Shown here in pieces: positions 1-64,000 of a stretch of 64,000 nt of DNA (position 1 is the stretch's first letter; every line of letters starts with the position of its first letter). The stretch is from positions 1,240,001-1,304,000 of the forward strand of contig JAVHNS010000015.1 of the NCBI GenBank assembly GCA_036872755.1, written 5' to 3'. The position numbers and the translations under genes were made by a program. This stretch comes from Orbilia blumenaviensis. Taxonomy: Eukaryota; Ascomycota; Orbiliomycetes; Orbiliales; Orbiliaceae. Under the pieces are notes generated by a model. That model saw only the letters and a list, made by a program, of their open reading frames with translations, did not search any database and was not told the origin of the DNA.

Positions 1-761
1 CCTTTTGCTGAAGCCCCGTCCTTGGCAAGGGCGAACCTCAGGGGATTGGGCCTCTTCCCTTTGGTAGGGTGAAGATAATCCTCATCAAAAAATGCTTGAG
101 GTATGCCAGAACTGCTACTGTTCGGGTTTGAGGCATCTTCAGCCATCCAGTTCCAATATGGAATCCCACACCCAATTAACGACTCCATATACATTAAGTG
201 AGCGCGATGCCAGGGCAAAAAGCCCTCCTGGTAATGAAGACACCAGTCTGTGTGGATATAGCAAAGCTCCTGCCACTTTGATCCCAAGTCTGTGGGATTT
301 AATTTGTCATCTATTGCTGCTCGATATGCATTCAGTTCATCCTCGCTAAGGGAGGAGATATCCTTGCGGACAATAAATGGCGGTGGCTCATAGGTAGGGA
401 ATTTTATTGGAGTATCCACAATGGGGTCGGCTTCAGTTTTCCGATGTCCCTGTGTTATCCAAAGATGAAATCGGTCAATCGCCTCTTTTGGGAAAAGGCG
501 GTCACGTTTGTCAGTCATCGGCATGTTTTCTGACTTTATTTGTAGGTAGATCTGCCTACTCCAAGTCGTGACAGAATTATGATCCGATAGATTGATCCCA
601 AAGTTATAGCTTTCTTTCGGATCTCCAGAATGCATTTTCTTAGTCCAAAATTTACCCACAGCTTCTCGATCAGCTTCTGGTTTAATCCAGTACGGTTTGG
701 CGAAGAAATTTTTAATCTCGTCTTCCCATACTGGGTTTGTTTGATTAGCACACGCTGTCAT
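1..761 (-). CDS. Tyrosinase / catechol oxidase, cut by the window edge
   Basis: Read on the minus strand from an ATG at 761-759, the frame is open without an intron to base 1, giving 253 residues of a longer protein. It carries the CuA site of type-3 copper enzymes: H170, the C174-x-H176 pair that forms the Cys-His thioether in fungal tyrosinases, and EGFLPWHRAHL with H185 and H188, followed by IPYWNWM. Enzymes of this family oxidise phenols to o-quinones, for example in melanin synthesis. The CuB half lies beyond the window, so activity cannot be judged. I see no signal peptide (the protein begins MTACANQTN), so a cytoplasmic location is likely. It is divergent from the laccase gene that starts at 1630, and the two share an 868-bp promoter region. 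The family call is strong; substrate and exact subclass are not known. Confidence 0.9.
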   Translation of the reverse strand, partial: MTACANQTNPVWEDEIKNFFAKPYWIKPEADREAVGKFWTKKMHSGDPKESYNFGINLSDHNSVTTWSRQIYLQIKSENMPMTDKRDRLFPKEAIDRFHLWITQGHRKTEADPIVDTPIKFPTYEPPPFIVRKDISSLSEDELNAYRAAIDDKLNPTDLGSKWQELCYIHTDWCLHYQEGFLPWHRAHLMYMESLIGCGIPYWNWMAEDASNPNSSSSGIPQAFFDEDYLHPTKGKRPNPLRFALAKDGASAK

Positions 762-1629
762 TGTCCTATGAGGGCCTGTGTTGGACCTTGCACAAGGTCA
801 CGCCTTAAAATTTGATGCGTTTGTGGGAAAGGAGCGATCAGATATCTTGAAAAGAATTGAGCAATTTCTCAGTGCTATACTCCCCTTTTTTTTTTCGCGG
901 TTCGGATGTGTTGAGATCGAGAACGAAGCGTCTAACTTCCCCGCCGAACACGCATTTAGATTTATACCGAAATTTGCTGATAATGGCACCGAGCTACCAC
1001 AAAAAAAAGTTACCGTGCCTCTTCGGATTTGACACTATTCGCAATCATGCATAAATTAAGGGCCTACTTGTTAGGTAAGTGGGTGGAGATATATGTCAGC
1101 TGCGCATGCTCTGGCTAACAGCCCATCGCGGGGTAACGGCTGGGGCTGGCCGAGTTTAGTCATTTCAGTCGATTTTTGAGAGCACCACCATGTTTCAGCT
1201 GCAGGCTTGCCAGCCCGCGGGCCTGCAAACCCCAGATCCGTAGCGAAATCCGTTTATCGTGGGGCATACCGCTGAGCTGTTCCTATATGCGGCGTTCAGC
1301 TGTTCCTGTATGCGGCGTTCAGCTATTCCTGTATGCGGCGCCCAGCTATTCCTATGTGCGATAAAACAAAAGCCACCAAACCAAATCGGCCAATCACACT
1401 GCGGGTCGCATTTGGAGCGGCGCGGCGGCAAATCCTCAATGAGAGCCTTCTATTCCCTCGGCCGACAAACAATCTCAAGGCTTTTTGTATTTTCAAACGA
1501 GGAGAAAGGAGTTAGGAAGCAAAACCCCTGTGTCCTTTTCGATCTAGATAAAAAGTTTCTAGTTCGGCGTAGTTGTAAGGTTCTGATCATTCAAACTTCG
1601 TTATATCTTTTTATCTCCCGATTGTTTCC
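762..1629. other. Shared upstream region of tyrosinase and laccase genes
   Basis: No convincing gene. The short open frames here lack family signals. The stretch holds a tandem repeat at 1275-1360 and a CCAATCAC box near 1394 that could serve the laccase gene. Being the only DNA between two divergent phenol-oxidase genes, it is the natural place for shared control, but I recognise no specific factor site. Confidence 0.5.
1275..1360 (+). repeat. 23-bp tandem repeat, about 3.7 copies
   Basis: Units begin at 1275, 1298, 1321 and 1344 and share the core TTCCTGTATGCGG with one to three changes per unit. A 19-bp repeat with a similar core in the opposite orientation lies downstream of the laccase gene at 4943-5018. 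Confidence 0.85.
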
Positions 1630-4422
1630 ATGATGAGTTGGTGGAAGGATGTATTATTCTCATGGTGGCTCATTCTATGCCATTTTTTTGGGTTCCAATC
1701 TATTGATGAATCTACCCTCAACCGGGCGAACATTCCCCAAGCCTCATTTTTTCAACTTCCAGATGTTTACGAGAATTTTGTCAACCCTGACCCTAACACA
1801 CACAGGATCAAAAACACATGCCAGGACAAAAGGTTTTTAGAACAAGTTCGTGCCCTCCAGTCCCCAGCAAACCGTAGTGAATGCAATACGCCCAGCACAA
1901 GACAAGTCTGGTGTAAAAATTTGAACCAAAACCCGTTCCATATATGTTATGACTACGAACGACCAGCGGAACAGAAAATACCAGTTCCGCACCCAAATAA
2001 TGTGGACGGTACAAAGAAGGTACAGCTTAATTTCGGGCGCAGAACGCCTATTCACTGTCGCTATATTAGATGCTTACCAACAACTATCCCGAAGGTTACA
2101 ATAGAAATATCATACGGAACGGTTGCGCCTGATGGCTATGTCAAGGAAAATGCAATGCTTATCAATGGAACATATCCTGGTCCACTGATTGAGGCATACT
2201 GGGGACAAACAATAGAGCTTACCGTGATCAACAACTTGGGGGTGAACAAAGGGGAGATCACCAACGGTACTGCGATTCACCCTCACGGATTAAGGTTGTG
2301 GGACAATGCTATCCACGATGGAGTTCCAGGTGTAACGCAATGTAAGGGTAGACCTTTGATTCACTATTCTGTTCCATCCACGAAATAGCTAAACTCTCTT
2401 CAGCGATATTGACTAACCGTCGGTGAAATTTAGGTCCTATACCTGTAAGCTTAAACTAATATTTGGACCAACTTACATATCCTGAATTCAAGCTAATGGT
2501 GTTAATTTGATATTCCGAAAGCCTGGTGGAAACCTTACTTATAAATGGGGTCTACACCAGTACGGGACGACATGGTATCACAGGTAAATTCTATTCAACA
2601 TGACTGCAAATTGGTAGAGGATATGCAATCTAACATAAGTTTCCCTTCCAATGGGTCTGCTGCGGCGAATCAGTCATTTATCTCTCCAGTATCCTAATGG
2701 CATTGTGGGTCTGTAGAATGCTATAATCTGCTCTTTAGCAAACAAACTAGCTGATATTTGATATTTAGCTCCAATGATTATCCACGGCCCCAAAAGTGCG
2801 AACTACGATGTTGATTTGAAAACGATACTCTTGACTGATTGGTATCATGAAAATCCATTTGCCATATACAGCGAACACCTTAAAACCCCACAAATCCCTG
2901 ATAGCACTCTTATTAATGGTAAAGGGAAGTTTAACTGCTCGTCTGTGACTGAGCCAAGCAAATGCAAAGAAGGCTCTTATTGGGAAACGACATTTGAACC
3001 TGAAAAATGGCATTTGTTACGGTTCGTGAACACAGCAACGGCGAGTACATTCCGTGTCTCCATTGACAACCACAATATGACTATAATAACGGCGGACTTT
3101 ACTGCTATACGACCCACGAGACCAGTCGAATTTTTCGACATCACAGTTGGTAAGTCCAGTAGTGAAGAATTTCTATTTCTGCTGATTGTGATGGCGTATA
3201 TAGTAATGAATTTTTACTTTTAGGGCAACGGTACGAGGTTTTAGTATATGCTAACCATACAAGTGGAAACTTTTGGTTACGTTCTGAGCCTCTGAAATGC
3301 AACTCAGGCCGTACAAAAGGCCATATAAAAGACGAGAATGTTGCTAAAGGAATTATCCGCTACGCTGGATCCATAGGATCTGGAGATCCAACTTCAAACA
3401 CTCATCTTGCTGAAGATTTATCATACAAATGTGACGACATGGAAATTGACGATCTTGTGCCGTTATTTTCCAGGGATTATGCATCCGTTGATTTTAAAAA
3501 GGTTTATAATGCTTCTAAAAAGTTTGAAGTAGCTTTGGTGAGTATACCAGAGAATCCAGCTATCGCCAAGTTGGAGATTGGACATCAAATGCCTCTTAAA
3601 GATGATATAGAATCGCTTTCGGCTTCAGAAGGAAAGCTTTGGCGCATTGCAGGAGTGCCTATGGTAGTCAACTGGTCAAACCCTGCTCTTTCGATTTTAC
3701 AAGATCATAGCAGTCGCAACAAAAAGATAGATCCTGGGGATTTCCCCGAAAGCTACGCAGTTGTGGAAGCACAGCCAAGCGAAGGTGGAAATCATGTAAG
3801 TTGATACTCCTCGCGGTTCGAAATCAAAATTCATCCTCTGAACACATACTAACTAACCTACTAATTATGTTCCTGGTAGATCATCTTCCACATAAACGGT
3901 ACCGCGGGACCGGGCTCTGCAAAGGGGGTCATGCACCCAATACATGTATAACTCCAGATGCACAAATTTTATTTGAATTAAGCCAGCATTAAAACTACGT
4001 TAGCTAACGTCATTGTATTTTAGATACACGGTCATGACTTTGTTATTCTAGCCCAAGGCCCCGGCAACTTTAATGAAACGAGTATCGAGGATGTAATTTA
4101 TAACCCAGTCAGAAGGGATGTTGCAACGATGCCCGCGGATGGGTATCTGATCATCTCATTTCCTGTCGACAATCCCGGTATTTGGTTGCTTCACTGTCAC
4201 TTAGGTATTAAGCCCAGTCCCAAAACTTGCCGCCGTGAGTGTAGCTAATTCGGGGTTCACCTAGCCTGGCATGCTAGCCAAGGGCTTGCACTGATGATAT
4301 TAGAGAGGCCGGCGGACTTAGGTGGAATCAGGGGCCCACCACCAGGAAACTGCAAAAGATGGAGAGAATATCTAGCCACAGCTTCGCCTCCACCATATCC
4401 AATGGATGACTCAGGGATATAA
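1630..4422 (+). CDS. Secreted laccase-type multicopper oxidase
   Basis: Eight exons: 1630-2341, 2493-2583, 2674-2708, 2769-3149, 3224-3795, 3880-3945, 4024-4204, 4265-4422; 731 aa. The first donor could instead be at 2348, adding two residues. The start MMSWWKDVLFSWWLILC is a hydrophobic signal peptide. All four copper segments are present: IHPHGLR (the usual HWHG has P in place of W), WYHSHL, HPIHIHGHDF and HCHLAWHASQGLAL. The residue ten after the type-1 Cys is Leu, as in high-potential laccases. Fungal laccases oxidise phenols and reduce oxygen to water outside the cell. The N-terminal part before the first copper motif is about 220 residues, longer than in typical laccases of 500-600 aa. 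Divergent to the tyrosinase. The family is certain; whether it is a pigment laccase or a ferroxidase-like enzyme is open. Confidence 0.92.
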
Positions 4423-4942
4423 ATAAGGATCTTCATCCTGTCATTTAAGTAGCTGCACAGTAATTGAAGATGAAAGTTTACCACTACATCGCGAAGGTAT
4501 CCCACAGGATGTATTCACAAAGTCTTTTTTTTGCGGCGTGGGAAGAACACCACGGTTGTATGTGGTTCATTATGTGTAGAATCATGCAACTATATGTAAA
4601 TTAATCCAAAAAAGAGAGTAATGCAGGACATTTTAACAAAAGATAAAGCTAAATTTGCGCTGTTTACTTTCTGTTGGGAATGGCTATCTGAGGCTATCGC
4701 GCCTGCACACGCTCAAAGCCAAATGCGGTTGAATTACTTCATAGTAGACATAGTTTATAGTCTAGACCATCGTCAAAGGCACAACTTGTAAATCAAATGC
4801 GAAAGGCTCCGAAAAAACGACGAATTAAGAATATCCATACGAAAGGAGAAGTGGGGTATTTAACTAAATACGTAATGAAGATTTCAGCTCGGGGAGTTTG
4901 CCTATTTGCTACAAGTCGCATATGCATAAAGATAGTGGCAAA

Positions 4943-5018
4943 GGAGCGAGCCGCGCACACAGGAGCAAGCCGCGTACACAGGAGCAAGCTGCGCACACAG
5001 GAGCGAGCCGCGCACACA
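4943..5018 (-). repeat. 19-bp tandem repeat, 4 copies
   Basis: Four head-to-tail units start at 4943, 4962, 4981 and 5000, with only A/G and C/T changes. Read on the minus strand the unit contains CTCCTGTGTGCGCGG, which resembles the TTCCTGTATGCGG core of the repeat at 1275-1360. The two arrays are therefore in inverted orientation around the laccase gene. Confidence 0.85.
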
Positions 5019-5483
5019 GGGATACCTATGTGCAAGCCATGGCCGCCACCATCGCAATCGCATTCCTGGAGAATTTCTGCGGAGATTGTGATTGGTCCAA
5101 ACGTATCTCATGCGTTTCTAACAGTGCCTTGTTGTATTTTTTTTGCTATGAGACGAAAACTGTGTCCTAGTCACAATGCGCCCACAATGTAGGACTTCGA
5201 AGCTGCAGGATGGTCATATGTTCTTAAAGTCAGCTTGTTCAGCTGATTACGTTACAAATATCAAATATTATAGCAAGAATTGAAGCCTGTTTATGCACGG
5301 GCGATCGAAAATGAGAAACAACAGTTTCTAACAACTAGATTGGGCATCGTCATGCGGATATGCATGCAAAAGCATCGATTCTGAGCTGAATTTATTTTAG
5401 AGTGTTGGAATCCAGAGTAGATATATTGTCAAAAGCAAGGAGAACCTGCGAGTCCTGACGTGCCGTATTCTAAAAGTTGACTA

Positions 5484-5490
5484 TATATAA
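5484..5490 (+). promoter_or_regulatory. TATA-like box upstream of the gene at 5648
   Basis: TATATAA lies 158 bases before the ATG at 5648 in an otherwise gene-free stretch. Position and sequence fit a core promoter element; there is no other support. Confidence 0.35.
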
Positions 5491-5647
5491 CCTTCGGAGG
5501 GCCCTTCTCTAATCTTAAATTTTCCAAATTATCACATTCGGCCCCAAACATTCCGCTGCATCGTATCATTATATACGGCTCGTTTTTGAATATTGATTAC
5601 ATTTCACCTTTCAAATTATCTCGGAGACCAGACACGTCGTATTTCAA

Positions 5648-7498
5648 ATGAGTGGCAGTGACTCTTTACCCGTGGCAAACACAGCCCACTCCCCACCGGC
5701 CGGGCTGACGGATATGAATCCTGAAACTCAGAAGAAGTGGTCTTTATGGATGGAGATGGTTCATGACACCCTTATCCACCCACAGAAATATAAGGCATTG
5801 TCCGCGACTGATAAGGATGGCTCAGGGTGGACGCATCCCCAACTCAAAGAAATTGATCCTACAAATGAGCTCTGCCGTTCACATAAGAAGATAGGACCGG
5901 ATGGCAAAAAAAATCCAGATTGCTGGGATTTTCGTCCAGAGTTGACCCATTTTCTCAATCGAAATGATCCTAGCAACAGGAACAAAAGGTTTGGTCAACC
6001 GGACACTATTAAGTGGATGGGGTTTCCTAGAATCATGGATATGGCTGTCTTTAGGGGCACTCATAGAGAGACTGGAGACCCCCAACTCATTGCTCAAAAC
6101 ATAACTTCCGAATGGACGGTACCAGAATCAGGGGATGGAAATAATGTTTATTGGCAGGCGGATAGGTTCCGAGTCTACCAAGATGAGTATTTGGAGTGGG
6201 CAGTTACCCGAGATGAGCAAGGCCGTCTTGTAAAAGTAACTTTTACCTGTGAAGGTCCAGAGGTAATTCAGCTCTTTATATATCAACAGATCAACTATCA
6301 TATTAATGATTACTAAAATTCTTACACATAGTACTGGGAGATGCTGGCGAGGCACCAGCCTGAGAAAGTTGTTGAACTCTACAAAAGCTTCGTTAGCGAA
6401 ACTGAAGCGTCAAAAATCACTAAAGAGGCTCTCTGGACCAAGATTGATAAATTTGGTAATTTGGTCTATAATCCGGAAAACGAATGGAATAGTCCAAAAC
6501 CCGAAAATGGATTTATCGCACATTTGATTCACCCAAACAGCACGCTATCGGCCGAAGTCACGATTGTAGCTGATGGAACTATCAAGCGCCCGGCCGAATT
6601 TTATAAAGATGCAAAGGTTTTATGCACCCGTGGAGGTTTTGGTGAGCCGTTTAGAGCATCCGATCCGGAAGTATGCCCTTTCTCCTTAGGTTCCGAGCAA
6701 AAGCCCCGTTCATAACGATTAACTTGCCTATCAATTTAATGATATAGATTGGCTGGAGGGCGTATGAAGCATGCGATTTAGGAGGCGATGCTGGAGTAGC
6801 TGTTGCTCTTGGAGAGCCTATCGGACTGTATGGTGACTAAAATAGCTGATTCAACCGCCTGTACTTGTATTGAATTGGCTTGACTAACCGTTTCCAATCT
6901 GGATAGATATATGGTGGGTTGTGATTGGGATAGGTTCAGGCTTCGTTCAGGCGAACCCCTTGATATGAAAAAATGGTGGCATGCTAAAAGAGTTGTCGGC
7001 GACGATAAAAACCAACAAACAGAGGGTCCATGGATCCGCGTTGAGGTCAAAGCACCAGAACACAGTGGCCTTACTCTCGAAGATTTGATGGTAATGGGCT
7101 TACAAAGTGAACCCTCTCCATTGAAATATGGATCTCAAATCGCTGAGCATATTATGGTCGGAGTAAGCGTTAATGGAACAGATATTGAGCCAGGCCAGGA
7201 GCCCGCAAATGACCCGGAAGATTGGGAACGTTTGACAGAAGTTCTGAAAGATGAGGGAAAAATGGAACAGTTTGATATTGACAAGTCAGAATTCTTGCAT
7301 TATATGCAATATAAGCTTCTCGCGAGGGCTAAAAAGGACGAGGAGGGAAATTCTGTCTGGGCGAGATGGGCGAAAGATCATCCAGAATTAAACTTTGCGC
7401 GAAAAAAGAATGGCGGCAATACCGGTCAGCCGTTGAAAGGAACTGGTAAGGGGGAAGTTGGCATATCTTGTTCAGCTATTAGAAACGCGAGAATTTAG
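5648..7498 (+). CDS. Conserved protein of unknown function beside phenol oxidases
   Basis: Four exons: 5648-6262, 6332-6670, 6748-6827, 6907-7498; 541 aa. Junctions were chosen by phase: GPE joins YWEML, SDPE joins IGWRAYE, and PIGL joins YMVGCDW. No signal peptide or membrane segment is visible. Segments such as HPNSTLSAEVTIVADGTI, CTRGGFGEPFRASDPE and ALGEPIGLYMVGCDWDRF look like the conserved core of a soluble domain that I have the impression also occurs in bacteria, but I cannot name a family or a reaction. Its place 1.2 kb downstream of a laccase, in the same direction, makes a role with the oxidases possible but unproven. The gene appears intact, with a normal stop after NARI. Confidence 0.8.
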
Positions 7499-8129
7499 GT
7501 AGTGTTCATTAGCTTATTACAGATTTCATTTTTTATAAGCCTGTATTAACTGTTTGTACTTTCATTCCGCCAACTAAATCTTCATTTGGGGCCCCGACCA
7601 AACCATAATTAAATTTATGAATATATTTTGAATATTAGAATGTTGTATCAACCCTAGATCACAAATTACAGTCTTTGACAGCAACTTGACTCGGCGGCTA
7701 AGTATATTCACGAAAATGATCTTGTAATAAGGTTATTGCGCTAGAATGTGATCTTCGAAGTTATGATCTATATAACTATAAGACCCTGCATCAAAATGTC
7801 GAGCCAGTATGAAAGATTGCATAAAAACACCCATATCATCGATCGAAAACATTCATACTTGATCGCAGAAAGCCTGGCATCTGTACTTACGACATCATAG
7901 CTCAAAACACTACCCTTAATCCTTACCGAAAATTAGGAAATAATCTTGAAAGTATATATTTATCAATTGAATGAAAATGGATATCTATAACCGTCTAAAT
8001 AATGCCAGAGGAAAAAAGAAGAAAAAATCGCGATCTATTTTAAAAGCCCCCAACCAGAACGCACCCCTAAACCTCGCTCATAAAAATGAAAGAGAATAGA
8101 GCCCCCCACAAAACAAGCCGGAAAGGGAT
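7499..8129. other. AT-rich intergenic stretch
   Basis: Separates two convergent genes. I see no open frame, repeat or site here beyond likely 3' untranslated sequence of both neighbours. Confidence 0.6.
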
Positions 8130-11100
8130 TTAATCGGCCTCATCATCAGTATCTGGAGGGCGTGGGGTGCCTTTGGGACTGTTAAGCCATTCGATATGCC
8201 TTAATCGTCGTCGCACCTCACGTTCCTTCAGCTCCTTCTTTGTAATCTTCTTCTTCTTTTTCGCCTTGAATTTCATTTCGCTGTTGTCCTCAACACCACT
8301 ATTGACTGCACTGTTTACCGCGCTGCTGACAGCGCTACTGCCAGGGATAGGGGTGTTCAAGCCGCTGGGTACACCGCTTCCCGGACGACTATCCTCAAAG
8401 CGATCGAGAGATATAGCTGAGTGGCCACGGTGTGTGACCTTGCCATCATTGACATGCCATTGTTCGGAAGCCAGCGCCCCGACGAATTCCTCGTTGTGAG
8501 AGATCATAACAACGCCGCCTTTGAAATCACGGATCGCGACAGCTAGGCCGCCAAGAGAATCGCGGTCCAAGAAGTTAGTCGGCTCGTCGAGCACAAGCAA
8601 ATGGGGATTATTCCACATAGCACCGGCGATGACAACCTTGACCTTCTGGCCACCAGAAAGGGAGCCAATTTCATTGTGATTAGCGATTTCGGGGTCTAGT
8701 CCTAGGTCCTGGAAATGCTTGCTGATCACCGACGGTTGTAGCTCACGGTAACCTAGACCTTCGCGCGAAGCCTCATGGTCGTCGAACTCCTGCACAAGCT
8801 TGGAGAAACCAAGTTCGATAAGAGTCTCCCGTGAAATCTGCGTGTTGTGCTTTGGCAGCAAACCGCGCCATTTGCTAGAGGTTTATTAGCGTTGAATTTC
8901 ATAGACTATTATATTGTGAATTCCAACTTACACTTCGTATTGAAAAGTCTTCTTGTACTTCTGACGACCCATGAGGGACTCGATCTGTCGTTGTCCATGG
9001 CCTTCGCCAAGATTGACGAACTTGTCCATTTGTTCCCGATCTTGGTCGGACAACACACGAGTTTGTTTCATATGGACTTCACGATCGTCGCCGTTAGCAT
9101 ATCGCCACTGCAGGTACTGATTCGGCGTCTTTTCCAAGTGCATTTCCACGTGCTCGAGAGCATGCTGTTTGATGTAACCAATTCGTAGGTTTGGATGTTT
9201 CTCTACTTTTCCTACACTGGGAATGACTTCGCCTGTTAAGAGTTTTATCAAAGTCGACTTTCCAGCACCATTCGGGCCGATAATGGCAACGCGGGAGGAT
9301 AACGTGAGTTGGCAGGAGACATCACTAAGAGATGGTTTAGGCGCCTTAGGATATGTGAACGAGACATCAGTCATTCGGATGATCGCGCGGGTGTTGGACT
9401 TGACGCCGGTTAGGATTCCTGGTGGTGGGAACTTGAATTGCACCATACTGTCGGAAAGGGTATAGTAACTCTTGGCTTCGGGTCGAATCTTAACAAAAGC
9501 TGCCAGGTTGCCTTTGTAATGTGCCAATTTCTTGCCCGGCTCATAATGGTAGATGTCGGTGGTGACTTCATCCAAGAAGCCTGAATCGTGGGATACGATC
9601 AAACTGGTGATATCAGTATGGGACTTTAGGTATTCCTCTAGCCATTTGATGTTGGCGACATCAAGATGATTGGTAGGTTCGTCGAGCAGTAGGACATCGG
9701 CTCTTTGAAGCATTGCACGGGCGAGAGCCAACTTCATCTTCCAACCTCCAGAGAGTGTCCCAACTTTGTGCGACTGTCTGCCTTCAGCGCCAGGTGTGAA
9801 GCCGACCTCTTCCAAAACAGCTGAGATGCGCTCCTTCCCTTCCTGAGCAATTGTCGGGTCTTTGGACACAAATTCTAGGATACTGATGTCGGCGTCCTCA
9901 CCTTGGTTATGCTCAACGTAGCAAGTGCGAAGAACATCCTGTGATGGGAACCCTTCTAGCTTGCCACTGGCAATACTCCTCATGAGTGTTGATTTACCGG
10001 CGCCATTACGTCCGCAGAGACCATAGCGATGGCCTTTGAGAAGTCGCAAATTGGTGTGAGATAGAAGGAGCATGCCTCCGTACCCGAGGGAAAAGTCTGC
10101 ATTCACAATTTCGACCTCGTCGGAGTCATCCTTCTCAGGCACGCCATACCTGCGGGCGTCTTCGTCGAAATAGTACTTTTGGACGGCTGCTGCAACGGTC
10201 TCGTGGACGTCGGCAGCCTGCCTCAGCGATTTAAGATAGGTAGAAATCCTTGTTTCTATTCTTGAAATTTGGCGGTGGTTGACATCCTCGGCTACCATCC
10301 CACATACGTACGGGGAGAGAAGTTTGTAACTGTCAAGATCGTCTCCCGAGAGGCTGGCGAGCTGGCTCATTTCGGTATCCATGACCTTGGACACATCCTC
10401 AGCAGTAGTGCGCTCAATAACGTCGGTCTTGTCGTTCGCCATGGCCTTATCCATGACGTTCAAAGCACGAGTTGCGAGCTCACGCACTTCTGGTAGAGAG
10501 GCCCTGTTCACGACATTTTTAACACCGGGTTGTAATTTCGGGAGGAAAGTCCTGGCTTCGATGGGGTCGTGGACAAGCTTGGTTAAGTTCTCGGTGATGA
10601 CAACTGTCCGACGAAGAACTTCTTGGGGCGTGGTAGGGGTATTAAGAGATCGCTCTAGGAATGGTGTAAGGAGCGCAAGAACGGGCGATGTCACTACGGC
10701 GACGAAGGTAGTCATCGAGAGAGCATGAATGGCCTTCTGTAAAGTTTCCGCTGAGGGCTTCTGCATAGTATCGACGAGGAGTGGGATCCGTGGGGCCACA
10801 TCATCATTGGATATTAAGGTCATGAGTGAGTTCATGGTCTTGAGGGCTTGCTTCTCGACCTCGGATTTTAAATCGTGCATGCCGCCTTCAACAATCGGAA
10901 TAAGCGTAGCGAGCTTAGCTCCCATAGCCTCTCGCAGAATATCTTGATCCTCCGCCTGCTCCTTTGTAGTTCCGATCGTCAACTTAGCTTTGTCAGCCAT
11001 CTTTTGGATCAGCTTGTAAGCGCCTACAGTACCCTGCCATTTACCCGCTGCCTTGGATATATAGGTGGTAAGCACGGGCAGGAGTCCGACAACGAGTGCT

Positions 11101-11543
11101 TCGGAGCTGAGATTGTCAAAGAGCGCGTTGAGCCCATACTGAGCGGCATCACGCACGATCGAACCCTTGTCCGCGAGTGCGTCGAGCGCACATCCCACCA
11201 TTCCACCATCCTGCAGCATTAGGACAACCTCGCTGATCGGAGCGCGGGACGGCAACCTCTCGAAGAGTGCACCCAGAAGATTCTGAGCGCTCTCGCGGCG
11301 GAAGCCATTCTTCTTGTCTGAGGCAGCTTTCTTAACCTCAGCGAGGATGCCATATTTGTGGAGGCCCCGGTGGCCGACGGAGGCGATTAGAAGCTCACAG
11401 AGAGCGTAAGCAGCGTCGATGGATGCTTCTGAAGACTTGGCGGCGAAGACGGTATCGACGAGGGAGGTAACGTCGGCTTGAGAGGGCTCAGAAGCCTCAC
11501 CGTCCGCGGCTATGACGGGAACGATCACAGGTACCGATGACAT
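8130..11543 (-). CDS. elf1/new1: EF3-like ABC-F ATPase of the New1/Elf1 type
   Basis: Two exons, 8932-11543 and 8130-8874 (intron 8875-8931); 1118 aa from the ATG beginning MSSVPVIV. An in-frame ATG 96 bases upstream is less likely. An N-terminal HEAT-type helical region is followed by two ABC domains: GRNGAGKST near 509, LSGGWKMKL near 597 and LLDEPTNHLD near 621; then GPNGAGKST near 761, a chromodomain-like insert (YEVKWRG) spanning the splice site, LSGGQKVKV and LVLDEPTNFLD. The lysine-rich tail ends LNSPKGTPRPPDTDDEAD. The GRNGAGKS loop (EF3 has GPNGCGKS) and this tail match, as I recall, New1 of yeast and Elf1 of fission yeast, ribosome-associated ATPases acting in translation termination/recycling or mRNA export, rather than EF3 itself. 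All ATPase motifs are intact. Confidence 0.88.
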
Positions 11544-12613
11544 CGTCGTGAGATCCTCCAGGGGGTTCGAGGTGGCGATGGATAGAGGTCTGGAGGGGTG
11601 AAAGCCTCGGTGGGGGTCAAGGCAAGAAAGTTTGTGCAAGTCGTCCGTCTTGGCACGAAATTTATTTGGGCTTAGCTAATAGGGCCAGCACCGTTGAAGT
11701 CCCAATCAGGAAAGCGGCTGAAAACGGTCAGCCAGTTTTTTTGTCTCCTGTTGTAGCCAATCATAACGCCCATGTGCCTTGCCACGCAACACAACGCACA
11801 ACACATCTCAGAATGCAACAGCTCCCTGATGACACACAAACACCCTCAATAACTATTTAATTTTTATTTGCGATGCCATTGCGGGGCGATAAGCGGACGA
11901 ATCCTAGTAACATCCCGCCTTGCGCCACTCTCACCACGAACAGCGGATAACGGCAAATAACCAGCCCTTTTTCAACTTTAAATCCTGCAGATCTGACAGG
12001 ACTGGGTGTATTTTTGTTAACGGTTTATGTGCAACAGTCAAACAAGCACGGAACGGCGAGAGTTGTGAATCCCTGCCTCATCGATTATTAATAATGCTTC
12101 CGTCCCACATGGAGACCGAAGCGCTATTAATCAGGCCGACACTCAGCCAGTCGGGTTGGGCATTATAATGCCTTGAGACCGCTTGGCAGCTCTGACGCAT
12201 TATAATACGCTTTGACCGGGGCTGTTTGCGCCGAATAACTAGCTCTAGATGGCCTCGCGGGGTGCTACCTGTAGGCGTTCCATGATCATGTTCTGTGTTG
12301 CTTGTCCAACAACACTCCTATACCCACGAGAACACCGTGTTGTTTGATTCAACGAGACCGGTTTTGGCTGGCTTCTCAAGACGGCTTACAGAAAAAAGAG
12401 AACTAAGAAAAGTATCAATAATGGTTTGAAAGAAAATAAGACGGCCTGCTTTCTTTTCAGAGTCTCTTAGTATTTGGAAGCAGTACCGGGAAAGTATGAA
12501 CTCGTTGGGGAGAGTACCCAAAACCTCTATGGTAGTTAGGTAACTGGTTTCCGAGACCAAGAATGGTTAACTAGTTAGTTTCGGCTTTGTCCGGTCACCA
12601 ACGCGACCATCCA

Positions 12614-12885
12614 GAAGTAAGTATCCTGTCAATGATAGTTATGTGCTATATAATACGCATATCAATATATTATTATCAGTTTCAAGCGTCTACAGATGGG
12701 TATCCTGACGATGAAAGTCATGCGCTATAACATGCAGGTCAATATATAATTTTTTATTCTAAACACCTAAAAGTAATATCGTAGTGGCGATAACAATACG
12801 CGACATAATAACTCATCCCGACTGCCTGGAAGTAGGTATCCTGACGGAGATAGCTATGCGCCACATAATATGCAGGCCGATGCAA
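12614..12885 (+). repeat. Diverged tandem repeat units
   Basis: Three clear copies and one decayed copy of a block of about 55 bp that begins GGTATCCTGACG and continues ATGCGCTATAA.ATGCAGG. They start near 12617, 12697 and 12827, with the decayed one near 12775. Function unknown. Confidence 0.7.
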
Positions 12886-13372
12886 CACACATATGGTGGC
12901 AAGTACTTGTGCTGCTAGTACAAAGTAGATTAGCACGCCAAATTGGGTGTGAGGCTTTTATATCGTCCATAGCATGTCTAATTTATACCACCGAAGTTAT
13001 TCCCCCATCTTCGGAGCAGAGCAAAAAACCTAGGAGGCTCAATACTATTGTTAATTATTGTGCCATTTTTAACTCCGATCCTGCCAAACTGCGAAGCGGT
13101 GTCACTTGTGAAATTCGCGCCAATGAACGGCCCGTCATCACGAAGGCCCACCGGCGCCGCGCCGGTGGTGATAGTTTCCACTGTAGACTATACGATTCTA
13201 AGAGTGCCTTCGAAATCATAGCGCAGTCACAGCCGCAAAGCCCCCCGGCTTAGCTTTCCAAGAGTCTCCTCCAACTCGGTTTTCATCTCCAATCCTTCAT
13301 CGTACGATCGTCCAAATTCATGTTGAACAATAAATTGAGTAATTATTACACCATTAGTAGTCATTAAGCTTT

Positions 13373-13505
13373 GCTATCTAGCTGGCCATCTAGCTGGCCG
13401 TCTGGCTATCTGGCTATCTGTCTGGTTAGCTGCCTGGCCACCTGCCTGGCTAGCTGTCTGTCTGGTTAACTGTCTGGCTGGTTAACTGTCTGGCTGGTTA
13501 ACCGG
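13373..13505 (+). repeat. CTGGCTATCTGGC minisatellite
   Basis: Short imperfect units of the type CTGTCTGGCTGGTTAA and CTAGCTGGCCAT run without interruption for about 130 bp. Typical slippage-prone minisatellite. Confidence 0.8.
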
Positions 13506-14418
13506 CTTTTCTTCAGTCTTTAATAAGCTGGGTGGGCTGATGCTATAGCTCTTCAGCTACAAATAACAAAATTTTTATGTAAATAAGCAAAAAAAAACCT
13601 ATTAAAATTGTAATATATATCGTTTTGACACATTTTGGCCGCCATACAATAGCGGCCTCTTGTGATCTTTGGTGGGGTTTGCTTCATATGCATTCTTTAA
13701 TTGTTCATAATGGTGTTTGGTTATTCTTATGTAATATTTCGCTGTTGATATGCAGTGTTTGAATCTTCAGATGTGATGTTTGGTTATTTATATGTCATGT
13801 TCGATTTTTTATACGTAATATTTTATCGTTTATGCTCCGAAAGAAATTTTTGAAATTTCCTTTTGCTTTCCTGTACATCATTTTGCCAGTTTCTGCTCTC
13901 TTCCGTCCACCAGCTTTTGTAGGATGGAAAAAACATTCTTCGTTCCCACATTGACTTTTTCTTTTTTAAATAGTGTGTTACTATGGAGCAGCTAAACCGG
14001 GTCCAAACCACTCCAAACTGTGAAGCAGTTTGGACTTTCGCTAAAATGGATGAACTTAAGTCCACAGTGGAGCAGTTTGGATTTAGATTTTTGAAATAAA
14101 TCCATAAAGCAATTTAAACTTGGATTTTTGAAAAATAAAATAATTTGATATTTATTTTTTAAAATCTAAACTACTAGTGTAATCTTCTGGTATTCGGAAT
14201 CAAGAAATTTAGGTGAAACAGTTGGCTGCTTGGAAGCCAATCCCGAAAGTAAAGATCGAAAGGTAACAAGTTACAGAGATTTACCTGCTAGATATATTGT
14301 TTATGAGTATTAATATGGATCTTCTACAAGTTGCCTTTTTGGTCATATATATTCCTTCGACGATATATAAGTTTGTTTATGAAATCACCAAAGTCTTAAA
14401 TACAAAGCTGCTGTTTCC

Positions 14419-16507
14419 TTATCTTATAACGAAGCGTCCACCAAACCAACTACCATTATGTCCATCAACACACTTCTCTACCAAAGCGTCACCCTCTCGC
14501 AGATAAAGTCTCTGTTGTTTACCAGTCTGAAATTTTACAGCTCCCAATGCGCAACTCCCGTCAATCCCGCGCGCAATCGCACACGGATCGTTCCACCCGT
14601 CAACGTAGGCAGACTCATATACCGTCCTATGATTGTCCATCCAGAATATGCGTATGTTTATAGTTCCCCTATGATACCAGGAACTCGCTGCTAGAGGAGA
14701 GTCCCGTCCTACCCGATGGCAGAATTGACCTAATGATATTCGTCCAGATGTCATTAGGGAGGGGTTTCAAGCAGATAGGTTAGAGTCTACTGACCTGCAG
14801 ACCAGCGACCACCCTGCCAACAGAGCTCTCTGATATACGATTGTTCATCTTGGAAGTAGAGACGGATCGGGACATTGTTCCAGTGGGGCTCTCCGTAAGA
14901 CCATTGAGTTGCGGCTATAGAGGAGCCTGCACGAGCTTCCCAAAGAGTTTCTCCTCGTTTCCAACTGGTTCGACTGGAATAGTAGTATTCTTGGATTGCT
15001 TTGGAGTTGGGCTCTGTATAAGTAGATTAGAACCATGTTCATGCATTCCTCGTTGAGCCCATATACACGATGTACTTGTGCAAGTATAGACATAAGTGTG
15101 TATGTAGGCCAAATTAGGACATAATATGGTTTGTGGACCCACCTTGTACCCAAAGGCGGATCATAGGTTCAATCGGCATATGAATCGCCCCTATTTTGGA
15201 GTATGAGGCAACCGTAAATGAATGATTATTTATATTGCCGTGACTCCAACCGTGTCCCGCTGAATAGCAATATTCTTGGAGATGATCATCGGGTGAAAGG
15301 TAGTAGATGCGAATCTAGACGACCACGCATTAGGTTTAGAGTACAAGGAATCTTCTGGGCAGTTTTAAAATATCTTACTTCAGCGCCACTATTCCAATTA
15401 ATCGCCGCCAAGGGGGTTCCGAGTTTTGCGACGAAGAGAATACTGTTAGTATCTCCTCCAGCCCAACGCCCGTCATCATGTCTTGACTCGCGCACACCGC
15501 CTTGGCTATCCTGAAAGTAGACACGAACATGCCAGGCCGACCAAGCAGTAGCGGTAATTGAGTGACCAGGCGGAAGACTCTGAATGGGCTGCTGTGGTTG
15601 GTACGCGTGAACTACCAGTTCGGCTATTCTTCTTTCTTGGTCCAAAACACGAGCGGTAAGGTCGGCGATCTCTTTGTCTTTCTGTGCGGCAGCTGCGGTC
15701 ATAGCACTCAGTCTTTGCTCTTGTTCTACTACAGCTGCGACCATTTCTTTGATAATCCTTTCTTGCTCGACAGACGTAGCGAGTAAATGGCTCCTTTCTG
15801 CATCTTTCACCTTGAGCTGTTCAAGCGCCTCCTGTAATTCCTTCATGGCTAGCGGATCTTCAACCGATAAACTACCGGCACCGCTGCCACTATCAATGAG
15901 TGTCACTGCCCGATTTGTGGCTCCAAACTCGACTGTGACCGGCGAGGCCTCAGTGTCGTAATCATATAGCTCATCGCCATCTTGATAGCCATTATTGACA
16001 GCAACTTCGAAATTGAATTTCGGCTGGATATTATGGACTGTAACTTCGCTTGCCTCTTTGGCCGTAAGCTGATAGAGCCTGGCAGCAGGTGAGACGTTCA
16101 CGCCGATACCGAAAGAACCACAATCTAAAAAATCATCAGCGCGTATCTTGAGACAAGAATCGCCCAAAGGTTTTCTTACCTTCGAAACTAGGATCAACAG
16201 ATATCAGGCAATAATCAGGCTCCGGCGTGAGATTAGTCTGCTCAATCAAAACTTGTCTTCCGCTATTCTTCAAAACGATTGCCGTTCCGACCTCTAGCTC
16301 TGAGATGGTTCGCTGGCTGGAAGTTTTAACTTCCGCCCAAACATAATACTTATCTTCTATTTGAACATCACAAAAGCCTCCTGGGGACACAGTAGGACTG
16401 ACGATGACTTTCTTAACCGACTCTAAGATATATATCTCCTCAGAGTAGATGACGTAAGACCGGGGTGTTGATGACTGGTTTTTGATACGCAGGTTGTAGG
16501 AGCCCAT
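14419..16507 (-). CDS. Fucose-lectin-like protein with coiled coil and novel N-terminus
   Basis: Five exons: 16180-16507, 15379-16124, 15143-15314, 14795-15013, 14419-14729; 591 aa. Residues 1 to about 195 form a beta-rich module resembling the N-termini of the genes at 17868 and 19220. Residues about 199-281 are a long Q/E/A-rich coiled coil. From about 297 to the end come repeats of the kind SxIAAxxW...IRxYxQD...I.E...W..G, seen as SITATAWSAWHVRVYFQD, VRIYYLSPDD-like, SSIAATQWSYGE...IRLYFQD and LAASSWYHRG...IRIFW. This is the pattern of the fungal fucose-specific (AAL-type) lectin beta-propeller. Such lectins bind fucosylated glycans, often as defence or recognition proteins. With no signal peptide it is probably cytoplasmic, and the coiled coil would make it multimeric. 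The lectin assignment is good; the sugar specificity is inferred. Confidence 0.82.
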
Positions 16508-16644
16508 GATTGATGCCTTTTCCGATATTTCCCTTGTGAAAACGATTCCACAGTCAGATATTAGATTTCTCCCTCAATTGAGAGAGATTGATCGATCTTT
16601 CAGTGATATTTGGTAGGCCAAGACAAATAGTCAAACTACCGGAT

Positions 16645-16672
16645 CCTTTCAATATGTGCACATATTGAAAGG
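16645..16672. repeat. Perfect 28-bp palindrome
   Basis: Half-arm CCTTTCAATATGTG is followed directly by its exact reverse complement with no loop. It abuts a second palindrome at 16673-16704. Confidence 0.95.
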
Positions 16673-16704
16673 AAGCTGAGACCTCACATGTGAGGTCTTA
16701 GCTT
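16673..16704. repeat. 32-bp palindrome, one mismatched pair
   Basis: Half-arm AAGCTGAGACCTCACA is followed by its reverse complement with a single mismatch. It touches the perfect palindrome 16645-16672. Confidence 0.93.
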
Positions 16705-17354
16705 GGCTTGAATACCCTAGTATTGATAAAGCTTTAGACTACAAAATTACAAACCGGGCTGGTAAGGCCACTTGCTATCGGCAATTCACCATAACGGGTC
16801 ATTGCCGGTATGATCTTGAGAACTATGAGGGAAATTTCTGCGAATTTCCCGCCATTATCCCCCTCAGGATATGTGAAAAGAGGAGGAAAGGCCGTGATGG
16901 ACCACTCAAGCGAGTTCATGATATCACTTCCTTGGGACTGTGAGCACGTAAAGCAGTGCCTGAAATCAGGTTGTCTAATCGAACACTCCTTTTGTTTCAG
17001 CTATCATGCACAAATTTCCGATGGCGTGTAGGTATCTATGTCTGGATACTTTATACAAATACCACAAAACCATATCAGAATTAATTGTAATATAACTCTC
17101 TCGGCAACATTTCAGAATCGAACTTGAAAAGGATCTAAACTCCTACTAGAGGCGTACATGCCGTCCCGCCTTGTCCGGCTTGTGCACACCCTTCAAGCCG
17201 TTGCCTGAGTGGAGGAGAATATAGTCCATTCTAGCCAGAACTGCTTCCGGGATATCCTTGATAACACAACTAGTTTGTGTTACCAATCTCGAAGCTGATT
17301 GGTGGGTAGCAACCCAACCTTGGCCAAGTTGTACTATCTGTAGCCCATTTGTAT

Positions 17355-17386
17355 CATTTGTTCTGCATGGCCATGCAGAACAAATG
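17355..17386. repeat. Perfect 32-bp palindrome
   Basis: Half-arm CATTTGTTCTGCATGG is followed by its exact reverse complement, centred on GGCC. A second perfect palindrome follows 13 bp later. Confidence 0.95.
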
Positions 17387-17399
17387 GGCATGCATGGTT

Positions 17400-17427
17400 T
17401 GATCCGGTGTTCATGAACACCGGATCA
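17400..17427. repeat. Perfect 28-bp palindrome
   Basis: Half-arm TGATCCGGTGTTCA is followed by its exact reverse complement. It is the second member of a pair with 17355-17386. Confidence 0.95.
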
Positions 17428-17867
17428 GGGTCCTTGTAGAAAGGGTTGGTAGAGTTCTGACGTATGTCAATCGGGTTACAGCTTACGTATACTAGTTGCC
17501 TTGACCAAATCTGTATCTCAGATTTGTGATATAGGTTTGGATGTTGTAAAAGCTAAGTTGAAAGTGCATCTTCAAATGATATTTTATTTCTCCTACATGT
17601 AATGAAGGATGCATCCTGCGATGGTCAATCTGGCGGGGAAGTAATCTCATCAGCTCCTCGAACCAGCATAAATTTCCGCGAGGACACACAACTTATGTCA
17701 TGCAACTGATCATACGCCCGTGATTCGCCCAAAACGACTAAATACATGATAATTCCGTAATAAAGAATGTGTAGAAGCAAAAAGAAATCCATACAACAAT
17801 CTTTCTTTCCTGGCGAGATATCAGACAACTGATACATACCAAAATTTGATCTTTCCCCTCAAGTTAT

Positions 17868-18545
17868 CTAATTGTAACGAACAGTGAAACCAGTGGAGGT
17901 GTCCGTGGCAGCAGCTCTGAATTGACCGTCACGCAGATCAACCTGCTGTTTCACAGTGAAGTTCTCCGGCTTCACCACAGTATCTGTGTTGGTACCGTTA
18001 TCCCGCGCTATATAGATGGAAGCCACTGGTGTGATAGTGTATCTTTGACCGCGGTTCAAGCCGAAGACTGTGGTTGGGTTGTAGATACCATCAACCTTTC
18101 TTGCCACACCGACGACATATTGGTTCTCGGCAGGAACGCCGTTGTTGACGACAATGCGGAAAGTGCCTTCCTCTGAGGTCAAACCAACGGCGTGGAAGTC
18201 GATTCCAGAGCCGGATTCCTTGGGTTTGGCTTCGAGAACGGTGCCGTTGCCGGTACTATCTCCTAGCTGAACCGCAATTTGCTTCGTCAGGGAAACATTT
18301 GCTCCAGCAGTCAATGAGGTATTTGACTGGCTGGAGTTGCCGAAGAAGCCGTAAACTTCGGGAGAAAGCGTGAATCTGGCCTGGTCGCCGTTGTTTAGTA
18401 GCTGAGAGCGAAAGAAAACAACGGGGAGGCCGGTACCGCCGACAGCGGCACTGGTTGGCTGAGGAAAGCCAAATGCGATGTAGCGGAATGACTGGTTTTC
18501 GTCACCCGTACTGTTTTGGATAGTGATGGTATAATCGGAGGACAT
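17868..18545 (-). CDS. Small beta-rich protein of unknown function
   Basis: A single open frame of 225 aa from ATG 18545 (MSSDYTITIQNSTG) to a stop at 17868, without introns. No signal peptide, membrane segment or cysteines of note. The sequence is rich in S, T, N, G and V and alternates short strands, which fits a beta-sandwich. It shares a pattern with the N-termini of both neighbours: an opening TITIQNS/CTIIIRNES-type strand, a central EGTFRIVVNNGVP...YVVGVARKVDG (compare MGTFSICCDSLIP...FVVGLARQIDR at 19220) and a GQRYTITPVASIYIARD segment (compare GNIYSFTPKEEIFVER). It therefore seems to be the free-standing form of the module. Family name and binding partner are unknown. Confidence 0.78.
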   Translation of the reverse strand: MSSDYTITIQNSTGDENQSFRYIAFGFPQPTSAAVGGTGLPVVFFRSQLLNNGDQARFTLSPEVYGFFGNSSQSNTSLTAGANVSLTKQIAVQLGDSTGNGTVLEAKPKESGSGIDFHAVGLTSEEGTFRIVVNNGVPAENQYVVGVARKVDGIYNPTTVFGLNRGQRYTITPVASIYIARDNGTNTDTVVKPENFTVKQQVDLRDGQFRAAATDTSTGFTVRYN

Positions 18546-19219
18546 TTTTGCTGGTCAAAGTAAAGATCAATTGAAGATAGAAGAATAGATATTGAGAAGG
18601 AAGTTTCTTGTTGACGAGAACTGAGTAGCTACAAAGCTGATGTTGTAGAATAAGGGAGACGGCGAGGTTTCTGGAGCTCTATAAATAAGATTCCTCGTTG
18701 CTTCAGAGACTTACGCCATACAAACTCCGCAAGTCGACACTGTCCTCGGGATGATTTGCTGCCGCCGACGATATGCTTGCTCCTGCATCTCGGAAGGAAT
18801 TGCCATCATGAAAGTCTCGTTGGCGTTCAGCAGAATTTTCTGGCTGCATCATAGGTAGTAACAGCTTAGCAATCACGGCAACTGTGCATATGCATCCTGA
18901 AGTATGCTGATATCCTAGGTAGTATACCAGCATACTCTCCAGGATATCTCTGCCGCCTTTTCATCCAGGATCTTCGAGGCAGCCCATACGCACGGACGTA
19001 GCTGAAGATTCATTGAAGGCTGCCAACTTATGTATACTGAGCTCGGCTTGGCCATGTATACCTCCCATAAACTTGAAAAGACGGTAGGCTCAATCCTTCG
19101 GGGAAAATCTATCATCATATACATTCTCAGACCTCAAACCAGTTCAGTAACCTAGCACTTGCTCAAAAAACATCAAGCTTAGAAAGCCCACGTACCAGCA
19201 ATTTTCTATTCCACTCAAG
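18546..19219. other. Divergent promoter region of two related genes
   Basis: Lies between divergent genes 17868 and 19220. No gene recognised. It contains a hairpin at 18901-18936 with 9-bp arms AGTATGCTG/CAGCATACT around an 18-nt loop. Confidence 0.55.
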
Positions 19220-21193
19220 ATGACAACGACAGCGTCAATCCCAGCGCAAGAGTGCACCATAATCATCAGGAACGAGTCTTCTGATGTGAATGAGGCGCAC
19301 GGGTATTTCGTATACTTTGTGGACCAAGGTGTTACCGGTGGACCCGTTACGCAGACCCTGCAACCCGTTTTGTTCTCAGAACCGCTGAATCTTGACAATC
19401 AAGGCCAGTTCAAAATAAACTCTCAGCTCTATGCCTTCTGGGGACGTGTCGATGGTGATACGAATATTCCACTCCCGAACTATCGTGAAATATCTCTGAA
19501 GTCACAAAAGCCCGTTGATATCGGTCATGAAAGTGACAACGGTGACGCTGTCATCGTCAGGTATAACAAAGATTTGCGACAGCTCACCTTCGATCCAACG
19601 AATCGCAAAACTGCCGAGATGGGTACTTTCAGCATATGCTGTGATAGCTTGATCCCACTCCACAACAGCTTTGTGGTTGGGCTAGCCCGGCAAATCGACA
19701 GGAGCTATTATCGACCTGTGGCAGTCGTTCCTTGCCTCCCTGGGAATATATATAGTTTCACCCCAAAGGAGGAGATTTTTGTCGAGAGGTGCAGGTCCCA
19801 AGCTATTGTGAGCAATGGGACGATAGTATCGGCAGGCTCAAGGCCATTCGGCCCCAGAGCTTGCTTTGGGCTTAATTTCGGTGATGCCATAACTATAAGC
19901 GAACGAAGGACAAGTTTCTATATAAATGGCCGTCTGGCCAGGGATACTCCTTCGAGCGATGAGCCTCCTCCAATTCATCGTCGGTCAACCAGTGCCAATG
20001 AGCATTCCCAGCAAGCATCCACGTCCGGACGACCCCGTTCTATCTCGCCTTCCAGAAACCAAGGTCGAGATCAAACCCGTCCGCGTCAAAGCCCAGCTGG
20101 CAACAACCCTTTCTATGAGAGCCAGAGCTCGCGTAGAGACCAGGCGGATCGGGGCCGGCAGTCGGCTCCTCCATCTGGAGCTGCTGGGCCGGCGATGAAT
20201 GCGGCTTCCCGGCCTCCACCGGTGCCCCAGTCAGATCAATATAGCACGTCCAGCGAGCGGGTTCCCAGCAATGCAGCTGGTAAACAACGCGAGCCCCCTC
20301 CCCAACCAGAAGCTCCAAAATACAACGCAACCACTGCTGAAGATGACGATGCACAGTCTGACTCGGAGGAAGAGGGAGCGGAATCACTCAGTCGGCTTGA
20401 GAACTTCCATACCGTGTTTATAGTCGACGATACAGACTCTATGATTCTGCCTGCCTACGGTAACTATACCCAACAGCAACAAGTGCCACCTGGCTTTCAG
20501 GGTGAGACACGTTGGCAGATGGTCGTAGAGGCATTAGAGCACATTGCCGACTTAGCTATGAGGTATGATGAGTCCGGCATCGACGTGTACTTTATGTGTA
20601 GGACTCGGCACCTCCGTCGTGGTATCAAGAAACCCGACGAGCTTCATGACCTTATTAAAAGGATTGAGATCGGGAGGGGCTCTGGTCCTACCAAGTTCAA
20701 GCCAGCTCTCAGGCCTATTCTCGAGCGTTACATCAGCAGCTACCGCCAAGCTGTCAACTCTGGCCAGTCGGCACCCAGGCAAATGGATTTGATTTACTTA
20801 ACAGATGGTGCTGCCAGTGACAAAGAAGCCACCGAAAAACTAATTGTGGAAACCGCACGCACCCTGCGAGATTTAAATGCCCCGGAACGACAGATTGGGA
20901 TTCAATTCGTGCAGATCGGAGAAGACAGACAAGCCACCGAGTTTTTGCGGCATCTTGACAACGATTTGAGGGCCCAGGGTGTTGACGATGTAAGCTGAAA
21001 GTCAAACTGGCTAGTGAGCCATGCTCTTTAACTGTTGGGCAGTATTTATTAATTTGTAATTGTGTAGATTGTGGACACGAGGCAGTGGCACCACTTACAG
21101 CCAGGTGATAGGCACCTGAAGCACCTTCTCAGTAGGATTCTCTTGGGAGCCATGGACGATAGTATCGACGATCAACCTGAGGAGGATGAGTAA
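19220..21193 (+). CDS. von Willebrand A domain protein with shared N-terminal module
   Basis: Two exons, 19220-20989 and 21068-21193 (GT at 20990, AG at 21067); 631 aa. Residues about 8-230 resemble the protein encoded at 17868 (paired segments SFVVGLARQIDR and YVVGVARKVDG). Residues about 240-385 are a disordered S/P/Q/R-rich linker. From about 395 to 600 there is a vWA domain with an intact metal site: VDDTDSM (DxTxS), then GSGPTKFKPAL for the third ligand and YLTDGAASD for the final Asp. vWA domains bind protein partners through a Mg ion. The final exon adds an acidic tail (DDSIDDQPEEDE). No signal peptide, so probably intracellular. Role unknown; the shared module with a lectin neighbour suggests recognition or self/non-self functions, which is inference. 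Confidence 0.85.
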
Positions 21194-22113
21194 GGATCTA
21201 TCTGTATTCTTTAAGAGGTATATGAAGGAAACGTTCAATTATTACATTTATGAGGGCGGTTCTTCCGTTTTTAGGAATAGTTTCTGATGAGACACATCGG
21301 TCTATCCACTCTGCTTGAGAATATAATCAATGATCTCTAGTTACTACAGATTTAGCACTTATTGAATCAATATCAGAGATAAAAGCAATGAAATTATATT
21401 TCTAGTTCTAAAGAAAAAACTTAATTAATAAAATAAAATTTTACCGGTATTCCGCGAGTGACGCCGCAGCGCGATCACGGACAGACATAGTACCGGACAG
21501 ACATCGAGGGGAAAAATAGGTGGGAAAGATCTACGTACCGACGGAGGTGGTGAGGTGGCAGTTCGGTTGAATTATGTCGGAATTTGTTGGAATTGTTGGA
21601 ATGTGTTGGATTTTTTTTTGAGTTTTTGGGAATTTCCTATTCGGGTAACAGTCCCAACGCGGCCATCCCGGGGTACCGTACCGTGGTAATCTCGCTTAGT
21701 TGGGCGATAATTCAGGGGTCGCACCTTGTCCGGACAGGGTGCGGGCGGGAACAGGGGCGGACGAGGTCGGACAAACATCGAGAGTGGTCGGAAAGAAAGA
21801 AAAAGCCGTCGGACGGGGTGAGAGACAAGCCGAACACACATAGGCGGATCTCCGGACGGCTGTAGGGAGAGAGATCTTCGGACAACGTATTACGGGCGGA
21901 TGTATGTATGTATGTATGTATGGATGGATGAATGTATGTATGTCTGAGTACGAGTACGAGTATGTAGAGCCGACCGGACAAACAGCGAAAGTACCCCAGC
22001 GATATTATTCCGCCATGAACCAGTAGTCTTTCGGTGATAGCCACCACCACCTCTCCACGGGCAGGTGTAGGCAGGCAAAGAAAGGGGAAAGTCTTTGACG
22101 TCTTTGGAATTTA

Positions 22114-22178
22114 ATTTGGTTTGGTTTGGTTTGGTTTGGTTTGGTTTGGTTTCGTTCGCTCGTTCGTTCGTTCGTTCG
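22114..22178 (+). repeat. TTTGG then TTCG microsatellites
   Basis: About seven TTTGG pentamers are followed directly by TTCG tetramers. It is not a TTAGGG-type telomere repeat. Confidence 0.9.
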
Positions 22179-22528
22179 GGCAGCCACCAAGCGGAAAACT
22201 TTTGGCTTCCCACAACACCACACGAGTTTGCTCCAAGTTCGCTGCGTTGCAAGTTGCCACCCCACCACGCTAGTAGTAGTATCTTTGAGCTTAAGCGAAC
22301 AACCAAACATTGCCTGCCGACCGGACGATTTGTCGCTAGACATCTTCAACTAGATGTATTTTGTATTTTTAGGACTCGTAGGCTGGAGTTTGAGGCTTGG
22401 TTCGAGGCCAGAAGAAGGAGAAGAGGGAGAAGAGGGAGCGTGGTGGAGGATAGCTGAGGAGGAGAACCTCCAGCCATGGCCAGCCAGCTGGGTTCCACAC
22501 AACACTTTAAGCCACTCCCGTTTAAGCT

Positions 22529-22557
22529 ACCGACCGACCGACCGACCGACCGACCGA
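22529..22557 (+). repeat. ACCG tetranucleotide repeat
   Basis: About seven perfect tandem ACCG units. Confidence 0.9.
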
Positions 22558-23924
22558 TTTTAACGAAGCTAGCTAGCCGACCGGTTAGATTAACGTTCTG
22601 TCGCTACAGCAGCTTGAGTATCGATAGTAGGTTGGAGATGCAGCTGATCGGAGGTCTTGGAGACTGTAGTCAAAGGATGTGGAGATGTCAAGGTGTAAGG
22701 CTGGGAGATCGGAGTTAGAAGGTGGAGGGTGAAAGGTGGGAGGGTGGGGAGCGGAGGTTAATAGGTATACATACCTGAGTACCTATTCCATTGAAAGGTA
22801 GAACGGGAAGGTACATAGTCGGACAAGTATCGGTGAAAACATCCCAAGTTGGACAGCCATAAGCTAGCTAGCTACTTGTTGGTAGGCAGCCTGCTAGGTA
22901 TGGGTGGAATGTGGGCGAAATATGGGCGAAATACGGGTGGCTACCAGAGAATGGAGGAACCGGCGGACAAGTATCAATAGCGGGACAGCCGGACAGACAT
23001 CGGTAGTGAGAGACGGACAGACTTCGTTGAAAAACGGACAGACATCGGTGAAAAATGGACAGACATTGGTGAAAAACGGACAGGCATCGATGGACAGACA
23101 TAGGCGGATGGACAGACATCGGCGGACAGATATAGGTGGACGGACAGATATAAGCAGGCGTCGTACCGGAAATTATGGTGGAATTAGCGGTGCAGACTAT
23201 GGATCCCGGAAAATATAGCGATATATTGGTAATCAGGCCGGCTGTTTTCTGTCAAAGGATCTTTTAGTTAGCTGGTTCCGAACTAATACCTTTAGGATCA
23301 TTTGAGCTTAGTAGCGTAGGGTCTTATTGCATAACTTACAATATTTTGTGTGGCGATAGCTCGCAGTAAGAGAGCATACTCATAGGTGCAGGTACCAAAC
23401 ACTATCGTAGGATGTCATATCTTTGCCTGCTGCACGAGTATTTGCTCCGGTGGAGAGTCCGCTCTCTAGTTTACCTCGGAGACGACAACGATGCTGAGTG
23501 AATGAGTGGGTCCGAGGATTTTTTTTTTTTTTTTTTTTTCCGATGCCATAGTATACTGCGAAAGTTCAATCGGTAGGGCTAGAAGCAAGAAGTTAGAAGG
23601 AAGACGGATTCGAAGAGCATGTAAATAAGCCGGTACATATACACATACGTTGAAGGGGAGCACATAGGTCGGAGAGCCTAGCCTCTGAAAATCTCAATTC
23701 CAGGGGCGATGGTGTTCATGTTGCGAGATACTGTCATCTACGACGTCATAACGGTAGTCTTGTAGGCCGAAGAGAAGCTAGTTTGGCGGCAGTGGCGGCT
23801 ATTTAGCACGTAAACTAACTAACTACCTAGGTAACTAAGCTTTCGCGTCCGAATCGAGTAATTTCTCTTTTAGGTTTAAATCGCCAAAGCATGTGCTTGG
23901 CGTGGTGATCGACAACTTGCTTAG

Positions 23925-24034
23925 CCGCTCACGGGGGTGACACTAAAAGCGAAACAAAAAACGAACACTTGCTAACAAAATTCCACCCAAAATTTATATT
24001 CTTGTTTCTGTTTTTTTGTCACCCCCGTGCCGCT
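23925..24034. mobile_element. MITE-like element with terminal inverted repeats and 5-bp target duplication
   Basis: A 100-bp unit (23930-24029) starts CACGGGGGTGACA and ends with its exact reverse complement TGTCACCCCCGTG. The inverted similarity continues imperfectly for about 15 more bases (GCGAAACAAA against CAGAAACAAG). Both ends are flanked by the same five bases, CCGCT (23925-23929 and 24030-24034), which is the mark of a transposition target duplication. It has no coding capacity. The parent transposase family cannot be told from this one copy. Confidence 0.75.
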
Positions 24035-24607
24035 GTAGATGGAGGAGCTGGCTACAGCCGTGTGTAAATAAGGTAATTGCGTGTGGTTTAGCTTGTTATT
24101 GAATTAGTTAGTTGGGTAGTTTAGTTAGGTGGATAACTAGGTAGATTTGTAGTTACTTGTTTTGCTCCAACGCTAGTTAATATCGAAATCTTGTTGTGTT
24201 CCGGTTGCGCGTTGTCTTTGTGATATTATTTCCGTAGTCCAGTGTTGGCTTCAGCGAGAGGACTTGGAGTGAACTAAATTCATGATCAAACCAACTATTA
24301 AAAGTAGCCTCGAGCTGGTGGCTAGGCCAGGGTCCGTCGAGGAGAGCCGTTTGGTCAGTTGAAGTCGCTGCGTTCTGTTATTTTCAGAGTAAGTAACGTA
24401 ATATGAAGTAATTAATGAACGAGTGTAACCAGCTTACTATAACCGAACTAAAATGGCGAACGGAATCATGATGCGAAAAACGGAGATTGTGGAAGGAAAG
24501 GCGTAGGCACAGGCACAGGCAGCGGATATGAAAAAAGGGTAAAAGAAATAAAGGGACAGCGCAAGTAGTAAGCAACAGCAGGAGAAAACCGGAACCGAGA
24601 GCCGTCG

Positions 24608-25248
24608 TTACCCGATTACTTCATAAAATTCATCACTTGTGTAGTCGAGTTTTGGATCACTCGTGGTGGACTTTGGCTTTGGCAATATCACTGGTTCGGG
24701 GAGCCTTGTCGAGGTGTCCGGCTTAGAACCATTGCGAATACGGAAAAAATAATAAATTTCTTCCTTGTAGTCAACCGCCACTGAGAAAGTATTGGGGTGG
24801 TTGGAGACCAACTTGGCGAGCTTCTCCAAAGTCGATTTCAGCTGCTCGTCTTCTAACCGTTAATTAGTTATTGATTAGATCAAAAAAAAACATTTCATTT
24901 ATGCACGGTCGAGGTCTGGGAATGAGATGATAATGATACAGATAACAGAAGAAAGAACGTACGGCTCTTGGTCGGGTCGGCTTGGTCGAGAAGGTTGCTC
25001 GATATCAAGGTGAGGACCGATTTTTGGTCCTCGGTGAGGTGTTCCCGAATTTTAGTTATCAAAGGACCGATTGCATCTTCAGGCTGTGCAGAAAGCTCTA
25101 TATTATGAATTAGTTAGAAAGCAAGCAAGCAGCATACCACCGAGTCGGGGGGCGCGGAAGGGAGGTACGAACTGTCTGCAAATTGCTGCACTTCTTTGAT
25201 GACGCTGGCGGTCGCCGGATCAACATTTTCGTCGCCTGTAGAGTTCAT
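24608..25248 (-). CDS. Small acidic protein of unknown function
   Basis: Three exons: 25173-25248, 24963-25097, 24608-24852; 151 aa. The start ATG gives MNSTGDENVDPATASVIKEV and the protein ends TSDEFYEVIG. The first two thirds are predicted helical (SVIKEVQQFADKL, PLITKIREHLTEDQKSVL, QLKSTLEKLAKLVS), then FSVAVDYKEEIYYFFRIRNG looks like a beta hairpin. No motif is recognised. Splice phases are consistent and the total is a multiple of three, which supports a real gene. It is the first gene of the accessory block and points the same way as the two following minus-strand genes. Confidence 0.6.
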
Positions 25249-25599
25249 GATGTCTAGTCACTATGGAAGTCAGTTTTGCCTCCAAACCATTCGACGGTGG
25301 TGAAGGCTACGTACAGGCGAGATCAGCCGGAATAGCGGTAGCAGCAACAGCAGCAGTAGCAACAGTAGTAACAGTAGCAGGTAACGCCTGAGGAGACTCC
25401 CGTGCACGAGAAGGCAAAGACTTGTTAGCGTAGGTCTAGACCGGGATGGAGTAGGTGCGGCTGGTGAGTGGAGAGAGGTGAGGCGATGGTGGCGATGGTG
25501 GTGGAGAGATGATTGCGATGGTGGAGGTGAAGGTGGCTATTGGGGAGGGGATGGGTCATGTATAGTACAATGTGTGTGTTGCTAAAGCTCACAAAAAAA

Positions 25600-25633
<34 letters not shown>

Positions 25634-26114
25634 GACGAGGTGTTCCCGGTGTAGCTGCGGAACATCCTGAAGCTCCGAGCCTCTACCAAAAATCAGAGAT
25701 ATTGATATCTTAAGCTTGAACGCAGAAGTGTCAGCTGTAGCGGTGGCAATGGGCGATCAACTAGCCTCCCGTAGCTGGCCTATAGTGCGTACTCTTTTCG
25801 AGGGAAGTACTTCTACACATCTAGTAAACTAGGTCATACCGAGCATGCTGAGGATGGCTATTGTACCTCTATGAATATATATATATATATATTGGCCTAA
25901 GCATAGGTGCAAGAATGACCGTGGCAAACACAGTGGGTCACGCGATCCTAGTGCACGCGAAATTGAAAGCAGAAAGGGAAACCATGACATCGAAAGGAAA
26001 AGGCTGCTTCAGCAGGCCGCAAAGGGGGACACACCTTTAAACACATGCTGCATCTAAAGATAGCATGAAAATTAAAAAGAGAAGAAGAAGAAAAGGAGAC
26101 GGGAGGGGTTGAAG
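25249..26114. other. Gene-free stretch with microsatellites
   Basis: Contains an imperfect CAG/ACAG triplet tract (about 25338-25380), a purine-rich block with A16 followed by a GA dinucleotide run (about 25592-25633), and an AT run near 25877-25891. No gene seen. Confidence 0.6.
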
Positions 26115-28049
26115 TTATTTGGCACCGCGCAGAGAGGAGGGGGTCCACTTGTTCACGGATTTGGCCTTTTGCTGGCTTCTCCGGTGCGAGCGGGCTTCCA
26201 GACTCCCTAAGGCATTTTTATTTACGAGGAAACACAGGGCAAGCCAGAGGTTTGGCTTCTCACCGGTGACACCTCCACACCAGTTGGTGAAGTGGTTCTC
26301 GTCGGCGTCGAGCACATCAGAATCCTTCAGGAAGTTTAAGACTTTTGGTTCCAAAGAAATTTTGAACGCTAGTGGGCGTAAAATTTCAACAAGACGGTCT
26401 GTTGAATCGTCATGTAGATATACGAAGGGGCCCCCACATCGGTAGCACGTGATACCACGGTTGTCGAACTTTAGATCCATACGGAATCGTCTGTAGGGAT
26501 TGTACAAGTTATTGTGCTTCAAACAATAACTTGATTGCTTCGGTCTGGAGTTGATGGTCGGGAGTCCGGTATCGTCCAGTTTGGCGAGGGTAACCTCAAC
26601 AGCGCAAGCCATGCAGGCGTGTTCATTTTTGAGAACCCATTGAACCGTAGCCTGTTCCTCATCGCGACTTGGGAGATAGACCGCTGGAGGAGCAGAAGCA
26701 TCCGAAGACAGGGCCTGAGACTGTTCTGGAGGCTCGGAGTCCAGATCTTCGTTTCTCTCCGCGACAACTACAAAAGGCTGTCAGTTTATACATCTTAGAT
26801 TGTGCGGACGGAGTTGACTTACGGTTTCCCATAGCTTCTAAGATTTTATCTGCATCGGGACGCTTCTCAATCGCTTTGAAGATATGCAGTGCAACTGTGG
26901 TTGAGATTAGCAGTTTTGTATGTGCACAAGATTTAAAAATTAGAGTTACGTACGCTTGTTAGAGTTGTTACTGACGTCTAGATATATGGAGGTTGGATTA
27001 GTATAATATGGAAAGGAAGTGGGAGTGGTTTGGGTTGTATAAAGTAGTGCCAACCAAACTTACCCAGCTCGATTGCTTTAGCGATTGTATCACCGATGGA
27101 TTCGATGGTCTTTCTGCCTGATCGGATTGAGCACAAAATAAGCAGAAAGCCGTGAGTTGGGGAAGGGGACACTTACTTTTGGGTTTAGGTTTTGGGAGGG
27201 GATCTTCCGCAGGTGGTGAGCTCGAAGGAGCCTTGGAGCGGTTTAGGTCAGAAGAGGCCTTGGAACGGCTCGACCTGGATGATTGCTTTTGGGCCGACCC
27301 AGACGACATCTTTGACGGGTTTGACCCGGATGACATCTTTGACGGATTTGGCTCAGAAGAGACCTTGGAGGGCTTTGGTGCAGGAGAAGCCTTCGGTGGC
27401 TCTGGCCTGGAGGTCTTGGGGGATTCTGCCCTTGGAAGCAGCTTGTGGCTTCGGCCTCCAGGTGGGTTTGGAAGATTAGGGTCTACTACTCGTTAGCATG
27501 GCTGGTTCTAGAGAGAAACACATGCGATGCTGAATAGGGAGGTTCAATCTGCCTACCTAGAGTGGCAATGGCTTGGCCGCGGGCAAAGGCAAACAGATTT
27601 TCGATACTGAATGAATTTGTCTCTACGCAGATATTAATGTGGATACCAAGGACCTGGAAACAAAAAAAAACACAGCACAGGCAGGAAATCGGAGGAAATT
27701 GAAGGCACTGGCACTAAGCCATGGGTAGGAGATGGGAGGGGCAGCTGATGCAATCGCTAGCACTGTGCCAACACAGGTTACGCAGCAGCGGTAGAGGCCA
27801 TACAACCACGCCTGGAGATCATACAGAAAAGCTGCGAAAAGGAGAGGGTATATGTATCAAGGCCAACTGTAAGCAATAATGGGAGGAGCGACTGGGAGCG
27901 ATTCCTGGGAGGGACAATGGCTGGTACCTGGGGAAGAGGTAGTGGAAGGAAAAAATTGTTATACCTGACTCGGACTGAACGCCATCGCCATCGCCATCGC
28001 CATCGCCATCATCACTCGCCAGCTTACTGAATGATCGTTTGCGTGACAT
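26115..28049 (-). CDS. Basic/disordered protein with C-terminal CxxC-CxxH-CxxC zinc module
   Basis: Eight exons: 27965-28049, 27782-27831, 27557-27653, 27177-27488, 27064-27117, 26954-26977, 26824-26894 (the donor fits 26823 by phase), 26115-26767; 448 aa. It begins MSRKRSFSKLASDD followed by five GD pairs. A helical segment (FLYDLQAWLYGLYRCC) precedes a long S/P/K-rich basic region with two KMSSGS-type repeats. The C-terminal module has CMAC, then YCLKHNN, then CYRC, probably a zinc site. The same arrangement is seen in the genes at 38320 and 53527 of this block. Five or six of the eight exons are under 100 nt. No known family; nucleic-acid binding is plausible from the charge and the zinc site but is inference. 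Confidence 0.68.
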
Positions 28050-28973
28050 TTCAAGGATGGTAAAACCAGAGAGAGATATATATATAAGCTAAAAGGATGT
28101 ATACAAAGTAACAAGGGTTCCGAAGGCGTCTACGCAGGGGGATGGGAGTGAGCAAAGTGTAGAGTGAGTGCCCTTGCGATGAAGGGGAGTAGATGGGGTG
28201 GTGGTGGTGAGCCTAAAAGGTTGTTGGCGGTGAAGAAATACCATAGGAGGCTACCCCTTCCAGCCGGCACAACGCAACCTCATAGTTGAAACTTAGCTTA
28301 CTACTGCATACAGCGGAATACGGTGTGTACGGGCATCTACTAGTTTTATACCACATATAATTCAAAACTTGGGGCCTCAAAGGGCACGCTGCTAATAGCC
28401 TGAGAGGCCGTAGTTTTAAAACTACGGACCTCCAGAATTAGCGTAGGGATTATCTCGATGGGAACGGGAGCTCTATGGGACATTATATAACTGATAGTTG
28501 CCTGGCTAGGTATTTATAAAGGGAATTATCGCGGCTGTAGCCCCGCCGCGGGCTGACGTAGGAAGAAAAAATCCAAAGGATGGTTTAGCAACCAAAAGCC
28601 CAAGAGAACAAACAGTAATTGAGTAGCCAAAAGCCCAAGGGAACAAGGAATGGTAACAATTGTACGGAAGGATGAAGGGAAAAAAAAAAAAAAAAAAAGG
28701 ACGGGATGTACAGATATAATAGTGAAGAAAAATACATATATAAGGTGGCTCTGAAATTGGGAAGAAAAATATCTAGGCCCGGCGGTGCTCCAAACACGCT
28801 CCGTGGGTTATTCAAGCACCTGAACGTCGGAAAGGACAGAGGGCCTTGAAGTAGACTGGTCTCCTCCGTAGTCTGGTCGGTTGGACATGGCTGGCTCAGG
28901 TTGAGAAGGTGTCGACGGCTTCCCCTAACTCACAGACACACGTACATATATAGGTATATATGTATGTGTGTGT

Positions 28974-29013
<40 letters not shown>

Positions 29014-29150
29014 TTGCACAGGCGGGTAGGGAAGCGGTAGATTTTGGAGGGAGGATGGGTTGATGACGGGGAGCCGGTCATCTGGATTAATAAAACTTAC
29101 GGAGAACCAAAAACCCACAACTCAAGGAAGGATGCGAACCATATCATTTA
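28050..29150. other. Intergenic stretch with palindrome and GT repeat
   Basis: No gene seen. It holds the palindrome at 28408-28427, a poly-A tract near 28681-28698 and a GT dinucleotide run of about 45 bp (28966-29011). Confidence 0.6.
28408..28427. repeat. Perfect 20-bp palindrome, CCGTAGTTT family
   Basis: The sequence is CCGTAGTTTTAAAACTACGG. Near-identical copies lie at 37936-37955 and 38078-38097, all between genes of the accessory block. Flanking GAGG/CCTC extends the dyad with one bulged base. Confidence 0.9.
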
Positions 29151-32100
29151 CTAGAGGAGAGGCAGGAAGTCGGTCGCCTGCAAGGCACACAGCAATCTCC
29201 ACATGTTATTTTCCCCTTCTCCGCAGTCGTTGACCGTGCTGATGAGCCAGTCCATGTATTCTTTGATGTTTGTGATGCCCATTTCGGCTTGCCAGATCCC
29301 CATGTAGCTAAACATTCTATATTTGAGGTCTTCGTCGTTCCATACAGCCCAACAGACCGCCCTCGGGCCATCACGGTTACAGCAGTTCAGCTGCAGGCTG
29401 TCCTCCGAGAAACACCCGACAGATTTTAGCGGGAGAGAACATTCGAAGCAGAAGTTTTCAACGTTGGGGAAGAGGTCTGAGAAATCCTGGAATGGTTCTC
29501 CCTGAGGGCAGATGGGGCACTCCCCGGTGTGGATTATTCTGCGTCCGACAAGATAGCAGGCCGCACACTCGCCCCTGCCCAGTTGCATCAGGACACTCAA
29601 TATATCTTGCTGCTGCTGCTTTCTCTGAGCCATAGCCCTGCGAACGTCCGGGATTGAGGGTCTGGATTGTGTTTCTTTGCTGGTGACCGTCACCCGACAG
29701 TTATCACACAGCTCGCCGCCGCATGTTCGACATTCGACCGGCTCTCCATCGTTGAGCTGGCTGAGGATCAACCGGCGACACTCACTTGTTTCCACAAAAT
29801 CAACAAGCCCCTGATAGAGCACCGTTCTCCAGGGTTGACGGCTGAGGTGGTTCTGTTCTCTCATAGCCGGCTCTGAACATAACACCACGACCCGCCCTTT
29901 TTGGCCTTGCCTGGCGACCCTTCCTGCTTGCTGGATGAAGTCGATACTCGAATAGGGCAGACCGCAAAATATTCCCAGCAGGACATTCTTAGCGTTGTAT
30001 CCAGCGCTCCAGCATGTGGTTGCTGCCAGAACAGTGCACTCGTCCAGGGTTTCGAAGCATTCCAGTATCACACCCCTTTGCTCGTCGTTGAGCTCGCTGT
30101 AGAATGGTAGAATGTTGAGCGATTTCAAACCGGCCAGGTGTAATGCCTGTGCTTTGCTCCGACAGAACACCACTATCTTTCCGCCCTGGCTTCGGATGCT
30201 GGCGACCTCGCTGCGGATTATTTCTTCAGTCATATTCAAAAACGCTTCGCTGACCGTCACCGCATAGGAAACGTTTTTGACATTGGTAGGCACCCTCATT
30301 GTGATGTACTTCTTGATACTGGTAAACTCGGTGAAAGCGCCGCTCATAATGGGAGGGAAGCTGGCTGTCATGAACACCAGTTGCGTGGGGATAGCGGAGA
30401 GATAGACCAGCTTGTTCAACTTGCGAAAGCCCTCATCGACGATAGGCTGGTGGCATTCGTCTAGAACGATTCGGTCGAGCTGCTGGCGTGACCAAAGCTC
30501 TCCAATAAAGCAACGAAATGACGTTGTGACAGCTGATTCCGGCGTCGAGACTATGAGATATGGAGGCTTTGGAGGGATGTGTTTCTCACCCGAGTCCCCT
30601 CGATAGAAGGTAGCCTTGATGCCCTTCTCGTTTGCCCTTTTGACGACGTCCTCGCATGTGGCGATATAGGGCTCAATTATAACCGTAACTCTTGATCCTG
30701 GAATTTTCATAGCGACCAGAATGGCTTCCGTCTTTCCGATAGAGGTCGGTAGGATCGCAAGAAGAGGCCCGTGCTTGAGGAAGAGCGCCCGGGCGAATTC
30801 AGCCTGCGCGTCGCATTTGAACTTAGCCTCCGGTCCGTGTAGAGCTATCAGTGCCTGGAGAATCTCTTTCGGGTAGGGGTTTGGCTGCGTATAGACGCTT
30901 AAGTGCACAGGGGGTTGTGCGAGCGGAGCCTCGGGAGCAGCTGGAGCTGGTTCGGGGGCAGTCTGGGGCAGTACTGGTGGGTAGGGAGCGACTGGCGGGA
31001 GGAGCTGTGTGGTTCCACCGTAAAGGCTATTCCACTTTCCTCTAAACATCTCGATCACTACACCGACCAATGTCAGCCAGCTACATTTGTACATGTGTAT
31101 ATGCTGTAATATAGTACTTACTTTCATGCTGGAGAACCGGCGGTTTAAAGACCCAATCTGGTAAATCTGTGATAGCACCGATGAAGAAGTGCCAGTACAT
31201 AGAAGCAATCCTAGAGTTCTCGACGATTTCGCCAGGACCCATGGACTCAGCATCGACGCCATAGCAGTGATCCCGTGTGTTCTGGCCATGGCCGGTTTGG
31301 AAAGCAAAACTGCTCTCTTCGATAGCGGTCTCCTTCAGACGCTGAACCATGACTCCGAAGCGCTCGAGGTGCTTCTTCGTCATCGCAACAACCAGCTGCC
31401 GATAGGTGCTGATCTTGAGATTGAAGCCAAAACTGGCAGTCGCGGAGTCGGCTAGTGAGTCGGAAAGCTTCTCCGACCTCCATGACCTCCCGTTCGCATC
31501 ATGAAACAGGAACGGGGTCATCACAGCACAGCCAATCTTTTTTCTCAAGTAACAGGCGAAGGGTTTCACCACCAGGTCGAACATCAAAAAGCTGTCCCCG
31601 ACGTCGGGCGGGAAGAACCTGTAGATACACTATGTATGCGCACGGATCAGATGCTGCTAGAGCGAGCGGGGACCCAGGGGGGGATAGGGGCGGGCTCATG
31701 AAAGCAAACCTTCGCGGAACCGGTAAAGGCCATCGTCTTGTTATAAGCTATCGCGGATACAACGGTGCGGCCCTCCCAAATAAAGAAAGTTCGTTGATAT
31801 TTTGCAGTGTTGCAAACTCGACTTCCAAGGATCTCAGGCCCACGGGGTGGCTGACCGCCGGTAATGTGCATTGCGATGGCCAGGACGACCAGATATCTCT
31901 CTACTAGATCCAGATAGTCCCGTGCCGTAGAGAACTTGAGCACCCCATCCACCGTGAAGAAGCGGCTTCTGAGTTCAGGTGCGGCGTAGATTTTCCGTAG
32001 CAGATGCGAGTAAAAGGAACTGAAGTTGTTCCTACCGTCTGCGGTGTAGGACCACCCCAAAGCTGTCTCGGATTGGATATCGTAGATAGTCGGGGGGAGG

Positions 32101-34263
32101 ATGGGCCACGAGGATTTATCGTCGCACAGTAGCAAATTCCCTGTTAGCTCGCCGAGAAGACGTATCTCATCTGCGACAAACTTCTTAAAAAGATAGATAT
32201 CAAAGACGTGGCCTTTGTACGAAAGTTTTGAATATCCGCTGGTGTCATCCCAGTGGATTTTATTCAAGGCTAGGACGTCGAGGGACAGAACTTTTCCGTA
32301 AGCCAGCAGCGAGAGAGCCTCGCCCATGACGCTTCTGCTGTTATCCCTCAGGTACGGCTTTAGGGATTCGAAGTAGGCGTGGAATGGAGCCTCGCCCTTC
32401 TCCGGGTCCTTGGCCAGCACTTTTTCCTGATAGCGCAGGCACGCGCGAAGGCAGAGCAGACGGGAGCAAAAGATGAAGCCAGCGAGAAACTTTGTATATC
32501 TCTCTGGGGGGCGAAATATCCTCGACTCGCGATCATAGCCCACGAGGCAGAGAAAGTTTATCCCCAGGTTTGAGAACCGCTTCAGGCCGAAAGACTGTAC
32601 AAGAATACACTTGACGAACAGGGCAATGATACGGTCTGGGAGCTCTTCCCGAAGCACAGGGTCAACGGCACAGGTAGCGAGACTCTTGAGCAACTGGTCG
32701 GTCTTATCGGGAACATCCACACCGATCAGCTCCAGCTCCTTCTGACTCAACCACTGCAGCCGAACCAGAAAACAAAGCAGACGGATCAGCACCCTGAAGT
32801 ACGCCGTGTGGGTTGCGGGTAGCTGTTTGGCACAGAAGAGTCGGGGGGACGTCGATTCGCCGGGAGACCTCAGTTCTTTGAGAGTGACGACGTCGACATC
32901 GGAAATAAGATCCAACGTGCCGTACAGCACGGTTTCCGCGGCCTTAATGATGGGACGGAGGATTTCGAAATCGGGACTTTGGTCGGTGGGGACCTCTGTC
33001 AAACGAACATACTTGGCGGCTACCTCTGACCCGCTCCCGCCGTACTGCAGCCATTGGGTCCTTAGGAGCCAAGGTGGGGTGGCCATTGCTTCATCACTCA
33101 GCTCTTCGTCGTCGATGGCGCGCATTCTATCCAGCAGCTCGAGTTCTCGAGCCAGAAGGTCGGTATCACGGGGGGCACGCGGGGTTTGAGTAGCGAGAAC
33201 TTCGAAATAGACTTTGCCTACCCCCGTATGGAGCAGCTGGGCCTGGCATTCAACCGTCGTCTTGTCGGAACATCCTCTTTGGTAGTGCCAAGTCGAAGTG
33301 CCAATCCGGATGGCATTGCACGACCTGCATTTATAGGCCCTGATAGGAGGGTTTATATCCGTAATGGGCGGTCCGGGAGGGCTATTATTCAGATCTCGCT
33401 CTTTTGATTTGATTTCATCGTGCGTCATGAGGCCTAGAGGCTCAACGGTCTTTTCAATCGATTTCATGACCCGTGAGTACGAGTCATTTCTCTTGTGGAT
33501 ACCATTCTTCAAATGAGCGACCAGCCGGTCGACGCCGACGCAGACCTTACACTCCCGACAGACAACCGCATTGATTGTTTTGTTCACAGCATAATTGAGC
33601 TCGCTCAGGCTACCCACAATGTTCTTTTGCACCGCCAAGTCAGCATCAATCCTTAAAATCTGTTCATACATGCATTAAACCATCTAGATATACGCACATA
33701 TCTTGGGCTTTTGCATATCTTAACTATGTACATATATACGAAAAAATTGTATGGATCTAATATGTAATAGAGAGGATTACTTACTTGCTCGTCGCATTGT
33801 ATTTGTGGCTGCTGCTCTGACTGAGAGGGCTGCAGCGTGCTCTGGCGGGGAGTGCTTGGAGGGTCATCAGGCACGACTTGGGGAGGCTCAGGAGCAACAG
33901 AAGCGGTACTTCCGGGGTGGAGGACACCCTGTGACAAAACATCCGCTGCCTCACCTGCACCGTTTTCGTTCAGCTATGAAGAAAGTCAGAGCAAAGTTAA
34001 ATTATAAGATCAAGGTCAAGACCTACCGGAGCCTGAGTAGGGGGGGCGGGGTGGCTTTTGACATGACCTCGAAGGTTGTTCGGATTGTCATATAGCATCT
34101 GGCAGCCGGGACACTCGAACTTGCCGTCCTTTCGCTGCAGTTTCACCTTTTCTCCATTTCCAAAGGTGACTAGAACCGCCTTCTGGTGAACACAGCGCCG
34201 GTGCTCTGACAGCTTGGCTTCGTCTGGGAACACCTCCTGGCAGGTGGCACAGCGGGAGGACAT
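29151..34263 (-). CDS. Zinc finger / OrsD-like / tyrosine-recombinase-like / RecQ-type helicase fusion
   Basis: Five exons: 34027-34263, 33785-33973, 31710-33659, 31122-31629, 29151-31057; 1596 aa. Two C2H2 fingers lie in residues 1-72. An OrsD/DUF3505-like zinc region (CRECKVCVGVDRLVAHL, then YKCRSCN...WHYQRGC) follows at about 165-265. Residues about 735-920 have the layout of a tyrosine recombinase: GGQPPRGPEI (R748), YNKT (K783), TYRQ (R869), GHGQNTRDHCYG (H906, Y915). R-to-R spacing of 121 and H-to-Y spacing of 9 match Cre-like enzymes. The rest is an SF2 helicase: PTSIGKTE, LDECHQ, MTASFPP and QQAGRVARQG. A cysteine-rich tail begins CAACYLVG. Known fungal proteins join OrsD regions to RecQ-like helicases, some telomere-linked; the recombinase reading is my inference. 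All motifs look intact. It may mobilise the surrounding block. Confidence 0.85.
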
Positions 34264-34527
34264 GGTGGACGGTCAGGTTGGTACGAGACTGAGGTTGGTG
34301 ATGGTTTGGATGTGGTGTTGATACATCGTATCATTATTTAACTACATGCCCTTCAAAAAAAAAAAAAGAAAAAAAGGAACTAGCACACACAATCCAGCCC
34401 TCCACCAGAACAGCTTGGCTAGACTATGCACCCCACCATCTACCGCACCCTATTATATTGCCACCGCTCCCAGAGAGCTAATCCAGCGATATGTCACATA
34501 GTTAGTAGTATAATAAAGCAGAAAGTC

Positions 34528-35167
34528 GATTCTAGCTGACAAAGCCGCAGATAAACGGCCTCTATCCCCTCCCTCCGAAGATGACGTCAAAAGGCCCAGA
34601 GCCAGGAGCATTGACTCCCTCCCCAGCCTATCGCAGAACCCAGGCACTCCTCCGCAGCAAGACGAGGAAGATGTATCCTTCGTGGGCAGCAGCCCTCAAA
34701 CAAACCTGGCCGCAAACGACTTATACGCATTTGCCAGAAGCTTGGAGTACGCGGAATGCATCTACTGCCGATGGACAGGCATTAGCAAAGCTCCTGACCA
34801 CAGTCTCGATGAATGCACAGAACAGCCGGAAGGCTTTATTGAGAAGTGTGAGAAGATGGTGCGAGGGAAATGCCTGTGCGGCCTGGAGCACACGAGCGAT
34901 CCTTGTGCCCTGACAAGGATGGCGAAGGCGGTTTCAGGCCTTGCGACGGTCGTAGACGAGCTGCGGGACGACTTTTCGCTGTGCATCCTGGGAGAGTGGT
35001 GCGATCTAGGTTCCTACGAGGCGTGGTGTCTGAAAGAGGGTAGATGGCGCGGTGAGATTATCCCAAACCCGCTCAGGCTGCTCGATTCAGCACGGGAACT
35101 AGCAGAAGACGAGCCTAAGTGGCGAAGTAAATGGGTCCCGGAGCAAAACGTCTTCTATTGTATCTAG
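34528..35167 (+). CDS. Cysteine-rich zinc module protein, start uncertain
   Basis: An open frame from about 34528 (after an in-frame stop and just past possible 3' splice sites) to a TAG at 35165 gives about 210 residues. The N-terminal third is charged and P/S-rich. Then come CIYCRW, H and C spaced C-x2-C...H...C, CLCGLEH and further Cys. This resembles the tail of the neighbouring helicase (CAACYLVGRR...H...CPIC...CFECSLPL). No ATG in a good position opens the frame, so a 5' exon is missing from my model, or the piece is a relic of a second helicase copy. Function unknown. Confidence 0.45.
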
Positions 35168-35332
35168 GCAGGCTGCTATTACAAGGCCGTCCTCTCAAGC
35201 ATCTAGGCATGTTAACATCTATTATTGTATATAAACACAAAAAGAAAATAAAAGAGAGGAAAGGGAGAAAAGAAAAACAAAGGAAAAGACAAGGTAGAGT
35301 ATACATGTATGTAAGAGGACCTTCTAGTATTG

Positions 35333-37618
35333 CTAAGGTCGAATTTTTTCCCCCATAAGAAGCCACAGCCATCGGTCTCCAGCGTCGTCCAATGGGAGTT
35401 TCAGCTTCGATGCGTCTTCCAAAGTAAGACCTCTACACCAGCCGTCTGAGCCGTCTACCCAGATCCCAGTCGATATCCTCCAGCGACGAGAGTAGTGGAC
35501 GACGTTACAGAGAGGGATATCGAGGCCTATTGCCTTTGAGACTAGATTGGAAATGCCGGCAGCAGTAAACGGACGGTTGGAGATATCACGAAAGACAGTC
35601 TGCGGGTCGAGAGTGACACGTGGTGCCTGATTTTCGTTGGCGTAGAGAGAGAGCTTCTCCTTGAAGGGCACAACAAATATCAAGTAGACCAACCAAAATG
35701 CACTCATGAGGAAGCCCAGCCGTCTGATCACAGGATTTTCGGTCCCCCATGCCATGTACACCCTGCCTTCACGGAAAAAGATGTTATTGGCTAGAACTGT
35801 GCCATCCTTCGCGACGAGCGTAGCTAGCCTCTCAGGAGACTCTCCGAGGTAGATTATAGAAGTAGCCATGAGTAGAGTTTCGTATTTCGCGCAAAATTCC
35901 AGCTGTGAGGCCAAGAGCTTTTCATCCGGGGCAGCCTCGAAAGATGGGTTGTTCTTTAGGAATTCTTGCCACAAATTGTCGCGGGGACCCGAGTCAGGAA
36001 GAAATAAGCAGTCGTCAGTGGGAGAGTTCGTGACACCGCCGTCGAGAAGGATGCTAGAAAAGTGCTTCATGACTATGCCTAAGAAGTCTTCGGTCAAACC
36101 TCGGAAAATTTCCCTGATGCGTCTGGAATCCATGAGCTTAGAGGGCTGTGAATAATATCGCAGATATTGAGAACTGCGGGCCACCATCCCAATAGCAGTG
36201 TTATGCGCAGGATTTGCCGCGTCGCAGTACGAAGACTCGTCATCGAAGGGATTGCCTGGGATACGTTTGAGGGAGAGCTCGGAGGCTGTTTTCCATACCA
36301 GCAGATGATCGACCATCTCTATCGCTACATCAAAGACGAATAAAATCTGGTCATCCGCAAGGAGTGTGGATGTCTTTACAGTGTGCTTGGAGGCCCAGAT
36401 CTTAAGGAATGATAGCAGGATATTTGCTGACACCCGTTGCATGCCGTCCAGAGGTTGCAAAGCGCAGTCAAGAACGAGGCTCACTAGATACCGTTCCATA
36501 TTTTCATCAGAGGCAGCGCAGGCCAGGTTCAGGAGGGTGGTGGTTAAGGTTTCCGGAGGGGAAATACCGGATGCAGTAAGGCTAGACTCCCTGCAGTCGT
36601 CGAGTATTTCGAGAGTGAACTCGACAAAGCTGGTGAATAGCTCAAAATGTACAAGAGAAGGCAGCACACGGTCTAGTTTCAGAGCCTTGATGATATTTGC
36701 GGAGGTTGCAAATATCCGTCGGGCAAGCTGCTTCCTGTATGCACTCTGCGGGCTATCCGTGCCTGGAACCTGGTAGGCTAGGTGGAAGTTGGTGTGGACA
36801 TCCACACCGCTCTCTCGCCAGAAGAGAGTGATCGGAGGGAGGAATACGGGATTCGTCGGTCCGTATTTGGATACCTCATAGATCCCCCCGGGCGCCAGAG
36901 CGGATGTTGTATCATTCGGAGCAACCGGTAGATCATCCAGAATGGCCAGTGGATCATCCAAAGTGGCTGGTGGGTCGTTCTTCAGGCCCTTCTTGAGCCG
37001 GACAGGGGATTCATCTCTCGCCGGACGCGATTTACCCTTAGATTCAGTGCAGTTGCTTTTCAGCTTGGCGAGCTCACTTAGGAAGTATTTGGGTGACCCA
37101 GCGGTGGTTTCGGGGCTGGACGATTTGGTCATATCGATGATGTCGATATGGGTAGCTCCCGGCGACACAGGGAGATGTGCAGAGAGAGATTTACACGAGA
37201 CACTTCCAAGGAGATCAGATGCAGGCTCATCTTCGGGCACCGGGTTATCATCCTGGCTGGGACTAGCACACTGCGAGCTTCCCTGGACGATCGGACTGAG
37301 GATGCCATCAGTGCCGGGATTGATGCTCTCCGGGATATTTTGCGGGGCACGCAGCTCCAGTTCTGGATCTGAGAGGGCTAGCAAGGTGGCTGGACGCTGA
37401 ACGAGGGGAGCAGCAAGCGGAGGAGAGGACATCTTATTACCCGCCTGAAGGATATTCGCCATAGTCTTTCCAAGCTTTTCCCTGAGGGTCGAGGCCTCGA
37501 GACGATGAGGCGGTGAAGAGTTCATCGTGGTGATGGTTGAGAGGGTAGATATGGGCGATGGTTGGGGCGACGTTGGCTCGATGCTCAAGTTGAGTTGCGT
37601 CATCAATACTCTATACAT
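35333..37618 (-). CDS. Large protein with degenerate tyrosine-recombinase-like C-terminus
   Basis: A single open frame of 761 aa from ATG 37618; ATGs at codons 6 and 32 are alternatives. The first 250 residues are disordered and rich in S, P, D and E. The rest is mostly helical. The C-terminal 180 residues can be laid on the recombinase core of the genes at 29151 and 48752: GESPERLATL for GQPPRGPEIL, NIFFREGRVYM for TFFIWEGRTVV, VFRDISNRPFT for LFHDANGRSW, and VVHYSRRWRIST for ISTYRQLVVAM. The distance between the first and second Arg regions is nearly the same (about 115 against 121). The Lys, the GH histidine and the Tyr are absent, so it cannot be an active recombinase. It may be a regulatory or DNA-binding relative. 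The similarity is by eye only. Confidence 0.72.
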   Translation of the reverse strand: MYRVLMTQLNLSIEPTSPQPSPISTLSTITTMNSSPPHRLEASTLREKLGKTMANILQAGNKMSSPPLAAPLVQRPATLLALSDPELELRAPQNIPESINPGTDGILSPIVQGSSQCASPSQDDNPVPEDEPASDLLGSVSCKSLSAHLPVSPGATHIDIIDMTKSSSPETTAGSPKYFLSELAKLKSNCTESKGKSRPARDESPVRLKKGLKNDPPATLDDPLAILDDLPVAPNDTTSALAPGGIYEVSKYGPTNPVFLPPITLFWRESGVDVHTNFHLAYQVPGTDSPQSAYRKQLARRIFATSANIIKALKLDRVLPSLVHFELFTSFVEFTLEILDDCRESSLTASGISPPETLTTTLLNLACAASDENMERYLVSLVLDCALQPLDGMQRVSANILLSFLKIWASKHTVKTSTLLADDQILFVFDVAIEMVDHLLVWKTASELSLKRIPGNPFDDESSYCDAANPAHNTAIGMVARSSQYLRYYSQPSKLMDSRRIREIFRGLTEDFLGIVMKHFSSILLDGGVTNSPTDDCLFLPDSGPRDNLWQEFLKNNPSFEAAPDEKLLASQLEFCAKYETLLMATSIIYLGESPERLATLVAKDGTVLANNIFFREGRVYMAWGTENPVIRRLGFLMSAFWLVYLIFVVPFKEKLSLYANENQAPRVTLDPQTVFRDISNRPFTAAGISNLVSKAIGLDIPLCNVVHYSRRWRISTGIWVDGSDGWCRGLTLEDASKLKLPLDDAGDRWLWLLMGEKIRP

Positions 37619-37935
37619 ATTTGCGTACGCACAACCTCCCGCCCCCTAATCGACACCGAAGTGATACGTACTGGCTGCCTTGCTTAACTGCTAAGTACTT
37701 ACCAACCTACGCCCTTAATTTCTTTCCTACGGACCTACCACAGAGGACAATGGAAGCCTTGATACGTGTTTTCACGATTCAGGTATATAACATAGAGAGA
37801 CAGCCATCTTTGAAGTCATCCAGGGAGCGCTCGAGCCCTCGGTCTAGTTTCAAGTTAGCCAAAATCCGTGTGGTACCTCCCTCTTCGTTTAGATACTTCC
37901 TAAGTAGGTATATATCTAAGCAGGCAGGGCTACAG

Positions 37936-37955
37936 CCGTAGTTTCAAAACTACGA
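37936..37955. repeat. Near-palindrome of the CCGTAGTTT family
   Basis: CCGTAGTTTCAAAACTACGA differs from the perfect palindrome at 28408 by two bases. It lies 0.3 kb upstream of the gene at 35333-37618. Confidence 0.85.
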
Positions 37956-38077
37956 GTAATGGTGGATTTTCACGGCTGAGTACCACAGATGCCACGGCAA
38001 TGTTATATATACCTAGACAAAACTATATACCTACGACTATAAGCATATACGGCAGAATTAATGCCCTCCATTTATGC

Positions 38078-38097
38078 CCGTAGTTTTGAAACCACGG
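38078..38097. repeat. Near-palindrome of the CCGTAGTTT family
   Basis: CCGTAGTTTTGAAACCACGG is 142 bp from the copy at 37936. Both differ from the 28408 copy by two changes. Confidence 0.85.
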
Positions 38098-38319
38098 GGT
38101 GTCTGCCATTCTGATATACAAGAATTAAACCCTAGAATTTGGGGATATAACATCTTTTCTCTCGCTCATTTTGTCTTTTTTGTCTTTTTGCTTTCTCTTT
38201 CTTTTTTTTTGCCTCTTTATATTTTTTTAATTTTTTTATTTGAGAGCGTCATCTTATTCCGAAAAGACAAGCAACTGAGTTTGGCTGCGAAATACCATTA
38301 GTATAGCGACAGATACAGC

Positions 38320-39563
38320 TCAACAAAGGAGGTTCAGGCGAACGAATTCGCACAACAGGAGCCAGCCGTTACTGTGTCCCCTGGTCTTTCCCGCAGCGAA
38401 ATCCATGGTTGTTGTTGGTGGAGCGGCCTGGTTCGGTAGACCGCGGTGGTGATTAAACATCTGCATCATGTCTGAATAGTTGGCGAGACACCACAGGAGC
38501 GTGCAGCTTGAGTCACGGTGCTGACAAGAATGCATGGTTGCAGCGTCGGTGAACTCATCGCAGTGGAAGCACTTTGGACCAGCTATTTCATGATATAACC
38601 GCCAATGCTTGAAGTAAAGCCACAAAGGTTGATGGTCGATACAGAATAGCGACTTTTTGGTCCGTTCAGCAATACCGATACCGGGACGGGCGATATTGTT
38701 CTTGAAAAAGCTATCGATGGAAGTGGCCCAGCATGCGGAGCAGTCTTTGGAGTGGTCAAACAGCCACAGTTCCACACGATCTGCCACGGTTGGGGTAGGG
38801 AATAGAAATGTGGATTCATTGATGTATATAGACCTGATTTGATCCGATACTGGTGGCTCCGCGGCCTCCACCGCTGTTGATATATTTATCAGCAAAGCAT
38901 CGACAGGAATAAGGGCGTCCCAACCCCTTTTTTTTCGAAAAAAAAAAAATATAAAATAAATAATAAAAATAATTGAAAGAATTGAAAGAATTTAAAGGAT
39001 AGATATCGTACCATTGACGGCGATTCGTTTCATCAGAAGTTGAGTGCGAAATTCGGACTTGTCTTTAGCAAATGCTTCGGCTACAATAGCCGGTCAGCTG
39101 TGCGCAAGCAGCTGCAGTTCAATGACCTTACCCAATGACTCTCCCGAGACCCTGTTTTCGACAACTTGTGAAGGTTAATGAATGACTTACTACGAGGAGT
39201 AGATGAAAACTCACCTGACTCGACGATTTCTTGGCTCATTTCACGACCTCGATCATTGGTGGATAGGTAGTGCTTGACTTGACTATGAATGTCTAGTAGG
39301 AGTCAGACCAGATTGGCAGTGGAGCAAGAGAAACAATTACATAAAGCTATATCTGAATCTACGGAGAGGTCAGTAGCTAGAATCCGAAAACATAGCCACG
39401 GCGGCTCTCATACCGGAAGCATCCTTTATTTCCTCTTGGGTGGTAGGCTCTATCCCTCGACATCAGCATCGGAACCGAAATACCACATGTACAACACGCT
39501 TCAGGGGAGCAGATGAGGATACATACCAGGAGGAGAGCTTGGAGGTACAATTTCTTGTGGCAT
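38320..39563 (-). CDS. Small CxxC-CxxH-CxxC zinc protein
   Basis: Four exons: 39527-39563, 39215-39292, 39012-39080, 38320-38873; 245 aa. The start is MPQEIVPPSSPP. A 20-nt stretch near 39150 has splice-like borders but breaks the frame, so I left it out. The zinc module reads CSACW, then LFCIDHQPLW, then CFHCDEF, with further pairs HSCQHRDSSC and CTLLWC. The order matches the modules at 26115-28049 and 53527-54690. The intron before the last exon carries a long A/T tract. No enzymatic motif; likely a zinc-stabilised adaptor or DNA-binding protein (inference). Confidence 0.62.
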
Positions 39564-40577
39564 CTTTATGAGATTTAGTATGACGAAGTGCTCACCGACG
39601 ATGGTCTAGCCAGTGAAGTGATTGATGGAGATGGCTGGTGGGTGGATGGCTTACGGGGTACAGTTGGGTCCAACACAGGCTGGATATATATAGTTGTTTT
39701 CTGAGTCGACTAGTCCCACAAAACTATCGATACTAGTAGAACAAAAACGCCTTATATATGCTTCTCGATCTATTCGACAGTAGCAGCTACCGACAATCCA
39801 TAGATCTATAGAGGTGCTGAGTCTAAGGCCAAAGCGGATTCGGTTCATGCGTAATATTACAAAACTAGTTATGCGTATATATGGATGTGGGTCGAGGGCA
39901 CCGGTCCGCGGTTTATAAGTTTAGCTGCCCAGAACGTAGAGCTAGATCGACTACAGGGATTGGATCTCAGCTGTCATACCAGGAGGACGCCGTCATAGAT
40001 ATATATATATATACGACCTCCCAGCTCTATAGATCTAAAGTGAAAATTATATTCATGGGAACAGCAGCTTCCGAAGATAACCACAAGCTCTAGTGTTTTG
40101 GAAAGACCAGACCGGTAGCCATTCTATAAAGCTGATTTACCTGTGCTCATGGCGATGTATAAGTCCTTATGTGATGCGTATATATATGTTGTGGTCATCG
40201 GTTATATATCTTTGCGAGAGGACAAATGGGGACATTTCGGGACAAGGACGGGGAGGAATAAGGCGGAAAAAAAAAAGAGAAAAGATAAAATTAAAGATAG
40301 TATTAGCAACAGGATGATACCCATGGAAGGGTTATTTACGGAGGCTACGAGGCTGCTACCGGTCCGGTAGATGCCAGGGCTACAATGGGGTGCACTACCT
40401 GCAACAACGGGGCTGGAAACCGCTAAACTGCACGATATATGGAGGATGGCATCATTGCACTTTCTCCCGGCCCCTCTTTCTTTCCTTACCTGTTCTCCTC
40501 CTTCATCCAACCTCCTCATCTCTTACGTCAGAGCACTTACCTTAGAGCACTCAAAGTAGGGTACCGACTTCGGGAAC
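39564..40577. other. Gene-free stretch
   Basis: No gene, repeat or site recognised apart from a short AT run near 39999-40011 and a purine-rich tract near 40264-40290. It is the divergent promoter space of genes 38320 and 40578. Confidence 0.55.
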
Positions 40578-42786
40578 ATGAAGAGGGCTATGTCGGGCGT
40601 ATCACAAGGTGAGAGCTTCATATCTCATCCTGCTGGAGCAAACTAATTATAACGTCATGGTATGTCAATATAGATAGACCAGGGAGCCGGCTCGTGGATG
40701 AGTTGGAAGCAGTCATCCGGAGGAAGAGACAAGGTATATATTTCGTATATGTTCCGATCTTCAGGTTCTCACTAAACAGACAGCAGGAGACTTTACCCGT
40801 TCTATAGACGTTCCCCGGCTTAGGAGGATAACCGAGTGCATTGCAGCTGAAGTAGAGCTGTATCCTGCATTTCCCGAAGGAGAAGACGATGTTTCTTTTA
40901 CCACCGAGGACAGCGAGCCTCTTTCGCTCGATAAAGAGAGGATATACGAGGGCAAAGTGTTCCTGCTGACACACGATGTCATGAGACATGTCCTCGAAAG
41001 CTACTCACCGGCTGCAGGAGCTCCCGAGTTCGACTGGTTCGCACAGTGGGACTGGAAGGGCAGATATCCAGCTGTGGATCGAAACCTGCGGGTTGCGCTC
41101 AAGCGTCACGGGATGAGAACGGATGCGATCTTTATACCAGACCAGGACCACTCCCGGTGGCACAGCCAGGAGCCGGCGATGTGGAAACTGGCCCAGGATA
41201 CTCTCGAAACCGAGAGGTACATCCACTCATGTACCGATCATGCGATCTTGATCTTCGTGGTACACAAGCTGCCAGACTCCATCACGAACTTCGACATCAA
41301 GTTCACCGATAGTTGTGGGTCAGTCCGGAGGTTTGAAGAAGAGTCGAACTTGGAAACGATTGATTATAATGTGAAAGATGTGGATCACTACGTTGGCTGC
41401 GAGATTGCTAAGCGATTTAACGGAGTTCTTTCATCGAACCTTCGCTTCCCGAGAATGGCCGACGAAGATAGTGACCAAGAGAACCAGCCGCCAGCGGGAG
41501 ACGGCGGATTTACAACGACAAAGAACCCCAAGTTCAAGCGGATAAACAACCGCGAGAAGCCCCAGGAAGCCCAAGAAAAGCCCAAGCAGCCCAGACAGCC
41601 CAAACAGAAGAAGCTGGGGGAGATGGGGGTCATTAAGAGACCAAAACTACCAAGATCCGAGGGCGGCGAGGAGTCTGGTCCAAAATCAGCAGACGACCAG
41701 CCCGCTTCGGAGCAATCACAGAAGAGGAGACCAAGAAAGAGATCCAAAACTGTTGATGGTAGCGAGGAGGAGGTCGAGGAAGTTGCAACTAGAATAGCCG
41801 ATGCCATTCAGGTCCTGAGCGGGGAAGACAAGGAAGCAGTCGCAAGAGGAAGAGCTTCTTGCATTGTAAGACTCTCCCACAGCTGCCTGACCGGGCCTGT
41901 CATCCATAGTATCTGGCAAGCCCTGCGCTCTCGCGACGGTAGCTTTCTGTGCGACTTTTCAGCGAGAGACTTGGCACGGGCGGTGGACCTTCTTGGGGTC
42001 ACTCGTAAAGTCAGAACCATGGGCGTGAGGAATGTTCACAATGCCGGCAGGCAGAAAAAGTTCATATCCAGTGTGGTATTTGCCAGTATTGAAAAGTCGA
42101 ACACAGCTCTGTTCCTCAACTACTTTGAAACGGCGCTGATGACGTTGGTTTCCTACCTCGACTACAAGAATAAGCTGGAGACACCAGATCAGAATGGCAA
42201 ACCGGTCGATAAAACCAAGCTTCTCGATGAGATGTGCCGTGAGGCGGTCCCGGAAGCGATGAAACTGCTGCACAAAGACGCAGTGCCGTTCAATACTTTG
42301 CCCGTTGAACAACAAGACCACCTGTTGAAGACTATACGGGCGAAGCTACACGACTACAACGGTGCGGGGAAGTTTTGGCACGGGATCATCACTACCGGGT
42401 TGGAGGATGGCAAAGGGTTGGGGCTGGGGGCACTCATTATGTTCGACTTCTTTGGTGACGCGAAAACCACGAGATACAGGTAAGTTGGAGAGACTACGGC
42501 TCCTACCACTCCGTGAGCTAACTGTCTCAGTTTGTACAAGCAGTACGGGCCCCGCCACTCGGATCTGATTACTTCGCACCTCGAAAGGTCGATCCCAGGG
42601 ATCAGGGACATTCGCGTGGTTCTCGAAAACATCGCACTCGAAATACTTGGCTTCCGGTTGGAGAAAGGCCACACAACAGCATGCCGTCTGACCGAAATGG
42701 ACGGCGATGAAGCGCAAGACATCGCTAACGAGACGGTCGACCGTGCAAGGAGGGTGGACGTATTTCGAGAGGCGCTCGAAGATTGA
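40578..42786 (+). CDS. Accessory-block protein of unknown function (paralogue of 46049-47737)
   Basis: Four exons: 40578-40608, 40674-40733, 40784-42479, 42531-42786; 680 aa. The N-terminal 240 residues form a folded part with DAIFIPDQDHSRW. A very charged, lysine-rich central segment follows (KRPKLPRSEGG, KRRPRKRSKTV), probably a nuclear targeting or nucleic-acid-binding stretch. The C-terminal domain ends GLGLGALIMFDFFG, across the last splice site, then VLENIALEILGFRLEKG. The gene at 46049-47737 has the same layout (SAIFIPNDS, KLGFGAFILFDIDE, LENITLSLAGFALAGWW) and a last intron at the same place in the domain with the same phase, so they are paralogues. I recognise no family. Confidence 0.75.
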
Positions 42787-43007
42787 TTTGTTACCGTATA
42801 TTTATTACCCTCGTCTGAACAGCGCTGCAGCGCCATATAATATCTATTTTTTGTTTCCTCTAACTAGTTACAACACAGTAGCAGCTGTAACATGCAATGG
42901 CAATACCAACAACATAAAGTAAAAAATAAAATAAAATGAAAATAAATAAACAAAATTAATCATAAAAAATAGAAGCAAATAAATGGATGGGCGGTGGAGA
43001 AGAGAGG

Positions 43008-43011
<4 letters not shown>

Positions 43012-43084
<73 letters not shown>
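43012..43084 (+). repeat. GA dinucleotide microsatellite
   Basis: About 36 uninterrupted GA units lie in the 3' spacer between two convergent genes. Confidence 0.95.
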
Positions 43085-43087
<3 letters not shown>

Positions 43088-43157
43088 CTGCCGGCGGAAG
43101 GGGTAAATGTAGTTCACGGGCGAGCAGAAGGTTACGAGCAAAGATGGTTGGGCTTAG

Positions 43158-45230
43158 TTAGCGAGACTCATATTCTGATACCTGACGCGTCATCTCATTA
43201 GTCCACCGGGGGAGATAGTCTTTTGTGATATCCTCGCAAAACGATTTGAGAAGGCGTTCAGTTTTGGGGCCCGAAGAGCCGCTCAATAAATAACTGACCA
43301 GTTCCAGGTTGCTTGGCTCCTCCCAGGGGCTCGCGCCTATTTGGCAGAGCGAGATCTTGCATTCTGTATCCAGCTTCGCAATGCCAGCCGGTACTGCTTC
43401 ACCATCGTTCTGGGGGCGAAAGGGGCTCGTGTTCTGATGGGCGTCGGCGCAAGACTTGCGCACAGACTCAGCTACATCATGGTCTGGGAGGAGGGAGGTT
43501 GAAGAGTCGAAAGCAACAAAGCTCTTGTCCCCGTAAACTTTGTGGCTGACTGTGGCCTTCTTCACAATGAACAAGAGATCACCCACAGCTCGTTGGATAA
43601 TTTTTTGAGGCGTCCCGTCGGAGAAGGCGAGAGTGGTTTCTACGGTTGTATTCCCGCCAAGGACAACAAACACGGAGCCTGGATCCGCCTCTGAGGTATC
43701 GCCTTGCTGCGCCGATGTTATCTGGTTCACCCCAGTGCCTACGCAGAGAGTGTGGGGGCTTGCGCTCCTGAGGATTGAGTGGATCACGAACAACCTGGGA
43801 TCGCGATAGATGATTTGCTGGAGAACGCCATGCTGGAGATGTTCGATCCGCCCCGTGTTGTCATAAAAAGCGAGCTCGGCATCTGCAATACGAAGGATGG
43901 TTGGGTTGTCCAAAGCCCACTGGTAAAAGCCTCTGATGAAGAGGTATCCTTCATCGTGTACTACTGACACAGCAAACTGGCTGGGATCTAGATCCATCAA
44001 ACGCAGCGCGCCGGAGAGCTCGATGTTGAATGGTGGCAGACCTGTATGCAACCGCATTTTATAATACTGGACCTGCGGTAGCGAGCTGGGATCAAAAAGT
44101 TTGCTGTACAGCTGTTTAATGTGATATTCGCAGGGTTGGCCGCTTAACAGTCTTCTTAATCCGCTTGCGCTTAGGTGTTTATCCGCGTCTATAGCCATAA
44201 CGTCGTCCCTGATGGTCAAGGGGCAGTCACATAGCCTCAAGTCGCATATGCGTTCCGTGGTGTTGCTTAGGGGGCTGTCCGGTGGATCAGTCAACCCATC
44301 ATCATCATCGTCAGCCATCGGGATGTCTTCCATCGGACTGCTCGCGGTGCGCTGTCTTCCAGCAGGAGCTTCCGTCTCAGTATCCGAGTCTCCAGAATCA
44401 GGCTCTGCATCAGAGCTGCTAGCCGTATCGGGGCTGAGAACTAGGCATCGCCGTACACATTCGTCTCCGGTGAGACCAAAAGTCTCCAGTACATTCTTGT
44501 TCAAGAATATCTGTATTCCCGGGCGGCCGGGGACCGTGAATGGTACTAACTGACGATAATGCCGAAGGCTATCCATGGTCTCTTGGTCTAGGACAGCGCA
44601 GGGAGAGTCATGGAAGGTTTTGAAGGCCCATTGGACATCCCTGTGCGTCCAGAAAGGCTGGGCATCGATAGTCGCGAGACTTTTGGTAAGCCGATCCGCC
44701 ATGACTTTGTTCGTTGCCTGAAAGATTTCTTCCACCGTAGGCGGTGGTTTCAAGCCCAAGAAGGACTTTAAATTCGTCGTAAACTCCACAACAACGTGGA
44801 ACCGATACGGCAACAACAAGAGATTGCGGGATACTTTAAGGCTAGTCTCAAGGATTCGAAAGTTGTTACTCAGGGTTATCTGGCGGCTACTTGGTGATTC
44901 GGTACCTCGAACTTTAGGGTTGGCCTTTCCGGCGCTCGTCTTTGGAGATCCCGGCGCGAGCATGTCGTTTATGGTATGGGTTGAGAAACCGCGGGTTTCG
45001 CGAAGGTATGTTCTTATCGCTGTACTCACGGCAAGGAAGCACCCTTTCGATTTTATCTGTGCCAGAGCCTTGTGACACTTCGTTGCCAGTTTCAGGCAGT
45101 CCGCCTTTTCCAAACCATCAAAGCTCGCCGAAATCACGATAACAATAACTCCGTTAGTTATCCCGACTGTCTCAGCGAGCTTGACGATCTTATCGACAAC
45201 GAGACCAGATTCCACGCTTTGGGGATCCAT
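43158..45230 (-). CDS. 690-aa accessory protein of unknown function
   Basis: A single open frame from ATG 45230 (MDPQSVESGLVVDKIVK) to a stop at 43158. The N-terminal part has a hydrophobic strand (GVIVIVISASFDGLEK) and helices. Residues about 290-345 are a strongly acidic disordered stretch with a run of five D. After it, FNIELSGALRLMDLDP and VGDLLFIVKKATVSHKVYG suggest strands of a possible beta-barrel. I looked for the H-x-D/E...H signature of dioxygenases and did not find a clear one. It is convergent with the gene at 40578. No family recognised. Confidence 0.72.
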   Translation of the reverse strand: MDPQSVESGLVVDKIVKLAETVGITNGVIVIVISASFDGLEKADCLKLATKCHKALAQIKSKGCFLAVSTAIRTYLRETRGFSTHTINDMLAPGSPKTSAGKANPKVRGTESPSSRQITLSNNFRILETSLKVSRNLLLLPYRFHVVVEFTTNLKSFLGLKPPPTVEEIFQATNKVMADRLTKSLATIDAQPFWTHRDVQWAFKTFHDSPCAVLDQETMDSLRHYRQLVPFTVPGRPGIQIFLNKNVLETFGLTGDECVRRCLVLSPDTASSSDAEPDSGDSDTETEAPAGRQRTASSPMEDIPMADDDDDGLTDPPDSPLSNTTERICDLRLCDCPLTIRDDVMAIDADKHLSASGLRRLLSGQPCEYHIKQLYSKLFDPSSLPQVQYYKMRLHTGLPPFNIELSGALRLMDLDPSQFAVSVVHDEGYLFIRGFYQWALDNPTILRIADAELAFYDNTGRIEHLQHGVLQQIIYRDPRLFVIHSILRSASPHTLCVGTGVNQITSAQQGDTSEADPGSVFVVLGGNTTVETTLAFSDGTPQKIIQRAVGDLLFIVKKATVSHKVYGDKSFVAFDSSTSLLPDHDVAESVRKSCADAHQNTSPFRPQNDGEAVPAGIAKLDTECKISLCQIGASPWEEPSNLELVSYLLSGSSGPKTERLLKSFCEDITKDYLPRWTNEMTRQVSEYESR

Positions 45231-46048
45231 GACTACTTCACCATTAGCTCTTGAATACTATTCCTACCAAAAAAAAAAAAGAAAAAAAGAAGGCTTACCT
45301 AGTTGAGTTGGGCGATAGGTGTACAGAGCGGGTGCAACTAAGTAGACTTGGTGGCAAGTCTGTAGTGCCATTAGTACCTCTTCGAATACCGCTTGTAGCA
45401 CGAAAACCTACCCAGCTATATCAACAAGCTGTTGACAAGCGGTAGAGACAGGTGGTCGTCCGAGCAAAAATGAGTGGTGGTTCGAGTAGAAATGATGAAT
45501 GGTGATGGTTCGAGCAGAAATGGGTGGCTATTCGAGCACAGATGGATGCCAAATGGCAGTGACCGCCGGAGGGAAGGAGCTATGCTGCCATCAGTGGCTA
45601 TTCGAATAGATGATTATGTAGATACAGCTTACCTTGTCGGATCAAGAGTACTGGGAGGGAAGACGGGCGATGGCTAGAGCAGAGATGCTGATGGTTGGAG
45701 GGGAGCGTGCAGGTGGAATATGCTGAGAGGGAGCCCTAAGGTTGTTGCACCTATGTTATCTTTTATGTACTTAGCCCAATATATAATATGCTGCATAGCC
45801 TAAGGTCTACACCTCACACTCACCCGCACCCAACCCACTGGGAGCGAATCACGATACTCCACGCCCTCGAAGCCCGGTTTACGCCTACAGTCTAGACTTT
45901 CATTGCTCCTCTAGGTTCAGTGTGTTACATACAGTTTATTCTCGAAGCTAGCTGAAAGGCTGCTGTGAAAAGCTTCGAAGGAGCGGTTCCCACCACCACC
46001 ACCTCTCGGCCCATTACATTCCCCATAAGCTCCCCATATTTTACCGCG
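45231..46048. other. Gene-free stretch with short tandem motif
   Basis: Near 45455-45615 a short motif of the type TGGTTCGAGCAGAAATG recurs at least five times with changes. No gene recognised. Confidence 0.55.
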
Positions 46049-47737
46049 ATGGCTCCCAAGAGTAAGATTAATATTGCATGAACGATCCAAATGTCCTAGC
46101 AAGTAGCTAAACACTCTGCAGGGGTCAAAAGCAGCAGCAGGAGAGCCTCGAAGGGCGACGCTGAAAACAAAGGTAGCAGACTAGCTGGCAGTAAGTAGTC
46201 CCTGCATGTCGCTCTATTTCTACCCAATGACTGACGCTTATGATATAATAGCGCACCCACCAAAGAAAGATGGCAAGGCTATCGATTCCAACGTCGGAAA
46301 CGAAGTCTGCGCGGTGGATCCTCTCAAAGTGGTCAGGGTTATCGTGCAGGTCATTTCGCTGGAGGATGTAAACGCAATCATCCGCGATATGTCCTCGGCT
46401 ACGACGATACCGACCAAACTTTGGCCGACAGCGATCAGGCAGTGGAATCTCGGGTACCCATTCTTTAAGAATCTGTTGAAAGAGCTGGAGAGCGCTGGGA
46501 TTCAAGTTTCGGCTATATTTATTCCCAACGACAGCTGTACAGCTGACTTGGCCAGTGCACCATCCGCGTGGTGCCTATGCACTACTTCCATCCAAGCTGA
46601 CTCATATCTATGCTGCACTTTGAGATCCGCAATTCCAGTAGTATGCATAAGCAATCCCAGTTTCGAAATGAGGATGGGCTCTGTAGCAGACTACGAGGGA
46701 GAGATCGAAAAGGAAAATCTTGCCGGCAATGCTCGAATCATCGACGAGGCCATAAAACTAAACATGTTGATGACACGGAACCCGTTCCACTCGCTCAAAG
46801 ATTGGGGGCAGGTCCAGCAGTTGGATTCAGAAGAGGCTCTCAGCGAAGAGGAGCAATACTGCATCGACAGCTGTCTGACCTCACAGGTGCTCGTAGCGAT
46901 CAAGAAGGCGTGGGCACGAAGATCCAATGAACCGACCGTCCCTGGAGCCATGGGTAACAGCCTACTGGGACTACTCCAGAAGTTCGCTGGAAGCAAAGAA
47001 AAGCTGACTGCGGGGCAATTTAAGTCTCAACCCGCCGTGTCATCGGTGCCCGAGAGCTTCCTTGACCCAGACAACGTCAAGCCAGGGGTGGATTTGGAAT
47101 CTAGGATCATGTATTGTTTTCAGCTGGTCTTGTCACGGCTGTACTACGAGGAGGTGGAGAACGAAAGCTGGGGGCTCCCGGAACTTGTTGATCCTATGGA
47201 TTTAATTGTGCACAGGCTGTCCAACTCCAAGGAGCCGAAGATCGAAGATGAAGGCGAATTGAAACGGCTGCGGATGCGTTTCTTAGAGAACCAGAGGTTT
47301 GGGAAGATCTGGCTGAACTTGATCCGAGGATATGGGTCGTACGCAAAGCCTCCGGCGGCTGCGAAGTGCAAGCTTGGTTTCGGCGCATTCATTCTCTTCG
47401 ATATCGACGAGTCATCGTCGTCTGGAATCACTTTTGAAGAGTAAGAGCCACCCATAGCTTCCTCAGGAACACAGCTAACAGAATTTACAGCATTCACGAT
47501 GGCCTACAGACAACCGATCCTTCCAAAATATACAACAAGCTACGGGAAGAAATCCGGGACTTCGAGGCGGCCTTGCCTACGTTGGAAAACATCACGCTGT
47601 CGTTGGCCGGGTTCGCTCTCGCAGGCTGGTGGGAAGGCGTCGACTGTCCTTTGTTCCACAAGTCCAGCAACGAGATATTGCAAGAGGTCGGGAACAGGAA
47701 CAACGTAGCGAGGCTGATTATCCCGCGCTTCTCATAG
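46049..47737 (+). CDS. Accessory-block protein of unknown function (paralogue of 40578-42786)
   Basis: Four exons: 46049-46061, 46122-46190, 46252-47440, 47491-47737; 505 aa. The first exon has only 13 coding bases (MAPK plus one). The second encodes a short basic stretch (KSSSRRASKGD). The body shares landmarks with the gene at 40578: SAIFIPNDS early, KLGFGAFILFDIDE just before the last intron, and LENITLSLAGFALAGWW after it. It lacks the long lysine-rich insert. No catalytic motif seen. Two such paralogues bracket the convergent gene 43158, which hints at segmental duplication within the block. Confidence 0.75.
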
Positions 47738-48751
47738 GCCTATAACTGGGTGCCAACGAGTCTCACCGTGGCGGATTGGAGGTTTTATCCATTTATTATT
47801 TCTTTTTATTACAAATACGTACAACCAGCGTATATAACCCAACCACGCCCCTTCTTTTCTCCCCTCAGTATATACACAAGTGGCCACACAAGTGGCCACA
47901 CAATATAGATGCTGCTGACACCTGGAAATTTTCTCCGCGCTTACATGATGGCGACGAAATATGTATATAATTGTGTGGCTCGAAATTTGCCCCCTAAGCT
48001 TTAATTGGAGTTTCTAGTAACCGCTCAAGCTCTCTAAAGTCGGGCCTAGTCACCGAAATTATAGTCCCGGAGAAATATTGCCAAGGGATCGTTGCTGCGG
48101 ACCTAACTACTATCTGCGATGTAACTGGAGGCGCCAGTATAGTAATCCAGCTTTCTCTACATGATATTAATACGTTGGTTACCGAGTACTATAGTCGCCA
48201 AAGTTCCAGCTTTCGAAAGCTCGAAGTATACTAGGACAGTGAACCACGCTTAACTCGAAAGCGTTCCCACCCACTTCCCTCTTTGTTTCATGTCTGCTGC
48301 TGCTGTAAACTTGTGAACGGCAGAGGAAGCTACTTTAAGTTTGCCAACCGTAGACGTTGGAAGGAGGAGAAGCGAAGCCAAAGGAGGCAGCCGAATTGAA
48401 TAAATAGTAAGTCAAATACACTGGTTAAGGAGATTAGTCTAATTTGGACCCTAGTTTCTGGACAGACGCCCCTGGAGAAGTATTTACAGATTGTAGGTGT
48501 AAAGTGGTCTCGTTGGAACGAGACAACACGGCGTGTAAAGTATGTTACAATACTTTGCATGGCAAAGTAGCAGCCCCATATACCTTCGGCAAACAAATAA
48601 AATAAATAAAAAGACAACGTAAGCCAACTCCGTATATATCGAGAGATTCGATGCCAAGCACCGAGGGCCCTTCTAGTGCCACCAAAGATGAAGCAGAACT
48701 GACGATATATCATGGATGGGATTTGACTGAGCCCAATGCGAGCATTCAATA
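47738..48751. other. Gene-free stretch
   Basis: Space between two convergent genes. It has a 12-bp direct repeat GTGGCCACACAA at about 47881 and 47893 and a short CTTTCGAAAG palindrome near 48212. No gene seen. Confidence 0.5.
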
Positions 48752-51700
48752 TCAAAGAGGGGAGTAGGCGTCAAGCATAGGGAGGAGGGCGTTCTCGATG
48801 TTAAAATCGGTTCCGAAAGACTGTGTATCTAGCATATCCGTGTCGCCATCGGCCTCGGTTGAGACTGATACAAGTCCTGAGCCGCTATTCCTGCTTTCGC
48901 ACTCGTCAAGCAATCTTGCTGCGGTTGGTTCATGCGGGACGAGAGGAATGTCCGAGAGTAGTCTCATCTGCCGGATCAGATTCTCGTTTGACCTGAAGAG
49001 TGCGAGGGCATAAGCCTTAGACACTGTTTCTTGTTAGATTTGCTCACTTTCACAGTATCTAGTCTGAGACCAGACCAGAGTATCTTGGGAACACAAAACA
49101 ACAAAAAAAAAAAAGAAAGAAAGAGGCGGGAAGGGTTTAGCATACATTTAGAAGCCAGAACAGGGGGATACACCACCCATTCGGGCAGCTCGTCCAGCGC
49201 TCCAATGAAGACCTGCCAATACACGGAGGCATGGCGCGACTCCGTAATTGACTCTGCAGTTATCCCAATGATATCATTAGCGTCAACCCCGTAGGAGAAG
49301 TCCCGCATATCGTTGGTATGGCCGGCTTGGTAAGCGTAGATGTTGACACTCTGATTCCGCTGCCTCTCTATTACCAGCGACAGTGGCTCAACGTATCTTT
49401 TGGCTATCGCTATCGCAATCTGTCGGTACTTGCGCGGCCTGAGTTCGAAATCCATCACGCTAAAGGCCTCCTCCTCCATGAAGGCGGCCAGGCGTTCCGC
49501 CCTCCACCTTTCAGCATTAGGGGTCACGAACAGGAATGGGCTTTTCTTAAGCTCTCGTGATCTTTCCAATAAATACCAATAAAACGGAAGGACAGTAGTG
49601 AGATAGTAAATGATCTGGTCGGCGAGGAAGGGGGGCGGAAACCGGCATATATTCTAGATCGTTAGAACAGTCTACAAAGGTACGTAGAATGGGGGGGGGC
49701 TTCGAGGCATACCTTGAGTTTTCCCTTAGTCTCCTGGGTCTTGGAGTAGGACGTGGTAATCATTACGGTGCGATTCTCGATGATATAGATATTCCGCTGG
49801 TGATACTCCGTGTTTTTGAAGCGGAGGGTCAGGATCTCTGTGCTTCGTATAGGCTGCCCGCAGGTGAACTGCATGGCGAGACACAGCAGTGCCAGATAGC
49901 GAGAGACATGAGTTGTATATTGTTCGACAGCGCTGTCCAGTAGAACATCCATGTTGCCATACAGTCTCCCCTTCTTGGCCGGGTCTCTCATCAACGAAAT
50001 CACCATGAACCTGGACAGCTCCTGGATGGTAGAATGATTTCGCTGATCGCTTCTGAAACTCCAGTCGGCTGCTGTATTACTAGGGACGTCAAAAAGTCTA
50101 TCCGGTAGCGGGGGCCAACCCCCTCGGTCGGTGGAGAATAGCAGATAATTAAGCTCTGTCTCTAGACACTCGAAGACATGTTTTACTAGGGATGTGAATT
50201 TGGGAATACTGAAGCATTCTCCATCCAGGTTCAGACTCTGATAACCATCTTCGACATTCCACTGTACTTGTCCGGGAGCAGCGTGGTTCCTCAAATGGAA
50301 AGCCCCCGCGCTATGCAGGCCGAGAATCTCGCCTGCGGTGGTCCGACAGGAGTCCTTCAGGCGTTGGCATATCTCATCAGCACTGGCGTGGAACCTTTGG
50401 GTCCTCGCCGGCTCTGCCAAAGCTTCGTCGCCATCCACTGCGTCCCAGCAAGAGCGGAGGGCTACCAACCGGAAACAAAACATTAGGCCTGCTAGAAGCG
50501 GGGTGTACCGCTCAGGACTTTTAAAAGTCTGATTGCTCGGACAATACCCCATCAGAGCCAGGAAGTTTACAGTTAAATTGCCGAACTTGCGGTTGATATA
50601 TACCTTCTCGGACAGTAATTCCCACATCAAACTGCCGATTTCCGCTGCTAGCGTCTCCGAGGAATCCGGTTCGACCGCGCAGCGCTTGATGTTTTGGATT
50701 ATTGCAAGAGTAGCGGAGGGCATGACGACGCCAGTGGCGATTTTGTCGGTTTCGTCGTATGTTATGCGAACCACGAAGCATACGAGCCGCGCCATCCACG
50801 TGAAATATTTGAGGTGCGTCCGCTTTTGATGCCGGCGCGAAAACGGCCGCAAATCAAGATCCTCATTTGGAGAGCGAATGTTACGAAGTGTGATGTTGTC
50901 AGTGTCGTCTATCAGATTGAGGTACTGGTGCAGGAGCGCCTTTGTCTGTGTGAAAACGGCATCCAGTACTTCAAAATTCCGGTCTTCCGGTGCCGGTTTA
51001 TAGGTAAGTCTGGAGAGGGTCGCCATGATTCTCATATCGGCATAGTCATGCCACCCGGTTCTTGTGATCCAGGGGGGCTCTCGAACTTCCTCGGTGACGA
51101 CGGCATCCAACTGTCGCATTGCGCTTGCTAAGATGTCTAGCTGCTTCTGGAGTGCCCCCTCCGCCTCAGTCATGTGGTTCTCGACTTCAGGCACCGCTAC
51201 TTTGAAGTAGGAACTGCCGATTCCCACCGTGAGGGCCTGCACGTGGCACTTGACGAAGGAGGCACCATTACAGGCCTTTCCGTGATGTTTGATGGAATCA
51301 AGGGTGGCCCGAAGCCGGCCGCATCTGGTGCATTCGAATCCATCCGAAACCGGAAAATATGGGAACGGCGGAACCGGGCCAATCCTGCGGAGATGGGGTA
51401 CCCAGCGAGCAAGGTCTCCATGGGGCAGGAAGGGTAGTGGCGTCAGCTGTCTTTCCAGCGCAATGAGCTCCGATCTGTTAACCTTCCTACCATGCAGTCG
51501 AAGCCGGTGGCTATGGATACGGCTAGGATTGATACAGAAGCCGCAGTCCAGACAGACTAAGGCTCTCAGCTCGGACACTATCTCGAGGTTGATGTATCTT
51601 AGGTTGCGCAAAGTCGTCTGACGTAGGCATCAGTTTTGCGTATTAAATTGCATTCGCCGTTATAATTAGCTAGCAGGGTATACAGAGCAGTAACTCACGT

Positions 51701-52428
51701 CGTCTACGTCGAACGCTCCCTCATCCAATGGTTCCAATTCTGATTCAAGTCAGCGCGCGCGCCCCGCGCGATCCACAATTTCGCGGAGAAGACTAACCCA
51801 ACTCTGGTGCTATTTCCAGCTCTATATGGGCCGCTGTAAGTTCGCTGGCAGAAACACCAACAGGACGTGAGAGAGGGAGGCTCTCGTCGTCTAACTCCTC
51901 GGTGCTCTCTTGGCCATTCTCATCTTCACTCTCCTCTTCTGCGTCGCTTTCGTCTTCTGCATCGCTTCCGTCTTCGTCGGTCTATAATGTATATATATAT
52001 GCGCCGTTAGTTCAGCTGCAAGCGTATACATATAGATATACGCGGATATGGCAGGCTCTTACCTGTTCCACTCCTTCCTATCATGTACAATTAGCATCGG
52101 CCGAGATGATTATGATAAAGGATAAATAGAATAAAATGGGGTAGGCATAACGAGAATGGAGCTGGAGAGGATGACTTACTGCTGCAAGATGTACAGCGCA
52201 GTCCTTAGCGTGGACGAGCAATGCATTGGGGTTCCTGTATTTGATGCCGCAAGAGCAACTGAAATAACCGCTGGGGCTCCGCTCTATCAACCGTTTGGAG
52301 CCATCTGCATACGTAAGCGTCGTGGTTCTCTGATGGAACTCCCTGCGGTGCTTTGTCAATTCGCAGCTTTTGGCGAAAACGGCCGTGCAGTTGATTTTGA
52401 CGCAGCAGAAGACCCGCGAACTCGACAT
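48752..52428 (-). CDS. Zinc finger / OrsD-like / tyrosine-recombinase-like protein without helicase
   Basis: Seven exons: 52180-52428, 52063-52077 (15-nt exon, least certain), 51798-51981, 51699-51739, 49713-51617, 49146-49653, 48752-49023; 1057 aa. Paralogue of the protein at 29151: C2H2 fingers at the start, an acidic linker, an OrsD-like region (CLDCGFCINPSRIHSHRL), then CGQPIRSTEI (R754), YSKT (K789), KYRQ (R875) and GHTNDMRDFSYG (H910, Y919). K follows R by 35 residues and Y follows H by 9, exactly as in the other copy. The exon between K and the end of the core is 508 nt in both genes with the same phases. After the core, where the other copy has the helicase, it has only about 90 residues ending DAYSPL. 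The catalytic set is complete, so it may be an active recombinase. Confidence 0.82.
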
Positions 52429-53526
52429 GATGGTGTATCTAGATTCGATAACGGTATAAATCCGCAGATAGTATATATATCTCTATATAAGTCAGCTTAT
52501 ATCTATATAAGTCAGCACTGAGTATGATGGTGAATGCTACGCAGGCAAATACTATACGTACTACTGACGCTATAGCGACTACAGCATGCGTGTACCTACC
52601 AGGTATGTCTTTAATGCGTATCTCCGTAGTGTATATCTGGATCTGTAATATATATGCCTGTAATGTATGTTTGTGATATATGACCGTATATGTCTGTACG
52701 TAGGTATGTGAACCAAGGTCTTGAGGCGTGAAGCATGAGGTTCAGCTGAAGTCAAATCAGGAAACCAACTGGCCCTGGCTACTCTATTTAAATATAAATT
52801 TCCTTTCGGCAGCCCTCGACGCTGTTCTACTTGGCTCGATCTAACCATTTTTAAGTACACACTCAGGGGTTCACTATAATTACTTTTGAGCAACGTTAGG
52901 TTCAATCAGCCATTGGCGGGTTGCAATATTTAATTGCATGTGTGTGGGCGAGATTTCTCTCTCTCTCTTGAGAGTGTTGCACCAAAAACGCGTCGTCTCG
53001 CAACTCACCACCTCCCCCCACCAACGAACCAACCATTACCCGTCTACTCACCTATCCATCCAACACTCACCATCTCCCACCCAAGCTAGGCTCCCGTCAA
53101 AATCATCATCATTATCATCATCACCGCCGCGTCTCCGAGCATCTGCCTGTAAAATGTACGGTGTATGTACATACAGGTGTATGCACGATGTATGTACAGT
53201 ACATACATACATCCTACGGAAGCTCCGGGCCAGGCTGGCATGGTTAGGAGGTAGTGGGCTATAGTAGGCTGTCCGGGTCAACAAGGCAAGCATCCATCCG
53301 CTCGCTCGTATCGAACTTGATAATGATATAAGTCACATAGATACTGTCGATTATGCCGGTTGTTTTCTAGTCAGTTACAGGTTGCAGGCAAAATGGCCAT
53401 TATGTCATCGAGGCACCACCAGAACCTCCTCCCCCCGCACCCCCCACCTCTCCCCCCCTCCCTTCCGCCTCCAATCTCCCGTCTTCCATATTCGATCTCG
53501 CACCTCGCTGAGGCCTCCTCCCTAAG
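52429..53526. other. Gene-free divergent promoter region
   Basis: Lies between divergent genes 48752 and 53527. It contains short tandem TATATAAGTCAG units (about 52475-52516), a CATACA-rich stretch near 53160-53215 and a pyrimidine-rich stretch before the ATG at 53527. No gene seen. Confidence 0.5.
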
Positions 53527-54690
53527 ATGGCGCAGACCAAGGGTTCTTCCCAGCCTTTCTGTTGCACCGCGTTCGCCAATGTGGTTGTACCATTCCTATC
53601 AAATTATTCGACAAAGTGCGCTGGATGTGTGGTGGAGAAGGGACCAGAACTGGCATCACTCTTCATCCGTACCGGATTCTGTCTAAAGCACCAACGGTAT
53701 CGTCTGGAAGGTAGACATATCGCTAGCGAGTTTCAGAGGCTCGTTGATGACGGCAAGATCAATACAGATCCTGCAGTCGAGCATCCTCTTGCGGCTTGTG
53801 TGTCCTGCTTTCTACCGTTGCAAGTTTGCAACAGTCGGTGCGGGTCCTGGTGGGGAGTTTTCATATCTAGCCTCGCCGGTTACCTCGTGTACCAGGCGGA
53901 CAAGAGCGAACGGGCTCCCGAAAAGCGGGTTATCGATCTGACGGGATCCGACTGCTTGTTTCGTCTGCGCGGCGGCCACCTTCTGCTGTGGAGAATAGTC
54001 AACAGCCATCTGGGCTGCGAGGAGAAAAAATACAACCTGCCTGGCACCCTCCCCAAAGATAACCCTTCGCACATCGAAGGTGCCCGAATTTTACCAAAAG
54101 ACTTGGAACAGCTGCCCGACAAAGCAGCGGGCCTCGAAGAAAGCACGCATGAGAGTGCACCGAAAGCCCACCCTTCTGGCGGACCTACTCCCAGTAGACC
54201 TACCTCAGGCAGACCTACTTCGGCTGGATCCGTTTCGGGTGGATCTGTTTCGAGCGGACCTATTTTGGGTCTTAAGGCTCAAAACCTGCCACAGCCTGCG
54301 AAAAGCCTGCCTCCTCTCCAAGTCTTCGGCAAAGAGAACGAAGATATACGAAAATCCAGTTCAAAGCGACCGCTCTCTCCGGAGTCTCGCGAGACCAAAC
54401 AATTCGACGCCAAGAAATACTACCCCAGGTACTCCAAGATGAAGGCCGAAGGAAAACTGCCCAGCAGGCCAATGGTTTCGCCAAAAAGTCTGACCACGTC
54501 CCTGGCACAACCCAGCGATAGCTGCAATAATAGAACGGAAATGCTTTACCCTAACTACTGTAGGCTTAAAGCGGAAGGGAAGGTCCCTGACAGGCGAGCC
54601 GTATTAGGGCGCCTAGCGGCCCAAAATCAAGCTCTCCAACCCGGGAAACGACAGCTAAGCAATGCTAAAGACAGTGCGCAGTCTATCTAG
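53527..54690 (+). CDS. CxxC-CxxH-CxxC zinc protein with repeated C-terminal motif
   Basis: A single open frame of 387 aa, MAQTKGSSQPFCC to AKDSAQSI. The zinc module reads CAGC, FCLKHQRY and CVSC within residues 35-105, the same order as at 26115 and 38320. The middle (about 210-260) is a low-complexity G/S/P/T repeat. Near the end a motif occurs twice: YYPRYSKMKAEGKLPSRP and LYPNYCRLKAEGKVPDRR, about 45 residues apart, so YPxYxxxKAEGKxP is probably a small binding element. No signal peptide. Function unknown. Confidence 0.72.
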   Translation: MAQTKGSSQPFCCTAFANVVVPFLSNYSTKCAGCVVEKGPELASLFIRTGFCLKHQRYRLEGRHIASEFQRLVDDGKINTDPAVEHPLAACVSCFLPLQVCNSRCGSWWGVFISSLAGYLVYQADKSERAPEKRVIDLTGSDCLFRLRGGHLLLWRIVNSHLGCEEKKYNLPGTLPKDNPSHIEGARILPKDLEQLPDKAAGLEESTHESAPKAHPSGGPTPSRPTSGRPTSAGSVSGGSVSSGPILGLKAQNLPQPAKSLPPLQVFGKENEDIRKSSSKRPLSPESRETKQFDAKKYYPRYSKMKAEGKLPSRPMVSPKSLTTSLAQPSDSCNNRTEMLYPNYCRLKAEGKVPDRRAVLGRLAAQNQALQPGKRQLSNAKDSAQSI

Positions 54691-55334
54691 CATCGGATCA
54701 AGCCTTGCCAGCGCTTTCCCATCTCTGGAAATGCCCGGCGTCCTTCGCCCCTTTATTTCCTCAATCTATATTTCTCCGTATTGTTCCATTCTAGTTCTTT
54801 TTTGTGGGCTCTTCTTCCTCTACTTCTTCCTGTTTTTTTTTTTGTTTTTTTTCTGATTATTTACCTTCGCCCAAACATGCGAGACTAGGCGATTACGTTT
54901 TTTCCTGTTGATCTATACCATTGAATGCCAATGGAATACAGGAAGGCATGATTTTCTGTTAGCTTCAACTGCTCGATTTCTGACAATGTCCCGTACGAAT
55001 GCTATAAGACCACTGCCAATATCCGCTTCCGCTATTGTCGTCCGGCGAAGGAGCGCAAGTAGTCCGAGAGCACTTGGGGCAATCTTGGTGAGTGTATACT
55101 CCGTTCCTCTAGTCTCGGTCCCAGACGCTGTTGACCACCCGTTCCTCATAGTTTCACGACCAAGTTGTCCTAATTTCCTCGAAATATCAGATCCCGAAAA
55201 TGTTTTCATAATCGGCATGCCTACGTTCTGCCCAAGCCTGCTCCGTTTTCTCCCTCCCATCTCCACTCTCTCCTCTTCCGTCTTCACTCTCCCGTCCTCA
55301 CTCCCCATATCACTTATTTCATATTACCTACTCA
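54691..55334. other. Gene-free stretch
   Basis: Poly-T tracts lie near 54833-54851. Open frames here show no protein-like composition. It is the likely promoter of the gene at 55335. Confidence 0.5.
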
Positions 55335-56312
55335 ATGGCACCCCAATCCTCTCTAGCGCTGCCGATGAATGATAGCGGGTTAGGCGGCTTCAGCATCGAG
55401 GAACTCGAAGATATCTTCAACAGTGACGGCTTCGAGGAGCTCGCGGCAGCGACCAACGGGAAACTCCAGTTCGCCATTGCCGAAGATTCGGCCAAAGAGC
55501 CGGCGTCACGCACAAACGATCGCGGGTTCGAGGAGTCTTTAAGAGCTATGGCGCCCAACACACAGGAAGTCGATGCTTTGTTCGACGACGATGAATTCGA
55601 CCGCCTGGTAGACCAGGAGGCCAAAATACCCGGTGTAAATGCCCAATATCCAAGAAAGCCTGTTACTGGCGAGAAAATGGACGAGCATGCTACCACCACT
55701 GCTTCTAAATGCACTAGCGATGGTGTTGTCAAGCTGGAGAAGACCAACGGACCTGTTGTTCCCGGGAAAACGATCGAAAATGCTGTCACTATTGTCTCTG
55801 AATGCGCTAGTGGCAATTCTGTCAAGTCTGAGGAGACTGGTGAGCATGGTATCGAGCGCGAAGAAACGGCGGAACCCGCGACCGGCCTCGATGAGCCCAC
55901 CAGCACCCCGGCACAGCTGACACCGCTGGAGTTCCTTGCATCAGATGTTTTCTTGGACTTAGCTCAGAAGCACGGTCTATGCCGTGACGATTTTGTGACC
56001 TTCACTGCGGCCTTGAAAAACTTCGCGATCCCGCAGAACTCCGCATCGAAAAGGAAACCTCGGAAAAGTGCAACGGCGGCCCCTCCAAAACGCCTACATT
56101 CACCTAAACAAACTATATTGGAGCAAGTTTGCAAACAAGGAAATGGAAGCCCAAGACTAGCAGGCGGGAGGCAGCCATATGGAGTCGACGACCCACAAAT
56201 TGAAAGCAGCCGAGCGGGCGAGCGAAGGTCCTACAAGAAGGGATTCACCACCGGTGACAAAAGGTCCTTCAAGAAGGCATCCACGGCCGGCAAACAACCA
56301 GCACGAAGATAA
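55335..56312 (+). CDS. Acidic then basic accessory protein of unknown function
   Basis: A single open frame of 325 aa. The N-terminal half is acidic with two similar short elements, IEELEDIFNSDGFEEL and EVDALFDDDEFDRL (pattern aD/E-x-hF-x-D-D/G-x-F-D/E-x-L), which look like docking or activation motifs. A helical part (FLASDVFLDLAQKHGL) follows. The C-terminal 90 residues are very basic (KRKPRKSATAAPPKRL; RSYKKGF and RSFKKAS), so DNA or RNA binding is plausible. No known family. Confidence 0.65.
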   Translation: MAPQSSLALPMNDSGLGGFSIEELEDIFNSDGFEELAAATNGKLQFAIAEDSAKEPASRTNDRGFEESLRAMAPNTQEVDALFDDDEFDRLVDQEAKIPGVNAQYPRKPVTGEKMDEHATTTASKCTSDGVVKLEKTNGPVVPGKTIENAVTIVSECASGNSVKSEETGEHGIEREETAEPATGLDEPTSTPAQLTPLEFLASDVFLDLAQKHGLCRDDFVTFTAALKNFAIPQNSASKRKPRKSATAAPPKRLHSPKQTILEQVCKQGNGSPRLAGGRQPYGVDDPQIESSRAGERRSYKKGFTTGDKRSFKKASTAGKQPARR

Positions 56313-56746
56313 AAATATATCTGCCCCGGCGACCAACCACAAAAAAAAAAAATACAATAAAATAAAAATAAAGGAGGAGGGCGAGAATAGAAGGAAAATG
56401 GGAACAAGTAAAGGACGGCACCCAGGGACAGGAAAAATGGGGGGGGGGGGGGGGGGGGGTGAAGAATTAATAATCAAAATATGCTTTTTTCATATCATAA
56501 TACCTGCTGTGCCCTTATGTTTCAAAGACGGTAGACCTGAATACTAGTAGCCTAGTATTCTTCATATTGTTATAATTTTTTTCCCTTTAAATTTGTGTTA
56601 CCACTCGGCCTGAACGGATGGGCTACTTTTGTATGTACCTCTTAAGCTAGTGCCTTACTCAACTAATACGGGGAAGCCAATGCCGCATTTACGTCTTTAA
56701 AGCTCCTAGCTCTGAAGGAGGGATTGCCTTTGAATGAACGAAAACA

Positions 56747-56782
<36 letters not shown>

Positions 56783-57483
56783 CGTAATGATGCACGTGGC
56801 AGCATGCCCTCCAAGTGATATGCGCATGTTACACAACTTAATTCCAACGTCACCACAACACCTGCAGTCGGCCCTTGGGGGTGGGATTTGGTTCGGAGCT
56901 AGCTATATTTTTCCAAGTATATGCATGGTGAGGGGTATAGGGATACCCCACTCGTATGAACCGATAGCTCGGAGCTAGGTTTTAGTGCGTACACGTAGTA
57001 GTGTCGAATTTCGGGGCTCTTTACCAAGACTCCCAGCTGCAATTCCAGCCGTATTAATATCAATCCTGGCATGCAACTATCCTAGCGAAGCGTATTTAGG
57101 CAAGGAGAGGTTGGGAAGAAATGGGAGGCCAAATATCGCACCCAAGAAGGAAATCGCTACACCTCAGCGAACAGTCTCCTAGGCAAGGCAAATATTGGAC
57201 CGTCATAGGCTGAATAATCATTCATGTAGATAATTAATAGAGATCATCGTGCTCAATTTAACCATAACCCTGGTTTCCGTTGAACTGAATGGTAGCGGCC
57301 TGCGAAGGTCGTTTGTGTTGAATGCATATGTTTTGGTGGACGAGCAATTGCTGTTGCATTTTGGGAACTAGTTACTACAACCCAACCCAACAACAACCCA
57401 AACCAGCACCATCACTGCTCGACACCATCGCCACGATCATCACCTAACATCATCTCCATCATCACCTAGCGCCGGCTGCCACG
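56313..57483. other. Gene-free stretch with homopolymers
   Basis: Contains a G run of about 20 (56440-56459) and a T run of about 32 (56751-56782). No gene recognised. Confidence 0.6.
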
Positions 57484-58939
57484 ATGGATCACCACTGGGT
57501 AGATAGCGTCCGAGAAATTCCGGAAGGTTTGCAGGGTGTATTTACAGTTACCACGCTTCAGGAACTAAAACGGCGTGCGTGTGCACAGACGGGGCCTGGC
57601 GCTCGCAAGGCCAAGGAACGCCGTGATAGGGCAGTCCAAACACTATCCCGGTACCGAAGCTGCCTGCAAAGCCACAACCACTACCAAGTAAGCTATCGGA
57701 ACGATGACGGCGATGCAACTGGTGGAACTCTGTTCCCGGTCTTCCATCCAACCAAGACCCAGTTTGCCGATTTTGAACGGTTAATGGAGAAGGCACAAGA
57801 ATTAACGCACGAAATCGGGACTGGCCTCTTCATAATCAAGGTTCCACGGGAAGCGATCATCGGGCAGTCGGGAACCAAAAACAAGAAGCGCTCAAAGCCT
57901 ATCCTTCCCTTTTACAAGCAGACCACGAAGAAAGTCGTCAGCCTGGATGCCACCAAAAGCCAAGATTGTGGAGACAGCAAACGAAAATGTGCACCACTAT
58001 GGCAAGATTTCCCTACCTTTCCGACTATTGGGTACAAGGTGACGTCTTCCGTCTCAAAAGCACCAACTGATCTCTCTAAGTGGGTGACGGGCGGAGGTGA
58101 GGATGAAGATTTCCAGCAAGCCGTTTCGAGTTGGAGTGATCCTAAATGGAAAGTCCGATACTATGGTGACCTCAATGCAGGGCAAAACCTTAAACGGCAG
58201 CTTGAGATGGCCCACCCGCTTATGGAATCGTTGCCCGGCTGCATAATGCAGCAACTTGGTATGGATATCCCGGGGATCAATTCTCCGTACTACTACCTCT
58301 CCGAAAGGCACTCTCTCTTCTCTCTACATGTCGAGGATTTAAACACCATGTCGGTCAACTATCATGCGGGAGGCGACGCGAAGGTCTGGTTTGTAGTCCA
58401 CCCGGCGGCGCGGAAGGAACTGGAGAAGTGCATCAAAAAACACGTTGGGTTTCCCGGGGAGGCTGTTATTACTAGTGGGGGATCGCGGTCATGTGGACAG
58501 TTCGTTCGGCATTTGTCCGTCTTCATCCTACCGGACGTCCTACAGAATTGGGGAATTCGTTTTGTCAAAGTCTCACAGCAAGCGGAGGAAATGGTAGTAA
58601 CTATGCCACACGCTTACCACCAAGGTTTGTGTTCCCGGCCCTACCCCCCATTTGCTCCTGGAACCGTTCTTCGGGAATAACAGCTAACGTTGAGTAGGGT
58701 ATAACGCCGGCCTTGCCCGGAATGTCGCCGTCAACTACATGCCGGAGAGTCTATCTTACAAGCTACTCAGACATGTGGACTGCTCTCAAAGCTGTGGTCT
58801 CGGCGTCACAGGGGTCCAGGTGGATCCCTCTGAGATTATATCTGCGAGGGGGTTTGCTGATGACGAAACCATAAAGGCTCTACAGCAGCTGCGCATGCTC
58901 AGGATGCAGGTAAAAATGGAGGCGTCAGATGAGGAGTGA
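57484..58939 (+). CDS. JmjC-domain protein with intact metal ligands
   Basis: Two exons, 57484-58624 and 58698-58939; 460 aa. The C-terminal half matches the JmjC fold of Fe(II)/2-oxoglutarate histone demethylases, closest in pattern to the JMJD2/KDM4 type: HSLFSLHVEDLNTMSVNYH (H282 and E284 as iron ligands), then DAKVWFVVHP with a lysine at the 2-oxoglutarate position, RHLSVFILPDVLQNWGIRF, and MPHAYHQGYNAG (H379 as third ligand, next to the splice site). The N-terminal 250 residues are not recognised. No PHD, Tudor or JmjN partner is seen, so the domain stands alone. Expected reaction: hydroxylation or demethylation of lysine on histones or another protein; the substrate is unknown. The next gene is a degenerate paralogue. 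Confidence 0.83.
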
Positions 58940-60111
58940 CACACCTCCTCTACATATTTATATTCGGCCCAGCCACTCCCCATCTTATCGTGTTAGTATA
59001 GAAGCGAGAAATGCTTAGTTAAACAGGAGGGAGAAACCGATGCACCCATGTAGGTGACGAGATCTCATATGTTTTTAAAAGCTGTATTTCGCTCAACTGC
59101 CGCATCAGGACTGAGCTAGCCAAACCACGGTTGTATATATTTGCTTAGTCTCCAGCAGCTGCACGGACTATATATTGGGAAATACGTGGTCTATCATAAT
59201 TCACCGATCCGGCTAGCGTATACCCCTTCTTCGATCGAATTTGGGAAATAGGGGACCAACGCTTGGCCTATATAAACTGCGATCACAGTATGGGGGGAGC
59301 GGACATCAAACTCGCGGCTGCTATGATGTATCACTCTATCCATTTGAAACCCATATTGAAGCGTCAGCGGGGATAAATTACAGCAGAGAGCATCGGTACA
59401 ATGCTAACCTTCCGAAAAAATGAGGGCACGCTCTAGAACATATATATATTCTTTGGTACTTCATTTACATCAGATACACAGCGATTAGGGGTATTTCTGA
59501 GAAATTACAAAGAGGCCCGATCAACTCAGATGATATTACTAGATAGACTCGTGGTATCGCGCCTCGTGTTTGTGATCTCTTCCATTCAGTATTTGGAGTG
59601 TTGGTTGCGAGATCTCCAGATAGCGATATATAGAGGGAAGACTTGCTGACAGCGATAGACAGATAGATAGGTAGATAGATTGATAGAGATCTCGAGTGGT
59701 GGTCGATAGAGGAACGGAAATACTCTGCAAACGTACTCGACCTGCTTAAGTACTTACCTATAGAACAACCTTAAGTCACTTCGTAGGAGTTTATCTACAA
59801 AGTCAAAGGGCTCTCTGTATATATACATTGAGGATCGTCGAGCGACGATGAAGAATATACCCTCTAAATAGAAGGTCTATACTATTTTTTAACATACCGT
59901 CAAAAAGCATATATTAGTATAATTCTGGGCACCGGCCGTTACCGGACTAAAGGAAAGCTACATATATGCGTACGTTTCACAATATCGAGACGTTGCGTTG
60001 GCTCAGTACTTCAACTTAACACTCCCCAAACCCACCCCATCTCCGAACCATCGCAGCCACATCCATATCCTCCCACTCCTGCTTCCCAGCTAAGACTAAC
60101 CAAGAAACAAA
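58940..60111. other. Gene-free stretch
   Basis: Only a short GATA-rich microsatellite (about 59650-59690) and AT-rich DNA are seen. It separates the two JmjC paralogues, which run in the same direction. Confidence 0.6.
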
Positions 60112-61359
60112 ATGCCAGACGGTCTAACCAACTTGCAGTGGGCAGACCAGCTCAGCAGCACCCCGCCTTTGGCGAGGTATACCACGGAACAAGTCAAGGA
60201 GCTCGCCGCCGGGGTTAGGAGTAGCAAAGTATCCAGCCAGACCCTCAGTTCGGCAAGACAGGGCATCATGGAGCATCAAGCCATCATCCGACGATACAAC
60301 ATATCCTTCCGCTCAGCGTATGGGGTCCTAACACCCATTTTTGAACCAAACGAAGAGCAGGTGAAGATAGGCTTTGATATGATGGTATATGACGCGCTAC
60401 GCTTGTGTGGGGACAAGGTGCCCTGCTTCCTCCTCAAACACCCCCCAAGCACACTCCGTGCCTTCCCAGACGACCACCCGGAGAGGGACACTGTATCTAT
60501 AGTACGTTATGTCAACAAAAGTGCCTGTAGCATCCAACAATACAAGGACTATCTGGACGAAAACCCTGAGAAAAAGAAGCATCTCGGCGTTAAGCTTTAC
60601 AACAATTCGCCACCCAGGCGGAAGGAGAATCAAACTTTGCTGCCTGAGCTGGATTCCGAAATGTGGAGGGAACTAGACACCGTGGGGTACCGTTGCAGCC
60701 AGAACGGCAAATCGACAAGGAACAATGCGGACATAAAGGCTTGGAAGATTGCTGCTGCTGCCGCTGTTGACGGGGAAGATTCCGACGACATTGATGATCA
60801 GCAAGCTATTCATGCACTCGACACGTGTGCACGGAAGGGTTTGGGCAGCCGGACACTCGAAGTATTGGGCGGGACACGGTTGGCATTCAAGCTCGCTGGG
60901 GCTCCAGTACCGGAGCTCGAAAACCTCCCTGGCTGCTCGATCCGGGCACTCAGGCGGCACGGCTACCTCGAAGCGCTGAAGTACTTCTGTCAGCCGGTAC
61001 TTAGAGTCCGTGAGCAGGTCCCTCGCCCGCTAGGTTTTGGGGAAGTTGGGTCCCTTACTGTACAGTATCTCGTCGCCGGCGGAGCTACAATGTGGTATAT
61101 CGCCAACCCCAAGGATAACAAAACGGTCAAGGAATTCATGTGCCTGCATTTTGGCGACCGCTTCGTTGAAACTGCAGAGGGGATATACGAAGATATACAT
61201 GTGAAGTGCGAGCAGAAAACCCGACACTTGGAGATCTTCGTCAAGCCGGATCTCTTAGAATCGGCGGGGATCAAACTGCACCGCGTCGTGCAGCTCCCAG
61301 GAGAATGTATGGTGACCTTTCCGTACGCTAATTTTCAAGGTACTCCACCTCAGACCGCT

Positions 61360-61398
<39 letters not shown>

Positions 61399-61694
61399 CG
61401 GTTACGCTAATTCGCGTAGAAATCAGCTTGAAGAAATCGATGTCTCTGACGTCGCTGTATCTCCCGTTCGATCGCATACATCAGCTCCAGAACTACAAGG
61501 GCTGTAACATGGCATGCGGACTCGCTCAAGCGGAAGGAGGTAGCGATGGTATCCCGGACGTGCGTGACATTGAATCCGTCGGTTGGGTCGACTTTGCCGG
61601 TGCTAAGAAGTTTTCAAAACGCGTCAAGGAGATACTGGAGCATATTCGCCAGACGGATGGCTCGGCTCGGGACAACGAACGCGAGGATAAATGA
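60112..61694 (+). CDS. Degenerate JmjC-like paralogue
   Basis: Two exons, 60112-61339 and 61420-61694; 500 aa. The intron contains about 37 consecutive T. It follows the architecture of the gene at 57484, with its single intron at the same point of the domain in the same phase. Aligned segments: GFGEVGSLTVQYL for LHVEDLNTMSVNY, GATMWYIANP for DAKVWFVVHP, RHLEIFVKPDLLESAGIKL for RHLSVFILPDVLQNWGIRF, and FPYANFQEISL for MPHAYHQGYNA. Both iron-binding histidines and the acid are lost (H to G and H to F at the aligned sites), so it should not bind iron. The frame is open and the splice sites are normal, so it is not a simple pseudogene. It may be a non-catalytic partner. Confidence 0.75.
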
Positions 61695-62519
61695 TATTTC
61701 TTTCTGATTACTGGCTGCCCCGGTCCTGTCAATAACACAGCATACTACCTGTTAATATGCCTTAACCGCTGTTGTCGTCAATATCCAAATTTATATATTG
61801 AATATCTGATAAAAAGATCCGGACACAACTTATTGGTGGTGTAGACCGCGCAAGCCCCCAGCTATGAAAGCATTTAACTCCAACCTCTGCGTGCACTAAA
61901 GCGCTTATGCGGCACAGTGGGGACAAAGCATTGTATCTCATAAAATCAATTTAGTCGCGAGGCTGCACACTGCATACACATATACGAAGTACTGCAAGTG
62001 AGATAACCGTGGTATACCTAGTTATGGGGAGGAATTCTGCGTTGTGGCTGTTGTGCCAAGATGAAGTTGGTCGCCTTGGTTACCGGGCCAAGAAAAACAA
62101 TCAAAAAGGGGCGCAACACAAAGTCTAATTCCATTATTTACAATCCAAACTCCCGACCACCAACTAACATCCATCTCAGAACATCATCCAACCAGACACC
62201 CATACAGAACTAACGAACGAGAATACCAGGATTTCGAATGACGATGACATCTTCTAGCTTCGGGTAGATCACACTGCAGGACTGGTAGCAGGCTCCCTAA
62301 TGATATGAGTCTCGCGAGGACCGGGTGTGATGTACGCGATTCTAGATGGTGTAGTAGTCGCGTTACTTACTAACCAGAGAGTGAGTGGAGACAGGACTTC
62401 TTCCGGATTGCTGCACTGCATCGCAGGACTGGTAGCAGGTTCCCTTCATGCGAATCTCGCGAGGACCGGGTGCAGAGCAGAAATCGACTATCGGCGATGT
62501 TCTTCGGGCCGTTGCCTCA
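61695..62519. other. Gene-free stretch with a direct repeat
   Basis: No gene seen. A block of about 50 bp beginning GCAGGACTGGTAGCAGG and ending TCTCGCGAGGACCGGGTG occurs twice, at 62276-62327 and 62423-62472. Confidence 0.6.
62276..62472 (+). repeat. Direct repeat pair of about 50 bp
   Basis: Copies at 62276-62327 and 62423-62472 share CAGGACTGGTAGCAGG and CTCGCGAGGACCGGGTG with small differences between. They lie immediately before the hairpin array. Confidence 0.85.
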
Positions 62520-63292
62520 CGGGAGAGATCCGCTTGTCTAAGACTTGTGATTTCGGCACCGAGAGGAATTGGCGGCCCGTTTTGCCTTACAGTTGCGATT
62601 CCACTGGAAGCTATCTTGTCAGCCTGTCGCTCCTCCGCTTGTCTAAGACTTGTGAGGAGATATGATAGCTCGTGATTGTGGCTGCCGGTGGCGAGGCGGG
62701 TGATGATGGTTTACAATGGGGGAAGAATGAAATGAAGAGCCTATAGTCTCCGCTGGTCTAAGACCTGTGAGATAGCACGGCTATACACTGTCTGCATACG
62801 GAATTCGACTTCGATGTCGTCTTTCTGCTGCCTCCGCTTGTCTAAGACTTGTGAGGTAGATTGGTCTATCATGTTCTACTATGAACAATAACCAGGGATA
62901 CTATTGTCACCTCCGCTTGTCTAAGACTTGTGAGGTCGATGCATGTGATGTTCTGTTATGAAGAATCGTCTAATTGTCACCTCCGCTTGTCCAAGACTTG
63001 TGAGGTCGATGTATGGCGTGTTCTACTCCGAACAACAATCAGGGATACGATTGCCACCTCCGCTTGTCTAAGACTTGTGAGGTAGATGCATAGCGTGCTC
63101 TGTTACAGGCAATAATATAATTGTCGCCTCCGCTTGTCCAAGACTTGTGAGGCAGATTGGCCTATCGTGTTCTGGTATGAACAATAATCTAATTGTCACT
63201 TCCGCTTGTCCAAGACTTGTGAAGCGTTGTTTAGATGTTGCTCCGTTGCATCCGCCAAGGGTCTTCACTTGTCTAAGACTTGTGAGGTCCCA
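62520..63292 (+). repeat. Ten-copy hairpin repeat array
   Basis: The core CGCTTGTCTAAGACTTGT recurs at about 62531, 62636, 62751, 62835, 62914, 62984, 63061, 63131, 63203 and 63266, at steps of about 63-115 bp. Each core can fold (GTCT/AGAC) and is enclosed by a short variable stem: CTCCTC/GAGGAG, GTCTC/GAGAT, GCCTC/GAGGC, ACCTC/GAGGT, CTTC/GAAG. In the last six units the spacers are also related and several contain a second hairpin, TGTTC...GAACA. The array is a tandem repeat of composite units rather than isolated copies. Function unknown. Confidence 0.88.
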
Positions 63293-64000
63293 GTATTTCT
63301 TGGGCTTCTCGAAACTGACAATCATTCGCTCTGATAGATCGCCACCGCCATGCCGATGAACGGCCGCGGGAGAACCGGATTTTGACACTACCCGGCGACA
63401 CCGGCCGCTCGTAATAGGCGCTACGCTGCGTAATGGCTTTTCGGGCCTCGGTATTGCGAGCAATATGCCAGACAGACAAGGGGGGCCCATATATATCTTC
63501 GCCCACCCGCCCTGGGAAGCTTGGATGATAATGTCGTTCGCTCGGAGTAATATTGGAAAGGGCCCTTTGGTGTATATGGGAGCCTTATTGGGGATACACC
63601 GTTGAACAGATAAAGTTTAGACTTATGTGGTCAAAGGGAAATGTCCAGATTTAAGCTCTTGAACCAGCAAAACCTGTTGGGGCGGATTATTCCCAGAGAC
63701 TACGAGGTTGTCACACAAGGAACGTAGCGTCTGCTTGCGGTTCAGCCGGTGGAGGACGATGAAATCGTCACCGTTTAGACCCCCCAGGGCATGGCTTTCT
63801 ATCCAGGCGAGTCTAGATCCCGTGATGGGTAGAGGGAGGGGGTATTGCGATGGCGGTGTGAGGCCACCTCAATCGAAGCAAATATATATGCCGCAGCCGA
63901 AGGCGTCGCCTTATGTTGCGAGAGTAATTGAGGTAAGGCTATTCAACCCTAGTAGAGCCACACGTCGTGAAATAACCGGCCAATATGCCAGAAGGAGGTG
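63293..64000. other. Right-edge sequence without a recognised gene
   Basis: I see no supported gene or repeat. A short frame at 63641-63780 is interrupted by an internal TAG and has no family signal. Confidence 0.4.

What the first reader, a model, noticed from the sequence alone, without database searches (positions are those of the whole stretch)
29151..34263. Tyrosine-recombinase-like core fused to a RecQ-type helicase in an OrsD zinc-finger protein
Seen in sequence: between an OrsD/DUF3505-like zinc region and a complete SF2 helicase lie R748, K783, R869, H906 and Y915. The R-R spacing is 121 and the H-Y spacing 9, close to Cre (R173, R292, W315, Y324). Known: OrsD/RecQ-like fusion proteins are widespread in fungi and usually called telomere-linked helicases. 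Inference: the middle region is a tyrosine recombinase, so the protein would be a one-piece recombinase-helicase able to move DNA.
Basis: partly seen in the sequence, partly recalled or inferred. Interest (0 to 1): 0.82.

Follow-up and report, generated by a model that had tools for sequence, protein, structure and literature searches.

The report
Subtelomeric helicase hides a tyrosine recombinase
A fungal gene family at chromosome ends, known only as 'helicases', also carries what looks like an intact DNA cut-and-rejoin (tyrosine recombinase) domain, and in this fungus it usually comes with a catalytically dead partner gene and a DNA palindrome that may be its target, which makes its unknown job directly testable.

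Summary

It is a telomere-linked helicase (TLH): all 10 genomic copies without stops lie within about 130 kb of telomeres. My literature searches showed no paper naming a recombinase in TLHs. Beyond the finding: at 6 of 9 such chromosome ends an adjacent divergent paralogue has lost the active site, and a 22-bp palindrome occurs (up to 3 mismatches) at 10 places genome-wide, all subtelomeric, on 8 of 9 recombinase-bearing ends against 1 of 37 others. It is a candidate recombination site, unproven. No recombination event was seen.

The parts
29151..34263 (-). whole gene (TLH): exons 34263-34027, 33973-33785, 33659-31710, 31629-31122, 31057-29151; 1596 aa
   Evidence: agrees with P0001 except for the first 12 residues of exon 3 and the downstream run-on of P0001
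34027..34263 (-). N-terminal C2H2-like zinc-finger exon; similar to the N-terminus of the second window paralogue and of the divergent partner genes on C6 and C10
   Evidence: E 4.5e-7, 8.3e-9, 8.9e-8
33315..33590 (-). OrsD (PF12013) zinc-finger region
   Evidence: 26.5 bits against cut-off 26.6
32214..32954 (-). helical core-binding domain, about residues 378-624
   Evidence: model residues from about 44 align with the N-terminal domains of XerH, most Cre entries and lambda Int
31122..31928 (-). tyrosine-recombinase catalytic domain, about residues 720-954, interrupted by the intron 31709-31630
31842..31844 (-). codon of catalytic R748
   Evidence: R in 117 of 118 rows
31737..31739 (-). codon of catalytic K783
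   Evidence: K in 119 of 119 rows
31399..31401 (-). codon of catalytic R869
   Evidence: R in 121 of 122 rows
31288..31290 (-). codon of catalytic H906
   Evidence: H in 121 of 121 rows
31261..31263 (-). codon of presumed nucleophile Y915
   Evidence: Y in 121 of 121 rows
29904..30806 (-). RecQ-type SF2 helicase core (GKT at residue 1069, DECH at 1161)
29151..29790 (-). Cys-rich C-terminal tail
   Evidence: read from the sequence; no Pfam match above cut-off
35333..37645 (-). probable degenerate YR paralogue upstream in tandem, without the active site (likely the window's counterpart of the dead partner)
   Evidence: alignment; blastp 1.3e-6 to the C10 partner over 133 residues; hhalign against the YR domain only probability 17.7; not found by the partner search at E <= 0.001
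48752..52438 (-). second OrsD-YR gene, no helicase found; R, K, R, H, Y all kept; intron at the same place as intron 3; outer limits approximate
48202..48227 (.). 26-bp quasi-palindrome AGTTCCAGCTTTCGAAAGCTCGAAGT, candidate recombination or binding site
   Evidence: controls 0

Best explanation
The gene is a telomere-linked helicase whose middle third is an intact enzyme of the tyrosine-recombinase fold. Shown by computation: zinc fingers, then a two-domain YR-like clamp (core-binding plus catalytic domain with R748-K783-R869-H906-Y915), then a RecQ-type core and a Cys-rich tail; conservation across fungi; subtelomeric confinement of the family in this genome; a paralogue without the active site beside most copies; a shared subtelomeric palindrome. 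Inferred: the zinc fingers and clamp bind a subtelomeric DNA site; Y915 makes a 3'-phosphotyrosyl bond with R748, K783, R869 and H906 activating the phosphate; the helicase opens or remodels the DNA or the Holliday junction; the dead partner acts as a structural subunit; the outcome is exchange, mobilisation or maintenance of subtelomeric blocks. Sub-probabilities: YR-superfamily fold with a complete R-K-R-H-Y set 0.95; acts as a DNA strand-exchange enzyme (not only a topoisomerase or binder) 0.65; the dead partner works with it 0.55; the palindrome is its site 0.35.
Confidence: 0.8

Rival explanations
1. The domain is a type IB topoisomerase-like swivelase: it nicks and reseals one strand near a RecQ motor, relaxing subtelomeric DNA, without recombining two sites.
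Confidence: 0.15
2. It is the transposase of a selfish subtelomeric mobile element of the general kind of Cryptons or Starships, with no host role.
For: Eukaryotic stand-alone YR genes are often transposases (recalled); several copies at chromosome ends, several genes per cassette, one decayed pair on C12; C. higginsianum telomere-associated repeats with DUF3505 plus helicase were classed as transposable elements (PMC5576322, passages).
Against: No terminal repeats, target-site duplications or recent dispersed copies found: apart from the C14/C20 pair the Orbilia copies are only 25-32% identical to the window gene over about 800 residues, have no stops inside the domain and lie only in subtelomeres.
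Confidence: 0.35
3. A YR-derived domain kept only for DNA binding, as in Crypton-derived DUF3504 proteins.
For: Such domestications are documented (PMC3212892, passages), and the neighbouring partner proteins look like that.
Against: The domesticated DUF3504 domains lost most of the catalytic residues; here 109 of 111 rows keep all five.
Confidence: 0.05
4. The palindrome is not a recombination site but a regulatory or chromatin element (a binding site of a zinc-finger or other dimer) shared by subtelomeric genes.
For: Near-perfect symmetry, no long open frame through most copies, flanks largely unrelated between ends, position relative to the genes varies; the C14/C20 duplication does not break at it; one copy (C18) has no recombinase gene in the 6 kb fetched, and the C9 recombinase end has no copy.
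Against: Association with recombinase-bearing ends (8 of 9 against 1 of 37, Fisher p 3.0e-7; 5 of 6 against 1 of 37, p 3.7e-5, leaving out C14, C15 and C20 from which the motif was found); its size is near that of known YR sites (two inverted repeats of 11-13 bp separated by 6-8 bp, PMC3212892, passages).
Confidence: 0.5

Closest known systems
Fungal telomere-linked helicases (TLH: U. maydis UTASa/UTASb, M. oryzae TLH1, S. pombe tlh1, Metarhizium recQ gene, Colletotrichum 'tlh1')
   Same: Subtelomeric, RecQ-type core without RQC/HRDC match, OrsD/DUF3505 region; two family hits are named 'ATP-dependent DNA helicase tlh1' (P0073, P0122)
   Different: In the passages I saw no recombinase domain is described; [quoted passage not shown] bisporus var. 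[quoted passage not shown]
Xer/Cre/lambda-integrase tyrosine recombinases
   Same: Two-domain fold, R, K, R, H/W, Y and the 9-residue H/W-Y spacing (their residue numbers recalled)
   Different: No HxxR histidine; zinc fingers in front and a RecQ helicase behind; not found by HMMER profiles
Cryptons (fungal YR transposons)
   Same: Eukaryotic YR encoded by a repeated chromosomal gene
   Different: CryptonF proteins carry a GCR1_C DNA-binding domain and most fungal Cryptons have 6-bp terminal direct repeats (PMC3212892, passages); no GCR1_C match here and no element ends could be drawn
Starship captains (DUF3435)
   Same: Fungal YR of Pezizomycotina
   Different: No Pfam DUF3435 match at E <= 5 in any of 10 members; captains as single-gene YRs without RecQ are recalled
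KolobokH and AcademH transposons
   Same: Elements found in fungi that join a transposase to a helicase, RecQ in KolobokH (PMC9587614, passages; AcademH in PMC10799480, passages)
   Different: Their enzyme is of another kind (DDD/E transposase in Kolobok), not a YR
Protelomerases (TelK, ResT)
   Different: Low structural scores; the fungal ends here are TTAGGG telomeres

Membership tests
Tyrosine recombinase superfamily | Two-domain YR fold (core-binding plus catalytic) | tested here: met
Tyrosine recombinase superfamily | Catalytic R, K, R, H/W and nucleophilic Y | tested here: met
   (by sequence; the Tyr loop is poorly modelled)
Tyrosine recombinase superfamily | Histidine of HxxR (the H of the R-H-R-Y tetrad) | tested here: not met
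   H at R-3 in 1 of 122 rows; Y at R-1 in 116 of 122. Hence described as a YR-fold enzyme with a variant active site, not filed as a canonical R-H-R-Y recombinase
Tyrosine recombinase superfamily | Recognised by a curated family profile | tested here: not met
   10 members; 4 proteins each
Tyrosine recombinase superfamily | Covalent 3'-phosphotyrosine and strand exchange | not testable with these tools
   needs biochemistry
Telomere-linked helicase (TLH) | RecQ-type helicase core | tested here: met
Telomere-linked helicase (TLH) | Location next to telomeres | tested here: met
   10 of 10 YR loci without stops lie on contig ends bearing TTAGGG repeats, 3 to about 130 kb away; the window copy is about 60 kb in
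Telomere-linked helicase (TLH) | Sequence homology to proteins named TLH | tested here: met
   P0073 and P0122, named 'ATP-dependent DNA helicase tlh1' of Colletotrichum fructicola, are YR-domain relatives of P0003; S. pombe, U. maydis and M. oryzae TLHs were not compared
Crypton | GCR1_C domain | tested here: not met
   no match
Crypton | Short terminal direct repeats at element ends | tested here: inconclusive
   no element ends could be drawn
Starship captain | DUF3435 domain | tested here: not met
   no match at E <= 5; a captain profile was not compared directly
Type IB topoisomerase | R-K-R-H-Y without the HxxR histidine, TopIB catalytic fold | tested here: inconclusive

The most novel reading that the evidence does not exclude
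Fungal chromosome ends carry a dedicated two-subunit recombinase-helicase machine: an active OrsD-YR-RecQ protein paired with a divergently transcribed, catalytically dead paralogue, acting at a short palindromic subtelomeric site to exchange, insert or maintain chromosome-end blocks, a eukaryotic counterpart of Xer or protelomerase systems that has been annotated as 'telomere-linked helicase' without its recombinase.
Probability: 0.3. Interest if true: 0.92.

Novelty: new variant of a known kind. Interest (0 to 1): 0.8.

Why it matters
Telomere-linked helicases have been described in fungi since 1998 (reference lists) and their role is unsettled: telomere maintenance has been suggested, and doubted because one mushroom variety lacks them without telomere abnormality (PMC7473861, passages). 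A complete recombinase-type active site in the same polypeptide changes the question from 'why a helicase?' to 'which DNA does it cut and join?', names the residue to mutate (Y915) and offers a 26-bp candidate substrate. If confirmed it would be a YR-RecQ fusion enzyme and a possible engine of the reshuffling of fungal subtelomeres.

Tried and rejected
Tried without result: Pfam, NCBIfam and PHROG scans for a YR profile; PDB profile searches; hhalign against XerC, XerD, FimB and FimE, not better than seven unrelated E. coli proteins; Foldseek E-values (best YR 0.078 and 0.18), where only the second look by VIA-align separated YRs from the rest; a profile search with 10 aligned members that returned one protein; tRNA search of the window and Rfam search of 28000-53000, none; a search for element ends and repeats round the genes, mainly simple repeats; a test whether the C14/C20 duplication breaks at the palindrome: it does not (1601 of 1601 nt round it identical; 1920 more nt identical further in).

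Considered and rejected: a chance match of five residues; splicing artefact (in seven Orbilia copies the domain lies in one open frame, with the same residues); pseudogene (in one search no stop inside the match for the copies, except one TAG where the window's match overruns its intron; the C12 relic is the exception); chance palindrome (scrambled palindrome of the same composition 0 hits with up to 3 mismatches; reversed pattern 0; for the inner 14 nt the exact search found 4 places and its reversed control 1).

Dropped or missing rows: one search lists 120 of 173 hits. Counts rest on 121 of 122 fetched proteins (132 domain hits, 128 aligned pieces), of which 111 pieces span all five residues. 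C20 was left out of the alignments as a near-copy of C14. The C12 relic (stops inside) is not counted among the 10 loci. The palindrome was found by comparing the C14 and C15 loci, so these and C20 are not independent; the test without them is given. In the alignment two partners (C5, C6) have an Arg and a Tyr, and one (C1) a Lys, in catalytic columns. The genome search states that its counts of large families are lower bounds.
Full report
WHAT WAS CHECKED. The window is contig C15, bases 1,240,001-1,304,000 of a 42.5-Mb genome in 23 contigs; a protein identical over the queried 401 residues is Orbilia blumenaviensis TWF730_003775 (Orbiliomycetes). The public model of the gene lacks 12 residues at the start of exon 3 and runs on downstream (2134 aa).

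ANATOMY. N-terminal C2H2-like exon; OrsD region (26.5 bits, just under the 26.6 cut-off); a helical domain; the catalytic domain with the five residues; a RecQ-type helicase core (DEAD and Helicase_C; best solved relatives BLM, RECQ1 and RECQ5); a Cys-rich tail.

CONSERVATION. The genome holds ten copies of the catalytic domain without stops and one relic with stops (13 matches, two genes being matched as two exons each). Helicase matches lie beside eight of the ten, weakly on C3 (28% identity, E 2.2e-10); none beside the C9 copy or the second window gene. In an alignment of the window gene, the second window gene, seven other Orbilia copies and one Fusarium protein (22-32% identity to the first row), the five residues are five of 37 invariant positions. 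A search from the Fusarium protein returned 173 relatives, 120 listed, in Fusarium, Colletotrichum, Purpureocillium, Trichoderma, Chaetomium, Bipolaris, Pyrenophora, Verruconis, Teloschistes, other ascomycetes and unnamed metagenomes. In 128 aligned pieces from 121 proteins: R 117 of 118, K 119 of 119, R 121 of 122, H 121 of 121, Y 121 of 121, gaps left out. Of 111 pieces that span all five, 109 have all five, and the H-Y spacing is 9 in all 111. Median identity to the window domain is 25%. Six of 122 proteins carry the helicase in the same model; several models are labelled partial.

ACTIVE-SITE VARIANT. The histidine of HxxR is absent (H at R-3 in 1 of 122 rows); a Tyr precedes the second Arg in 116 of 122. 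The remaining set R-K-R-H-Y is what topoisomerase IB has (recalled), which is why a topoisomerase is kept as a rival.

WHERE IT LIES. All ten copies are on nine contig ends with TTAGGG arrays: C1, C3, C5, C6, C9, C10, C14, C15 (two) and C20, from about 3 to 130 kb from the telomere. That is what a telomere-linked helicase is, and two of the relatives carry the name tlh1. Stretches within 130 kb of the 46 contig ends make up about 14% of the genome (my arithmetic), so ten of ten is not chance.

THE DEAD PARTNER. Upstream of and divergent from the TLH on C1, C5, C6, C10, C14 and C20 lies a second large gene; none was found at E <= 0.001 on C3 or C9, and on C15 only a weak match to the second window gene itself. 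It has a C2H2 N-terminus (C6 and C10; the others by eye), a region that aligns along the YR domain, a helicase-like second half and a Cys-rich tail, but no Pfam helicase match (C10 and C14 partners). A profile of five partners finds all ten TLH rows (E 1e-18 to 4e-7 in a set of ten). In the alignment of ten TLHs with six such proteins (five partners and window 35333-37645), the first Arg and the His are lost in six of six; an Arg stands in the column of R869 in two (C5, C6), a Lys in that of K783 in one (C1) and a Tyr in that of Y915 in two (C5, C6); none has more than two of the five (the alignment is loose there). The window's example lies in tandem, not divergent, and is the least certain: blastp 1.3e-6 to the C10 partner, hhalign probability 17.7 against the YR domain. 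A third, small Cys-rich gene follows the partner on C1, C5 and C10 (33-35% identity).

THE PALINDROME. An exact 26-nt match between the window (48202-48227) and the C14 locus stood out among the cross-matches of fetched loci (one other short one, 36 bp at 92% between C10 and window 55104-55138, was not followed). It is nearly a perfect dyad. The 26 nt itself occurs, with up to 3 mismatches, at 8 places in 42.5 Mb; the symmetric inner 22 nt TTCGAGCTTTCGAAAGCTCGAA at 10: C1, C3, C5 (two), C6, C10, C14, C15, C18 and C20, all within about 58 kb of a contig end (contig lengths). The reversed pattern gives 0, a scrambled palindrome of equal composition 0. Eight of nine recombinase-bearing ends have it, against one of the other 37 contig ends (Fisher p = 3.0e-7; 1.4e-6 without C20; 3.7e-5 for 5 of 6 when C14, C15 and C20, from which the motif came, are left out). 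Flanking sequence is largely unrelated between ends (by eye C3 and C10 share a short motif). It lies 219-1074 bp beyond the last gene of the cassette on C1, C5 and C10, 272 bp beyond the partner on C6 and 525 bp beyond the last open frame assigned to the second window gene, about 0.5 kb beyond the last TLH match on C14 and C20, but about 270 bp upstream of the OrsD match on C3, and without a detectable TLH in the 6 kb read on C18. Published YR sites are two inverted repeats of 11-13 bp separated by 6-8 bp (PMC3212892, passages); a 10-6-10 reading fits that loosely. It is a candidate only: it could equally be a binding site for a dimeric regulator.

MECHANISM. Most likely (inference): zinc fingers and the two-domain clamp bind a subtelomeric site, Tyr915 cuts and rejoins, the RecQ motor remodels the junction, and the dead partner supplies structure or specificity. 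Nothing here shows an actual recombination event. The one recent subtelomeric duplication (C14/C20, 99.96-100% identical where compared) extends beyond the palindrome and so was not made by a crossover at it.

LITERATURE. Ten searches of the open library showed no paper that names a tyrosine recombinase in a telomere-linked helicase, judged from titles, starts of abstracts and the passages below; several listings were capped (20 of 8,457, 20 of 63, 30 of 38, 20 of 44). Passages seen: Agaricus bisporus, no domain other than the helicase core found (PMC7473861); Colletotrichum higginsianum telomere-associated elements with helicase plus DUF3505 (PMC5576322); U. maydis UTASb with an OrsD domain (PMC10532341); a Metarhizium OrsD gene identified with the recQ helicase gene (PMC11457142); Fusarium oxysporum TLHs, 'recombinase' 0 times (PMC12857005); Mycosphaerella graminicola RecQ genes (PMC4522978). 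No bioRxiv preprints and few subscription papers are in that library, so priority is not established.

VERDICT. I rate the protein a new variant of a known kind, with a clear route to testing.

Noticed in passing
window 48752-52438 (-): Second OrsD-YR gene without helicase, all five catalytic residues kept, intron at the same place.
   Followed up: yes
window 48202-48227: 26-bp quasi-palindrome shared by subtelomeres.
   Followed up: yes
C14 about 36-42.4 kb and C20 about 222-228 kb (L014/L015, L023/L024, L076/L077, L086/L087): Two chromosome ends carry the TLH locus nearly identical in the stretches compared.
   Followed up: partly
C12:1494838-1500232 (L021): Decayed TLH and partner pair with many stops, about 40 kb from the telomere.
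   Followed up: no
C8:3584-3967 (L031): Helicase remnant with three stops, 3.5 kb from a telomere.
   Followed up: no
L066:2163-2198 and window 55104-55138: A second short cross-match between the C10 locus and the window (36 bp, 92%).
   Followed up: no
C5:2640737-2640758: A second palindrome on the C5 end, 18 kb from the first; its surroundings were not read.
   Followed up: no
window 57448-58680 (+) and 60100-61410 (+): Two JmjC-domain genes close together.
   Followed up: no
window 40702-42483 (+) and 46185-47444 (+): Two ORFs whose C-termini look alike by eye (LGLGALIMFD / LGFGAFILFD); no Pfam match.
   Followed up: no
window 8130-11675 (-): Elongation-factor-3-like ABC protein (HEAT_EF3, ABC_tran, weak Chromo).
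   Followed up: no
window 15286-16203 (-) and 1579-2388 (+): Fungal fucose-specific lectin exon and multicopper oxidase exon.
   Followed up: no
window 21001-29000: Positive GC skew (0.14-0.25) over 8 kb.
   Followed up: no
P0002, Orbilia oligospora TWF173_000856: The public model lacks a short conserved piece of the catalytic domain around the third intron, probably a wrong splice.
   Followed up: no
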